In this document: in pieces, positions 1 through 64,000 of the stretch | How the letters are laid out: every line of letters begins with the position of its first letter | Position numbering within the stretch: position 1 is the stretch's first letter | From: Cinnamomum chago | Lineage: Eukaryota; Streptophyta; Magnoliopsida; Laurales; Lauraceae | Length of the DNA stretch: 64,000 nucleotides | Reading direction: 5' to 3' | Assembly (NCBI GenBank): GCA_038049695.1 | Contig: CP142453.1 | Span: 35,501,501-35,565,500 of the forward strand | Program-made: the position numbers and the translations under genes | The notes under the pieces: model-generated | What the model was told of the DNA's origin: nothing | The model's database searches: none | What the model saw: the letters and a program-made list of their open reading frames with translations, nothing else

Positions 1-186
1 TTTCATAACTATTTATTCCAATGCACAACCACATTTCTATCCCATTTTGAGCCCTCATATCAATCCCTTTTGAGCCCACACCAACTTGCCTAAACCAAAC
101 AATCCAATCCACTTATCCATAACCCATTTCCAACCCAAACTCAAGCCATTGTTCTATCACTAACTTACCTAAGCCTTTCATTGCTA
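1..186. other. No gene seen
   Basis: AT-rich sequence with short C-rich words. No coding frame, RNA gene or repeat boundary could be supported. Confidence 0.5.
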
Positions 187-1015
187 TTCTTATGAAGTCC
201 CACATCGGAAAGAAATAAAAAGAGAGCAAGGCAAATGTTTCTATATAAGGAATGTAGCCCTATGCATCTGAAAGAACACAAGCAAGGAGAGACACATCCT
301 CTTTACTTAAGCTAATCATGTAATTGAGAGTATTGAAAAGAGAAAGTGAGGAAAGCCTTGTAATAATTGAAGACTTGAAATGAAAATTAAAGCTTTGTCT
401 TCTCCAATTGGTGGCTAATCCCTTTGATTGGATGGTCTGAATGAAGCCAAGTTGATGCTATTTTCTTTGCTTATTTTCTTTATCCTAATTTAATGTACTT
501 AACATGTTAGAGTAGATTTGTCTTCATTGTATTGTGCAACCTTCCATGTGTATTTTCTATCTTAGCATTCTTTTTTACTATGTGTGCTTATGTTTGATAG
601 ATTATGCTTAGGATTTAATACCCTTTGATGGTTTATGCTTACTTTTGATAAGTAGTCATTAGGGATCTTTGCTTTTATAAATGAAAGGAAGTCTTGGCTA
701 TTGGATTGTTGGTTTATTATCTTAGAGCTTTCAAGTTGTATTTTCCAAATCTAAGCATTGATTTGTCTTTAGATTTGAGTGTTTGTTTGGAAAAAAGAGA
801 AGGGCATTTGTGCTGGATTAACGACACTTTTTAAATTTTACATGCTTTAATCTATCCATTACTATTGATTGCTGCTCGTATTTGGCCCCACCTTTTATCT
901 TATCTTATTTTACTTTGATTTCATTCTATTTAACTATGTCTATTCACATTTCCACACACTTTAATTAACTTGTTTTAATTCTCACACTCCATTTTTATAT
1001 CCACCCCATCAATTC
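187..1015 (+). repeat. Dispersed repeat A, copy 1
   Basis: This noncoding block begins with a TCCCACATCGG-type word. It aligns collinearly with 12,225-12,918 and, for its first part, with 13,474-13,745. The shared words include TTTACTTAAGCTA, GGTGGCTAATCCCTTTGATT, AAGTTGATGCTATT, CTATCTTAGCATTC and TTCTCACACTCCATTTTT, with many substitutions and small indels between copies. It may be the LTR or body of an old retroelement. No protein, terminal repeat or target duplication was found, so the family is not named. Confidence 0.7.
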
Positions 1016-2704
1016 CATCTCTTCCATATCCATTATATCACCTCTCCTCCCTCTATTAGCTTATTTGTTCTTACCCTGTGTGTGTTTGTTTTCATTCCCC
1101 TATGATTTAGCACTATTTTAGCACACTTTTTCTTCATCTCCAATTCTTCAGCCATTCATTGTCTATCTTACTCACTTGTTCTTCTTATTAACTAGTTTCC
1201 ATTGATTTTTTTTATCTTGATCTTTGACTTGTTATTTTCACACACTTGTTTACTAATATTCTTATTTGGTAGTTTTTGTTACTAACATTGCTCCTTTGTT
1301 CTTGTTACTGACCTTTTTCTTGGTTTGTTAATTGTTTTGGTTCTCACTTGAATTCTTCTATTTTTACTAACATCTCTTTGTTATCTAGTTTCTTGTTTTC
1401 TTTTAGTTTGAGAATTTTATTTTGTTTTATCTCCCTTGTTATTTTCTTGTTTCTTGATTTCATTATTTTTGTTAGCGTCATCTCCATTTGTAGTTGTTAG
1501 CTATATTTGAGTTAATACTCCTTGTCGTTGATCATTGTTACTTTCCTTGTCACAATCCTCATTGGACCGATATTCGGACTTCCATAATTTTATTACTTGA
1601 GACAACTGTATACTTGCGGAATTTGCACCAGGCTAATGATTAGATGAAAAGCCCTTTACCGCTTGGGTTGTCTCGTGGTTATCAATTGCACACCCTTTTT
1701 AAGACCCCATCCCTTCCTAATCTCAATTCACACCTAATTAATAAAGATTAGGGTGTCTAATGTGTTGATTTGTTGATTAGTTATAGTAATTTGGTAGATT
1801 AGAGGGGTTTTGTAATGCCCCTGGCCTTAAATAGGGATTAGATGTTAATTAATGATATTAGGCTAATTAATTGGGTTCAATAGCTTTAATACTTTGCTAG
1901 TTGAGGGATTAGAATTGGTGGAACTAGGCTTAGTAGCATAAGCGCTAGGATTAGAGAGTGGTTGCATTAGATGGAGGTTAGCATGCATGCATTCATGGCA
2001 TTGGCCCATTATTAGACCCATCTTGGCCCAAGAACCAACCCATGAACCCATACCCATTTACTAAGGGTTTTGTTATAAACCCCTTAAACCATAGGGTCCT
2101 ATATGCAGCTTTCCTTTAAAACCCTTACTAAAGACCAAAACGCATTCCCCATCTCCATTCCCATCGATCTCTCTCCCCCTCTCCACTCATTTTCACTCTT
2201 CTCCTCCATCACTCAAGCATCAAGCTCAAGGTCTCCCATAGCTTCCTAGGGTTCTCTCATCATCCTAATTATCATCTTCTTCCTCCATCAACAATCTAGT
2301 AAGTGTCCATTCCCCTTTCTCACGTAGCTTCTTGTTTTCTTCATTAGGAGCATGCGTTTATGTGCTAGAGGCTTTTCCTTTCTTTTTTGGCAAGTAGGAG
2401 AAGGATTCTTATATTAGTGTGCTTTGGTGAGAGGTGGTGTGGATCTTTGCATTTGGGCAAACCCCAGGCTTCTAAGAAGAGGGGTTTTTTAACAAATCAG
2501 AGGGAGGCAAGAGAATACATGTTCATAATTCTTATTTATGTTTATATTAATTGATTCATTGCATTTATTGTGTAGCTATTCTTTATTTCAGGCTCTTAGC
2601 ATAATAATGGTATCATGTTGAGCATTAATGGCTTTTATTGGTGATTTGGATTAATGGCCCTTAATTGGAAAATGGTTAGGGGAAATGGGTGGTAGTGTGT
2701 GGTT
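1016..2704. other. Gene-free AT-rich stretch
   Basis: No convincing reading frame. The part at 2,100-2,330 is pyrimidine-rich and resembles an untranslated leader, ending near AATCTAGTAAGT, which looks like a 5' splice site. It could be an LTR promoter or leader, but no partner LTR was found in the window. The short open frame at 1,863-2,057 has low-complexity composition and no family resemblance. Confidence 0.4.
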
Positions 2705-2796
2705 CCAATGATTTAATGGGTTTCCAATGACTTGATAAGTGTCAATGATTTATTGGGTTTCAATGATGTAATGGGTTTCAATGATTTAATGGGTTT
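2705..2796 (+). repeat. 18-19 bp minisatellite, five units
   Basis: Five adjacent units of the type CAATGATTTAATGGGTTT, with the second unit most diverged. Noncoding. It lies in the flank of the minus-strand pararetrovirus half. Confidence 0.85.
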
Positions 2797-3251
2797 TAAT
2801 GTTTAATAATTATATGCAAATGACTCGACTGGGATCGAACCAGTATCCTCTTAGTAAGACTGAATTGGAAGAAAGGAAAGAAAGCGGAAGATTCACAAGT
2901 GTTTGGTATGGATGATGTGAGACAAGGGCTCACATTCTCTATTTATAGACTTTCCTACTGAATTATATTTGAAATGTATTTGAGATCCGCAATGGGATAA
3001 GATGTATACGTCATTTGCACTGTATCACTGTTGCATATAATATGCATTACTGTTGCTGCTTATGAGTGAACTGTATTACTAACTTCATTGCTGACGGACT
3101 TCATTGCTATTACTATTGCATGCATCTGACAGTCGACTGATAAATTTATTGTTGTATTCGCTGTAGGGTGCAGATTGTATTGTATGATCTGCAGAGACTG
3201 TGGTGGCTGCATGGACTTGTAGCTATATTGTTGACTTTGAATTCCAAAACT
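2797..3251. other. Flank of viral relic, no gene
   Basis: Noncoding. A short stretch at 2,827-2,845 looks like the T-arm of a tRNA on the minus strand, but no cloverleaf surrounds it. The right part, rich in CTGCA words, probably belongs to the 3' noncoding or intergenic region of the minus-strand caulimovirid half. Confidence 0.4.
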
Positions 3252-3338
3252 CTTTATTTGGAATGGTGCTTCATAGAATACTTTATTTGGAATAGTGCTT
3301 CATAGAATACTTTATTTAGAATAGTGCTCCATAGACTA
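3252..3338 (-). repeat. 3 x 29 bp tandem repeat in viral noncoding region
   Basis: Three perfectly phased 29-bp units (3,252-3,280, 3,281-3,309, 3,310-3,338), plus-strand form starting CTTTATTTGGAATGGTGC. The first two differ at one position; the third has a few changes. It lies downstream, in viral sense, of the 391-residue reading frame and its AATAAA. Tandem repeats in caulimovirid intergenic regions can be promoter elements, but that role is only inferred here. Confidence 0.85.
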
Positions 3339-3517
3339 CTATAGACCACTCTAGCTCACAAAAGTGGACTTTTGGTAGTTTTTTTTTTATATTTTTACAA
3401 ATGAGAGCATCCGGATGGACTTTGAATTGTTTATGAGCACAAGATAATGACATGTACTTATGTCTTGACTTTATGTTGTCTAGAAATTGATGGAGGATGC
3501 ATTCCTGATATAGGAGC

Positions 3518-3523
3518 TTTATT
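3518..3523 (-). promoter_or_regulatory. AATAAA poly(A)-like signal, minus-strand viral half
   Basis: AATAAA on the minus strand in the context GCAATAAAG, just after the 3' segment shared with the plus-strand half. The other half has the same word in GCAATAAAT at 11,328-11,333, at the matching place. The conserved position supports a shared 3' processing signal. Confidence 0.55.
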
Positions 3524-3527
3524 GCTT

Positions 3528-3706
3528 GCAGGACACATGGCTGCATGGGGATTGTTGTGCTGACTTGAGGACTGCATTGATAATTGCATTTTTGTGTTGC
3601 TAAATTAATACTGCATGGTAAGTAATGAAGGCTGCATTAGATGGCGAAATTCGCATTGAAATTTGCTTGATCTGTATTTGTAGGAACTGAATGTAGAGTA
3701 ATTGCT
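3528..3706 (-). repeat. Shared 3' noncoding segment of viral halves (minus copy)
   Basis: Read on the minus strand, this aligns with 11,131-11,290 on the plus strand. The first roughly 100 bases align almost without gaps (CAATTACTCTACA, then CAGATCAAGCAAATTTCAATG, then ATGCAGCCTTCAT), and the rest aligns with indels up to CATGCAGCCA. In each half it follows the stop of a different second protein. Both halves therefore end in the same noncoding sequence although their coding contents differ. Confidence 0.85.
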
Positions 3707-3719
3707 GCATGTACTGAAT

Positions 3720-4895
3720 TTAAAATTCGTCTGCACCGCCTGAAGGAGGCAGTGTTGCATCAGAATCATCTTTTTTGACAGAGCCATGCGAGGAAGATGC
3801 TTCTTGAATAAATCCGCCATATTTATTCATAAGGGGATTTCTAAGGAATAAAACTTCATTCTTCATGCGCTGAATTTCTTGGAGAAGATCCAAATGCTGC
3901 TGAGTATTGATTGGAGGTGCTGGGGATGAGGATGTACCATGTACAACATCTTTGAAGCTTTTTGGTAAAATTGTATTAGGAGTTGTTTGCTTCTTGATTT
4001 GATGATTAGCTGTATTAGGTTGTATAATAAGAGAAGCTTGAGGAGAGGAGTGATGAGATTTATTGAGAAATTGTGAAATGTCAAATTTATCCCACCATTT
4101 AATATAAGAAATACGAACAAAACATAATGGCTTCAATTCTTGGGATTTGCCGTAATCCCATCGGAGAATCCATGGAATAGTGGATGAAGTAATAAATTTA
4201 AAGAAAGTATATGAAGGTTCAGAAATTTCAAAACTGGATTGAGATTCAAATGTTTGATAATGGCTTAATAAAGCTTCTGGGAGTATGCAAGATTGTGCGC
4301 CAAAACGGAGCCACCAATTATGCCAGAACCAACGGGGAATGTTTTGATTGCATTTAGAAGAAAAGCTATTGTACCAAGAATGTGATCTTTTTGAATTTTG
4401 ATATAACAAAGTATATTCCCAAGCATTCATGTAGTCATAGTAATCATAGGGCCAAGAGCTCCCATTGGGATTGATGACAGTTTTTGGTGAGAAGAGATTG
4501 TCAGCCCAATCAGTGAGAGTATGAATGTGCATAATCTTCATTTTTGAAAAGGCATGTTCTCCATCTCTATCTTCATGAGTAATGATAACACTTTTTGTCT
4601 GAATCAGAATTGCTTCATAGTACTTGTGAGAAATATTGGGGGCTTTTGGAACAAAATGGCAATTTTTTCGGTAGAGTTTTGAGAGAATTTGATCAATTGT
4701 AAGGTTGGCATGGATTTTATCATCAAGGAAGAAAAGAGCGAATTCAAAGATCTTAATGTATTGAGATTTTTTGAAAGGACTGGAACGATAGGGTGTTTGC
4801 AGCATGGGAGAAGGATTTAAGGCATTGAATTTATTGTTGGAAAGAATATTAAGTGTATCAATGACTGGATTTTTTCCTTTTCCTCTTGGATGCAT
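3720..4895 (-). CDS. Second ORF of minus-strand caulimovirid half, function unknown
   Basis: An open frame of 391 codons with no stop. Its ATG lies inside the last codons of the upstream reverse-transcriptase polyprotein, whose frame ends at 4,858, giving an overlap of about 38 bases. The protein has a basic start (HPRGKGK), a tryptophan-rich middle (WFWHNWWLRFG near residue 190, and WDYGK and WWDKFDI further on), a Ser/Pro/Thr-rich linker, a short heptad-like helix near residues 335-355, and an acidic end. I do not recognise a characterised domain. Position after RNase H fits a viral second ORF. It is not related in sequence to the second ORF of the other half (9,968-11,113). That it has stayed open while neighbours are broken is notable, but expression is unknown. 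Confidence 0.7.
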   Translation of the reverse strand: MHPRGKGKNPVIDTLNILSNNKFNALNPSPMLQTPYRSSPFKKSQYIKIFEFALFFLDDKIHANLTIDQILSKLYRKNCHFVPKAPNISHKYYEAILIQTKSVIITHEDRDGEHAFSKMKIMHIHTLTDWADNLFSPKTVINPNGSSWPYDYYDYMNAWEYTLLYQNSKRSHSWYNSFSSKCNQNIPRWFWHNWWLRFGAQSCILPEALLSHYQTFESQSSFEISEPSYTFFKFITSSTIPWILRWDYGKSQELKPLCFVRISYIKWWDKFDISQFLNKSHHSSPQASLIIQPNTANHQIKKQTTPNTILPKSFKDVVHGTSSSPAPPINTQQHLDLLQEIQRMKNEVLFLRNPLMNKYGGFIQEASSSHGSVKKDDSDATLPPSGGADEF

Positions 4896-6975
4896 CTTTG
4901 CTCACCTTGTTTCTACCCTGTAGAAATTCACTAGATAGAAAATCGGGAAGAGAATTTGAAGAGCCTTTTATATATTCAATGTCGAAATAAAAAATAGCAA
5001 GTAAAGCTTGCTAGCGAGCAAAAATTTGTTTTGATGCAAGGTTTTTGACATCATTTTCCAAAACTTCTTTTATAGATTTGCAATCAATTCGTAAGAGAAA
5101 TTTTTGATTCAAAATATCACCTTGAAATTTGAGTATGCATGAGACTATGGCAAGGACTTCTTTCTTTATTGTAGAGTAATTTTGTTGAGTAGCATTCCAA
5201 GTGCCAGAATAAAATCTAATAATTTGTTCCTTTGACTGTGCAATTCTTTGAAGTAGGATTCCTCCAAATCCTATTTCAGAAGCATCTGTTTGGATTATTT
5301 TAAATAAATCTGGATTTGGAATATTTAAGCATGACTATGATTTTACTTTTTGTTTTATTTTTTGTATTGCTTCTGTATGTTGAGGAGTCCATTGTTTTGC
5401 TGAATTTCTTAAACATTTTTGTTAAAGATTTCTTTCTTTAGAGAGGTTTTGATAAAGATCGGATACATAATTTAGACATCCTAAAAATCTTTGTAATTGT
5501 TTTTTATCTGTTATTTCATCAGGGAAATTGTCAGCAAATTTGATTACTCTGTCAACAGGAGTTATCATTTTATTTGATATTTTATAACCAAGAAATTGTA
5601 TTTCTGTTTGGAAAAGTTTTATTTTTCTTTGAGAAAGGACTAAGCCATTTTTCTTTATGATCCATTTGAAAGTCTTTAAATGTTTCCAGTGATCATCAAT
5701 GGATTTAGAGAAGATTAAAATATCATCAATGTAAACAATTGAGAAATTTTTATAAGGGTGAAAGATTTCATTCATCATTTCTTGAAAGGCTGAAGGAGCA
5801 TTTTTTAGCCCAAAAGGCATGACATTCCATTCATAATGGCCAAAAGGAATAGTAAAGGCGGTTTTATAGTGATCTTTTTCTTCAACCTGTATCTTCCAAA
5901 ATCCTGATTTGAGATCAAATTTTGAAAATATAAAGGCTTCATATAAACGAGTAATAAGATCTTGTTTATTGGGAATTGGATATCTGATTGATTGAAGGAC
6001 TTTATTTAATGGTTTATAATTGATGACGAGGCGAGGAGCCCCTCTTTCTTTTTCAGGAGCATTTTCAACATAAAAGGCTGCACAACTCCAGGGAGAATGT
6101 GATTTGCGGATTAATTTCTTTTGAAGTAAATCTTTAATTTCTTTATCACATAATTCTAACAGTCTAGGACTCATTTGAGATGGCCTTGCTTTAGTAGGAA
6201 TATCTCTTTCATTAAAAGTAGAAATATATGGTAAGGATACTAAATGTTTGTTTCTATGCCAAAACGCAAAAGGTATCTCAGAACAACATTCTTTTATTAG
6301 AGAGGTTTGGAAATTATTAATTTTAGTTTCAAATGCTTTTGATTTTAACTGATCCTCAATTTGACAGAGATTAATGTCATTTTTAAGATTTTCAATATAT
6401 TTTTCTTTATTAGATATGAGTAGGTTTATTTGATTGATTTTTCCAAGATTTGAGAGTATAGAAACAGGTTGAAAACTAAGATTAGAAGTTTTTTCAGAGG
6501 ATTTTGCTTTAAGAAATTTTTTTAGAGTAGTAGTATTTATAACATCAATGATGAATTTGTCGTGAGCACTTAATACGTTTATTGATGAATATGAGGGATG
6601 TAATTCATTATTTTCTTCTTGATCAGAGATGTTTTCTTCTAGATGAGGTTGTGAAAGTAATGTTTTAGAGGTGGAATCTTTTAGGAAGGATTTGTTTATG
6701 GGAGTTGAATATGAAGTTGCATTTAATGTAGTAGTATTTGACTCTTTTGTAACTAGATTGAGAGTAGGTTGCGAGAAAATATTTAGTAAAGAATTATTTA
6801 TGTCTTTATGCTTTATAGTTTCTAAAGAGGGGTGAACAGATTCAACTTTACCTTTCTCGGTTTCCCATGTTTGTGTGGATTTATTAATTGTCATCATTAC
6901 AGTTCGTTTTTTATTTATTTTTGACGAAAGCCAATCAAAGAAAGGGATATTTCGCCGTTCTTGATACTCTAACAT
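4858..6975 (-). pseudogene. Endogenous caulimovirid RT-RNase H polyprotein, decayed
   Basis: One continuous frame of 706 codons broken by three in-frame stops, at 5,422-5,424, 5,335-5,337 and 5,011-5,013, with no frameshift seen. The first 517 codons are open. Reverse transcriptase motifs are clear: the SPW and VINYKPLN region, FDLKSGF, GLKNAPS and the catalytic YIDD. RNase H follows, with TDASEIGFGG, KEVLAI and RIDCKS. It would copy viral RNA into DNA. The N-terminal part matches the region shared with the plus-strand half, then moves through an INVLSA linker straight to the end of the protease region (LGKI). Coat-protein core and aspartic protease are absent. RT type and the following overlapping ORF indicate Caulimoviridae, probably a florendovirus-like lineage; genus is inference. 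The ATG at 6,975 is at the junction and is probably not the original start. Confidence 0.9.
6815..6964 (-). repeat. Inverted repeat arm 1: shared 5' coding segment of viral halves
   Basis: 150 bp, the reverse complement of 7,243-7,392 with about five mismatches by eye. Both arms encode the same polyprotein stretch (RRNIPFFDWLS, then STQTWETEKGK). The similarity stops sharply at 6,815, beyond which the two halves encode different protein. In this arm the frame is open where the partner has two stops. Confidence 0.95.
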
Positions 6976-7798
6976 TCATCCTACAGGCATAGCATTCCCT
7001 GTCTATACAGAAGCAAAATATGAAGATATACAATCAGTAAAATTAACTGAATCAGACTTTGATGCCTCAATCAATACAATCTCCTTGATTCATGAACCCA
7101 ATGAAGAAATACATGATTTCAAAATTGATAAACAATTCCTTCAACAAGATTTATTAAAACATCCAAAGACAAAATGGTTTTTTACCAAATTCTCTAAATT
7201 TGAGAGATCTCAAGTAAAAGAATTGTGGAATGAACAAATGAATCAAGAACGGCGAAATATCCCTTTCTTTGATTGGCTTTCATAAAAAATAAATAAATAA
7301 GGAACTGTAATGATGACAATTAATAAATCCACACAAACATGGGAAACCGAGAAAGGTAAAGTTGAATCTGTTCACCCCCCTTTAGAAACTATTAATGCCA
7401 CTCCATTTAAAAATGCTCTACCGACCTCTAAAATCCTTACTGTTGAACATTTATCTCATCTAGTTGAACAAAGGAACTTTACAAATCTCTATTTACAAAC
7501 TATTGGTTCACAAACTCAAAGAATTGAAAATATTATATCTCACCAAGAATTAAATTCATCATCTCAATATAAAATATCAAGGGATGTTCCCTCATTATGT
7601 TCCGACTTTATTACAAAATTAACTTTAGATAAAAAGCCATTAAAACTCCCTGCTGACTTTCAAAATGACATTTCGTTACGAATCAATCCTCTTGATAAAG
7701 GTAAATCAATAAATGAAGGTACCTCAATTAATGCAGTTGTTGAAGGACCATCAATTCAAATGTTGCTGGAAAGAAGAAGAAGAGAGCTCCACCATTGA
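6976..7798 (+). pseudogene. Plus-strand caulimovirid half: movement-protein tail and linker
   Basis: Reading starts abruptly after the head-to-head junction (HPTGIAFPVYTE), without a start codon. It continues through the shared 5' segment and a Gln/Asn-rich linker to 7,798. Two in-frame TAA stops at 7,283-7,285 and 7,298-7,300 break it. In caulimovirid polyproteins the movement protein precedes the coat protein, so this is interpreted as the end of that region; the conserved movement-protein core is not present. The linker has a possible coiled segment around 7,440-7,560. A frameshift near 7,790-7,803 separates it from the coat-protein frame. Confidence 0.65.
7243..7392 (+). repeat. Inverted repeat arm 2: shared 5' coding segment
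   Basis: 150 bp, partner of 6,815-6,964 in opposite orientation; the 278-bp spacer (6,965-7,242) belongs to the plus-strand half only. The arms are closer to each other (about 97% by eye) than the shared 3' segments are. Either the segment is more conserved or the arms have been homogenised by conversion. Confidence 0.95.
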
Positions 7799-7803
7799 TG
7801 TAG

Positions 7804-9133
7804 TTGTTGAAGGACCGGTCAATGCAACAGTCTCCACCATTGACATTTGATCAAAGATCAATGCCCAACCCCAAAACTCATACATCAAAAACAAAAAATT
7901 ATTACAGTAGACCCACTCCAATGAATCTCCAATTTGAAGAAATTCCTGATATAGCAAATTGTAAATATGATGGTAGTTCATTAGTAGAATGGAATATTGA
8001 TGGACTTACTGAATATGGAATTCTTAATATTCTGCGAAACATGATCCTCTATACGAATGCAGGCATGATCTATGGCAATACACAAGCTAAAATCATTAAA
8101 TCAATCATAATAGGATTTACATGCCAACTTCATGGCTGGTGGGAATATTATCTAACCTCAATTCAAAAAACTAGTATTCTAAATTCCGTCAAAATAAATG
8201 AAGAAGGCAAACCCATTCTTAATACCAATGGCCACCCAATTTCTAATGCCGTTGAAACACTAATTCATAATATTTTAATCAATTTTTCTGGAAATGTTAG
8301 CGATCAAATAGAAAAGTATAGAGAACAATTAATCAATCTACGATGTCGGACTTTATCTGATTTCCGATGGTATAAAGATGTCTTTTTATCCCTTGTTTTT
8401 CAATTATTCAATTCTAATGAAGATTTTTGGAAAGAAAATTTTATTTTTGGCCTTCCAACTCATTTTGCAGAAAAAGTAAAAAAATGTTCTAAGAGAACAA
8501 AATAATGGACGATTAAATTATGCTAACTATACATATGGTGATTTAATTCAAAAAATTTCTCGTGTTGGTATGTCTATTTGCAGTGATATGAAAATTAAAG
8601 CTGATTTACATAAATAAAAGAAAATTGGTAAAAAAGAATTAGGGGATTTTTGCTATCAATTTGGCTATGAACCCCTACAAAATCCATCTAATCGAATTTA
8701 TCAAACTAAACATCGGTCTAAAAAGAAAAGATATAATGAAAAATCATATCGATCCTATAAAAATTACAAAAATTATAAAAAAGGAAAACATGAAAAAAGC
8801 AATTCAAAGAAGCGAAAATCCAGCTCTTCTCCAAAACATAAAACTAATAAATCTGATTATACCTGCTATAAATGTGGCAAAGAATGACATTTTGCAAATA
8901 ACTGTTTTAATAAAGATTCAAAAAATAAAATCAATGAATTAGATTATCATTCTTATAATTCAGAAAATGACAAAGATATCTGTATATGTTGCGAAAGCGA
9001 CGAAAGTTCTTATGATTCTTCCTCTTCATCCTCTTATTTTTCAATTAATGTTTTAAGTGCTCAAGATGAATTACCTCTGGAATTAATAGAAAACATTTCC
9101 TCTGAAGAAGAAAAGAAAAAATATTATAGAAAA
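7804..9133 (+). pseudogene. Caulimovirid coat-protein region with zinc knuckle, decayed
   Basis: The frame at 7,804-8,505 carries a capsid-like domain (FEEIPDI, WNIDGL, GWWEYYL) typical of pararetroviral coat proteins. A frameshift in the A-run near 8,476-8,483 moves the reading to the next frame. That continues through a TAA at 8,615-8,617, a very basic Lys/Tyr/Ser stretch and a CCHC zinc knuckle (CYKCGKE, stop, HFANNC). The knuckle glycine codon has become TGA at about 8,885. After it come an acidic Ser-rich stretch and INVLSA, the linker motif also present in the minus-strand half. The domain would package nucleic acid. Confidence 0.8.
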
Positions 9134-9872
9134 ATGCTTGAAGATAAATCTACTGACAAAACCTCTAAGAAAAATAAAGATTTTCAATCAATTTCTATGA
9201 AAGATATTCTTTCCCAAAAACCTAGCGCTTCAAAACCTTTAACCCTTCAAGATCTCCAAAATAAAATTAATGAAACAAAACATGAAATTGAAAAATTAAA
9301 AGAAGAAGCATCTAAAGAAATTGCTAAATTAAAAAAAAGAATAGAAATCCTTGAATTAGGTAAAGAATTCAGCTCAAATAATCAAGAAGATTCTAATCTA
9401 GAAAAAGAATTTGACGAAGAAATTCAAGAATTCATAAATTCCATTACCAAATATCATTATCATAAATGGTATACAACTGTAACTTTAAAAATCAAAGAAT
9501 TTAATTTATCTGTTGACTGTTTAATTGACAGCGGAGCAGATGTAAATTGCATCCGTGAAGGATTAATTCCAACAAAATATTTGGAAAAAATAAAAAATTA
9601 CACTATTGGCACTGCAAATGGAAAGAATATAATAGTCAATTATAAGATTCCAAATGCTCATATCTGTAAAAATTGAAAATGCATTCAAACTTCCTTTTGC
9701 TGTAACAAAAACATTAACAAATGATGTCATCTTAGGGACGCCCTTCTTATTAAAAATTCAGCCATTTTCTGTAAATACCAATAGAATTTATACATTAATT
9801 GATGATAAGCCTATACAATTTAAATTCATAGAAAGCCCAAGGCTTGGAAAAGTAAATGGAATTACTATTTAA
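9134..9872 (+). pseudogene. Caulimovirid aspartic protease, frameshifted
   Basis: A charged helical stretch (about residues 35-75 of the 9,134 frame, Glu/Lys heptads) precedes a retropepsin-like domain with the catalytic motif LIDSGAD and the flap-side VILGTPFL. A frameshift near 9,665 moves the end of the domain into another frame, which closes at 9,870-9,872. The reading stops at the point (LGKV) where the minus-strand half enters its reverse-transcriptase region (LGKI). No reverse transcriptase follows on this strand: the next frame is the unrelated 9,968 ORF. Confidence 0.85.
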
Positions 9873-9967
9873 TTGCATACATCTTCATATTTCCAAAATG
9901 CAGTTTCATTGCATCAATAAAGATTTTTCATAACTAATTTAATTCCTCTTCCCCTAGGGAACTAGTC
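9873..9967 (+). other. Intergenic spacer in plus-strand viral half
   Basis: 95 bp between the end of the protease frame and the next ATG. It is AT-rich with no feature recognised. No trace of reverse transcriptase is visible, so if RT was deleted the deletion is clean. Confidence 0.6.
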
Positions 9968-11113
9968 ATGTCTTCTAAGGATAAATGCAAACAACCCATA
10001 GATTCTGATAAAGCCTCTGTTCCTGTTAATGAAGAACTACCTTTTCAAATACCTTTTCCATCTTTCTATCCAGCACCCTCTGCTGCTTCTCAAACCCTTA
10101 TTGATAACATTTGGAGTGCATGCCTTACTGGCCAATGTAATTTTCTAATGCGAAAGCACCTTTCTGATTTGTCCAATCATATCAAATATTTGGAATAAAA
10201 AATTCAAATGCTTGAACAACAATGTGCATCGTCATCCCTCCCTCTAATTGAATACAGACAACAAATCCTGGAAAGGGTTGATACTCTTCTTCCGGATGAT
10301 TTAACTGCAAGAATTAGAGAGGAAACTCTCTCTTGTCAGATCATGGAGCGATTAATTAATCAAGCATCCTATCTCAGCTGGGCCACTGGATTTCCAAAGA
10401 TGTTCTTATCCGCTGAAGAATTTGATATTTCTTCTATTGAACAAGGTCTAGTTCATCGATTCATTCTCGATAGAGATAATTTAGCAAATCATCGACAGTT
10501 GCCTGCAATTGTCAAATATTCTCTCAGTTGCCTTAGTATTACCAAGCGCAATCTTCTCATGACAATCTCTTCCACTCTTAGTGAAAGAGATGAATTCCAA
10601 TTTTATCAACCATATCAATTATGGATCATTATGAATTATGAAGACGGAGATTTATTTTGTCAAAAATACAGTGTTCCAATCAATGATTATGAACATCTTC
10701 CTGATCGAAATTGGAATCAAGCAGAACAATTTGAATCCTCAGATGTTGAAGATCTCAGTTACAGCCAGAAGCGTCTACAATTCTACAATATTCAAGCAGA
10801 TCAAAATCAAAGATTCATCAATCTCAAAAGACATCTTGAATTCGCCCGTACTGTTAAGGGTCTCTGGAGCGATGGTCGTCGCGTTGTATGCATTGATGAA
10901 GATCTTGCAGACGATACATTCGTTTATTATGATCCCTTTCGAGCTGGTCATACAGTCCTTGATGAAATTCTCGAAACATTTCAAGATGCATCGTCTCTTC
11001 ATGTTACCGAAAAAACAAAGAGACAGCTTATCAAGCTCTTCCAAAGAGAAAATGACTATGGAATATGGACTCCCAGTCCACAACCACTAGATTACTACCT
11101 CATAAATGATTAA
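9968..11113 (+). pseudogene. Second ORF of plus-strand caulimovirid half, one stop
   Basis: A single frame of 382 codons including the terminal stop, interrupted only by TAA at 10,196-10,198. The first 76 codons are Pro/Ser-rich, then comes a short coiled stretch, then a folded-looking 301-residue part with many aromatic residues (FQFYQPYQLWIIMNYEDGD near its middle, and YGIWTPSPQPLDYY at the end). I recognise no characterised domain. It occupies the same place as the 391-codon ORF of the other half, immediately before the shared 3' segment, but shows no sequence relation to it. It could be a transactivator-like or component-specific protein; that is inference only. Confidence 0.65.
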
Positions 11114-11130
11114 AATCCAGCACACATTCA

Positions 11131-11290
11131 ACAATTACTCTACACTTAGTTCTTACAACTGCAGATCAAGCAAATTTCAATGTGGATTTTGCCATCAAAT
11201 GCAGCCTTCATCAACCCCCATGTAGAATTAATTCAGCAATACATTTTTAATGAAGTCCCAACAATTATTTCCCATGCAGCCAAGTGTCTA
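11131..11290 (+). repeat. Shared 3' noncoding segment of viral halves (plus copy)
   Basis: Partner of 3,528-3,706 (minus). It begins 18 bases after the ORF stop, and alignment is best over the first roughly 100 bases. It shows that the two halves share 3' as well as 5' sequence. Confidence 0.85.
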
Positions 11291-11327
11291 GCCATAAATT
11301 CATATCATGGAAAACTCACTTCTAAGC

Positions 11328-11333
11328 AATAAA
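11328..11333 (+). promoter_or_regulatory. AATAAA poly(A)-like signal, plus-strand viral half
   Basis: AATAAA in GCAATAAAT, at the position corresponding to the minus-strand half. A second AATAAA lies at about 11,397-11,402. Confidence 0.5.
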
Positions 11334-12224
11334 TGCCATCTTCCCCATGTCATTCTCATACCTTTAAAAGGTTACACTCAATTTCGTATCAAGACTCAAT
11401 AAAGAATTCCTACAAATGCAATAACTTGAGCAAAGTCAACAAAAGGGGCTCCTTTTTGGTACTCCACCATCCCATTCCAATTATCAATACGGCCATCCCT
11501 CCTGCGGGCAATGCAATGACTTCAAAGATCAAAAACTGCAGAGGGGGAGAGTTATGCAAAAATCAATAAACGTTCCAATCAATGGTGGAGACTGAGATGA
11601 AGAAGAGAGCCGAAGAGGGAGAGAGTTGCTGGAAAGAAAGAACTAGAGAGAGAGCTGAGAGTGCTGGAGAGACAAAGAGGTAGAGATGAAATGCGATAGA
11701 GATGAGAGGGAAGAAAGGATGAGCTGGAGCATTAAATAGATAAGCTCATCCATTTTTTACAAATAACCCCCCATAGTTAAACCAAAATACATACAAGTCC
11801 ACTTTGAAAAGAAAATTTACAAATAGGTCCCTATTAATAAAAATCTCTAATCAAAAGACTAATCAAGGTTATTTAATCTAAATAAAATAATTAGCACTAA
11901 TGACCCTAATTAAAATTCAGAATGTCACATACTCCCACTTTTGAAATGTGAATACTCCCACTTTTAAAATGGGAGAATTCCTTCATCCAAAAATTGACAC
12001 TCATTCTTTTCCATAAACATGATTAACATTCAAAATCAAATCAAATCAAGATAAACCATTTAAAATATGCAATTTAAATCAAATACTTGCATCTAATCGG
12101 AAGCTAATCCAAACCTTATAAACCTCGGTCAAGCCAAGCTTTCACCGAGAGCTTCTCTCTACAAACAAAGACCCAAAAATCCATCCTAAAAAGGAAAATC
12201 CAAACTCAAAAACAGAAAACACAG
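11334..12224. other. Gene-free stretch after viral relic
   Basis: Noncoding, with a purine-rich GAGA segment at about 11,580-11,720, then AT-rich sequence containing two close copies of an ACTCCCACTTTT word near 11,930-11,965. The right edge of the viral insertion was not found. Confidence 0.4.
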
Positions 12225-12918
12225 AGGAGATGAAGAATTGCCTCCTCTTTACTTAAGTATTTATGTGATTGAGAGAAATTGTAGAGAGTGCGATGAAAGC
12301 TTTGTAAAAAATTGAAGATTTGTAATGAAAGCTTTGTCTTTCTTCAATGGGTAGCTAATCATTTGATTGGATCTTCTAGATGATGCTAAGTTGATGCTAT
12401 TCCTTTTGCTTATGCTCTTAATTCCCATTGTTTATGAGCTTAACATACTAGTATAGATTTTTCTTCATTGCAATGTGCTACCTTCCATGCTTATTTTCTA
12501 TCTTAGCATTCTTTTTACAGTCTATGCTTAGGTTTGATAAATCATGCTTAAGAGTTAATATCTTTTAATGGTTTATGCTTACTTTTGATAGATAGTCATT
12601 AGAAATTTTTTCTTTTATGAAGGGAAGAAAGTCTTAGCTATTAGATTGTTAATTTCTATCTTAGAGCTTTAAAGCTATATTTTTTAAATCTAAGCATTGA
12701 TTTGTCATTATAGATTTGAGTATTTGTTTCGAAAAAGAGAAGAGCATTAGTGTTGGATTAGTGTTACTTAGTGGATTCTAGATGGTTCAATCTATCAATT
12801 AGTATTGCTTGTTGCTTATTTTACTTACTTTAGTTAGATTCTATTCACATTCCCACACATTTATATATTCACTTATCTTAATTCTCACACTCCATTTTTC
12901 CATTCATACCATCAATAT
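12225..12918 (+). repeat. Dispersed repeat A, copy 2
   Basis: Collinear with 187-1,015, lacking the first few dozen bases. It ends where the left arm of the large inverted repeat begins. Confidence 0.7.
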
Positions 12919-13300
12919 GAGTTTACAAAAGATACACTTTCATAACATTTTTTTATGAGCTTTCAAAGATAAAAGAACTCAAAACACTATTTTTAGCATA
13001 AAAATCATAAATTTCCTACCCATCATGCTTTGCTCATATTTTTCCATTATAGATGGCCATTTGTATGCATTTATATAAGTTCCAATGGCTTTCATACAAA
13101 ATATGTTCGAAAATACTCTCAATTATGTTAATTTCTCTTTGAAAGTGTTAATTGAAGATTAAAGTTGATATTCAAGAGTCAAAGAGAGTAAGGATAAGTT
13201 TGGAAGACAATGGGATAAAGAAATGACAAAGTTAGGCCAATAATAAGAAGAAAAATGAAGGACCCGGGTTGGTATTTTAACCATATTTTTTTACTCGGGT
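12917..13300 (+). repeat. Large inverted repeat, left arm
   Basis: About 380 bp whose reverse complement is at 13,747-14,124, diverged but alignable throughout. Matching words include CAAAAGATACACTTTCATA, AACTCAAAACACTATTTTTA, ATGCTTTGCTCATAT and TTGAAGATTAAA. No coding capacity. It may be two repeat units in opposite orientation or a foldback element. Confidence 0.85.
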
Positions 13301-13473
13301 GTCCAATTGAGGTGAACTCAAAAGCATTGGAAAGTTTGTTCTAAGATTTACAAATCATATTGGACAACATTTTTCCCAATTCGGACGTTTCCGAGGTCAA
13401 AATCGCACATCAATCTGAGAACTGTTTTCTAACACAGGAATCTTATTCATATGTTCATATTTCTATTCTTGTG
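13301..13473. other. Spacer between repeat units
   Basis: Noncoding. It contains TCGGACGTTTCCGAGGTC-type sequence seen in many plant repeats; no family assigned. Confidence 0.4.
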
Positions 13474-13745
13474 AAGTTCCACATTGGAAAGAAACCAAAA
13501 GTGAGCAAGGCAAATGTTTCTTTATAAGAAAGGAAACTCTAGGCATTAAATACACAAGCAGGGAGAGCATCCGCCTCTTTACTTAAGCTATTCATGTAAT
13601 TGAAAGTAATTGGAGAGAGAAAGTGAGGAAAGCTTTGTAAAAATTGAAGATTTGGAATGAAAGATTTCTCTTCTCCAATGGGTGGCTAATCCCTTTGATT
13701 GGATGTTCTAGATGAAGCTAAGTTGATGCTATTTCTTTTGCTTAT
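13474..13745 (+). repeat. Dispersed repeat A, copy 3 (partial)
   Basis: Matches the first roughly 290 bases of copy 1 (CCACATTGGAAAG, GTGAGCAAGGCAAATGTTTC, TTTACTTAAGCTA). It stops abruptly at 13,745, directly against the right arm of the inverted repeat. Confidence 0.75.
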
Positions 13746-13746
13746 G

Positions 13747-14124
13747 GTCAAAATACAAATCCAGGTCTTAAATTTTTCTTCTTATTATTGGTCTAACTTT
13801 GTCATTTCTTCATCCAATTGTCTTCCAAATTTATCCTTACTCTTTTTAACTCTTGAATCTCAATTTTAATCTTCAAATCAATCTCCAATTAACACCTACA
13901 AAGAGAAATTAACATAATTGAGAGTATTTTCGAACATATTTTTTATGGAAGCCATTGGAACTCAAATAAATTCATACAAATGGTCATTTATAATGGAAAT
14001 ATATGAGCAAAGCATGATGGGGAGGAAATTTATGATTTTTCTGCTAAAAATAGTGTTTTGAGTTCTTTTATCTTTGAAAACTCATAAAATAATGCTATGA
14101 AAGTGCATCTTTTGTGAACTCATC
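13747..14124 (-). repeat. Large inverted repeat, right arm
   Basis: Reverse complement of 12,917-13,300. The 446-bp loop between the arms holds repeat A copy 3. Confidence 0.85.
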
Positions 14125-15637
14125 AGTTTCTAGCCAAGGAGAGAGAGGGCTTACCTCTTTGAAAATCAAGGAAGAAGAAGGTGTTGCAGGAGGGGGCTGT
14201 CACCGTCGGATTCGTACCAAAACAAAGTATGTTGCGAAGAAGGCGATGTGGGAGTTGATTGGCCGGGCTGGGTCGGGCAAGAAAAGCTTCCAAGGAGATG
14301 TTCTTCACCATGACATGGAAAGGAGAGGAGAGGAGGAAAAGTAGAGAGAGAGAAAGAATCTATTGAGTTTACTGTGGCCGGTTGCAAATGAGCTGGGAAT
14401 GAAAGTTGTAAAGGTAAGGGGTGGTAGGTGGCATTCAATGTGGTTGGTGGTGGTAGGTAGGATATTTTTGCAAGAACTTATGGTGTGAGTTTGTTACCAC
14501 CTCAGCAAGCAGAACTTGGGCGAGTTAACGAAGGTCTTCGGGGCCTCGGATAGATCAAGTCAAAGAAGAAGAATTACAGGTCTAGGGAAGAGCCTTCCAA
14601 CAAGCCAAGAATCATAATTTTCTCAGATCGTGGACAAAAGTTGATATTTTCTAAACTGTAGTATTTGTCTCGAAAAGAGTGCTGAGGGTCAAATTGTGCG
14701 TTTTGGGCCTCGGATGAATTCGGGTTGAACATGAAAGTTGCTGGGCAGGTCGAGATCTAATTTTTGAGAGCAAGAGTTACTCAATTCAAGGTTCCAAGGA
14801 AAAAGTCAACTGTCCGGTCAAAGCCTATCAATTTATGAGGGAATTGGTCAACTGAAGGGTTTCAGGGTTCAAATTGATTCGAGTTGAACACAGGAGTTGA
14901 ATAGAATGATAATATTGATCAAAATGAGCTTAGAATAATGTTTTTTCATAATTCAAGAATAATCTCCCGGTCTCAATCGAAAACACAAACGGGGTTCCAA
15001 CAAGGGTTCAAACTCTTCTCAGAGACTCTCAAAACTCCTCAAAGCTGATCAAAGACTATCCTAACATAGAAAACACCACAAATGGCCACTAATCCCCACT
15101 TAGCAATCCTAACCACCGAATTACTAGTGCTAACCCTAGGGTTAAGAGATCGGGTCCTTACATTGATGGAGACATTTACCTTTTAGAAAGGGACCCTTGA
15201 GCTATTGTTACATGGTTTGCTACGGGTTGTTTATGGATGAAAAAGACTTGTGCACAATTATATGTAGATGGGGGTGGAATGGTTATGGGACACATGGATG
15301 TTTGCATTTATATCTTCTGATTACAAGTCTGCATGTTGAACTGTGAATTAGTGCATACTATACATGTATTGTGAACATAATTTTTTTTTGAGATTTGCGA
15401 GATGTCTATATGTCATCAATCTTGATTATCAGAGATAATTGCTACATTCACTAGATTAATGTATGTAATTTGCCTTTCCAAAAGTGTGCTCAGGAATCTT
15501 CGATAAGGTATTGGTCTAAATCAATAGGACTAGCAGTCCATCCATCATATTGATAAAGTTCTCTTTCAGAATGACTGTATTAGTTGTCTCTATGTTCTTT
15601 TAGTGATATCAAGAGACACTTTTTAAAATTTATCGAG
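14125..15637. other. Gene-free stretch before CACTA-1
   Basis: Includes a purine-rich patch at 14,320-14,360 and stretches with many GGTC, CTCGG and CAAAATGAGC words, as in old plant LTR sequences. Short overlapping open frames on both strands at 14,114-14,438 have no family resemblance. No gene supported. Confidence 0.4.
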
Positions 15638-15640
15638 GAT
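15638..15640 (+). repeat. Target-site duplication GAT (left) of CACTA-1
   Basis: GAT immediately before CACTA; the same GAT follows TAGTG at 33,956-33,958. A 3-bp duplication is the rule for En/Spm elements. Confidence 0.93.
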
Positions 15641-15654
15641 CACTACAACAAACT

Positions 15655-16310
15655 GCACTTTTAGCGACGAAAGTTTTCGTCGCCAAAAGTCAAAAAATCG
15701 TCGGTAATATTTTTACCGACGAAAATTTTTTCGTCGGTCAGACGTCGGTAACAATCGGTGGACAAAACCTTTTCCCGACGAAAATTATTTTCGTCGGTAA
15801 AAATATTAAATCTTTACCGACAATTAAACCAAGTATAAAAATTAAAACACTTTTACCGACGTTTATTTTCGTCGGCAAAATAAAAAGGAAAAATAAAAAC
15901 GCCTATACCGACGTTTATTTTTCGTTGGCAAATAAAAATAAAAATAATAAAAAAAATTTACCGACGGTATTTTTCGTCGGTAAAAATCAAATTAAAAATA
16001 CAAAAGGTTTTACCGACGGTAGTTTTCGTCAGTAAAAATCAAATTTAAAAATAAAAAAATTATACCGACGTTTATTTTTCGTCGGCACAAAAAAAAAAAA
16101 ATTTAAAAACTTTTTGCCGACGATATATTTTCGTTTATAATTTATCGATGTTTGCCGACGTATAGATTTTTATCGATGTTTGCTGACGTATATTTTTGTC
16201 GGTAAAAAATCAAATTAAAATTTAAAAACTTTTACCGACGTTTTATTTTCGTCGGCAAAAATCCATTTTACCGACGTTTTTAATTTTCGTCGGTAAAAGT
16301 CTTTTTTTTT
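15655..16310. repeat. CACTA-1 subterminal repeats, 3' end
   Basis: Some two dozen copies of CCGACG or CGTCGG arranged as imperfect palindromes: TTTACCGACG, a T-rich centre, then CGTCGGTAAA, separated by A-rich spacers. In En/Spm such motifs are the binding sites of TNPA, which brings the ends together. Several copies have CG to TG or CA changes, as expected from methylated cytosines. Confidence 0.92.
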
Positions 16311-16523
16311 TAAATAAATATACATATAATGGCTTTTTCCATTCCAAAACCTGTATGTACAAACCTGTTCAATATAAAAATTGCATGCAAACAAAGTTCA
16401 TTTTTCATTAAACAAATCATTCATCTCATTAAACAAATATACAATCCAATATTCATATACAAATAAACTAAAAAAATAAAACACATTGAGCTAGTCCGCA
16501 ATTGACCCAAAGCGTCCATCAAT

Positions 16524-18255
16524 CTGCAAAAACAAAAACAACATTAGAATCTTTTCAATGAATTATATTATAAATGAAAGATAAACATGTATCTATATAT
16601 ATCGTTTCCTAAATTTTTTCCTTTTTGAAATTACAAACATGCATGTCAACTGCTGAAAATGGTACAAAAATTTCATGCACCGAAGGAAGTAGGACCTTAC
16701 AGTAAGGGACAAAAAGAAGGAAGAGGGAGTGCAGAAAAAGGATACATGGCTTTAGTCATCCTTAAGGTTCATCTGCTAAAGAATACCCTATTACCATAAC
16801 TTGTCGCTCCACATGCATTAACCCTACATTGGCCCTTGCTGCCAAATGCCAAACTTACTGAAAATGAAAGTTTGTAATATGTAGGAGAAAGTTGCCAAAT
16901 GCCAAACATGAAATTTCCACATTCTGATGGCTCATTGCTTCACAAAATCAAAGAATCAGAGTAAATAAAATGTCTCTATTTTCTACTTCTTTTAGGGATA
17001 AATGTATACAACATTAAACTATCAACAAAAAGACCAAAAGGATATTTACAAGAAAAAGTCTGACAAGCTCCTAGGCCAAGATATGACAAGGATACAATGT
17101 CTTAACAACATGCACACATAAAAAACACAAGACTTTTCATCGAATGGTGAGAAAACAGATTTTACATGGACTTTCTTTTTATTGGTAAGAAGTAAGAACA
17201 CAGACTTGACACTTGAAAATAAAGTATCCAAAAGATAAAATACAGAAGCATTGCTTCGGAGAATCTGTGGACCATGGCCAGCAAAGTGGAGGATCCAGCC
17301 TGAAAATTAGCTTTGCAATTCCATTACATCAACAGGTAACAAACATGACATGTCTCGAAAATCTATTTCCACAAAAGATTTCGCAGGGCATTGCCTTCTC
17401 TAATGAGCAGCACAAGTAAGATATCTAGTGATAAAAATATTCTACAAGTGGATGAGAAAGCTTTCCACTTCTGTTTCATGGTTTAGAAACATGGTCAACA
17501 AACGACAATTTTTCCCATTGCATGCCAGCTTCAGCAGACGGACACATGTTTTTTTATGGTACTGGTACAAAACCTTAAGGGACAGTTCCACAAAAATAGC
17601 TCATAGATCTGAAATTTCCCTAGAACACCTACCTTTTACATATTTATGGCAGAGGGATTCATACAACATCATTGGGATGTGAAAACTGAAAAGAGGCTCC
17701 CAAATGGTAAAGCTCAAATCCTAGGATTAAAGCAACCAGCGCCAGCTGGGAATTTGAAAAGGTGATTTTCCCATATTGAAAGACAAGAATTCACATGGGG
17801 AAATCTTCCATGCTTTTCCCATATGTGAATAAGATGTTCCGGATATGAGAGAAAGGTTTCCTATATGGAGAAAAGGGAAATGTGATTTGGGAAAGTTCAC
17901 GTTTTTGATTGGGAATCCTTCAAGAAGTCTTTCAAAACAGAAAAACTAAAAAAAAAAAAAAAAGTCAAGTAAAAAAATCTAAGTGTGGTATTGAGATTGC
18001 AATATTGAATGTTCCATGATAGTTTATATTGTTTTGCGCCAATGAGAACATCACTCTTTGTTGTGAGAAGCTGATGGAAATTCGCCAATAAATTTTGGAC
18101 TTTGGAGTGAGAACTCTAGCAACACTCCAATTACAATCTCAATCAGTCCAAACCCATGTTTTGTTTAAAAACCAAGATTCTATCTCGCCACCAAAGAGAG
18201 CCTAAAATTAAAAACATTCATCAATCAGAGTGAGGGTTGCTTTAATCCTAGCGCC
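16524..18255. other. Large TNPA intron, left part
   Basis: No recognisable coding exon. Short open frames at 17,213-17,682 show no family resemblance. A/T runs occur at about 17,945-17,965. This sequence may itself be captured intron or UTR material. Confidence 0.4.
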
Positions 18256-18688
18256 AAGGACTATAGTCTATATATGGGAAGCACAAAGGACTATAGTCCA
18301 TTTATATACACAGAGGGAGCCACTCTACAGAGTGCAGGTACTCACCATAATGGGCCCCACCTCAGTCCCCACCTGGGGACTGGAAGGGATCAAAAGACCT
18401 CTCCAACACGACTCATGTGCAGTGATGGAGGCTCCGATCATCACTGGCCCCATTTGATATCACCACCGCCAAGAAGTTTTCACAGGCCCCATTTGATATC
18501 ACCACTGCCAAGAAGTTTTCACAGTCCAAAACCAGTGCACACTTGATCCTACTGTTTAGTTCATTTGGATGGGTGCAAAACCCCATGACTGTCAATGAGT
18601 CCCTGTTTTATGATCCACGAGCATGGACCCACCACGTGTTCCAGAGCACCGGCACACTGAGGCTTCCCATATATAGACTATAGTCCTT
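18256..18688. mobile_element. MITE-like hairpin element, about 430 bp
   Basis: The outer 27 bp at 18,256-18,282 (beginning AAGGACTATAGTC) is exactly the reverse complement of 18,662-18,688. A second AAGGACTATAG word lies just inside the left end at 18,286-18,296. Inside is a tandem pair of 39-bp units (18,446-18,484 and 18,485-18,523). No coding capacity. A clear target duplication was not identified, so the superfamily is open. Confidence 0.75.
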
Positions 18689-19198
18689 TGTGCTTAACAT
18701 ATCAGGCCCGGCTGTGCCCAATTAACTCCTGACTCAGAGGGTTAGGCCTGTGTCCACCCGCCAGCCAGAAACACGGCCTAACTCCGGCCCAATCCAGGGT
18801 GGGCTCTTGCCGTCCCAGGTTAAGGCACCCGTAGAACCCAGTAAGATTATTTGAAGTTTGAGTGAGCCCAAGTTTGATGAACAAAGTCATATTCATTAAA
18901 CTCACTGTCTCTGAAGTTGGCTTGACTTTGTTAAGTGCAAATCAAGCCAGTGATTCTCATTCAACTCAGCGTCCCAGTGAGGTTTTTATTTTCTCCCTCT
19001 TGAACTACTCCTGTTGATAGACATGCATTCGAGTAACCAGGGGTATACCCAGGTATGAGAAATTGGGTGCTGAAGCCCCCACCCATACCTTAAAAAAAGT
19101 TAAAAGTTCCTAAGAATTCCTAATAGTACAAAACCTAAAGAAAGGATTGATTATCCAAACGTGTGTTTTATCTTAACAGGAAACGGACTCTGACTGAC
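18689..19198. other. Intron filler
   Basis: GC-richer block at 18,700-18,850 followed by sequence with GGGTATACCCAGGTATGAGA, a word seen in plant repeats. No gene. Confidence 0.35.
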
Positions 19199-19300
19199 CT
19201 CATTCCCAAGCAAAAATGCAGTGCTCTTCCTAAAAGGATGATGATTCACGGCAACTGCTCTGTCTGTGATCTCTACACCGCAGATATCGCAATCTCTCTC
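19199..19300 (-). pseudogene. Captured exon: SpoU-type tRNA/rRNA methyltransferase
   Basis: A 102-bp exon between TTTTCAG and GAG|GTCAGT on the minus strand, encoding ERDCDICGVEI, then NHHPFRKSTAFLLGNE. The FLLGNE motif belongs to the AdoMet-binding knot of SpoU 2'-O-ribose methyltransferases. Only one exon is present, with intact splice borders and flanking intron sequence, so it was captured as genomic DNA. It lies in the last TNPA intron, in the same orientation. Confidence 0.7.
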
Positions 19301-19425
19301 CTGAAAATCACCCCCAACAACATTACATTCATAAACATCTTCTTCAAAGAACTTCAAAGGGAAATTTTTTTTGCACTTCTTTCTTTTCCCTCCCCCTCCC
19401 TGCCTCTTTCTTTTACTTTGTTCGA

Positions 19426-19714
19426 CTAGAACTGTACATCACAGGCCCTCATGCCAGCAGATACCTTGTAAGTTGTAGCCAGTTTTACTTTTAAGCCATC
19501 CATTGCTTTATTGATTGTACATGGTATCTGCTGGCAGAACCCAGTCCCAGATCCTGGAACCTGATTGATAATCAAGTTCTGTCCTAGATGAACTAAAATG
19601 ATGTGTATGGAAACATTGGTGCTCAAATAACTTACTGCAATAGGTGTACACCCAATAGGATCGATGTAATCAGCAAATTTTGTGACCATTCCCTTCGTTG
19701 GATTAATACATAAC
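19426..19714 (-). pseudogene. Captured exon-like segments, gene not identified
   Basis: On the minus strand an open 79-bp segment (19,636-19,714) sits between GTGCAG and GCA|GTAAGT, encoding INPTKGMVTKFADYIDPIG. A second open stretch at 19,440-19,560 follows AATCAG and encodes VPGSGTGFCQQIP and more. The splice borders suggest host exons, but I cannot name the gene. Confidence 0.4.
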
Positions 19715-19901
19715 CTGCACCAAGTTACATATGGTATGAGAACTATAGTAATATATGTCAAAGAAAAAGGAAGATTGGAACAGAGATAAAGTAACATGGA
19801 TCAGGATCATTAAAAATTCAATTGAGGCGATTGAGGTTCTTCCCATCCATCATAATAATCACCGCTAACAAGATTGAACAAAAAACCACTATGATCAATT
19901 A

Positions 19902-20086
19902 ATTGTACAAGGAGGAGCCCTTTTCCCATGCCATACTCTCTAACAGCCGCTCTTCCAAGGAATGTAGATGTTGTTTCAACTCTCTTGGAAGGGTTTCTTC
20001 ATGCCTAACAAAACTCTCTATCACTTTGCTCAAATCAAAGGCAGTAATGCTAGTTCTCTCCAAAACAGCAGGAAACAACATGGTAA
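19902..20086 (-). pseudogene. Captured exon: retinoblastoma-related protein (RBR)
   Basis: About 185 bp after TTTCCAG on the minus strand. It encodes [19 protein letters not shown], then [15 protein letters not shown], and ends in [15 protein letters not shown]. This is the highly conserved part of the pocket region of plant RBR, the E2F-binding cell-cycle repressor. Without the rest of the gene it cannot make a working pocket protein. The downstream edge lacks a clear 5' splice site; the match stops at the TACAAT codons. Confidence 0.85.
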
Positions 20087-20190
20087 CTGGAAATAGAACT
20101 TAAACCACAAAATATGCAAAAGATGATATTATGGGGCAAAGTAAAAGGACAAAAAAAAAAAAAAAAGTAACTTAATTGCAACAATCTTAC

Positions 20191-20267
20191 CGAACCTTGT
20201 CATGGGGAAGAGGAACCCCCCACTCAGAAGATATCTTCCCATGCATTGCAGCCAACATAAGGGGAGT
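20191..20267 (-). pseudogene. Captured exon: ankyrin-repeat protein (XBAT-like?)
   Basis: A 77-bp segment between ATTAG and CG|GTAAG on the minus strand encodes TPLMLAAMHGK, an ankyrin-repeat signature, then SSEWGVPLPHDKV. The motif resembles XBAT-type ankyrin RING ligases, but one repeat is not enough to be sure. It is the most upstream of the captured segments in this intron. Confidence 0.4.
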
Positions 20268-22893
20268 CTAATCCATAAAAAAAAGAACCAAAGATCAATG
20301 AACTCATCTTCACATTTCCATCTCAAAATCTAAAAAACAATCCACCCCAATTCCCAAAATCAAATCTTTATTCACATTTCCGAGGTGTTGAAAATGCTAC
20401 ATTTTTTTGTGTTTATAAATTTTGACTAGTTATTATGTTAAAATTTCAATAGAATAATCTACTAACCAAAGGGTCGCATCGTGATCTCCAGTAGATGTGC
20501 CATCACCACCAGAAGAGGTCCCTCTCGTGATGTCTTGAAAGTTGGTCAGATCTATCCCTGACGCAACTGCCAACTGTTGAACGAGGGCCTCAAGTGTTCG
20601 TTGCCTCCTATCCTGCTCAGCCACCCTCCGACCCTGCTCAGCTAGTTGCTCCCGCAAGGCGATCACCTTAGGATCCGGTGTCCGAGACCGTGTGGAAGAT
20701 GCAGAGGTCCTCGTATATATGCCATACCCTTTTAAGTATCCCGACCTCTGCCCAAGCACATCAACAGCAATCTGCTCCTGAGTCATCGGAGCTGTGACAG
20801 AGGGCTGCGACTGCTCCTCAGTCCGCTGCACCAAGGCCTCCTGCCATTTAAATAAACAAGGATTTAGAATGCTTTTATGACATTATTTATCAAAATTGAT
20901 TTATTAGCAAACGTACATGTCTCTGCTGAGCCACCTCATTTACCCACTGATTACTCTTTTCTCTGTAGTGGGTGTCGCGGAAGAATTGAGTAATAGGTGG
21001 CGCTTGACCGGCATTCTGTGCCGTCTGTCATTTGAAATAGCTTTGTATTAGATATGAACCTAGCTACATATTGATAAATTAATAAACTTAATCTAGTTTC
21101 TTCATATGAATATAATTAGTACCATCAGAGACAATCTCGATGCAAATGACCTGGAGCCACCAGTATGATTATATGGCAGCTTGGCTCGACTCTCTTGAGC
21201 GTTTTTCGACTTCACCTATATAGAAAAACAAAAATACAATAGCAGTCATTTATAAAATCATTACTAATAAAATTACGTTGGAATACATAAATAATCGTTG
21301 TAGATAACATCCCAAAGTTACCTTCCAGGCTGGCGATTCCCAACATTGCGAGACCATCAACTGCCAGTCAGCTGGATCACAACCCTCTGCTGGGTGGTCC
21401 TGGGGTCGGGGAACCCCCTGCTCCAACATCTCCAAATAGTGACAATGCAGCTCGTACTTCCAACTCTTATACAAAACCCCGCATTGGCGGTCAACGTCCG
21501 CCCTGAGCTGCATATCGCCCTCGTAGTCCCCGATATCAAAAACTGTCTGCAATTAGGGGAGAGCCATATAAAGATTAGTAATAACAAAATATAATCAGAT
21601 TTTGTAGTGCGGAGCACAATTATAATCAATTTGGTTGATATTTCTCGTTTTAGTTTACCTGAACTGTAGCAATAACGGCAAGCTTTATCCCATTGTCAAG
21701 CTTCTTCCAGCCATGGGGCCTGACTGGGGCAACCTCTCTAATGGCTAACCCAAGATGGTTAACCAGTGATGGGGCATGTTCCCCTTCTGGCCTATGACTG
21801 GAGATGGGGATCGGGACTGGGATGTTATGACCCAGCTGTGTCCTCAGCTTTGTCACGGTCTTCCCTTGCGTAACACCCCTTACACGGCTCGGAACCTCCG
21901 AGGCTGGGGCTGATGCTGTTAAGATGAAAGTGTTAAATGAGTTAGTGAACACAAATCATTAAATTGAGGTGAACCATTCTGAATAATAAGAAAATATAAT
22001 TTTCTCACCTACGCTACTCCCGACTGTATGAGGACTCGTCGGAGGCTGGGACGACTGAGGCTGGGTCGGCAAGGGCTGTGTGGTCGGAGGCTGAATCGGC
22101 AGAGGCGGGGGGACTGCCAAATCAGGGGGTGCTCCCTGATCCTCCAGACTGTGTAACTCGAAGAGCAGCCGACGGAGGCTGTGTCGAGGCCTCAGGTGGG
22201 CACTCTACACGAGTTAACCCGAGTGTAGCTGCAATCCTCCGAGCGCGTTTCACCCTGTTATCTCGAGGCATCTCTGCAATCTAACAAGGAAAATAACTAA
22301 TTATTAGCAAAAATCGACAATATTAATAAAGTGAATGTCAACAATGTCCATTAAATTGAAATGAATATCATTTCAGCATGAGTGTCACCATCAAAACTAA
22401 TATTATCAAGTACACGTCATAGACATTCACAGAAATATTACCTCATCTGATTGAGACCAAGATGTCTCGTCATTTACATCATCATCATCAGGGGGAATGT
22501 AGTTCTCATCCTTATCATTCCCACTAACATTCCTCTTTCCCTTCTCGTTTGTCCCTTGAACCGAACCAAATATAGTGCGTGCGGTCGGCGGGAGCCCTAG
22601 AGATGCAAGTTTTTCTGCATTCTGCTTAATTGTTTTTTTTCTCTTTAATAAATAATTGGATGCTTGCACTTGACGGGACAACTCTCCTGGTTTGACTCAT
22701 TTTCTTCCTCCGTTTGGCATCTTTTGCAACTATTATATATAGAAATAAGAATAAAATGTGAAATGTAGAAATGTCTTATCTATATATGAACAAATCAAAA
22801 GAGAAAAGGAAAAATTGAACACAATGTCATTATGTAAGACAAGATCTTTATTAATTTACTTAATCGTTACATGTGCAAAAACTTAAACAAACA

Positions 22894-25800
22894 CTACATG
22901 TCATATTCCATGTCATCATCTTCTTGACTATGAACATCATTTTCTTCTTCATCTTCGTACTCCGCCAATGTTTCATCCTCATCTTGGCCATCATTGTCTA
23001 CCGACTCATCACTGAGAACGATGTCAGGATCTATATCATCCCTAGAGTATTGGACACTAGAACCATCGACGAGGACTGGGACAACAAACGTCGTTTCATC
23101 TTGTTGAAATGCATCATTAGGCACATCATCGGCGTCGTCGTCGTCATCCTGTTTAGCGGGTACATCCCATACTCCACGAGGCTTGACCCGTTCTACGACT
23201 CTCCAATTTTTTCCTTTACTGGTGTCATTGACATAGAAGACTTGTGTCACTTGACTTGGCAGGACAAATGGATCTTCCGTACACCAACGACCTGTGATAT
23301 CAATGCTTGTAACATGGTCTTCGATGTTTATCTTGTGCTTGGTACTAGTGTTGTACCATTCACATTCAAATAAGACCACGTTACCCCCGTGCCGATAGGA
23401 CAATTCCCAGACTTTGCAGATATAGCCATAGTAGTCATGTTTCACCCCGTCGTATTCCCCTTCCACGACCAAGCCGCTACTCTGGCTCCTACGACACTTC
23501 TCACGGTCTATAGTGTGGTATCGGACGCAATTGCAATCACACCCCTGGTAAAGATTCACCAGGGATCTAGGGCCATTTGCTAATGACCACATCTCATCGG
23601 AAGCTTCCGGTGACCCTAGAGTTTGCAATTGATTCATCTACATAAGAAGATTAAGACAAATGTTATTTGAAGTGTAATCCAATAATATCTAGCAATTAAA
23701 ATGATAATATTTTATATGTCTTACACGTTGTTTAAACCATCCTGCAAATTCTTTTCATTGTATCTGACCAACATCTCCACATCTTTGATCTTGCATTGAA
23801 TTCTTGTGTTCCCTACTCAAGATAGCTTCCAATGAATAAGTAAAAGTAGACACTGAATAAATGAATTAACAAGCAATGTATAAATATGGTTAGATTGAAG
23901 CACATACTGTAGATACGGCTCCACCTCGGGGCAATTATTCAGCACAACCATGTCACGCTCTCTTTGAGAAGGATCGTGTGCCCTTGGCAGCAGTCCGATG
24001 GGACGGACAATTTGTGTGAAGATCGACATCCCCGGGCCACGATCGCCACCATCATCATAACGTTGTACTTGATCAGTCTGCCTTAAATACATTGAGCAAA
24101 AAGTGAGGCACTCTTTGACAATGTAAGCCTCGGCGATCGAACCTTCAGGCCGAGCTCGGTTGCAAACGTACCCTTTTAGGGTCTTCAGAAACCTTTAAAC
24201 AACTAGTGATAACAATTACGATTTTCAATGCACGGAAATTTCACTAATACATAAATAATTAATCAATGGTCAACAACTATTACCTTTCTATCGGGTACAT
24301 CCATCGTTATTGCACCGGTCCGCCAAGTATGGCCTCGCGTGGCAAGTGAACCGATAGATGAACCATCACATCAAAGAAAGTTGGAGGAAAAATCCTCTCC
24401 AGCTTGCACAATATTAAAACTATCTGCTCCTCCAATTTTTTCAAATCATCGTGTCTCTGTGTTTTCGAACAGATGTCTTGGAAAAAGCTGCCTAACTCAA
24501 ATAATGTTGTACAAATGTCCTTATTCAGAAAGCCGCGCATGCCAATAGGAAGGATGCGTTGGATAAGGATGTGGCAATCATGGCTCTTTAAACCAGCTAA
24601 TTTATCATTTTTCTCAAGAGATTCACCGCATAGCCGTCTGGGTATTTGATTGACTTCAAAAATTCATAAAACCCATCTCTATGTTTTGGTTCCAGAGTGT
24701 AAGAGGCACGCGGCTTCAAGCTGGATCCATCGCCCCTCTCCACTAGATGCAGCTCTGGCCTGATGCCCATATTCTTCAAATCCTTACGTGCTTTATCAGT
24801 GTCCTTGTTTTTGCCCTTTATGCCCAAAATTGTTCCAACCAAAGATACACATATGTTCTTCTCAATGTGCATAGGATCAAGGTTGTGTCGGAGTTTTTTG
24901 CACTTCCAGTAGGGCCATTCGAATATGATGCTTTTCTTTGTCCAATTCAGTTCTCCAGAGTCAGGTGGTCTTTTGTTATTCTTGCCAAACTTGACCGGCG
25001 CTAGTTCTTCTAGCTGGTCTAGTACCTTTTTCCCCGGTAAATCCAAAGAATTCTTTTCAAGCTCAGGCTGACCGTTGAAGGCCTTGCTTCTACGCCATTG
25101 GTGGTTCAGTTCTAAGTATTTTCGATGGCCAATGTACCCAATCTTATCTTTCAACTTCACCCCTAACGAGCAGTCGTTACACGAGGGGCAAGCGTTATAA
25201 CCTTTAGTGCTCCACCCAGACAAGTTACCATACGCTGGAAAGTCATTTATTGTCCACATCACAGCCGCATGCATTTGAAATGTCTGTTTAGTGGAGGCAT
25301 CATAAGTCGATACACCATGATCCCACAACTCCTTCAACTCATCAACCAAGGGCCTTAGATATACATCGATATCGTTTCCCGGTGAGTTTGGTCCTGGAAT
25401 AAGTAATGACATCATCAAGAATGGCTCCTTCAAGCACATCCATGGTGGCAAATTATAGGGCATAAGTATGACAGGCCACATGCTATAAGAGGTGCTCATG
25501 TTACCGAAAGGATTGAATCCATCGGTGGCTAACCCCAGCCTCACATTACGTGTCTCTTGGGCAAACTCTGGATATTTCTTATCAAATTCTTTTCATTCCA
25601 CTGAATCAGCCGGATGCCGCGCTATCCCATCGTCAACGCGCTTATCACGGTGCCATCTCATCTCTGTGGTTGTCTTCCTTGACATATACAATCTGCGTAA
25701 CCTCGGTATCAATGGGAAGTAACGGAGCACCTTATGAGGGATCTTCTTTCGTTTGCCATCATTGACCTTATACCTAGGCTCTTCACATTCTGGACATTTA

Positions 25801-26468
25801 TCCAATTGAGCATTCTCCTTCCAATACAACACACAATTGTGTTTGCAGGCATCTATGTTCTTGTATCCCATGCCCAAGTCACGTAATAATTTCTTCGCCT
25901 CGTAAACTGAGGCCGGCACCACATGACCTTTGGGTAAGAAGTCCTTAAAAATCTGCAAAACCTTGTTGAACGACTTGTTGCTACACCCACTTTCTACCTT
26001 CACATGCAATATCTTAATGACAAACGATAACAGAGTATCTGAGCTTTTGCATCCTGGGTACAGGCCACGCTGAGAAGCCTTCAACAAACTTTCAAAATCT
26101 TGCACATCATCCCTCTCTTGAGTATCTTCATCCAAGTAAGTTCCCCTACGATGGTCCTCTATCAACTCATCGTATTCATCCTGATTATCTTCTGATTCAT
26201 CATCGCTCTCATCCGAATCATCGGGTTGAACTAAAGGTTCCCCGTGCAATATCCACCGTAGGTATGTGACCATCATTCCATGAATGTGCAAATGAGTTCT
26301 CACGGTTACATAGTCTTGCTTCCGATGGTTACAGTAATCGTTACACGAGCAGGTAATCAACACTGCCCCGGGGGAATTCGCCTTTGCAAAATCAATAAAT
26401 GAGTTCACACCAGCTATGTACTCAGCACTAAATCGGTTCCGATAATGTAATATCCAACTCCTGTCCAT
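22894..26468 (-). pseudogene. TNP2 transposase of CACTA-1, decayed
   Basis: Start set at the conserved MDRSW (26,468), although an in-frame ATG lies 15 bases upstream. The first exon runs to 24,284 and carries the N-terminal association domain, an acidic linker, Cys-rich motifs (CNDYCNH; CPECEEPRY) and the transposase core (LGLATDGFNPFGNMS, MCLKEPFLMM, CPSCN). The DUF4218 region (FPPTFFDVMVHLSVHLPREA) follows. Next are exon 24,192-23,908, an exon near 23,815-23,730 and a last exon to 22,894 with DUF4216 and a long acidic tail. Breaks: TGA for Trp at 25,593-25,595, a frameshift near 24,620, TAA at 24,307-24,309, and a TGA in the short exon near 23,758. The family cuts the element at its ends. 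Four breaks make it inactive as it stands. Confidence 0.93.
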
Positions 26469-28181
26469 ATCTGACCTAATCACAAGTAATTAGAAATTAT
26501 AAAAAATGGGTCAGTCCTTGTATTCTTATTATTCATGCTATTATTCATGCATTTCTTACCTAATCTAACCAAAATGAACCAGCAATAGAAAATGCATGTT
26601 TGGAGACACAATGTTGAACATTGGTTAAGGATCTATGCACGAATGCCATAGCTATGTTCAGGTGATAATCTTTTCCTCTAAACTCAGTTTTTGCTTTTCT
26701 AGTTAACATATTATACAAAATGAATTAACTTGCCTCTCTTTTGGATGGTGGTATTTGCAGGTTATTCCATATTGCATCTTTTTGCGACAAGTATCAAACG
26801 TTAGAAGATGAATTGAAGAAGACAATGGAGAAAGCTAACAATTTTGAAGAAAAAACCACAATTAAAGTGCTTTTGATGGGATTTTTTATTTTTTTTATTT
26901 TTTTTTATTTTTTTTCATTTTATTTTTTTTATTTTTATTTTTTTATTTGTTTTTAGAAATGAGGCTTTACCTTACTTGACTCTACAAGTAGAATTGCCAA
27001 ACAAGCCCTAAAGATCACGTGAATCTCCTTTTTTTAGCTTAATTGAGACTGGGTTGCCTTGTTTGAGGAATTGAGATTTTGTATTTTTTTTTCCTTTCAT
27101 ATTCAGCGGATTCCCATTTGAGTGTGTGTTTTTCTGTCTATGGGCAGAGAATTCTTGTTAGACCGAGTGCTAAGATATCACACAAGCCATAGATGTGTAG
27201 GTTCATACTCGAAACATGATACTTTTTTGCATTATCCAAGCATCATGAATCACTTCACTAGCAGCAAGCATATATTTTATATGAATGTACAATTCATGTG
27301 AACATGAATATTAATTATTTCTTTCTGAATATAGTGGGGATTTATGATTCTATTGATGAATGCCACCATGCGCTCTAGAGATTAATTGAAAGCTTTTCAA
27401 TCAAGGGAAGGATGAGTCGTGTTTGGCAATCTTTTGCCTGATACAAATTACTTGAACAAGAGCAATGCTCTTTCTGGCTGTGCATATGGTACCATATGAG
27501 CATCACCTCTTACAGTTGCAAATGTCAGTAAATTCCCATACTCAGTTGCCCAACCACCCACCTTAGCAGAAGAAAAAGAAGAAGAGAGAGAATGGACCAG
27601 GAAAGAAGAATAGAAGGAAGAAGGGTAAGACTAGTATTCCAGTATGAAGTTGATGTAAGATGAGACATTTGAGAGAGATATAGAACCACCCAACTGGTAC
27701 TTCCCACATCTCAGAACTGAAGGATAAATATTGGGCTCACAATGGTGCAATGTTATTAGCTAATAATATATTTGAATTAAGCAAGAAGAAAAGAGCTTTA
27801 CAACCTAAAGAAGCATGGGCAGGATAACATGTCTTTAACAATTAATAGGAACAATGTTCATTCCCAAGCCTTCATACAGGAGGGCTATTGTTTAGATTAA
27901 TGATAGACAGTAAAATCTTGAATATGAGTTAATACTTTGAAAGTAGTGATTTGATGATATCCGGGTCACAAACAAATATGCATTACAGCGGTCTGGTTTC
28001 CATTGACAAGAGCACGTGGCACAGTAAAAAGTGCTCACTGTTGCAACTTTAAGGTAGTGGGTTCAAGTATTGTTACAAATCGAGGGAAGAAAAGAAAACA
28101 ATAAGAAGTAAAGATTCGGATATCTGTCCTGGTGCTGCCTAAACTTCTATGTTAGAGGAGGATTAGGGACTTCCTAAGCAC
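26469..28181. other. CACTA-1 sequence upstream of TNP2
   Basis: Expected to hold the 5' leader and intron of the element's transcript. It contains a T-rich low-complexity run at 26,880-26,956. No coding exon recognised; short open frames have biased composition. Confidence 0.45.
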
Positions 28182-28349
28182 ATCACCGGCCTTGAAACTC
28201 CTGCCTTTGGGCCAGTTAACAAGGTTAAACGACCATCCACCCTTGTCGCCAACAGCATATGTTGCTGCCAGAGCTATATCACAGAGGAAAAGTAGAGTGA
28301 CCCCAATGACAAGCCATTTTTGTGCACTGCCTATTCCCTGAGCCATCAT
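28182..28349 (-). pseudogene. Captured first exon: plantacyanin (basic blue protein)
   Basis: The minus-strand frame begins with ATG at 28,349 (or 28,346). It encodes a signal peptide with a hydrophobic core (WLVIGVTLLFLCDIALA), then the start of a cupredoxin domain: ATYAVGDKGGWSFN, NWPKGRSFKAGDVL. The match ends at the phytocyanin intron position, after which reading continues into intron sequence and a stop. The copper ligands lie in later exons and are missing. The captured piece includes the upstream region, so a promoter may have come along. Confidence 0.8.
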
Positions 28350-29712
28350 ATGCTACTAGTAGATATAGCCAAACAGTAAGAAGAAAATGGAAGGAGCTCA
28401 AGGAATGGCAAGTCCTGTGAAGTGTTTGTCAGGGAAGTTGGGCCAGTTGCAACAGGGATTCCTTTCAATAATGGCACGTGACCAAACATGCATCTCAGGA
28501 GCATCTCAAATTGTGTTCTTTCGGAACTTGGGCTTTGTGTACAACCATGAACCATCCATGAGGGGTAGTGTCCACCACAGTCCACAGAAGTGGCCATGGA
28601 GCAAAATCACCTTACAGAGAGACGATTGCATGGTCATCTCCATGATAAACCTTACCCCATCTGTTTAGGACATGAAGTTTAAAAGATCCCAACCATCCAA
28701 TCAATGATCCAACAGTTCACATTCATAATAAAAACTAGTTGATGGAAAGAGCGCGATCAAGATCGTCCAATCACACATTTTGTTTTTGCAGGGTGGCTAT
28801 TAGTGGTGGGACCCAAGTCATTTTCTGGGTAATTCAAAGGACAATTAGTTCAGATGGTTCCAGTTTAGTACCTGGCATTAGGAATGTAAATGGTTATAGG
28901 ATTATCTGCAAATCTGAAGTGATCAGGTTAATAAAAGCAGGTTTTGGGAGGGAGGGGAAGGAGACTCACTTCCTAAATCTAAATCCATGTATATGATTTA
29001 GATCCTTGTGTGTTCTTCCCACCAATGGTTCATATATAAAACATAATACAACTAAATAGTAATAATTAAAAACTTTAGAGGCTTGAATCACATTGCTATT
29101 TGTCTTCCAAACTTAAATTGTAGTGCCATTTCAAGAGACATATATACTTGTATATTTAACGGATCTGTTTTAGGACTACCCTTATGAGCCTTTTTTTTTC
29201 TTCTTGAATCAGGGGATGGAACTGGATCTTCAAATGTTTTATTTGATACCAGATCCAAATCCAACATAAAGGATCAATCAATGTTGGATATGAATCCTGA
29301 TTCCTTGGACAGATCCATCCATGGTTCAGCCTAAATCCTACCCGTTTACCTACCCACTTGACATGGTTCTTTCTCCTAAGATGAATATATACTGCAAAGA
29401 AGAAACAAAAAGGGGAAGGGAAGGGAATCATTCATCCCGACATTTATACTACAAAAATCTCCAATGAAAATAAAGTAAAGGCTCCTCCCATCATCATTTT
29501 GTTAGCTCCTCGTGACCATTTATCTGCAAAAGAGATAGCTCCAATCTCCATCTCTGTCTCTTTCAAACCACCTTTTCCAATACATTTCCCAGCTCCTCTA
29601 CTAAAAAGGAACCCCCCACCTTTTTTTTCTTCATACACAAGACGTTTCTCATTTGTTCTTCCCTACCTCCCACTAAAAGAGAGAGAGGAGAGAGAAAAGA
29701 GAAGGGAGAAAG
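28350..29712. other. CACTA-1 filler between captured exons
   Basis: No exon recognised. On the minus strand the part at 28,350-28,740 would be the upstream region of the plantacyanin fragment. On the plus strand 29,600-29,712 reads as a purine-rich 5' leader for the next fragment. Confidence 0.4.
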
Positions 29713-29895
29713 ATGGTTGGATCTGGCTCAGGTGGGTCATTTCTAAGGCAGTTTAGTGGTAAAGATAGGTTCAATTCCTCAAAGAGATGGAGCAAGAAGG
29801 GTCCTGAGAGGAGCATAAAGCATATGGAAGGGCTGAACATGATGAATGGTGACAATGGGGTGCTGATGAGGAAGAGGATGATGGTTGTGGTCGGA
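29713..29895 (+). pseudogene. Captured first exon: universal-stress-protein-type gene
   Basis: Plus-strand ATG after a GAGA-rich leader, encoding GSGSGGSFLRQFSGKDRF, a Lys/Arg-rich stretch, EGLNMMNG and then RKRMMVVVG. The last motif resembles the first beta strand of plant USP-domain proteins (usually RKRVMVVVD), and the N-terminal extension fits that subgroup. The frame ends 12 bp later. Orientation is opposite to the element's own genes. Confidence 0.5.
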
Positions 29896-30032
29896 ATCTC
29901 CAGGTAATCATTAGAGAATGAGGTACCCATTCCATTTACATCCCTAATTGTGCAGAAGAGAAGGGTACTTCATACTAATTTTTCTTTGTTTTCAAACATG
30001 ATGATAATGATGGTTGGAGCAGTCATTTAATG

Positions 30033-30176
30033 TTGGCGGAGCATCAAACCTTTGGACCAGGTGCCACTCCAGATAAACGTGTTGAGTGGTCTCGACAACT
30101 CAGTGATGAAGAAGCTGCTCAATTCACATCCATTGATTACGTTGATGGAAAAGGATGGTTGCCAGCTTATCATTAG
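30033..30176 (+). pseudogene. Captured last exon: pectinesterase C-terminus
   Basis: A 47-codon frame to a natural TAG: AEHQTFGPGATPDKRVEW, then LSDEEAAQF and DGKGWLPAY. This is the usual C-terminal pattern of plant pectin methylesterases (GPGA, xRVxW, Ala/Gln-Phe, xxWLP). No catalytic residue is included. It lies 0.1 kb after the USP-type fragment in the same orientation. Confidence 0.65.
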
Positions 30177-30420
30177 CAAGATCTCTTTCTTCTAAGTTCT
30201 AACCTGTGTCATCTTTTTATTTCTTATTTGATGTATCCAAACTATAAGCTCTATAGAAGGATATATATTAACATCATGTTTCTATATTTGTATGTTTTGT
30301 TAAGTACCATCCAACTTTGGAAATAAGACTCAAAAACAATTATACCTTGTGTGTTTGCAAATCTTAAGACTCTCCACTATTCTGGGTGTTCAACCTTTAA
30401 ATTGGTTAGTCTAACATGTA
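30177..30420. other. Short CACTA-1 spacer before solo LTR
   Basis: AT-rich, probably 3' flank of the captured pectinesterase gene. No feature. Confidence 0.4.
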
Positions 30421-30425
30421 AGGCC
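30421..30425 (+). repeat. Target duplication AGGCC (left) of solo LTR
   Basis: AGGCC directly before the LTR end TGAAAGTCC; repeated at 32,147-32,151 directly after TCCTAACA. Confidence 0.9.
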
Positions 30426-32146
30426 TGAAAGTCCTGGGATCCGAACCCTAGAGGGGGGGGGGGGTGAATAGGGTGTGCTACAAATATGACCAATTTTAGA
30501 CCAAATTTAATTTCTTAACAGAAACTAGTCACATGTGATGATTAATCAAACAATATGCGAAAGCTAATATAAACAATCACCACAAAAGCAAGCACCACAA
30601 CACCAAGGTTTATAGTGGTTCGGCCTCAATGCCTACGTCCACTACCGGCTTGTGATCCAATCACCCCACCGGATTTCCACTATTTATGCTTTTTACTAGG
30701 CTAAGCAATAACCCTTACAATGTTATTTTTCTAGGCTAAACAACAACCTCTCAATGTGCTTTTCTAGGCTAAGCAATAACCTTTACAAAATGCTTTTCTT
30801 AGGCTAAGCAATAACCTTTACAAGATGCTTTTCTTAGGCTAAGCAATAACCTTTACAAATAAAGATTTCTCTAAGAAGGTGTCTTCACAAAAGAACACTC
30901 TAAGAGATACAAATTAAGCACATATAAATTGCCTCTAAATAGGCTAATGTGAAAGTGTAATACAAATTACAAACATACACCAAAACAAGCTAAAGTGTGT
31001 GCACAAGTGTATGAATGCTTTACTTCAATCAAATTCAACAATGAAGCTCCTAAAAGAATGCTTGATGCATTTTAAAAACAAATCTTAGAAAATGATGATT
31101 GAAGATAAAACTAATCACATAAAAGATTCAAACAACTTTGAAGAAATGAAACAAACAAGTTGTATGAATGTTAAAGTCTAAGAACACATGTGATTAGGAT
31201 AAGAGAGTTTGCAAACCAAACTAATTTACCAAAGATGATATTGAGTTTGCAACACAACTCTAGAAATCATGCATAAGTGAAAATACAAAGATTTAAGCAT
31301 GCATGGATTTCATTTTAATGGAAATCAAAATACAAGTAAAGATCTACCTTTTTAAAACTCAAGCATTTGATTTCCAAATAGCCCTCTAGCCTTTCCAAAT
31401 TCTTCCCCTTTCTTTGGCTCCAATATGGTCTCAAAAGTTCATGGTTCAAGCATTGAAAAAGGTTGGAAATGAATGGACTTTATAATGAAAAACAGTCCAA
31501 CGGCTAGTCCTCGGTCGACCTGGAAACAGGTCTCGGTCGACCGGGATCACACAACGGTCAGAAATATGACCGTTGGGGCTCCAGGGGCCCAGTTGGCCTG
31601 CAGTGTTCCCGATCGACCGGGACCTCTGGGCCGGTCGACCGGCGACACTGCCGGACCACCCCCTGGGACAAAAATTCCCAACTTTTGTAAATTTGAAGGT
31701 TTCTCTTTGTGGGGATTTTTGGGCCACTGAACCAAGCTTGGAAACATGTTTTAAATCAAATGAAGATGTTTAAAAACATGAAACACAAAAAAAGCCTAAA
31801 ATAATTTGGAAGATTATTGATTTCTAAAAACTCTTTTCACATAAAAATGCATACAAAAATGATTCTGAAAGTGATGAATGTATGCAAGGCACAAACCTAA
31901 ATTCTCAATATGATTTCTCAAAAGTAAAGCACAAAGAATTAAGATTTCAAAAGAGTTTGAATTCTAAAACCAATGCATCCAAGTTTAGAAACAAAACATG
32001 CATAAAACAAGATTTTTTCAAATCTTAAAAGCAATGCATGTATAAAACCAGATTTCAAGGTTTTCTAAAACAATGCAAGTGTGAAAATTCAAATGATGCT
32101 AAAGTGAAAATGCATCCATCAAATTGCAAATACAAAATTCCTAACA
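30426..32146 (-). mobile_element. Solo LTR of Sirevirus-type copia element, inside CACTA-1
   Basis: 1,721 bp. Read on the minus strand it starts TGTTAGGAATTTTG and ends GGACTTTCA, and it aligns along its whole length with the LTR at 36,835-38,705. AGGCC at both edges is a 5-bp target duplication, so it arose by LTR-LTR recombination after insertion into CACTA-1. It contains a G-run at 30,452-30,463, tandem GCTTAGCCTA units at 30,690-30,860 and a cluster of GGTCGACC-type palindromes at 31,500-31,680 upstream of a TATAAAG box near 31,480 (minus). Confidence 0.93.
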
Positions 32147-33049
32147 AGGCCTTGTTAATAGCAAAAGAATGAATGGACAGAAGCCATTCTTTTCTTCGTT
32201 TCAATTGCCACTTGGTAATAAATGACATCTAATTTAGTGAATAACACGATAAACCAGGATACTCACTCTGAGTGAGTGAGAGAGTCAAAACTTAGTGTGA
32301 ACATATAAAACAATGATGATGATATCTAACAAATTCTTCTTCCTTAAAGTTGGAAAACGGTTGGGAAGAAATCACATCAAAACTCTCTCCCCTTATCTGT
32401 CTCTCTCCTTACTTGGTGGTTTCATATAAAAACAAAAGGATTTATATGATTATCCTCCATTTCTCAACCACAACGACTTTTCATCCCTCTTTCTCAACTA
32501 CTGCTGACTCTTTATTGCTTTATCGGTGAAACATCATTAATCCCAATATTAATCTTAATCCCAACATCAAATCCTCTTCTAGCTTCTTTAACAGAGGAAT
32601 ATAAACAAACACATGGGAAGCACTCTTTACAAATAAAGATAAACATTAGAGTAACATAAACAAACAGATGGTGGGCGTTTTCTATGCACACAAGCAAAAC
32701 AAGAAGAAACCAGAGTTCTGGTTTTCCCTTTTGTCATTGAGAAAGAGAGGCATTCATGAGAGAATTTCAAATCAGATTAACACCCACAATTAAGAAATAA
32801 AAGCACAAAGCATGAACATCTCAATCAATGACATTGACTGAAACGAACAACTTAGCACCCACAATCAAGACACCTTGCATGTAAGGAAGGAAGTAAAGAA
32901 CTGACAAAAGGAGAAAATGTGAAATCCGAACCTGGAAGGCAGCTGGTGAGAGAGATCAGTTGCGTTGCAAGGACGAGGTGGGTGGCCTCAGTGGTGTTGT
33001 AGTGCGGTGAGATAGCAGTTGCTTTGGTCCAAGACGGTGCAGATGTGCA
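32147..33049. other. CACTA-1 leader region
   Basis: Continues the interrupted sequence after AGGCC. Noncoding; probably the leader or first intron of the minus-strand transcript. CTCACTCTGAGTGAGTGAGAG at 32,264-32,284 forms a short palindrome. Confidence 0.4.
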
Positions 33050-33270
33050 GATCGAGAGAGAGAGATGAGCATATGAGAGAGAGAAAAGCCAGATCGAGAG
33101 AGAGAAAGGAGAGCAGATCGAGAGAGAGAGGAGAGCAGATTGAGAGAGACAGAGAGAGAGAGCCCCGATCGAGAGAGAGAGAGATGAGCAGATGAGAGAG
33201 AGAGAGAGATGAGCAGATGAGAGAGACAAAGAGAGAGAGAGAGATGAGCAGATGAGGGAAAAGAAAAGAG
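33050..33270 (-). repeat. Pyrimidine-rich (minus) microsatellite-like leader
   Basis: Purine-rich on the plus strand: GAGAGA runs interleaved with GATGAGCAGAT and GATCGAGAG units. Read on the minus strand it is a CT-rich tract about 0.7-0.9 kb from the 5' terminus. CACTA-2 has a CT-rich tract at the equivalent place, so this is likely the transcript leader. The open frames it creates encode only Ser/Leu repeats. Confidence 0.7.
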
Positions 33271-33384
33271 GGAAAAAAATAGGGTTTGTGTTGGCGGGAG
33301 AGGGAAAGAAGAACGAAAAAGGGTTTACGTTGGTGGGAAAGGAAAAGGAGGAGGAAAAAGGCCAAAAAACACTAAACACATCTT

Positions 33385-33945
33385 TACCGATGTTTTCCAC
33401 CGAACGTCGGTAATAATTTTTCCGACGCAAATTTTCGTCTGGAAAAAAACGTTTTCGTCGTTAAATATCCGTCATTTTTAATTTTCTTAAAAATAAAAAT
33501 AGATTTACCGACGTTTTAAATAAACGTCGCTAAAAGTTTAAATCAATATTTACTTTAGACCTGAAAATAAAATTTATCTTTGCCGACGATTTTTTTTCGT
33601 CGGCAAAAAACAAAAGAAAAATAAATAAATTATAAAATACTTTTACCGACGTTTTTTTTCGTCGGTAAAATAAAAAAATAAAAAATACAATATTTTTACC
33701 GACGTTTTTTTTTTCGTCGGTAAATTCAAAAATAAAATAAAAACGCACTTTACCGACGTATTTTTTCGTCGGTAAAACTAATATAACGTCGCTAAAATTT
33801 TATTTTACCGACGAATTAAAAACGTCGGTAATAATCTACGATTTTGGGCCCTTTACCGACGTTTTTAATAAAACGTCAGTAAAACTCATTTTTTACCGAC
33901 GAAATTATAAAAGCGTCGCCAAAAAACGTGGCTAAAAGTGCAATT
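33385..33945. repeat. CACTA-1 subterminal repeats, 5' end
   Basis: Same palindromic units as the other end (TTTACCGACG, T-rich centre, CGTCGGTAAA), with about a dozen pairs. Probable TNPA binding sites and promoter context of the element. Confidence 0.92.
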
Positions 33946-33955
33946 TGTTGTAGTG

Positions 33956-33958
33956 GAT
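33956..33958 (+). repeat. Target-site duplication GAT (right) of CACTA-1
   Basis: GAT directly after TAGTG, identical to 15,638-15,640. Confidence 0.93.
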
Positions 33959-34175
33959 CTCATCAAGAATTGTATCGCCTCACTCATATTTGAATTCTTT
34001 TTGTCATTATTATTGATGACATTTATTAGTAGAATGTAAATTTTCAACAAGTTTTTACTTTAAATAAAATAGAATGAGTATTAAAATGGGCATTTAGAAA
34101 AAAAATGATATTTGTGATGATTATATCCTACCCAATTATTAGATTATATCCTACCCATCCAGCACTCTTTCTCCT
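33959..34175. other. Flank between CACTA-1 and Sirevirus remnant
   Basis: AT-rich. It contains the direct repeat GATTATATCCTACCCA at 34,119 and again 24 bp later. The left boundary of the truncated retroelement is not visible. Confidence 0.4.
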
Positions 34176-34775
34176 TTGCCCAAAACAAAATGTAATTATT
34201 ATGGCATTGAAGGGCATTTTAGGTTTGATTGCAAATTAAGAAGAAGAAGCCATGTGTCTAAACCCATCTATGAACCCAAAAAGGTAGAATCTAAATCTAT
34301 GAAGGGTAAGACACTAAAAATAAAAGAAGACTCCAAAAAGATTAAACAACTTAAATCAATTAAAATGGAGTCTCCTAATATAGATTCTAAAAAGGTTAAA
34401 CAAGTTAAACCAAGTTTAAAAGAATCTATAAACAAAAAGCTTCTCAACCTATCTCCCTTAAATCAACCCATGAAAGAACTTTTGAAGAAAATAACAAAGT
34501 TAAATTTAAAATTCAAAAGTCAAATAAAGGGAGAAAATAAGAAGAAAAGAAAAGTGAATCAATCCCCTAAGAAACAAACTCACCAACCCCAAAAGACTAA
34601 TCACCAATCTAAGCTAAATTTAGTCAAATCTAAATATCATGGTGATAAGTTCAAATTGAAAATTTATCAAGTCAAATCTCCTATAGTTGGTGGGACTCCT
34701 AGACTAGACCTCAAGGATCAACCCTCTCAAGACCTTAGGTGGATTCCTAAAGTTAGATACTTAGACAAACCTTAA
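34176..34775 (+). pseudogene. Sirevirus gag-pol remnant with zinc knuckle
   Basis: A 199-codon open frame. It begins with a degenerate CCHC knuckle (CNYYGIEGHFRFDC; second cysteine changed to tyrosine), then a Lys/Ser-rich stretch, and ends with DLRWIPKVRY. In Sirevirus polyproteins a knuckle and a basic linker precede W-V/I-PK, just before the protease. Here the frame stops there, and protease, integrase, reverse transcriptase and RNase H are all missing before the 3' LTR, indicating an internal deletion. It was not assigned a start because the 5' part is truncated. Confidence 0.65.
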
Positions 34776-36440
34776 GGCCTTGAACCTCATTGACCAACCT
34801 ATCCTTTATAGTTAAATCATATTGTTGGTCATGATACATTTGCATTTTATTCTTTGATAGTTACATTTATTAAAATGCATTGTTTCTTTATGATCAATTG
34901 ATTTTGTCTTCATGCACCTTTCTAGATACATGTCATGGTTTTCAAAATCATTTGATTATAATTTCATTATGTTAGATTTGCTTTTTGCGCACATTGAGTT
35001 ACATCTCTTGCATTGCATTTCTATATATGATCAATTGATTGTGATTTCAAAAGCTTTCGTAGCTAGATTAGTCATGATCGATTGTTGTTTTAAGCCATTT
35101 GCATCTTTGCTTATTTAGTTATATTCTTTTTATATGCAAATGTCATTTGGTTCCATGTATGGTTGTGATCTTATTTATATTTGTAGATACCATAGTAGAA
35201 CTCAAATCCATCCTTTATGCTTTCTAGTCATTTTTTTTTGGATGGTTATGATGTTGATTCATGTATATTCTCTAAGTGATATCATCCTTATACATGTGTC
35301 AACTTCATAGTTGTGATCTTGATCATATGAACCTCTTTGAAATCCATTCATTGTATTTCATAGTTATATATATTGTTTGATGGATATCTTAGTTGTTGAA
35401 TTCATATGATTTTGACACTTTGAGAATTGCATGAATTTCCAAGTTATATCCTTTTGCATTGCAATTTACCTTGTTCATCACTATGCTTATTAGTTATATC
35501 ATTAAAAGTGGTGAATATCCATTTATGATGCGTGATGGAATTTTGTGTTTGTCACGTCCTTGCTATTTATCATGTTGTCAAATTCAATTGGTTTCAATTG
35601 GTTTAATTTTTGATTGATTTGATTTCTTGTGAATGTGATAGACCTTGTATACATTGGATTGAACTTGATAGTAATATATTTGTTCCATGTCACACTCCAT
35701 TAGCATCATAATTTTCATGTTTGCCACCTCTCTTGCTCATATAGGTAAATATTATGATCACCATGTTTATGTATTCATAATCTTGGTTGGTTATTAGTTG
35801 AGGTTGGCTTCATGTTTGAATTTCATTTCACTCATCTTGCACTTAATAGTCATATTTATTGATTGAATGAAATGATTTCAAAACTTTCATAGCATGTGAT
35901 TTTCATAGTTAAATTATTTGATGCTATGTTTAGTAAACCCCATTTCATCATGGATAGCTCTAATTTGGATTTATCTTAATAGTTATATTCTTTATAACTT
36001 CATTTTAGAGTAATTGATTTTATAGTCTTATCTTTGAATCTCAATCGGTATTCTTTGTTTTTCCAATTGGTATCCATGATCAATTTTCTTCTATTTGGCC
36101 TTGCTCTTTTGGTAATTTGATCATTTTGTGCTTTATAGTTAAATGTGTATAATCCTTTTCTTGAAAGTTTACCCTCAATTGGTAAAACCATCTTTTTCTT
36201 GCACCAAATAGTTATATCTTTGTCAAAAGTTTCACAAAAGGAGATAATGGATTTCGGGGGAGTGTAAACCTTCATAGGAAGTATTAGTTTTGATCAAATT
36301 GACCATTGGATTTGCTTTGAACCCTTAGAGACTACTTCCATACATGATAACCTGTTATGTATTTCATTTTCGATTTCTTTTGTTAACAGGTGCTACTAAA
36401 AGGTATTTTCCTTGTTTCATGTGTGTATGTATCTTTGCAA
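34776..36440 (+). other. Sirevirus 3' noncoding region with recurring TAGTTATAT motif
   Basis: About 1.7 kb of AT-rich, noncoding sequence between the polyprotein remnant and the polypurine-like cluster. ATAGTTATAT or a close variant recurs around a dozen times (for example near 34,808, 34,857, 35,116, 35,363, 35,490, 35,985, 36,140 and 36,210). This suggests old tandem duplications or a deliberate repeated signal. No gene. Confidence 0.5.
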
Positions 36441-36449
36441 TTTAATGTC

Positions 36450-36834
36450 AAAGGGAGAGAGCATTCAAGTTCTCTACAGGGAAAGAGAATGTCCAAGCTT
36501 CCTAAGGGGAGATATTGTAGGATCTTCAACAGGGGGAGAGAATGCATATCTTGCCAAAGGGAGAGAGTGCATGGACAAAGGGGGAGAGCTAATAGAAGAA
36601 AGAAAGCTTGAGAGCTAAAGAAGATGCTTGGCTAAAGAAGGAAAGAAGAAGAGAAAGCTTGAAGAATGATCAAGCTCCAAGCATCAAGAAGAATGAAGAA
36701 AAAGACTCAGAGCCCAAGCTAAGAGAAGGAGCATCCAAGAGATTTCAAGACGTGTCCAACTTAGGGGGAGCTGAAGACTTAGTGTGTCAAATTCGGTGTT
36801 AAGTAAGTTGCCATCAAATTGCAAAGGGGAAGAT
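36450..36834 (+). repeat. Cluster of polypurine-tract-like motifs before 3' LTR
   Basis: At least seven purine tracts of the type AAAGGGGGAGAG: AAAGGGAGAGAGCA, AAGGGGAGATATTG, AGGGGGAGAGAATGC, AAAGGGAGAGAGTGC, AAAGGGGGAGAGCT, TTAGGGGGAGCTGA and finally AAAGGGGAAGAT directly at the LTR. Multiple PPT-like copies upstream of the 3' LTR are a documented Sirevirus trait. The last one is positioned to prime plus-strand synthesis. Confidence 0.85.
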
Positions 36835-38705
36835 TGTTAGGAATTTTGTGTATTGCAATTTGATGGATGCATTAACACTTTAGCATCATTTGAATTTTCA
36901 CACTTGCATTGATTTAGAAAATCTTGAAATCTTGATTTACACATGCATTGGTTTTTAAACTTGTAGAAATATTGTTTTGTGCATGTTTTGTTTTTAAAAC
37001 TTGGATGCAATTAGTTTTGAAAAGAAGTTTTAGAAATCAAGCAAGCCTATGTTTTAAATCTTTCAAATCATTTTAGGCTTTTCGTGTTTCATGATTTTAA
37101 GCCTCTTAGTTTGATTTAAATCATGATTCCAAGCTTGATTTAATGGCTCAAAAGTTCCCACAATAAATACTTTGAAAAAATACATTTTTAGGGAGTTTTG
37201 GTCCCAGGCCCGGGTCGACCCGCAGTGGGCTCGGTTGACCGGCCCAGGGGACCCGGTCGACCAAGCCCACTGCGAGTCGACCGGGAAAGAGCCGTTGGGG
37301 CTCTTGTCAAACGGTCAGTTTTATGACCGTTGTGTACCAGGTCGACCGGGCACAGGGGCAGGTCGACCAGGGACTAGCCGTTGGGCAGTTTTAGGCTATA
37401 AAATGAAGTTCATTCATTTGCAAAAGTTGGAGATTTTTAAGACTCTTTTGAGGTGTTTGGAGACAAGACAAAATGGATGAACTAAGAGAGACCAAGGGGT
37501 CATTTGGAGAGTTAAAGCTTGGATTAATGAAGTTAAATCTCTAAGTAAGTTTTACCTTTCTTAATCATATGTTATATGCTTTGTTTAAATTATTGGTAAA
37601 TAATTTTTAGCATTATAACTATGATGTGTTGAATCCATTCTTATTTTAATCTTTGATCTAAGTTGGATTGGATTCTTCACTTTGATTTCAAACCAAGTTT
37701 TGTTTTAAAATCTTCATTAATCATGCTTAGCCTAAATCTTTGATTTCTTTTATAGCATGACTCATTTACTTGGTTGAAACTTTATTTGTTGTTTTTCATT
37801 CATTTAAACCTTAGTCAAATTTGTTTAGTTTTGAAAACAACATTGTATATGCATCACATGTTTTAAGTTAAGTCATTTTCATACAACTTGTGAGTCTTTT
37901 ATTTTCATATCATTAACAAGTTGATATTCATACATGTGACTTGCATTAAACTTCAATCAAATCTTTTATGTGCCTTAAACTTTGAAATGCTTTAAGCATA
38001 TATTAATTGAGCTTTGTTTTTAACTTGATTGAAGTTATCACACACACACATCATGAGCATACATCTTTGCATTCATTTAGTGTTTGTGTGAGTTAGTTTT
38101 TCACTTTCATATCCGCCTATTTTAGAGGCAAATATATTGAGCTTAAATTGTATCTCTTAGAGTGTTTTGTATAGACACCTTCTTAGAGAAATTCTTCATT
38201 TGTAAAGGTTATTGATTAGCCTAAGAAAAGCACATTGTAAAGGTTATTGCTTAGCCTAAGAAAAGCATTAGTGTAGAGGTTATTGCTTAGCCTTGGAAAA
38301 GCATCTTGTAAAGGTTGATGTTTAGCCTAGAAAAACAACATTGTAAAGGTTATTGCTTAGCCTATTGAAAAGCATAGATAGTGGAAATCCGGTGGGGTGA
38401 TTAGATCACAAGCCGGTAGTGGATGTAGGCATTGAGGCCGAACCACTATAAACCTTTGTGTTATGGTGCATGCTTGTGGTGATTTCTTTTGTTAGCTTCC
38501 GCATCTTGTTTGGTAAATCATCATATGTGACTAGTTTAATTTAAAGAATTTAAAATTAGTCTAAATTGGTCATATATTTAAAGAATTTAAAATTAGTCTA
38601 AATTGGTCATATATTTAAAGAACTTAAAATTATTCTAAATTGGTCATATTTGTAGCACACCCTATTCAACCCCCCCCCTCTAGGGTTAGGATCCCAGGAC
38701 TTTCA
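36835..38705 (+). mobile_element. Sirevirus LTR (3' LTR of truncated element)
   Basis: 1,871 bp, TGTTAGGAATTTTG to GGACTTTCA, directly preceded by the polypurine tract, so it is a 3' LTR. The U3 part has a cluster of GGTCGACC palindromes (37,195-37,390) and an AACGGTC/GACCGTT pair upstream of CTATAAAAT at 37,396. Five roughly 35-bp tandem units (TTGTAAAGGTTATTGCTTAG type) lie at 38,200-38,375. The following five bases are GCTAG; the matching 5' duplication is lost with the 5' end. Confidence 0.92.
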
Positions 38706-39403
38706 GCTAGACGCTACAAGAACATTGTGCTAGCCACCGAACGTCTTCCCCAATGGTCGCCGCACAATTGTCACCTACAATCTGGGCAGTTGCGCTTTTG
38801 ACGGCCTTTGGAACAACAAAATTGCAATTCCAACTTCCGTTTGTTGTGGTTTCCAGAACCACCTCCACTCCCTCATGATTTGCTTTAATCCCCCATGATC
38901 TGCAATGGTTGCATCCCTCTCAAAAGCTATAAAAGAGACACTTGGGCAAGTAGCAAGCAGATCGAATCCAGCAAAAAAGCCCAGAAACTCTGCCATTTTC
39001 AAGAGAAAAGACTTCCCTTCTTTCATTCTCATGGTGAGAGTCAGGCAACAAGCATTCTCTAGATTGGGTGACCATTTCTGAAACCAACCTTTGTTTCTCT
39101 CACCATGGAAGAATGACAAAGATTGTCTCTACTGTTTTGAAGCAGACTTCTTTATTAATTCTTCTTACTAAAAAAGGTGATGAGTTATAAAGATTGGTGG
39201 AGGTAACTACGTTGCAGACTTCTTTAACTTCATCTCAGGCAGACCTCTGAAGACAACAGTCCCTTCTTTTCTCCTTTCACTCTGTAATTTTCTTGTATTT
39301 GATCTCCGAAGCTTGACGAGGGGGTTGTATAAAAACTTGTAAACAACCTGCACCAAAAAGGTGAGGCAAAGAGAACCCATGTAAACAAAAGTGAAGATGA
39401 TCC
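38706..39403. other. Spacer between two Sirevirus insertions
   Basis: About 700 bp of ordinary base composition, perhaps older host sequence. A 114-codon minus-strand frame (38,775-39,119) has Trp/Phe-rich text but no family I recognise. A second minus frame at 39,207-39,469 overlaps it in style only. No gene supported. Confidence 0.4.
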
Positions 39404-40929
39404 TGTTAGGGTTTTCATTAGTTTGCAATTAGATTGGATACATTCTTTTTCATAAGCTTGATCTCTCATACTTCTTTATTGGAATCTTCTTGCATTATAT
39501 TTAGCTTAGCATCAAAGGTTTTTGCTTAAACATGTTTTGATTTGCTATTTTAAATTAAAAGAAAAAAACTCTTTTATCAGACATGTTAGTCTTTACTCTA
39601 GCCTAGTTCTCCAAGACCAAACTTTTCTCTTAAAATCATTTTTCGAGTATTTAAAAATAGGGAAAGTTCGGTCAGCCGAACTATGTCCGGTCAGCTGTCG
39701 GTTCCGGATCCAGAATGTAAAATCTATGTATCAGGGAATGTCGGTCAGCTTGTCGGTCTGTTGTCGATCAGCTGTCGGTCGACCGAACTACTGTTCGGTG
39801 AACCGACAACCTTACAACGGTCCGCAAATTTCAAAAAATATAGCCATTGGATTATGACCGTTGAGTTCGGTCGACCGAACTCCATTTGTCGGTCGACCGA
39901 CAATTGATCAGTTGGAGACGTATTTCTTATAAAAAGAATCCTTCCTTGGTTTTTGTGCCAACACTTTTGAGACTTTTGAGGGCCAAGGAAGATGGGACAT
40001 TCATGCTAAGCTAGAGGGAAGCTAGGAGGGAAAATCATCATGACAAACCTTTGATTCTTCAATGGGTTTGCTCCTCTTATCTTATTTTATTCATGATAGA
40101 TTTCAAATCTTTGATTTCTTCAAATGGCATGATTAAAGTGTTTAAAGTATTCAAAAGTTTATCATTTTAACTGCATCATTTGATTAGTAATCTCACATGT
40201 TTAGACATTTAATGTTTCTTTCAAACTTGCTAGTTTCATCTTAAACTTTCTAAAAAACAAGTTTGTTCATTATTTCAAAAGACATGTGTAGTTACAGTAT
40301 CTCTTATTTAAATCATTTATGAGCATTGAATTTCAAAAGAGATAGAAGTAGTTTTAAGGCATATGTATCATTTATTGATCTTTGCATTTATCATGCATAT
40401 GCCTTAGTTTGATTACAACTTTCATATCAACCTATGTTAAGAGGCATTTAATTGTATTCACTTGCATCTCATTGTATGCTAGTTTAGGCATAGATTTTTA
40501 GATTAAGAATCTTATTGTAAAGGTTTATGCTTAGCCTATTGAAAAGCATATGAAGTTGTATAGGTTAATGCCTAGCCTTGAGTAAAAAGCATTTGATGTT
40601 GTAAGGTTGGAGGTTAGCCTAAACCTTAAAAATTGATAGTGGAACACTGGTAGAAATATCGGGAGTGGATGTAGGCATGATTGGCCAAACTATTATAAAT
40701 CTCCTTGTTATGGTGATTGTGTGGATGATGCACTTAAATTTATTCTTTTCTTATCAATGTCAACTTTGATTGTATTCATTGGTTCTTTACTTGGTATTAG
40801 ATCTTTCATCAAATATTCAAGTTAATGAACTTTCAAAACATAATTGATATTGGTTTAAAGAAGGATTGGGCATCGTAATTGAGTGTACCCTATTCACCCC
40901 CCCTTTTAGGGTTCGGTTCTAGACTTTCA
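39404..40929 (+). mobile_element. Sirevirus-type copia element: 5' LTR
   Basis: 1,526 bp, TGTTAGGGTTTTC to AGACTTTCA, followed one base later by a Met-tRNA primer site. U3 has GGTCGACCGA-type palindromes (39,665-39,905) directly upstream of TATAAAAA at 39,929. Downstream are GCTTAGCCTA repeats (40,500-40,620), as in the LTRs at 30.4 and 36.8 kb, but overall similarity is limited, so this is a related but different family. Confidence 0.85.
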
Positions 40930-40931
40930 AT

Positions 40932-40943
40932 TGGTATCAGAGC
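40932..40943 (+). promoter_or_regulatory. Primer-binding site, initiator Met-tRNA
   Basis: TGGTATCAGAGC, complementary to the 3' end of plant initiator methionine tRNA, three bases after the LTR end. It primes minus-strand DNA synthesis. Confidence 0.95.
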
Positions 40944-40997
40944 GGGTTACTCCCTTGTGGTCTTACAACCCGGAGTTGATCTATCTCCTTCTCTATT

Positions 40998-43783
40998 ATG
41001 CCAATGTCTAATCCAGAAGGTAGTGCCGTAAACAGACCACCATTGTTTGATGGTACTAACTATGCCTTTTGGAAAGCCCGAATGACCGTGTTTCTCAAAT
41101 CCATTTGTGGTGAGGTGTGGGATGCTGTGGAGGATGGATGGACCCCTCCTACCTTCACAGCTGAAGATGGCACTGTCAAGCCTCTTCCAAAGGCCAGATG
41201 GATAGCTAGTCAAAAAGCGTTGAGAGACTATGATGCTAAGGCTTTGAATGCCATAACCTGTGCCATGAATGTTGAAGAATTCAAAAAGATTATGACATGT
41301 ACCACATCTAAACAAGCTTGGGAGTTGTTGGAAACAAATTATGAAGGAACAACCATTGTTAAGAGAGCCAAGATCCAAATGCTAACCTCCCAATTCGAAT
41401 CTCTAAGAATGAGAGAAGATGAAATGTTTGATGATTTTCGAACAAAGCTAATGGTAATCATTAATGAGATGTGGTCACTCGGTGAGCAAATCCCTGAAGG
41501 CAAAGTTTGTAGCAAAATCCTTAGGTCTCTACCTGAAAGGTTTCACCCCAAAGTGACTTCTATAGAAGAGTACAATGACCCTGAAACTATGAAAGTAGAA
41601 GAACTGTCGGGAAACATTAGAACCTTTGAGATGAAAATGAATAATGCTTGTAATAAATCGAAAGAGAAGAAATCTATAGCTTTGAAGGCTTCTCAACCAT
41701 CTCCATCTAAAGAAGAATCAGGAAATGAAAATGAAAGTGATGATGAAGATGTTGCTTTACTTACTAAAAGATTCTTAAGACAATTTAAGAAAAAGACTTC
41801 AAAGTTTAATAGAAAGGAGAAACCATTTGATAAAAGTAAGAACAAAGTCAGCTCCTCTTCTAAGTATCAATCCAGAAAAGTAAAATGCTACAACTGTCAA
41901 AAGTTTTGACATATATCAACTGAGTGTCCAATGGAAAGGAAAGATAAGAAAAAGACTCTTGTGGCTACATGGGATGACTCTTCTGAAGCTGAATCAGACT
42001 CAGATGAATCACATAAAGATGAGACAGAAAATTACACTATACTAATGGCCACAACAGTGTGTGATCCATCACTTGAGATATCAGAAAATTCTGGAGCAAC
42101 TGATGTTAAGGAATCTGGGAATGAGTTTGAATCTGATTATGACAGCTCAGATAACGAAAAAGAAGATGAAGATCCTCAAGTTACATATGATAGACTTTAC
42201 GAGGAAAGCTGCAAATTGATTGATGCCATGAGCAAACAAAAATCCAAGAACAAAGTCTTAAAAGACAAAATTGAAACCTTAACTGATGAAAATAACATCT
42301 TAGCAATTGAACTAAAAGAAGTTCATTCTAAATTTCAAATTGCTAATGAAAATTTAATTAAGTTCAAGAGAGATGAAAAAGAAGCTGAAACTCTAAAAGA
42401 AGTAAACACACAATTAAGGGATGAAGTCACTCGTCTGAAATGGTTTAAAAAGAAGTATGAATATTCATTTACCCATGGAGAAGAAAATTTTGAAAGACTT
42501 TTTAAAATGGGAAAATATCATAGAGACAAAACTGGATTAGGATTCAACAAAGAAGACAAACCTAATCCTAATGCCTTTACTGTGTTTGTGAAAGGAGAAG
42601 CTTCCTCTAGTAGTCAAAACATTTCTGAAATTACATGTTATTCATGTGGAAGCAAAGGACATGACAAGTATGAGTGCAAAATGAAACAAATGAAAAGACA
42701 GTCCACCAAAACTTGTGTCAACCCCCATAAAGATAAACAGACTAAAATATCTTTTCAAAAGAATTCAATCAATCACTCATTCTCTCAACAATTAAATATG
42801 TTGATGAAACAAATTGGTCGTCTAAAGTTGCAATTCCATAATCATACAAGAACTGTTAAATCAACTGAAAACTACTCTAAGAAATCTTTTCACCAACAAA
42901 ATCCTAACAAAGCTAGATCTCAAGGTCCTAGTGAAATCCATGTCATCCAAAGATTCATATGGGTTCCCAAGAACAAAAGCCTAGTAGTTTACACAGCTCT
43001 TAAAGCTATTGACCAATCCTTGTGGTACCTAGATAGTGGTTGCTCTAGACACATGACTAGGGATAGAGCACATTTCTCATCTTTAATTGAATATGAGGGT
43101 GGAACTGTCACTTTTGGTGATGGAAATGTTGCTAAAGTTGTTGGTAAGGGTACATTGAATGTTCCAAACATGCCTGTTATTGAAAATGTTTTATATGTCG
43201 TTGCTTTGAAACATAACTTGCTAAGCATTTATCAAATATGTGATAAAGATCATGTTGTTAACTTTAGTAGTCATGGTTGTGAGATTTCCAAAAATGGAAA
43301 GGTTATTCTAAGAGGTCTTAGAACCAATGACAACTGTTATGTTATTAGTAACCACAAAGAATCATCCAGTTCAGCCTGTCACATTGCTCATCTTGATGAA
43401 GCTCAACTATGGCATAAAAGACTTGGACATGTGAACTTTAGAGACCTGTCCAAATTGAACAAATATGTTAAGGGTCTTCCAAACATCAGCAAAGAGTAAA
43501 AAACAATTTGTGGAGAATGTCAAAAAGGTAAACAAATCAGAAACTCTCACAAAAAGACCAAGTCTCTAAAGACCTCTAGACCTCTAGAGCTTCTCCATAT
43601 GGACCTGGTTGGTCCAACTAAGAAAGAGAGTAAAGGGGGCAAAAGATACTTTCTTGTTATTGTTGATGATTATTCAAGATTCACTTGGGTTGCATTTCTA
43701 AGAGAGAAATCTGATGCATATGCTGAGTTTAAAAAGATTGTGAAAAGGATCCAAGTTGAAAAAGGAAGAGCAATTGCTCGAAT
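40998..43783 (+). pseudogene. Copia gag-pol, first part (gag, protease, integrase start)
   Basis: One frame from the ATG at 40,998, broken by TGA at 41,907-41,909 and TAA at 43,497-43,499. Gag begins with PPLFDGTNYAFWKARM, the typical UBN2-type start, and has two CCHC knuckles: CYNCQKF (its glycine codon is the TGA), then HISTEC; and CYSCGSKGHDKYEC at 42,640. A Glu-rich helical stretch lies between them. The protease has LDSGCSRHM. Integrase starts with the His-His/Cys-Cys finger (LWHKRLGH; CGECQKGKQ, with a stop between) and the first catalytic Asp region (MDLVGP, VDDYSRF). The frame is then cut by CACTA-2 at 43,784. Confidence 0.93.
43781..43783 (+). repeat. Target-site duplication AAT (left) of CACTA-2
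   Basis: AAT before CACTA, repeated after TAGTG at 58,489-58,491. Taking out the element with one AAT puts both halves of integrase in the same reading frame. Confidence 0.95.
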
Positions 43784-43799
43784 CACTACAACAAAAATC

Positions 43800-44150
43800 A
43801 TTTTTCGCGGCGAATATTTCACAACGTTTTGAGAATTTGTCGCTAAATATTGGTTTTCGCGACGAAAAATTAATTTCGTCGCCTAAAATGAAAATACAAA
43901 TGATTTAACGACGATAATTTTTAATCGACGCTAAATGTTGTCGCGAAAAATTTGGCGCCAAAAAATGGGGCTGGCGCCATGAAGAGGTATAAATTTGGCG
44001 ACGAAATTATTTATTTTGCGACGAGTTTATTTCATCGCTAAATCATCTACATTGTATTTTATTAAAGAGATTTTGCGACAAAAATATTTCGCCGCAAAAT
44101 CCCTTTATAATATTCCGCAATGAATTTATTTCGTCACGGAATGCGTAAAA
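43800..44150. repeat. CACTA-2 subterminal repeats, 5' end
   Basis: Copies of GCGACGAA/TTCGTCGC-type words with variants, separated by AT-rich spacers; the palindromic pairing is as in CACTA-1. Probable transposase-binding sites. Confidence 0.85.
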
Positions 44151-44199
44151 TTTGGGACGCGCGGACTCTCTTCGCGGTTTATTTTTGGAGAGTTATTGG

Positions 44200-45275
44200 C
44201 GACGAAATGAAACTATAGTGAAAAGAAGGAACAGAGCACGCAGAACTCTTCCATTTCTCTCACAGCCGAACGAACACGCAGAACACGCAGCACCATCACC
44301 TCCTCTCCCTCTCGATCTTGGCCCCCCCTCTCTCTCTGCATCTTGTAACCCCCTGCGCAGACCCATCTCAGAGGCAGCCCCCCTCTCCAGTCTCTCTGCT
44401 CTTCATCTCTCTCACGCCCACGGACCAACGCTTTTTCCCTCATTTCGTTCTCTCTCCTCTCGAAATTCCTATTTCCCTCTTTTCCTTCTTTCTCCTCTCT
44501 CATTTATTTCTCTCTCGCCTCCATCCTCCCTCTGCTCACTCATTTCGTTCTCTCTCCTCACTCATTTTTTCCTCTCCTGCCTCCATCGCCCTCTCCAGAG
44601 CCCATCTCCTCTATCTCTCCCTCCCTCTCCACTGCACGACGACTACAGCAGCACTGCCAAGAGCGCGCAGTAGCCCCCAGACGCCTTCATCTTCCTCCTC
44701 GCACCGCGGACCCCTCCCCTGCACCAGGTACACCCCTCCCTCTCCCTGCACTCACGCACCATTCCCCCTCTCCTCTCTCTTTCTTTTCTATTCTCTCTCC
44801 CTCGTTCCCCATCACTCTGTTTCCTCTTTGTCTGCTCTTCTCCCTCCCTTCCTCTCATCTTCTTCCTCCCCTGTCTCCCCTCGCCTGCTCTTGCTGCAGC
44901 GCCCACCTGCACATCACTCCCTCTCTCCCTCGGTTCTCTCTCTCTCTTCTCTTCTTCCTCCCCTGTTCCTCTCCTCTCCTCTACCCTGCGCAGCCGCCCT
45001 TTCCTCCTCCTCCTCTTCTTTCTTTCTTCCTTATCCTTCTCCCTTATCTCCCTTTCCCCTTTCTCATTCCACGCTCTCAGCAACCCCTGCTCTCATTTCC
45101 CTCTCCCTTCTCCACTCATTCATCTCATCTCCCATTTGATTTTCTATTCTCTCTTTCTTCCTTTCTTTATTTCCTCCTCATTCATTCTTCCCAGCAACGT
45201 CACTGAGCACCCACCCATTTCACTTTCTTTCTCTCATTCTTTCTGATTTCTTTCCTCCCCCCCTTTGCCCAGTGT
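44200..45275 (+). promoter_or_regulatory. CT-rich transcript leader of CACTA-2
   Basis: About 1 kb made almost entirely of C and T on the plus strand, giving long Ser/Leu/Pro-only frames on one strand and Arg/Glu-only frames on the other. These are compositional and not proteins. Equivalent in place and strand sense to the tract in CACTA-1. CAGGTACAC at 44,727 and TTTTGTAAGC at 45,368 could act as 5' splice sites. Confidence 0.6.
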
Positions 45276-46830
45276 ACCACCGAGCACCATCACCACCACT
45301 ATTCCAGTGGGCCATCAATCAAGTGGGCCCCACGATCTTCATCATCCCTAATTTCAAGCTTCATTGTTTTGTAAGCTTCTTCCATTTGATTAGGTTTTGT
45401 TAATTGGGGGTTTTCCATTAATTAGTGTTAGATGAGTGTTTTAGTATCTTAGATTGTGATCTGTAGAGTTATTTATGTGGGTTTGTTTCTAATTCATAGG
45501 TTTTGGGCATTTTGAGCTAAGTTGTGGATTTGAGCATTTTGGATTTCCTCACCCAAAGCCAAGTGAATATGTATTTATTTTTATGGATATGCATGTGTTT
45601 TTTTATGGAACTGTAGCTTTGAAATGATTTCATTATTGTTTTATATTTAATTGTCAAATGGTTTTGATTTATGGAAAATAAATGGGATGAATTGATGATG
45701 GAGATGATGAATGAAGGGGAGATTGTTTGATTGTCAAATGGTTTTGATGAGGTTGTTTGATAAAATATTTTAATTTATGAAGTATAGGTTTGGTAGTGTG
45801 GTTTCATTCCTCTTCTCTTATTCTGTAATACTCTTATATTTTTATTTTGAGTTAGCTTATACATAATACATGATGATCTAGAGTATGAAGTGAGCTGAAT
45901 GAGTGAATGGCTTCTATTAGTTAATAATGGTGCAGCATTTGATAGAAGGTTTAAAAAAAAGCCTGTTGTTCTAGTTCTTTTAAAGGGGTGGCTAATAAAA
46001 TTAGGTTTTTGCCTTAGGCTTCAGTAGGCCTGACTATAGCTTGCACTTCCCTTGTGCTGACTACAATGGAACTCAAGCCTATGATAAGAAAACAGGGCAG
46101 GACTTGAACAATTTGGATGTTTGGAATGTTGAGGCCATATGCATCTGTATTTCAAGGTAGCCAAACAAACCAAGGCATAAAAAAGATGCTAAAGAAAACA
46201 CTGCATTTGATGTGTTGGTTTTGTTTTTCTTTTTTGCTTTTTTGCATTTAATGGGTTTATTGACTTGACTTTGTAAAGGCAAGTTATAAATATTTGGATG
46301 AGCATAATAAGGATATCAATTAGAAAAAGAAAACCCCACAATGAAGGATAAGGTAATGATAATAGTTCCTGAACACCACCCATAAGGTGATTAGGGATAG
46401 TGTGGACTGTTTCTTCCACCCTTTTCTTCTCATCTAAGTAATATTGATATGATCTATTCCATTTATGTTTCCACAGTAGGTGGGGAATCCTCAACTGATG
46501 ATCAATATGCTCTTCCACTCAAAGTTCTGTAAAAGAACTTAAGCCTTATGTTTCTAAACAGGGGGCCCAATCTCCACTAATAAAGGCCATCATTTGCCTT
46601 ATTTGCATGTGCCTTTCTTCAGAGTTTTGATCTTTTTGTTAGGATCAATCACTTATATTAAAACTGCAATATTTTAATTGAGACTATGAAATGTCATATA
46701 TCCTATGTCTCTATCATATCTTACTAGTCATATCTTATCAATATGTAGTACACATATTGATAAGAATGCTGGCTGGATGAAGATAAGCTGAAGCAGAACC
46801 ACTGATTGTGCTGGGAATGGGTTTTTGGAA
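45276..46830 (+). other. CACTA-2 5' intron-like sequence
   Basis: AT-rich, no recognised exon. Two close copies of a TTGATTGTCAAATGGTTTTGA-like word near 45,648 and 45,729. Confidence 0.4.
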
Positions 46831-46841
46831 GGGGGGGGGGG

Positions 46842-46890
<49 letters not shown>
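46831..46890 (+). repeat. (G)14(AG)n microsatellite
   Basis: Fourteen G followed by about 23 AG units with no interruption. A pure tract this long mutates fast, so its length will differ between assemblies. Confidence 0.95.
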
Positions 46891-46892
<2 letters not shown>

Positions 46893-48384
46893 GCTGCTGC
46901 AAAACAGAAATTTATCAATGATATAGGGCATGCTGAGTATTGTAACAAATGCGGTCGATATTTCAAATTTATTGAGATAGTATCAACATGATGTTTTACT
47001 AAAAATCCCGCCCACCATAATAATAATGCAATAAGTTCAGTTTATTGCCACAAAAAGAATTCCTCAATATTATCATGATAATTAAGGATACTATTTGATT
47101 TCATATTGAACTAACAAGATACATATTTTAGCTGTGTAAGAACTTTTTCAAATTGTTTCCCTTGTCAATTGTACACTATTCTGCAATTGATTTTATCAAT
47201 AGGGTCCCAAGGAAGATAAGGGTACTTATTTCATACGAGTGTGGCCCATGATTTGGTGGTGTCCATCATCCATGATTTTTATTCTTATTTTTTACTTCAT
47301 GATGTCTGTGTCAGATGAAAATACACATAATATGGGTGAGGATCATGGTTATGGTATAGTAAATTAAACCATCACTCCATCAGCTATAGCAAGGATTTCC
47401 ACTTCTACATTGTAAGTCTATATTTGTCAATCCTCATAGTGATATGACACACGTGGTATCAGCAGGATATGCGGTGATATCTTTCTCAAGAAGGGGAGAA
47501 AACTTCCTTTGGCCTTACTGGACTGTATAAGATCATGTAAGTTTATTCACAAGCTGTGAATGTTTGTGATGGCTGGGTTTTAGGCAGAATGTGTAACCTT
47601 GTAGGACAACACATACAAGACATTGGTGACATTTTTAGCTTTATAACACTGGCAGTTGGTGTTCAAAATCATATGATGTCCATCACTTTGGATGGATGGG
47701 GCGTTGGCATTCACAAGCATTACTGATTTTTAGTTTGGTGTCAATAAAAAGGGTCCTTCGATTCGGTAAGGTGGTAGGAAATGCTTGCTTCATATATTTA
47801 AGAAGGCATTTTAATTTCGTAAAAAAAAAAGACGACACTTTGATTGATGGGTTTATACAGAAAGTAGGACTAAACTCATTGACGAGTCCCTGAGACATTA
47901 ATACAGGGTATGTCTGGAGGATGAAAGAAAAGATGAGGAAGAGAGAAGTTTATTGCCAACAAGCCCTGTCATCTTGGCTTTGCAGCTGCTACACAACGAG
48001 TGTGCTTCTATATCATGTGTTCTGTTTATTAGCAGCTTGTCCCACATGTCAGAAAAGAAAATATATTGCTGCCTTTTTGCAATTTTGGCTAGGATCCTGC
48101 TGCCACACGATGGGTGTATCTGATGTGACAGCAGTGGGTTCGCAGCACGTTTGGTATGTCAACACGAAGTTTTTATATCTTTTTCTTCCCACATCTCCCA
48201 AGGTTTCTTGACTCTTGATTCTGAGTTTTCATTTAGGTTATGGATTCAATGTACATATTTCTCCATTCGTTCTTTCTTTGTAAACTACTCAGATGTTGTT
48301 GATAATTCTTCTCATTTACAATAGAGATACAAAGCGAAGTCTATAATGGTTTAAAGTAGGTTAAGGTTTTTATTTTTAATGCAG
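46891..48384 (+). other. CACTA-2 filler
   Basis: No exon identified with confidence. Short frames at 47,683-48,211 on both strands lack family resemblance. It could be intron or untranslated sequence of the first captured gene. Confidence 0.35.
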
Positions 48385-49139
48385 GTGAAACAGTCACTAT
48401 CGTTGGTGATCATGATCCTGCATTGATGAAATATTTTGATTGCACACGCTCATCTCAGCGGTCACCATTTGAAAGCAACGTTGTTTATCAGTTTGAACTA
48501 CTGGAATATGTAAGTTCAATTTTAACCCCATTTTGTCAGTTATTGTTATTTTACCATTTTAACTCATCTGTGCCTTGATATTCGTCTCCACATAATTTCT
48601 TCTTGTATGGATGTTGGCTCCAAGAACCTCTCAACCATGCCAACATCCCTATTGATGTACTTGCAGTAATGTCAAAGGATCAGTGTACCCAAGATCCTAA
48701 TTGCTTCGATAATAATGCTTAGTGTAAAAGAAGTTTGAATGCTTACTCTCAGGACCATCCCGTGTCATTAAATTAGCAGAAACTTAACAGAGATTTGCAA
48801 GAAACCATGCCTATCATCAAATGCATACTGTAGATAGAAGCCTTCATTTTGGAGCTCTCTAATATGAAAACAAGTATTTACTTGATTGTGAATATAGTAT
48901 AGAAAATTACAGAACTTCTAATTCGGTTTTTCCTAACTCGTTAAAGGGAAATTTTAAGAGTTTTTGTGTAATACTGGTGCAAGAACTGTTGCATTCGGCT
49001 ATTTCTAACAATTATTGATGATTATGGTAGAACTTTCCTCGCTTTTCTATCTGATATTTTCATGCCCCCCCATTTATTTATTTATATTTTGTAGATCCTT
49101 GACTTTGGTTTTGAGCGGATGGGTGCAAATGGCTCACAG
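48385..49139 (+). pseudogene. Captured exons: actin-related protein 5 (ARP5)-like
   Basis: Two exons with good splice borders: 48,385-48,509 (after TGCAG, before GTAAGT) encoding ETVTIVGDHDPALMKYFD, then FESNVVYQFELLEY; and 49,095-49,139 (after TTGTAG) encoding ILDFGFERMGANGSQ. Read together they resemble the N-terminal actin-fold part of ARP5, an INO80-complex subunit. Only this part is present. Identification is from remembered family patterns and moderately sure. Confidence 0.55.
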
Positions 49140-50638
<1,499 letters not shown>

Positions 50639-51055
50639 TAACTTTGTTCTTGGCTTTAATAATGTGGAATTATACATTTAATTGCCTTTAGGGAATGTAT
50701 GGCAGGCCACTACTCGTTGTAACTAAAACCAAGGACATTTTCATTGCCAATGTTAGTTGTCATAACACTGATTTTAGTTCACACAATCATGACACTGATT
50801 TTAGTTTACAGAGAGAAATTCTAGTTGATCATCACCGTTTGATCAGGTGATATCAATATGGAAAGTTAAAAAGTAATGGCCAATGTTTTAGACACGATGC
50901 AAGGAGTTAGTTGCTTAGGATCATTCAAATAATTGGTTCTGACTTGTGACTGCTCTGTGTAAATTTGGTGACTTGACAATGGTAAGCTAATGTAGCTTTG
51001 GTAGTGAATTTTGTCCCTCTGATCCCTAATGATGTCATTTTTTTATTGTTTGCAG

Positions 51056-51167
51056 GTTGGGCTTTTGTTGATTCTGTTCTTCATAGGTCGGCACCACTCT
51101 GGGTAGGTGCCATAGGATTATAATTTACATGGGAATGCATCCTGCAAGGCATTGAAGCAAATGCTAA
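51056..51167 (+). pseudogene. Captured exon: TMEM147-like ER membrane protein
   Basis: After TTTGCAG the sequence encodes GWAFVDSVLHRSAPLWVGA, then, one frame over, FTWECILQGIEANAN. Both pieces match the pattern of TMEM147 homologues (membrane protein of the ER/translocon), so a small indel near 51,110 has shifted the frame. Confidence 0.7.
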
Positions 51168-51263
51168 TTAATTATTATGGTGTAGTGTATTCCAGTGATC
51201 TAGGTCCGCTCACTGAGTTGTACTCATTGGCCAAGCAAGCAATAGCCAAAACCTTACTAAAAG

Positions 51264-51264
51264 G

Positions 51265-51291
<27 letters not shown>
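51264..51291 (+). repeat. (CT)n microsatellite
   Basis: About 13 TC units, pure. Confidence 0.9.
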
Positions 51292-51295
<4 letters not shown>

Positions 51296-53464
51296 GTCTT
51301 CTCTGTTAGCTTGGTCAAAGGCTCTATATATGGAGAAATGTTCTGTACTGGGGATTACAATGGAAGAGCTTAAGGCCCCTAATCAAGGATTTATCAAGAT
51401 AATTGAAAGAAAATCTCTACAGCAAAAGCAATATATATGCTACAATATGCTCCTCAGGTCTGCAAATAGACCAGTGTGCCTCATGTCATTTTTTCTACAT
51501 GAAATTTCTCCAGAAAATGCAGATCCAAAACCTGATAATAGAAGGAAATGAACAATCATCCTTCAGAACCTAATCTGCACCAGAGAGACCAGGATGAATG
51601 GATGGTGCCATACTTGAAATACTCATTGGATCCACACAGCTCATTTGCATTTTGAATCTAGTCACCTTGAGAACTTAGTTAGTTTTGTCATGGGCTATAT
51701 AATTGTGCTTGTCTTTTTTCCTTTTCTTTTTGGATTTCTTACTATTACATATTATCTAATGAATATTTTATAATGCTTAAGAAAGTAAATATTCAAGCAC
51801 ATCGTGCCGTCTGTGTAAACTTTAGCATTTGAATCAACAATGGGTACATAATTGATTTGCTGACAAGAAAGAAACACAAACCTGCAATATCCACAAATTC
51901 TTCAGGTTGGTCTTTATACATCCTCTTCCGTAGAAGAAATACCACACCTCCAACAAGGAGAAATCCTATTCCTCCTCCTACGCAGCCCAATACCACCGGT
52001 TTTCTTGATTTGTGGACAATAACTGAACAGAAAATGGAACTGTTGGGAGTTAAAAATGGGGAATTTGTTTTTTCCTTTTTCATCTTTACGATTGATCTCA
52101 TCCAAAAGAAAGACTTTGTATTGTTCTCATTCATGTGCAAATGTGCTAGGTCCCGCCATAAATGACTTGTGCCCCAAAGATCAGACCAGCACTTTGATAT
52201 ATTTGAATGGACAATTAGAAAGGCAGTCAAACTTAAAGCTGGGACTTGATGGGAGAATGTCATCCAATCACCCATTAGGGTCACCTAAATAATGTGATTT
52301 GTGAGGGCTAGGCTTCAGGGGTTAGAATGATTTGAAGGAGTTGATAGTTTGCACACCACTAGGTTTAAATATTGCTCTCTTTCCATCTTCTCACTCCACA
52401 CCCCTTAAAGGGTTAAACCCACCTTTTGGTTCACATGGCTCCAAGTGCACACCACAGACACGGCCACACTATCCCTATGTGTGGACAGTTCTTACATGGA
52501 TAAAGTATTGTATTCAATTGTCCAAAATTTCAATGTTGATATGAATAAAAAAAACTTGAAGTTTCCACTTGAAAAGCAAACAGAAAAGACAAAAACACAT
52601 GAAACTACTCTAAGAAATCCATTTAAAATTTCTTGTTCAAGTAAAAAATGGAAGGAAAGAAAAGCAAACTTTTTTGACTTGTCCTCACAACAATACTAAA
52701 AGGAAAGCAAAGTGAACTTAATGACCAATGCATATCGGTTTTTCGGTGCTATAGATGGTTCCGGGCGATATATGTATTGCATATGTATCAGCTCATACAC
52801 CAATATGAATCGAACAGGGCTTTGAAAGAGTAAAAATATAATTGCCATGGTTCAAATGCATGAACAATTACTTTATCTCGTTATCACTCTAACCACAGGG
52901 CCACAAAACAGTCACTTTCTTTGTAGTAATTATTTTCATGTAACAAATATTTGTCAAATTCTCCATAATACCCATTGATTGGATTGATACCGAGGTAAAC
53001 CCTGATCCACATCCTAGTCTAACCCTCTGTTTCCTTTTATTATCATGCATCTAGGTAGCGCTCAGAAGAAGGTATAAAGGCTTTGAGTTGTACCAGTGAG
53101 ATCAATCTTCTTTGATTCCTCACATTAACTACTGTCAGTTTTATGAATGACATAGTTGATGGAATTATTTCTAGAAAGAATCTACATTCATTTGACAATT
53201 CTAACAGTCTAATCTGCAATCTCAAAAGCATGGAAATAAAATAAAATGATGATACAAGGTCTTGAGATGACACTTACATTGAAAACACTCAATGTACAAC
53301 ATAACACCAATTATAAATACACAAACTAAGCCCTGTTGAAGACCTTTTGGAGCTTCAGTTGATTGATATATTACAATTCCCTGGGATGTGTCTTCCATGT
53401 ATAGTTTATGATGCTGCTCCTCTCTGGTGCGCGTTTGTCATTTGACTCAATGCTTTGTTTTCAG
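51292..53464 (+). other. CACTA-2 filler with one possible minus-strand fragment
   Basis: Mostly noncoding. On the minus strand at about 51,890-52,010 a hydrophobic segment followed by a basic stop-transfer stretch (GGGIGFLLVGGVVFLLRKRM) resembles the membrane part of a receptor-like kinase, but there is no kinase domain. Another minus-strand open stretch at 53,270-53,400 (GLQQGLVCVFIIGVMLYIE, then a 5' splice-like GTAAGT) is unidentified. Confidence 0.35.
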
Positions 53465-53599
53465 GGCTCTGGTGGTGTTACTATAAAGAAAACTGGCCAG
53501 GCCTTGGTCATTGGAATCTATGAAGAACCAGTGACTCCAGGCCAGTGCAACATGGTCGTTGAAAGGCTTGGTGATTATCTTGTTGATCAAGGACTTTAG
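53465..53599 (+). pseudogene. Captured last exon: profilin C-terminus
   Basis: After TTTTCAG a 44-codon frame to the natural [43 protein letters not shown]. This is the conserved profilin C-terminal exon, with the actin- and poly-Pro-binding helix. There is no frame damage, but exons 1 and 2 are absent. Confidence 0.93.
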
Positions 53600-53845
53600 C
53601 TTGGGTATGCAACTTTTGGTTCTAATTCTTTGGTGATGAATTATACAACACTAGCGTTTTGAATTTGATATTCAAGGCTCATGGTTGGATAATCCCCATG
53701 AAAGAATCCATGGGCCTGTTTGATTAGCACATGTATATCCTTCCCATTCAACATGCCTTTTCAACCATGGTTCCCTCTTGTATATAAACAAAGCATTTAA
53801 TTTTGGTGGATTCTTACATATTCATCTTGGATATATTTGCTGCAG

Positions 53846-54190
53846 GTGGGGAATTGAAATGCCTGCTATAATTGCCAAATCCATATCCTTACTCTCCGAT
53901 GCAGGTCTTGGAATGGCCATGTTCAGTTTAGGTGCATACCAAATCTCATGCTCAAAAAGTTTCTGTTTTAACTATTGGCCTTTATTATATAATTTATAGA
54001 GGGCTACATGAGAAATTTGAACAAATTGACATCTTTTGGGTAATTTGTAGGTTTGTTTATGGCATTACAGCCGAGGATAATTGCATGTGGGAATTCAATT
54101 GTGGGAACTCAATCGCTGCCTTTGCCATGGCTGTTAGGTTCATAACTGGACCAGCTGTCATGGTTGCCGCTTCAATTGCTGTCATTTTCT
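53846..54190 (+). pseudogene. Captured exons: PIN auxin efflux carrier
   Basis: Exon 53,846-53,931 encodes [30 protein letters not shown]; exon 54,051-54,190 encodes FMALQPRIIACGN and, after a shift, SIAAFAMAVRF, GPAVMVAASIAV. These are the C-terminal transmembrane exons of PIN proteins. A tandem 14-bp duplication (TGTGGGAA-T/C-TCAAT, near 54,086-54,113) breaks the frame of the second exon. The intron is retained. Confidence 0.92.
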
Positions 54191-54543
54191 AAAAGACATC
54201 ACATGTCAACAATAGACAATTCCCAAGTTCATTGCACAAGCAGCTTATAATTTTGACAATGGTCTTCTTCTTTCCAGTTTTAGAGGGTCCAAGAGAAGTG
54301 ACAACGACAGTTTTGCAGTCTTCAACTGGCTTGGAAGGTTAATACCTTTCTCCCAAATGTTGAAATGTTAATGGAATTTGATTGCATGCTTACTTTCCTA
54401 TTTTTCCTTTCCTTATCTGAGCCTGGCAAGAAAATTATACACATTTTGATTGAATATGCTTATTTTAATAGCAAAATTTTCCTGTTCATGTATTTCTTCT
54501 TTGTATGCGCTGAATGATTCTAATGTAATATTTTTGCTGCTAG

Positions 54544-54788
54544 TAAGCTTTCACCTAAAAAGTGGGGTCTTTCTAAAGGCTCTAGTGCTGTCTTAGTTGC
54601 TTTTCATGGAGGAGTTTCTTTTCTACTCTTTCAGGGAATAGATATAAGACCTAATCTAGCTGCCATATTGGGGCTCGCATGGCTAGACTCAATTTTACTT
54701 GGTGGTAGCTGTCTGGCTCAGATCTCATGTCTTTGGCCTCCTCATAGGCGTCGGATTCTTGTTCATGAAGCAGGGCATCTGCTGACTG
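54544..54788 (+). pseudogene. Captured exon: chloroplast HEAGH-motif membrane protein (VIR3-like)
   Basis: Open stretch ending CTG|GTAAT, encoding LSPKKWGLSKGSSAVLVAF, two hydrophobic segments, SCLWPPHRRRILVHEAGHLL. HEAGH is a zinc-metallopeptidase-type motif, and WPPxxRRILVHEAGHLL is typical of a plant chloroplast protein family that includes VIRESCENT3-like members. Naming is from pattern memory. The short frame just upstream at 54,276-54,340 (EGPREVTTTVLQSSTGLEG) may belong to the same donor gene. Confidence 0.5.
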
Positions 54789-54946
54789 GTAATTATTTTT
54801 ATATTAAAAAGAATGTGAATTTTAAAAGTCCAATATCTGGCTGTCCTATGTTGAACTTGGGCTTGGATTTCCAAATGAGATTTACGGATATTTTCTGTTA
54901 TGTGTTCTCATTCTCATGCGGTCATGCCTTTTTGTATCCTTATGCA

Positions 54947-55505
54947 GAATCAATTTGGGGAAGCACAAATACTGCTACTATTCTTTTTGGAATAGTGTGT
55001 TCTCCCTTAACCATGGATATTTTCATTACATGCTCTCATTCTTATGCCTTTTTGTACCCTTGTGTAGAATCAATTCGGGGAAGCACAAGCAAAAGAGTTA
55101 AAGACGAAGCAGGCACAACTTGCTAAGGCAAAGGCGGAGCTTGACATCAACCCAAATTTGATAGAGGTCTCTGAAAGGGTTGTCATCAAAGAAAAACAGA
55201 AGGACCCAATCCCTGATATCGAGTGGTGGTATGTAACATGTTTTTACCTAATTTGTGCATTGCCACTGATCTCTTTCGTCGTATTTTCTCATATTTGGAT
55301 AGTAATTGGAGATTTCAATTTTTGAGTTTTTCTCCTGACATCATTCGGAAAATTAGGGATGCACCACTTCTCCTCTCTGGTACCTACAATGGTTTGGTTG
55401 AAGACAATAAACTGAAGATGGATAAGATTACCATGTATGTAGAGCATCCACAACCTATTGAACCCCCAGCAGAGCCTGCCCCACCCCCTCCACAACCTAT
55501 TAAAT
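54947..55505 (+). pseudogene. Captured exons: U4/U6 snRNP protein PRP3
   Basis: Exon 55,068-55,228 encodes NQFGEAQAKELKTKQAQLA, DINPNLIEVSER, DPIPDIEWW (a frameshift-free reading after the acceptor). Exon 55,357-55,505 encodes APLLLSGTYN, KLKMDKITMYVEHP, IEPPAEPAPPPPQP. Both match the central PRP3 region that contacts U4/U6 RNA and PRP4. The start of the first exon with its acceptor is also present 120 bp upstream (54,947-54,967), as an imperfect tandem duplication. Confidence 0.85.
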
Positions 55506-55583
55506 CCAGAGAATTTTATATTTTCACATCTGAATATTTCTCATCTGAATATTTCTGTAGATATTTTATATTTTCACATGCAG

Positions 55584-57179
55584 GTGCAGAGTTGGGACGA
55601 GACTTTAATTATGATGATGTAAGTTCAGTGTGTAGCATAATTTGTAATATCAAAATCAATGTTGCATGAAATGAAGCCAGAATACCAGATCAGCCAACAG
55701 GGACTGAGACGATGGCATTTAGTAAATTCAGAATGTGATTCCCTTGTCCATTCACTGCTAACTGCATATGTTACTACACCTTGTTAACCCAATACTCTCA
55801 CTTTTATTTGGAAGTTAATATATATTTCTGTTTGAAATCTGATTCAAACCATTTGTGAAACTTTTATAATCAATGCAGAATTTCATGTATTCATCTATAG
55901 GAACTTTATCCTTACTATGAGACATTTGTTTGTGCTGCTTTGCAGTTAATTGATAAAGCCAGAGAATATCTAGGATTATCTGAGCTAGAGAAATGTAACC
56001 AAGAGGGTGGTGTTCTCTGTGTTAATGTGGGTGATGCGCTTTCTCCTTCAGTCATGGTTCCAGGGGGATATGCTGGTGAGTTTTAGGATGTTTAGATACA
56101 TGAATTCTTTGCTGCGTATTTTATTAATTTACTTTGAATTTAGAGGGTTTGTCTCATTAGATGCCTGTATTAGAGCAACATAGATACCATAACTGAATTT
56201 TTTTTTGGACACATATATAGCTCATAAATGGATTCAATGCATTTGTTTCTATTGCATTGTTTTCAATTTGTGACTTGTGTCAATCATCCAGGCATCGTTG
56301 TGGACTTGTTTTCTGATGGAAAAGTCTTACCACAGTTGCAGGCGGTGCGCATTACTGAATTTTGATTAACCATACAGATCATATGCTTGTGTCAGGTCTC
56401 CTTTAGTTTAAATATGGTATTTCCTATGAAATAGTATCATTACAAACTAACTGCATGATCAAATCCCAAAAGGTTTTGATTATCAATTTATATAGAAGAA
56501 ATCTTCTTTATCAACCAGTTCTCCATTGAAGTGGACAGTCTAACATGATTAGGTCAAATTCCTTTGACTACTGTTGATGTTTTATCTTTTGGGTCCTATT
56601 TAATACTCTTATCCTTTTTATTGACTAAGATTTTTATTGTTACCAATACCCAAAAAAAAAAATCAACAAAACCTACTATGTATTTGATCAGTTTTAGTTT
56701 CAGTTTCATTAACAATTCATGATTCTGGGTTACATGAGCATGGCTATTAGTATCGATAAATAAATGGTATTCTAGGATCTATTTATTCTTGTCCTCTTTT
56801 GATTATCATGCTGGTTCTTTTAAAGTAACATTTTGTTTAATCCTCATGTGTTTTTTGTTTATTTATGCATCTCTGCTCTGTTTATTCAGCTACCTTTTAT
56901 ATTTTAATGCTGTCTACCTTGCTTAACTATGTTTAAAAGATCGATAGTTTCTCTAAAGTTTGTGGCTGCATATTCTTGTATGTGTTTTCTGATTGCACAT
57001 CTAAGGCTGCAACATGGTTGGGACTTAATGAAAAGTTGATGACCCATGGGCGTATAATGGTGAATTGTGGCGGGACCCATGCCGAAGCAGCCAAAGCTGG
57101 GGGAGTAGCCTCTTCAAATGTTAGCTCCTGGATATAGAATTCTACCATTAAGGCATTGTGCAAAGCATTTCCAAAAAAT
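55584..57179 (+). pseudogene. Captured exons: spermidine-synthase-like methyltransferase
   Basis: Four collinear exons with introns: 55,584 to about 55,619 (GAELGRDFNYDD), 55,946-56,075 (AREYLGLSELEKCNQEGGVL, VNVGDALSPSVMVPGGYAG), 56,292 to about 56,348 (GIVVDLFSDGKVLPQLQ) and 57,006-57,179 (AATWLGLNEKLMTHGRIMVN, then STIKALCKAFP). The pattern fits the plant AdoMet-dependent methyltransferase family related to spermidine synthase. A TAG breaks the last exon before NSTIKALCKAFP. This is the longest captured piece, about 1.6 kb. Confidence 0.75.
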
Positions 57180-57415
57180 GTAAGTTACTCCTTACGGTCA
57201 ATTAAATCTTAACTCCTTTGATACATGACCCTAGTTTGTGATCTTGAATCAACGGTTTGTGATCTTGAATCAACGATTTGTGATCTTGAATCAACTGTTT
57301 AGGCTCAAGTGCACTTTTATTTTTTAATTTTCTCAGGATTTTATTTTGTTTCACTTACTTTGCTTTTGATTCCAATGTTTAATTCCTAACAAATTTTTTT
57401 TTTTTTTACCACAGG

Positions 57416-57432
57416 TTGGGACTGAAGATTAA
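57416..57432 (+). other. Possible last exon of CACTA-2's own gene
   Basis: After TTTACCACAG a very short frame (VGTED, stop) sits near the 3' terminus, where CACTA-1 has its 33-bp terminal TNPA exon. It may be the remnant of the element's original 3' exon to which captured exons could be spliced. Evidence is position only. Confidence 0.3.
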
Positions 57433-57780
57433 TGTAATAGAGGCCAATTGCTTGAACATCTTTTTGTTTTTCATAAGAATATTGTACTTACACTATTTTG
57501 GATGCTACATTTTTACTTGAATTAGTAACGACAATGTGGCTAAGCTTGTGGGTCGTATTTAATAGTTATATGTTTCCTAATATGTTGAAGAAGCATGTTT
57601 TGTACATTTTTCATTAGTTAAATGAAGATACTTTACTGTACATTTTGTTTGAGTTGAATGGCCATGTTTTATAGTACATTTTATTTTTGTTGAATGTGAA
57701 GGTTTTATTATACATTTTATTTTAGTTGAATGAGCAGGTTTTATTACATTCAGCGTAAAAGATGTTTTTGAGGTAGCATG
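57433..57780 (+). repeat. CACTA-2 3' UTR with about 36-bp tandem units
   Basis: AT-rich. At 57,637-57,745 three imperfect units of the form TACATTTTATTT, GTTGAATG, TTTTATTA follow each other. Noncoding. Confidence 0.65.
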
Positions 57781-57814
57781 TGGTAATTTAAAAAAATATA
57801 TATTATTTTTAGCG

Positions 57815-58470
57815 ACGAATTTTATTTGTCTCCTAAAAGGAATAAATATATCCCCGACGTATATAATTTGTCGCCTAAGAGAAATTGTGGCAAGGTTAAA
57901 TATTGGGTGAAATGTCTACAAACTATGCGCGGCAAAACTAATTCGTCACCTATTATAATTTATGGCAATTCATGCACTATTTGGCGACAATAAAGTTTTG
58001 TCGGTAAAAAACTATAATTCAGCGACGACTCCATTTTGTTGCCAAATTCCTTTTTCACCATTTTTTATCCATTTTCTCGTAATGAATTATGGACATTTGG
58101 CGACAAAAAATATCATTTTTGCCGACATAATGCGTTGTTGTAGAAAATTGATATTTGGCGACGATAATGTGTTGTCGCAGAAAATCATTTTAGCGACGAT
58201 AATGTGTTGTCGTAGAAAATTGATATTTAGCGACGATAATGGGTTGTCGCAGAAAATTGATATTTAGCGACGATAATGTGTTGTTACGGAAAATTGATAT
58301 TTAGCGACGATACGGAGTTGTCGCAAAAAATGTATATTTAGCGACGATTAATTCTGATCGTCGGCAAAAACAATCACCGACACGTAATGGGCGACGAAAA
58401 TGGTTTCGTCGCAGAATATATTCTGCCACGATTTTGTGATTTTCTGCGACAAATATTTACGTTGCGAAAA
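57815..58470. repeat. CACTA-2 subterminal repeats, 3' end
   Basis: Dense TAGCGACGAT/TTGTCGCA words. At 58,150-58,360 they form five to six tandem units of about 37 bp (GATATTTAGCGACGATAATG type). Likely transposase-binding array. Confidence 0.9.
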
Positions 58471-58488
58471 ATGATTTTTGTTGTAGTG

Positions 58489-58491
58489 AAT
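58489..58491 (+). repeat. Target-site duplication AAT (right) of CACTA-2
   Basis: Identical to 43,781-43,783. Confidence 0.95.
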
Positions 58492-60706
58492 AAGAAGTGA
58501 TCATGGAGGTGAATTTGAAAATACAAAGTTCAAAAAATATTGTGATAAGTATGGAATTCACCATGAATTTTCTGCCCCTAAAACTCCTCAACAAAATGGT
58601 ATTGCTGAAAGAAAGAATCGGGTCTTACAAGAAATGGCCACAGTTATGCTTCATGGAAAGAATGTTCCTAGAGATCTATGGGCCGAAGCAGTTAGTACAG
58701 TATGTCACATCATAAACAGTGTATACTTGAGAACTGACTTGGATAAAACTGCTTATGAATTATGGCATGAGAAAAGACCTAACATTAACTACTTTAAAAT
58801 TTTTGGTAGCAAGTGCTATATACTCAAGGACAGAGAACACTTGAGCAAATTTGATTCTAAAAGTGATGAAGGCATCTTCATTGGCTATTCTCAAAACAGT
58901 CGTGCCTATAGAGTATTGAATATAAACACTGGAGCCATACAAGAATCCATAAATGTAGTCATTGATGACAAACCAAATGATTTCAGTCATCAAGAAAACC
59001 CTGATAATGATGAGATAAATGTCCCAACTGAAAAACTGGATGAGTCTCCAATCTCCAAGGATTTGGTAAATGTGAAACATCATTCTATGGACCAAATTCT
59101 GGGAGATCCTTTGGCTGGTGTCAAGACTATAAGATAATTAGAAAACATTGTTAGCTATCTTTGCTTTACTTCTACTTTTGAACCTAAAAATGTTGATGAA
59201 GCTTTTTCTGATGATAATTAGATAAATGCCATGCAAGAAGAGTTAAATCAATTCGCTAGAAATGAAGTTTGGGATCTAGTGCCTAGACCTGATGACAAAA
59301 ATGTTGTAGGTGCCAAGTGGATTTACAAAAATAAACTTGATGAAAATGGTATCATTGTTAGAAACAAGCCCAGGCTGGTTGCTCAAGGGTACTCTCAAAT
59401 TGAAGGAATAGATTTTGAAGAAACTTTTGCTCCCGTTGCTAGACTTGAATCCATTAGAATTCTTCTTGCCATTGCTTGTTCTTTAAATTTTAAACTATAC
59501 CAAATGGATGTCAAAAGTGCTTTTCTAAATGGTATCTTGGAAGAAGAAGTTTATGTTGAGCAACCCAAAGGGTTTGAAGACCCTAAGAAACCTAACCATG
59601 TGTATCATCTTAGAAAGGCTCTCTATGGTCTTAAACAAGCCCCTAGAGCTTGGTATGAAAGACTAACTCAATTCTTAATTGATCAAAGCTTTGAAAGGGG
59701 TAGTGTGGATAAAACTCTCTTTATTCAAACAAATAATAATAAAATTTTGATTGCTCAAATTTATGTTGATGATTTAGTGTTTGGATCTACTTGTAATGAT
59801 CTCACAGAAAAGTTTGCTAATCTTATGAAATCTAAATTTGAAATGAGCATGGTTGGTGAATTTAATTTCTTTCTAGGATTACAAGTTAAACAATTGTCCG
59901 ATGGAATTTTTATTTCCCAAACCAAATATACTAAAGAATTAATCAAAAGGTCTGGATTAGATTCAACCAAGCACATGAACACACCCATGAGCACAACACT
60001 CAAATTATCTAGGGAGTCGAGTGGTGAGAGTGTTGATTCTAGTTTGTATAGGAGCATGATAGGCAGCTTATTATATCTTACAGCCAGTAGACCTGATATT
60101 GCATTCGGTGTAGGAGCTTGCGCCAGATATCAATCCGATCCCAAAGAAATTCATTTGAAAGCTGTTAAAAGAATCATTAGATATGTTTTAGGGTCTTCAG
60201 GATATGGCTTATGGTATCCATATGACTCATCTACCTGCATTACTAGATACTCAGACGCCGATTGGGCTGGAAATGTGGATGATAGAAAATCTATAAGCGG
60301 TGGGTGTTTTTACCTAGGAAACTGTCTTGTTGGCTGGCATAGCAAGAAACAATCATCCATCTCCTTATCTACAGCTGAAGCAGAATATATAGCAACTGGT
60401 AGTGGTTGTACTCAAATGCTCTGGATGAGACAAATGCTCAAAGACTATGGTATTGAACAGTGTAGCATGAACTTGTACTGTGATAACACTAGTGTTATCA
60501 ATATCTCCAAAAATTCCGTCCAACACTCTAGAACCAAGCGTATCGATATTAGACATCATTTCATTAGAGAATTGGTTGAAGAAGGAGTCATAGTTTTGGA
60601 GCATATTCCTACAGAAAAACAACTTGCAGACATTTTAACAAAACCCTTGGATGTTTCCAAATTTGAAAATATGCGAAAATCCCTTGGTGTTTGTGATATT
60701 GGATGA
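58492..60706 (+). pseudogene. Copia pol, second part (integrase end, RT, RNase H)
   Basis: Continues the interrupted frame. Integrase resumes with the second catalytic region (SDHGGEFE, then PQQNGIAERKNR with the catalytic Glu). TAA at 59,135-59,137 and TAG at 59,219-59,221 (a Trp codon position) break the frame. From 59,231 reverse transcriptase and RNase H are open for 491 codons: [36 protein letters not shown], then RNase H with YSDADWAG and STAEAEYIA. Order protease-integrase-RT-RNase H is the copia order. Four stops plus the 14.7-kb insertion make it inactive. Confidence 0.95.
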
Positions 60707-61221
60707 TGCCCCTTGCTTGTTTGTTCTTAGTTTAATAGTTATTTTCTTTATAAAAAATAATAAAATAATAAAAATTAAAAAAAGGAATTTTGGCTAGCCG
60801 TGGCTATCTTGGCGGCTAATCGCCTGTCTGGGCCTGCGCCCTTATATTGTTTTATTTCTCTTCCCCACCTTCCGTCATTTGTCTCTGTCTCCTCTTCCAT
60901 TTGTTTCTCTTTATCGCTAGTTTCCTGGTTTTCTTCTCGTCTCTTCCCTCAAGGTATCTTCTCTCCTTTTCTTTTCATTTCAGTTCTTTAAAATTTATTT
61001 TCTCTTCTCATTAACAATGAGTTGTATTATGTTTTCGTTTTGTGTTTTCCTGTCTTCCCTTTTTAGGGTTTTTCAACCTCTTCCATTTCTCTCTCCCATT
61101 GGTTTCCTTCTTACCTATTACTAATTCTTTTGTCATTCTCTCTTTCTTGTATCTTCCAAATCGTGCCTTTTGCATCTGTGTTGTGCTTTCTTCTTCCTAG
61201 TTTTTTTCTTGTGCACTCTAA
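60707..61221 (+). other. Leader of envelope-like region
   Basis: A-rich run at 60,750-60,786, then GGCTAGCCG and GGCGGCTAATCGCC words like those in the LTR at 63.3 kb, then a CT-rich leader up to the ATG. The change of character at about 60,790 may be a recombination junction. Confidence 0.45.
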
Positions 61222-62446
61222 GTGTTTGTAGAAATGCCTCCTCGAATGAAAACAGCTGTGAACCGCCTTGCTAAACGAGGACGATCTACTCCCGCCTCCT
61301 CTTCTCATAGAGAAAGGTCTCCTTCACCCTCTCAGTCCACCTCACCTTCTCTTACCCCTCCTTCCTCTCCTCCACCTCAGTCGGGCTCTGCTGTTCTCAA
61401 AACCAATGCCAAAATGCTGGCTGCTTTGAAATCTAGATCAATTATGGTTGAAAGACGGACTTTGCGGAATGTAGTAAATCCCCATGAGACAGCAACCATT
61501 CTTGCTCCGATTGGATGGGACAACATCTTGGACTGGGGGGACAAAGCCTATCCTTCTCTTGTTTTTGGCATGTATGCTTCAATCACTAATGCAGTATCCT
61601 CAGTTGACTCCTGCTCCTTCACTATTGCCCTTCGAAACAAAGAAGTTACGATTGACCTAGATCTTATCTCTTCGATCATGAACATTCCAGTGAACCCTGA
61701 TGGCCTATCCATGGTTTCTGACACCCTTACTGAAGCTGAAAAGGCTCAAGCTACTCTAGTTCTTTGCGGCCATTCTGCTACATGGGATCGCAAGAACTTC
61801 CTTCCTTTAGGAGCCTTGATTCCCAAATACAGGTTGTTGCACCACCTCTTCACTTTTAATGTTTATCCTCGTAAAGGAAATCGGACTGAATTAACTACTT
61901 ATATGGTAAATGTCCTTTCCAAAGTGGTTAGAGGAGTACAAATGTGTCTCCCTTCTCTTATTTGTAGAACCATTGTTCGCTTTCACCTATCCAATGCCTC
62001 TAAGCCAACAGTCCCCTTTGGCTTCTTTATTTCTCAAATAGCTCGTTCTCTTGGTGTTCTCCGCCCAAATGAGCCTCCTATTTCCCATGCACCTTTTGGC
62101 CATGCAAATCTTATTCAGATGAATCCCTTTTGGCCATGCAAATCTTATTCAGATGAATCTCTTTCCAAATGAAGAAGCAGAGATTCCTCAACCTCAACAC
62201 CAAGTCCCTTTAGCCCCACAACAGCAGGACCCTACAGGGCTCGCTCCTTCTTCTTCACATCGACAGACTCCTCCTTCATCTGTTCCCAGGAGTGTTGAAG
62301 AACGGTTAAATGGTTTCGAGCGCAATCAGTCCAAAACCGAAAAGCTTCTAAAGAAGACTCTCAAATATCTCAGTGGACTGTCAAAGGCTTGCTGTACCCA
62401 AGATGCTTCTAGTATGCCTCCATCTCCTTCACCTCCATCGGATTAG
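61222..62446 (+). pseudogene. Sirevirus envelope-like / plant transposon protein ORF, frameshifted
   Basis: First frame 61,222-62,172: a Ser/Pro-rich basic start, then a 200-residue domain (GWDNILDWGDKAYPSLVFGM, IDLDLISSIMNIP, LGALIPKYRLLHHLF) of the kind found downstream of pol in Sireviruses and called envelope-like or putative plant transposon protein. The reading moves to another frame (62,153-62,446: Pro/Gln-rich, then a helical ERLNGFERNQSKTEKLLKK) because of a tandem 34-bp duplication at 62,094-62,161. Function in the family is unknown; no convincing membrane segment is visible. Confidence 0.75.
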
Positions 62447-63012
62447 CTCTTTTGGGGATTCTAAGCCACATGTGTTTTTATTGGTTGTACTCATTTTGGT
62501 GGTGTTCTTTTGGCTTGTAGCTGCCCCTCCTATGTTTTTTTGTTTAAACTTATGATGTTTTCTATCTATGGATGTTCACTCTAACCTGATATGGATGTTT
62601 CTATGGTATTAGTGATTAAATGCTTTTATACTTTCATTGTCTATTATCTACTTGCACTTTCAATTCACTGTCTTTTATACATCCATGGTTAGTTTCTCTT
62701 TATCAATTTGTGACAAAAAGGGGGGTGTGGTTTAAGTTTGCAGCTACAAATTAAGGGGAAGGATTTATCTCAGGGGGAGAATCCATCTCCATTTCCCATG
62801 CTTTTAATCTATGTTTGTTAGTGTTGTGCTTCTACAGGTTCATCTTCTCAATCTCATATGAAGAGCTATGCGTACTAGTCTTAAATCCTTTTTGTTCTTA
62901 TATTTGTTTTTCAGCTGGAAAAGGTCTTGTACTTAGTATATGGTTGTTCTTTGAGTTGTATTGGATATCTCTTGTAATCTTGTATTAGCTAAATGGTTTT
63001 GTCACGAAATTG
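62447..63012 (+). other. Noncoding stretch before polypurine tract
   Basis: AT-rich with PPT-like words AAAAAGGGGGGTG at 62,715 and TCAGGGGGAGAATC at 62,771, as in the element at 36.5 kb. No gene. Confidence 0.6.
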
Positions 63013-63026
63013 ACAAAGGGGGAGAT
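63013..63026 (+). promoter_or_regulatory. Polypurine tract
   Basis: ACAAAGGGGGAGAT directly before TGTAAGTG, the presumed LTR start. Plus-strand primer of the retroelement. Confidence 0.85.
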
Positions 63027-64000
63027 TGTAAGTGTCACATGACTGTGAGCACTAAGTTTGTTTTGTCAATTCCGTGCCATTGTGTTTCGAAGACCCTGCC
63101 TCCCAAAGTCCCTCATGGAAGATCTAATTCAGAGGGTTTATCAAGCTGTTGGAAAGTCCGGATTTATCAAAGAAGATCTCCATTTGTGTTTGTCAACCTT
63201 TTCAGGTATTTTATACCCAAACCAAAGCCTTAGAACCCTGGGAAAAAGTTGAGTTTTAAATCCTGTTTTCTATCTCTTTATCTCAGCTTTAATAGTCTTT
63301 CAAAAAGGGGTTTGGTGACCGTAACTAGCCCCCTTGCAAAGGGCGGCTAACCGCCAGACCCACGGTCTGCTTTCCAGAAAGTGTTTTTCATCAGGATGAA
63401 GTTTGGCTCCCCTGCGGCTAACCGCCATGTTCACCTGCGGCTAACGGCATAGCTAACCGTGAGTTACGGTCTGTTTTCCAGAGAGCATGTTTTTTTCAGA
63501 ACCCACTTACTGTCACCCCAGCGGTTGCCTCACGGTTAGCCTCTAACTCTTCCTGCGGCTAACCGTGAGCCAACCTTATTTGAATTTTCTGACCGTTATT
63601 GGAAAGGGGCTAGCCGCTGATCTAAAGGGGCTAGCCACCAATATAGCCGTTGTATCTTTTCTATAAATCTGGAGCTTGTTTCTCTCTTCGGAGAGGACCT
63701 TTTTTAGAGAGCTTTGCATGCTATTTTCTTCCCAACAAACCTAAGCTCTCAAATCTTCTTCCAAACACTCATGTATTAGATTTAGGAAAATCCCAAAGCT
63801 TCATTAGCTCCAAGATGAGTGTGTTGTGTGAGAAGAGTTTCTCTAGGATCCCTTATTGTGTATGAAAGCCAAATCCTTGTTACCCTAGAGGACCAGACCT
63901 CTGAACCTTGGTTGTGCTACACTATGGAAGCTTCCTTCTTAACTCCAAGGCGTCGTCAAGAGGTGAAAGCTTTGACTACTGTCAAAGCTTTTTAGAACTC
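63027..64000 (+). mobile_element. Start of Sirevirus 3' LTR (runs off the window)
   Basis: Begins TGTAAGTGTCAC after the polypurine tract. The U3 part at 63,330-63,650 has many GGCTAACCGC, CGGTTAGCC and GGCTAGCCG words, and CTATAAAT follows at 63,661. It shows no visible similarity to the LTR at 39,404-40,929, although it stands downstream of that element's pol. Confidence 0.75.

What the first reader, a model, noticed from the sequence alone, without database searches (positions are those of the whole stretch)
3528..11333. Both parts of a bipartite endogenous pararetrovirus, fused head to head
The minus half has RT-RNase H and no coat or protease; the plus half has coat and protease and no RT. 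They share a 150-bp 5' coding segment, a 3' noncoding segment and a matching AATAAA, yet carry unrelated second ORFs. Different cargo between common ends is what a two-component genome looks like. Some florendoviruses have been proposed to be bipartite, which is rare among retroelements. Sequence sharing is seen directly; bipartite status is inference. A rearranged single-component genome is the alternative.
Basis: partly seen in the sequence, partly recalled or inferred. Interest (0 to 1): 0.88.

Follow-up and report, generated by a model that had tools for sequence, protein, structure and literature searches.

The report
Two-part integrated plant virus
This stretch of a plant chromosome holds broken copies of both halves of a virus whose genes seem to have been split over two circular DNAs, a layout proposed before for only a few viruses of this kind, and the same plant carries better-preserved copies of each half plus an older relative split in much the same way.

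Summary
The minus half (6965 to about 2827, longer than stated) is a component A: MP-linked segment, reverse transcriptase, RNase H, ORF2-A. The plus half (6974 to about 11312) is a component B: MP end, coat, zinc finger, protease, ORF2-B. They meet head to head across 8 filler bases. The host holds both layouts as separate tandem units: A 5.77-5.80 kb (ORF1 about 1121 codons), B 6343 bp (open ORF1 of 1289 codons in 22 listed copies). They share MP (95.8-99.3% nt), intergenic region (89-93.5%) and a tRNA-Met primer site. All 24 RT stretches examined follow the A spacer, none coat or protease; no listed coat match lies in a frame above 1298 codons. RT, coat, protease and both ORF2s show dN/dS 0.05-0.22. 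An older virus (MP 63% nt from the young one) is split in much the same way; its one known A copy and four B copies share MP at 94-96%. ORF2-A and ORF2-B show no similarity, unlike the Vitis case. So: a new variant of the bipartite florendoviruses of Geering 2014. Two genome scans did not complete, so a rare monopartite copy is not excluded.

The parts
2827..3722 (-). component A 3' noncoding / intergenic region, ending about 10 bases before the primer-motif position of its relatives
   Evidence: blastn to A units L014, L021, L012; end compared with L021
3720..4895 (-). ORF2-A, 391 codons, open, no Pfam family above cut-off
   Evidence: 89-90% aa to open copies in L021 and L014
4861..5397 (-). 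RNase H region of ORF1-A (frame broken by stops)
   Evidence: tblastn 91% over 181 aa to the L021 piece
5398..6297 (-). reverse transcriptase region of ORF1-A
   Evidence: Pfam RVT_1; 96% over 300 aa to the L021 piece
6298..6811 (-). A-specific spacer between MP and RT; keeps a short linker like the one before the protease of B
   Evidence: (blastp E 6e-5)
6812..6965 (-). shared 5' coding segment, A copy
   Evidence: inverted repeat, 96%
6966..6973 (.). 8-base filler at the head-to-head junction
   Evidence: homology to the components ends on either side
6974..7241 (+). 3' part of the movement-protein region, B copy
   Evidence: tblastn 93% to the MP piece of L021; DUF7588
7242..7395 (+). shared 5' coding segment, B copy
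7396..8505 (+). pre-coat and coat region of ORF1-B (frame broken)
   Evidence: DUF7746 and weak caulimovirus coat domain; 87-100% aa pieces to L025
8506..9133 (+). zinc-finger and linker region of ORF1-B
   Evidence: blastn to B units; the matching piece of L025 has zf-CCHC
9134..9872 (+). aspartic protease region of ORF1-B (frame broken)
   Evidence: Pfam RVP
9968..11113 (+). ORF2-B, about 382 codons, one in-frame stop, no Pfam family
   Evidence: tblastn 89% over 397 aa to L025
11114..11312 (+). component B 3' noncoding segment, similar to that of A

Best explanation
The locus is a compound integration of the two genome components of one extinct or unsampled bipartite caulimovirid of florendovirus type. 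Shown: component A carries MP, RT, RNase H and ORF2-A; component B carries MP, coat, zinc finger, protease and ORF2-B; both have nearly the same leader, primer motif and MP. Inferred: each component was a circular DNA transcribed from its own intergenic region; B supplied coat and protease and A supplied RT in trans; the pregenomic RNA of each was packaged and reverse-transcribed from the shared tRNA-Met site; template switching during reverse transcription kept the shared leader-MP block alike. Broken linear forms of both were joined and captured together during chromosomal break repair, which gives head-to-head and head-to-tail A/B loci like this one.
For: Separate tandem copies of A (5770-5798 bp) and B (6343 bp), each with the primer motif. 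24 of 24 RT stretches follow the A spacer, 21 with MP in view, 0 follow coat/protease; of 7 coat stretches 5 lead to protease then ORF2-B and 2 run off the stretch. Upstream of ORF2-B in 20 further loci: 19 have the protease end, 18 of them without RT or RNase H. MP 95.8-99.3% and intergenic 89.0-93.5% between A and B; the block at 95% or more is about 2 kb long. The MP/leader tree mixes A and B; B as one clade is rejected, p-AU 9e-6. dN/dS 0.07-0.22 for RT, ORF2-A, coat, protease and ORF2-B, window against young copies. Old lineage: 5 of 5 fetched loci (of 7 listed) have B layout; MP of its one known A copy is 94-96% identical to MP of four B copies. 9 of 17 A-bearing stretches also hold B pieces; two of the 17, L011 and L042, were chosen as the array's ends.
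Against: No free virus, transcript or two-component infection is shown. A/B recombinants exist (C1:4.33M: RT-RNase H joined to the protease end and ORF2-B; C2:102.04M), so recombination and deletion do make new forms. The single old A copy still has a protease, so the split was not identical in the two lineages. One of 16 intergenic A/B pairs falls below 90% (89.0). dN/dS was not checked against a decayed control.
Confidence: 0.86

Rival explanations
1. B, or both forms, are defective deletion derivatives of a monopartite florendovirus that served as helper; they were then copied as chromosomal DNA.
For: Relatives with protease before RT in one protein exist in other plants, e.g. Prunus protein P0009. 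Deletion forms do get amplified here: the 4131-bp array unit lacks 1667 bp with the primer site.
Against: No monopartite copy seen in the capped lists: open frames with coat reach at most 1298 codons, with RT 1131. Coat, protease and ORF2-B have dN/dS about 0.2. The old virus has the same B layout with its own MP. ORF2-B has no detectable counterpart in A.
Confidence: 0.1
2. One rearranged single-component genome: the two halves are pieces of one virus inverted on integration.
For: Inverted joins are seen at several of these loci.
Against: The two halves duplicate the MP-linked segment and the 3' noncoding segment, carry different second ORFs, and each recurs elsewhere as a unit in head-to-tail tandem.
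Confidence: 0.02
3. Two unrelated viruses that integrated side by side.
For: ORF2s show no similarity.
Against: MP 95.8-99.3% and intergenic 89-93.5% identical between A and B; the MP tree mixes the components.
Confidence: 0.02

Closest known systems
Bipartite florendoviruses (Vitis vinifera B and D viruses, Oryza sativa B virus, Sorghum bicolor virus; Geering 2014, PMC4241990, passages seen)
   Same: Component A with RT and ORF2, component B with MP, coat, protease and no RT; near-identical intergenic region and MP; compound A/B loci; many copies.
   Different: Here ORF2-B is a separate frame with no detectable similarity to ORF2-A (in Vitis it is a C-terminal extension homologous to ORF2; in Oryza and Sorghum the ORF2 homologues are called more divergent). 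No protease was found in the young A, and two diverged viruses in one host share the split. In the RT trees it does not group with the Vitis MP+RT protein P0117, whose status as a component A is my inference.
Monopartite florendoviruses (e.g. Lotus japonicus A virus, named in PMC4241990; Prunus protein P0009 has the protease-RT order, its filing here is inference)
   Same: Same domains and an ORF2 after ORF1; RT about 70% aa identical to P0009.
   Different: Domains on one molecule there, on two here.
Petuvirus (Petunia vein clearing virus; known here only from passages of PMC4241990)
   Same: MP, coat, protease, RT and RNase H made as polyprotein.
   Different: The text gives it no second ORF; two components with an ORF2 each here.
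Bipartite begomoviruses (recalled, no call)
   Same: Two circular DNA components that share a common region.
   Different: Single-stranded DNA, no reverse transcription, much shorter common region.

Membership tests
Florendovirus (tentative genus) | MP, coat with zinc finger, aspartic protease, RT and RNase H all present | tested here: met
   met by the two components together, not by either alone
Florendovirus (tentative genus) | second ORF after ORF1 with no known homologue | tested here: met
   ORF2-A about 393 and ORF2-B 391-397 codons, no Pfam family above cut-off; homology to reference florendovirus ORF2 not tested
Florendovirus (tentative genus) | RT inside the florendovirus clade, apart from petuviruses and solendoviruses | tested here: inconclusive
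   RT nests among plant and unnamed proteins, several with protease-RT order, but no row was labelled to genus
Florendovirus (tentative genus) | tRNA-Met primer site in the intergenic region | tested here: met
   recalled 12-base motif, exact or with one mismatch, in A and B units; absent from the window copy and from the four array stretches
Bipartite florendovirus | separate components A (RT, no coat) and B (coat and protease, no RT) | tested here: met
Bipartite florendovirus | MP >87% and intergenic region >90% identical between components | tested here: met
   MP 95.8-99.3%; intergenic 15 of 16 A/B pairs 90.5-93.5%, one 89.0%
Bipartite florendovirus | compound A/B loci | tested here: met
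   the window; 9 of 17 stretches
Bipartite florendovirus | ORF2-like part of B homologous to ORF2 of A (Vitis form) | tested here: not met
   blastp nothing; hhalign probability 0.1%
Bipartite florendovirus | two components replicate together | not testable with these tools
   no episomal or transcript data
Petuvirus | single component without a second ORF | tested here: not met
   two components, each with an ORF2

The most novel reading that the evidence does not exclude
The split genome is not a short-lived accident: an obligate two-component retro-virus lineage lasted through at least one deep divergence (MP 63% nt, RT 77.5% aa over the longest piece, ORF2-B about 60% aa), keeping A and B locked together by repeated exchange of a 2-kb leader-MP block in each descendant, while A lost its protease stepwise and B carried an ORF2 of its own.
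Probability: 0.58. Interest if true: 0.75.

Novelty: new variant of a known kind. Interest (0 to 1): 0.62.

Why it matters
Bipartite florendoviruses were proposed from reconstructed sequences; their authors called them possibly unsuccessful attempts and could not exclude a helper virus (PMC4241990, passages). Here both components survive with open frames in unit-length repeats in one genome, tested genes of both show constraint, and an older virus in the same host is split in much the same way. That makes the question of whether a reverse-transcribing virus can live stably as two DNAs directly testable by comparing related host species.

Tried and rejected
Structure prediction of ORF2-B (5-row alignment, mean pLDDT 39) and ORF2-A (single sequence, 33.5) gave no usable model, so no fold search was run. 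Protein search with ORF2-A: 1127 candidates, none significant; with ORF2-B: 4 relatives of 645 candidates. IMG/VR scans with the RT frame and with the ORF2-B alignment found no relative. An 8-base match near the outer ends had no chance control and is not claimed as a target-site duplication. Rejected: one inverted single genome, and two unrelated viruses (see rivals). A second batch of 20 upstream checks could not be fetched. In the MP tree the window copy and stretches cut off by a locus end were left out beforehand; of the 39 that fitted, 10 exact duplicates were merged, L019, L026, L032 dropped as truncated, then L012_2408, L018_8968 and L017_8730 dropped as truncated or long-branched, leaving 23; the 26-row tree before the last step also rejects B as one clade, p-AU 4e-7. 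The first RT tree used 68 of 125 rows, the second 43 rows: own copies, named proteins and the best-scoring hits. In one search the old A RT is one uninterrupted match stretch of 120 residues only.
Full report
What is there. Minus strand, from 6965 down to 2827: MP-linked segment, spacer, RT, RNase H, ORF2-A, noncoding end. Plus strand, from 6974 to about 11312: end of MP, pre-coat, coat, zinc-finger region, protease, ORF2-B, noncoding end. Between them lie 8 bases outside both matches. Both sides are cut at the 5' side in the MP-linked region, so primer site and MP start are missing from the window copy. The A copy ends about 10 bases before the place where its relatives carry the primer motif.

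The two layouts elsewhere in the host. The RT frame finds 83 matches, the 83 scored of 13,630 candidates; 68 of the 83 lie in one array on C4. ORF2-B finds 132 matches and the coat piece 151; the tool calls such counts lower bounds. In 10-kb stretches component A appears as MP, spacer, RT, RNase H, ORF2-A, intergenic region, repeated head to tail at 5770 bp (L014) or 5798 bp (L021); component B appears as MP, pre-coat, coat, zinc finger, protease, ORF2-B, intergenic region, repeated at 6343 bp (L025, whose ORF1-B has a stop). Coat matches without a stop and in a 1289-codon frame are also spaced 6343 bp, e.g. on C2, C3 and C12. ORF2-B hits are also spaced 5657, 5803 and 5000 bp; the 5803-bp set at C1:4.33M looks like an A/B recombinant. 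Neighbouring units differ by 0.07% (A, L021), 0.4% (A, L014) and 1.0% (B, L025) in the compared parts. In one search, 22 listed coat matches without a stop lie in a frame of exactly 1289 codons, and the longest listed frame is 1298; the longest frame with RT is 1131. Geering 2014 gives 205-216 kDa for a monopartite polyprotein (passages), which would need well over 1700 codons (inference).

Order of domains. Of 24 RT stretches of 800 bases or more in 17 stretches (the 16 and L042), 21 are preceded by MP and A spacer in the same direction, 3 by A spacer alone, none by coat or protease; 10 of the 24 are in or at the ends of the C4 array. Of 7 coat stretches of 600 bases or more in these and L025, 5 lead to protease then ORF2-B; 2 run off the fetched stretch. 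In 20 further ORF2-B loci, 19 have the protease end directly upstream; 18 of these show no RT or RNase H in the 801 bases fetched; one (C1:4.33M) is RT-RNase H joined to the protease end; one has no match.

Common block. Over four A and four B intergenic regions identity is 89.0-93.5%, 15 of 16 pairs above 90%; over the MP stretches A against B is 95.8-99.3%. The block at 95% or more is about 2 kb: from about 200 bases before the primer motif through the leader and MP. A and B are intermixed in the MP/leader tree of 23 rows (17 A, 6 B); holding B together is rejected, p-AU 9e-6. The simplest cause is exchange by template switching (inference).

Selection. Against young copies the window's RT, ORF2-A, coat, protease and ORF2-B have dS 0.18-0.26 and dN/dS 0.07-0.08, 0.17, 0.18-0.21, 0.19 and 0.22; young strains against each other give 0.05 (RT), 0.12 (coat) and 0.09 (ORF2-B). 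No decayed control was run. So most of the difference probably arose while the virus was replicating, in genes of both components. A cannot package without coat and B cannot reverse-transcribe without RT; complementation in trans is the inference.

An older virus with much the same split. Seven ORF2-B matches are only 59-68% identical. I fetched five of the seven: all five have MP, coat and protease pieces before ORF2-B and no RT match in 4.3 kb; they are decayed. Beside one of them (C6:47.44M, L041) lies an old component A: primer motif, MP, protease, RT, RNase H, no coat match. MP of this A and of four old B copies is 94.4-95.8% identical, against 63% to the young virus (68-69% for the one short copy). 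The protease of the old A is far from that of the old B; all these proteases group apart from those of one-piece relatives (95/92), with the inner order unresolved: old A with old B 80/60, all B together not rejected at p 0.07. RT of old and young A group together (96/64, not firm), with two unnamed proteins (99/98), away from the Vitis MP+RT protein. This suggests that the split is older than the divergence of the two viruses. It rests on one old A copy, which could also be a monopartite copy that lost its coat; the protease distance argues against but does not settle it.

Second ORFs. ORF2-A and ORF2-B show no similarity (blastp; hhalign probability 0.1%). ORF2-B has relatives in four other database proteins, 57-80% identical; ORF2-A found none, by a tool that needs shared five-residue words. 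Neither has a Pfam family above cut-off or a usable structure model.

Known work. Geering 2014 (PMC4241990, passages) proposed bipartite florendoviruses in Vitis, Oryza and Sorghum with A/B compound loci; a 2023 review (PMC10377300, passages) adds beet and says that the bipartite ones do not share a latest common ancestor. CAULIFINDER (PMC9719215, passages) reports reduced sensitivity for B components. PMC9794742 (passages) reports large sets of identical endogenous RT copies in other plants, e.g. Capsicum, so high copy number is not new. PMC13308828 (2026) was seen only in passages. In the listings (titles and abstract starts, open-licence papers only) I saw nothing on unrelated ORF2s or on two diverged bipartite viruses in one host; the beet paper itself was not seen.

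Verdict. The finding is correct and of a known kind (bipartite florendovirus-like), but unusually well preserved, with a B component that carries an ORF2 unlike that of A and an older virus split in much the same way. 

Noticed in passing
G000 C4:70,878,029 to at least 71,270,999 (L009, L010, L023, L024; left end L011, region past the right end L042): Giant tandem array of a 4131-bp deletion form of component A (ORF2-A cut, 1667 bp with the primer site lost); 68 units listed, about 94 by spacing over the listed span; five compared units 99.83-99.95% identical. Without the primer site it was probably multiplied as chromosomal DNA.
   Followed up: partly
G000 C1:4,327,200-4,331,180 (L027, L051) and C2:102.04M (L017): A/B recombinants: MP-spacer-RT-RNase H joined to protease end and ORF2-B, and RT-RNase H joined to ORF2-B.
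   Followed up: partly
G000 C6:13,693,225-13,718,225 (L043): Component B deletion form repeated at exactly 5000 bp, six listed starts; 99.9% identical over the 1100 bases compared.
   Followed up: partly
window 180-1013 and 12324-13760: Direct repeats, 70-89% identical, flank the viral locus at about 11.9 and 13.3 kb spacing, with further inverted repeats at 12917-14123; the virus may lie in an older repeat.
   Followed up: no
window 15645-15993: Four 52-bp direct repeats, 65-75% identical to the reference copy, with a short palindrome-like core.
   Followed up: no
window 22897-26483 minus: CACTA-type transposon remains: tnp2 transposase, transposase-associated domain, DUF4216.
   Followed up: no
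window 40998-43496 and 58634-60703 plus: Copia retrotransposon gag and pol pieces; Transposase_32 at 61222-62169.
   Followed up: no
host genome contigs: 8 of the 9 contig lengths shown are exact multiples of 2500 bases (C6 is not), which points to padding or rounding in the assembly.
   Followed up: no
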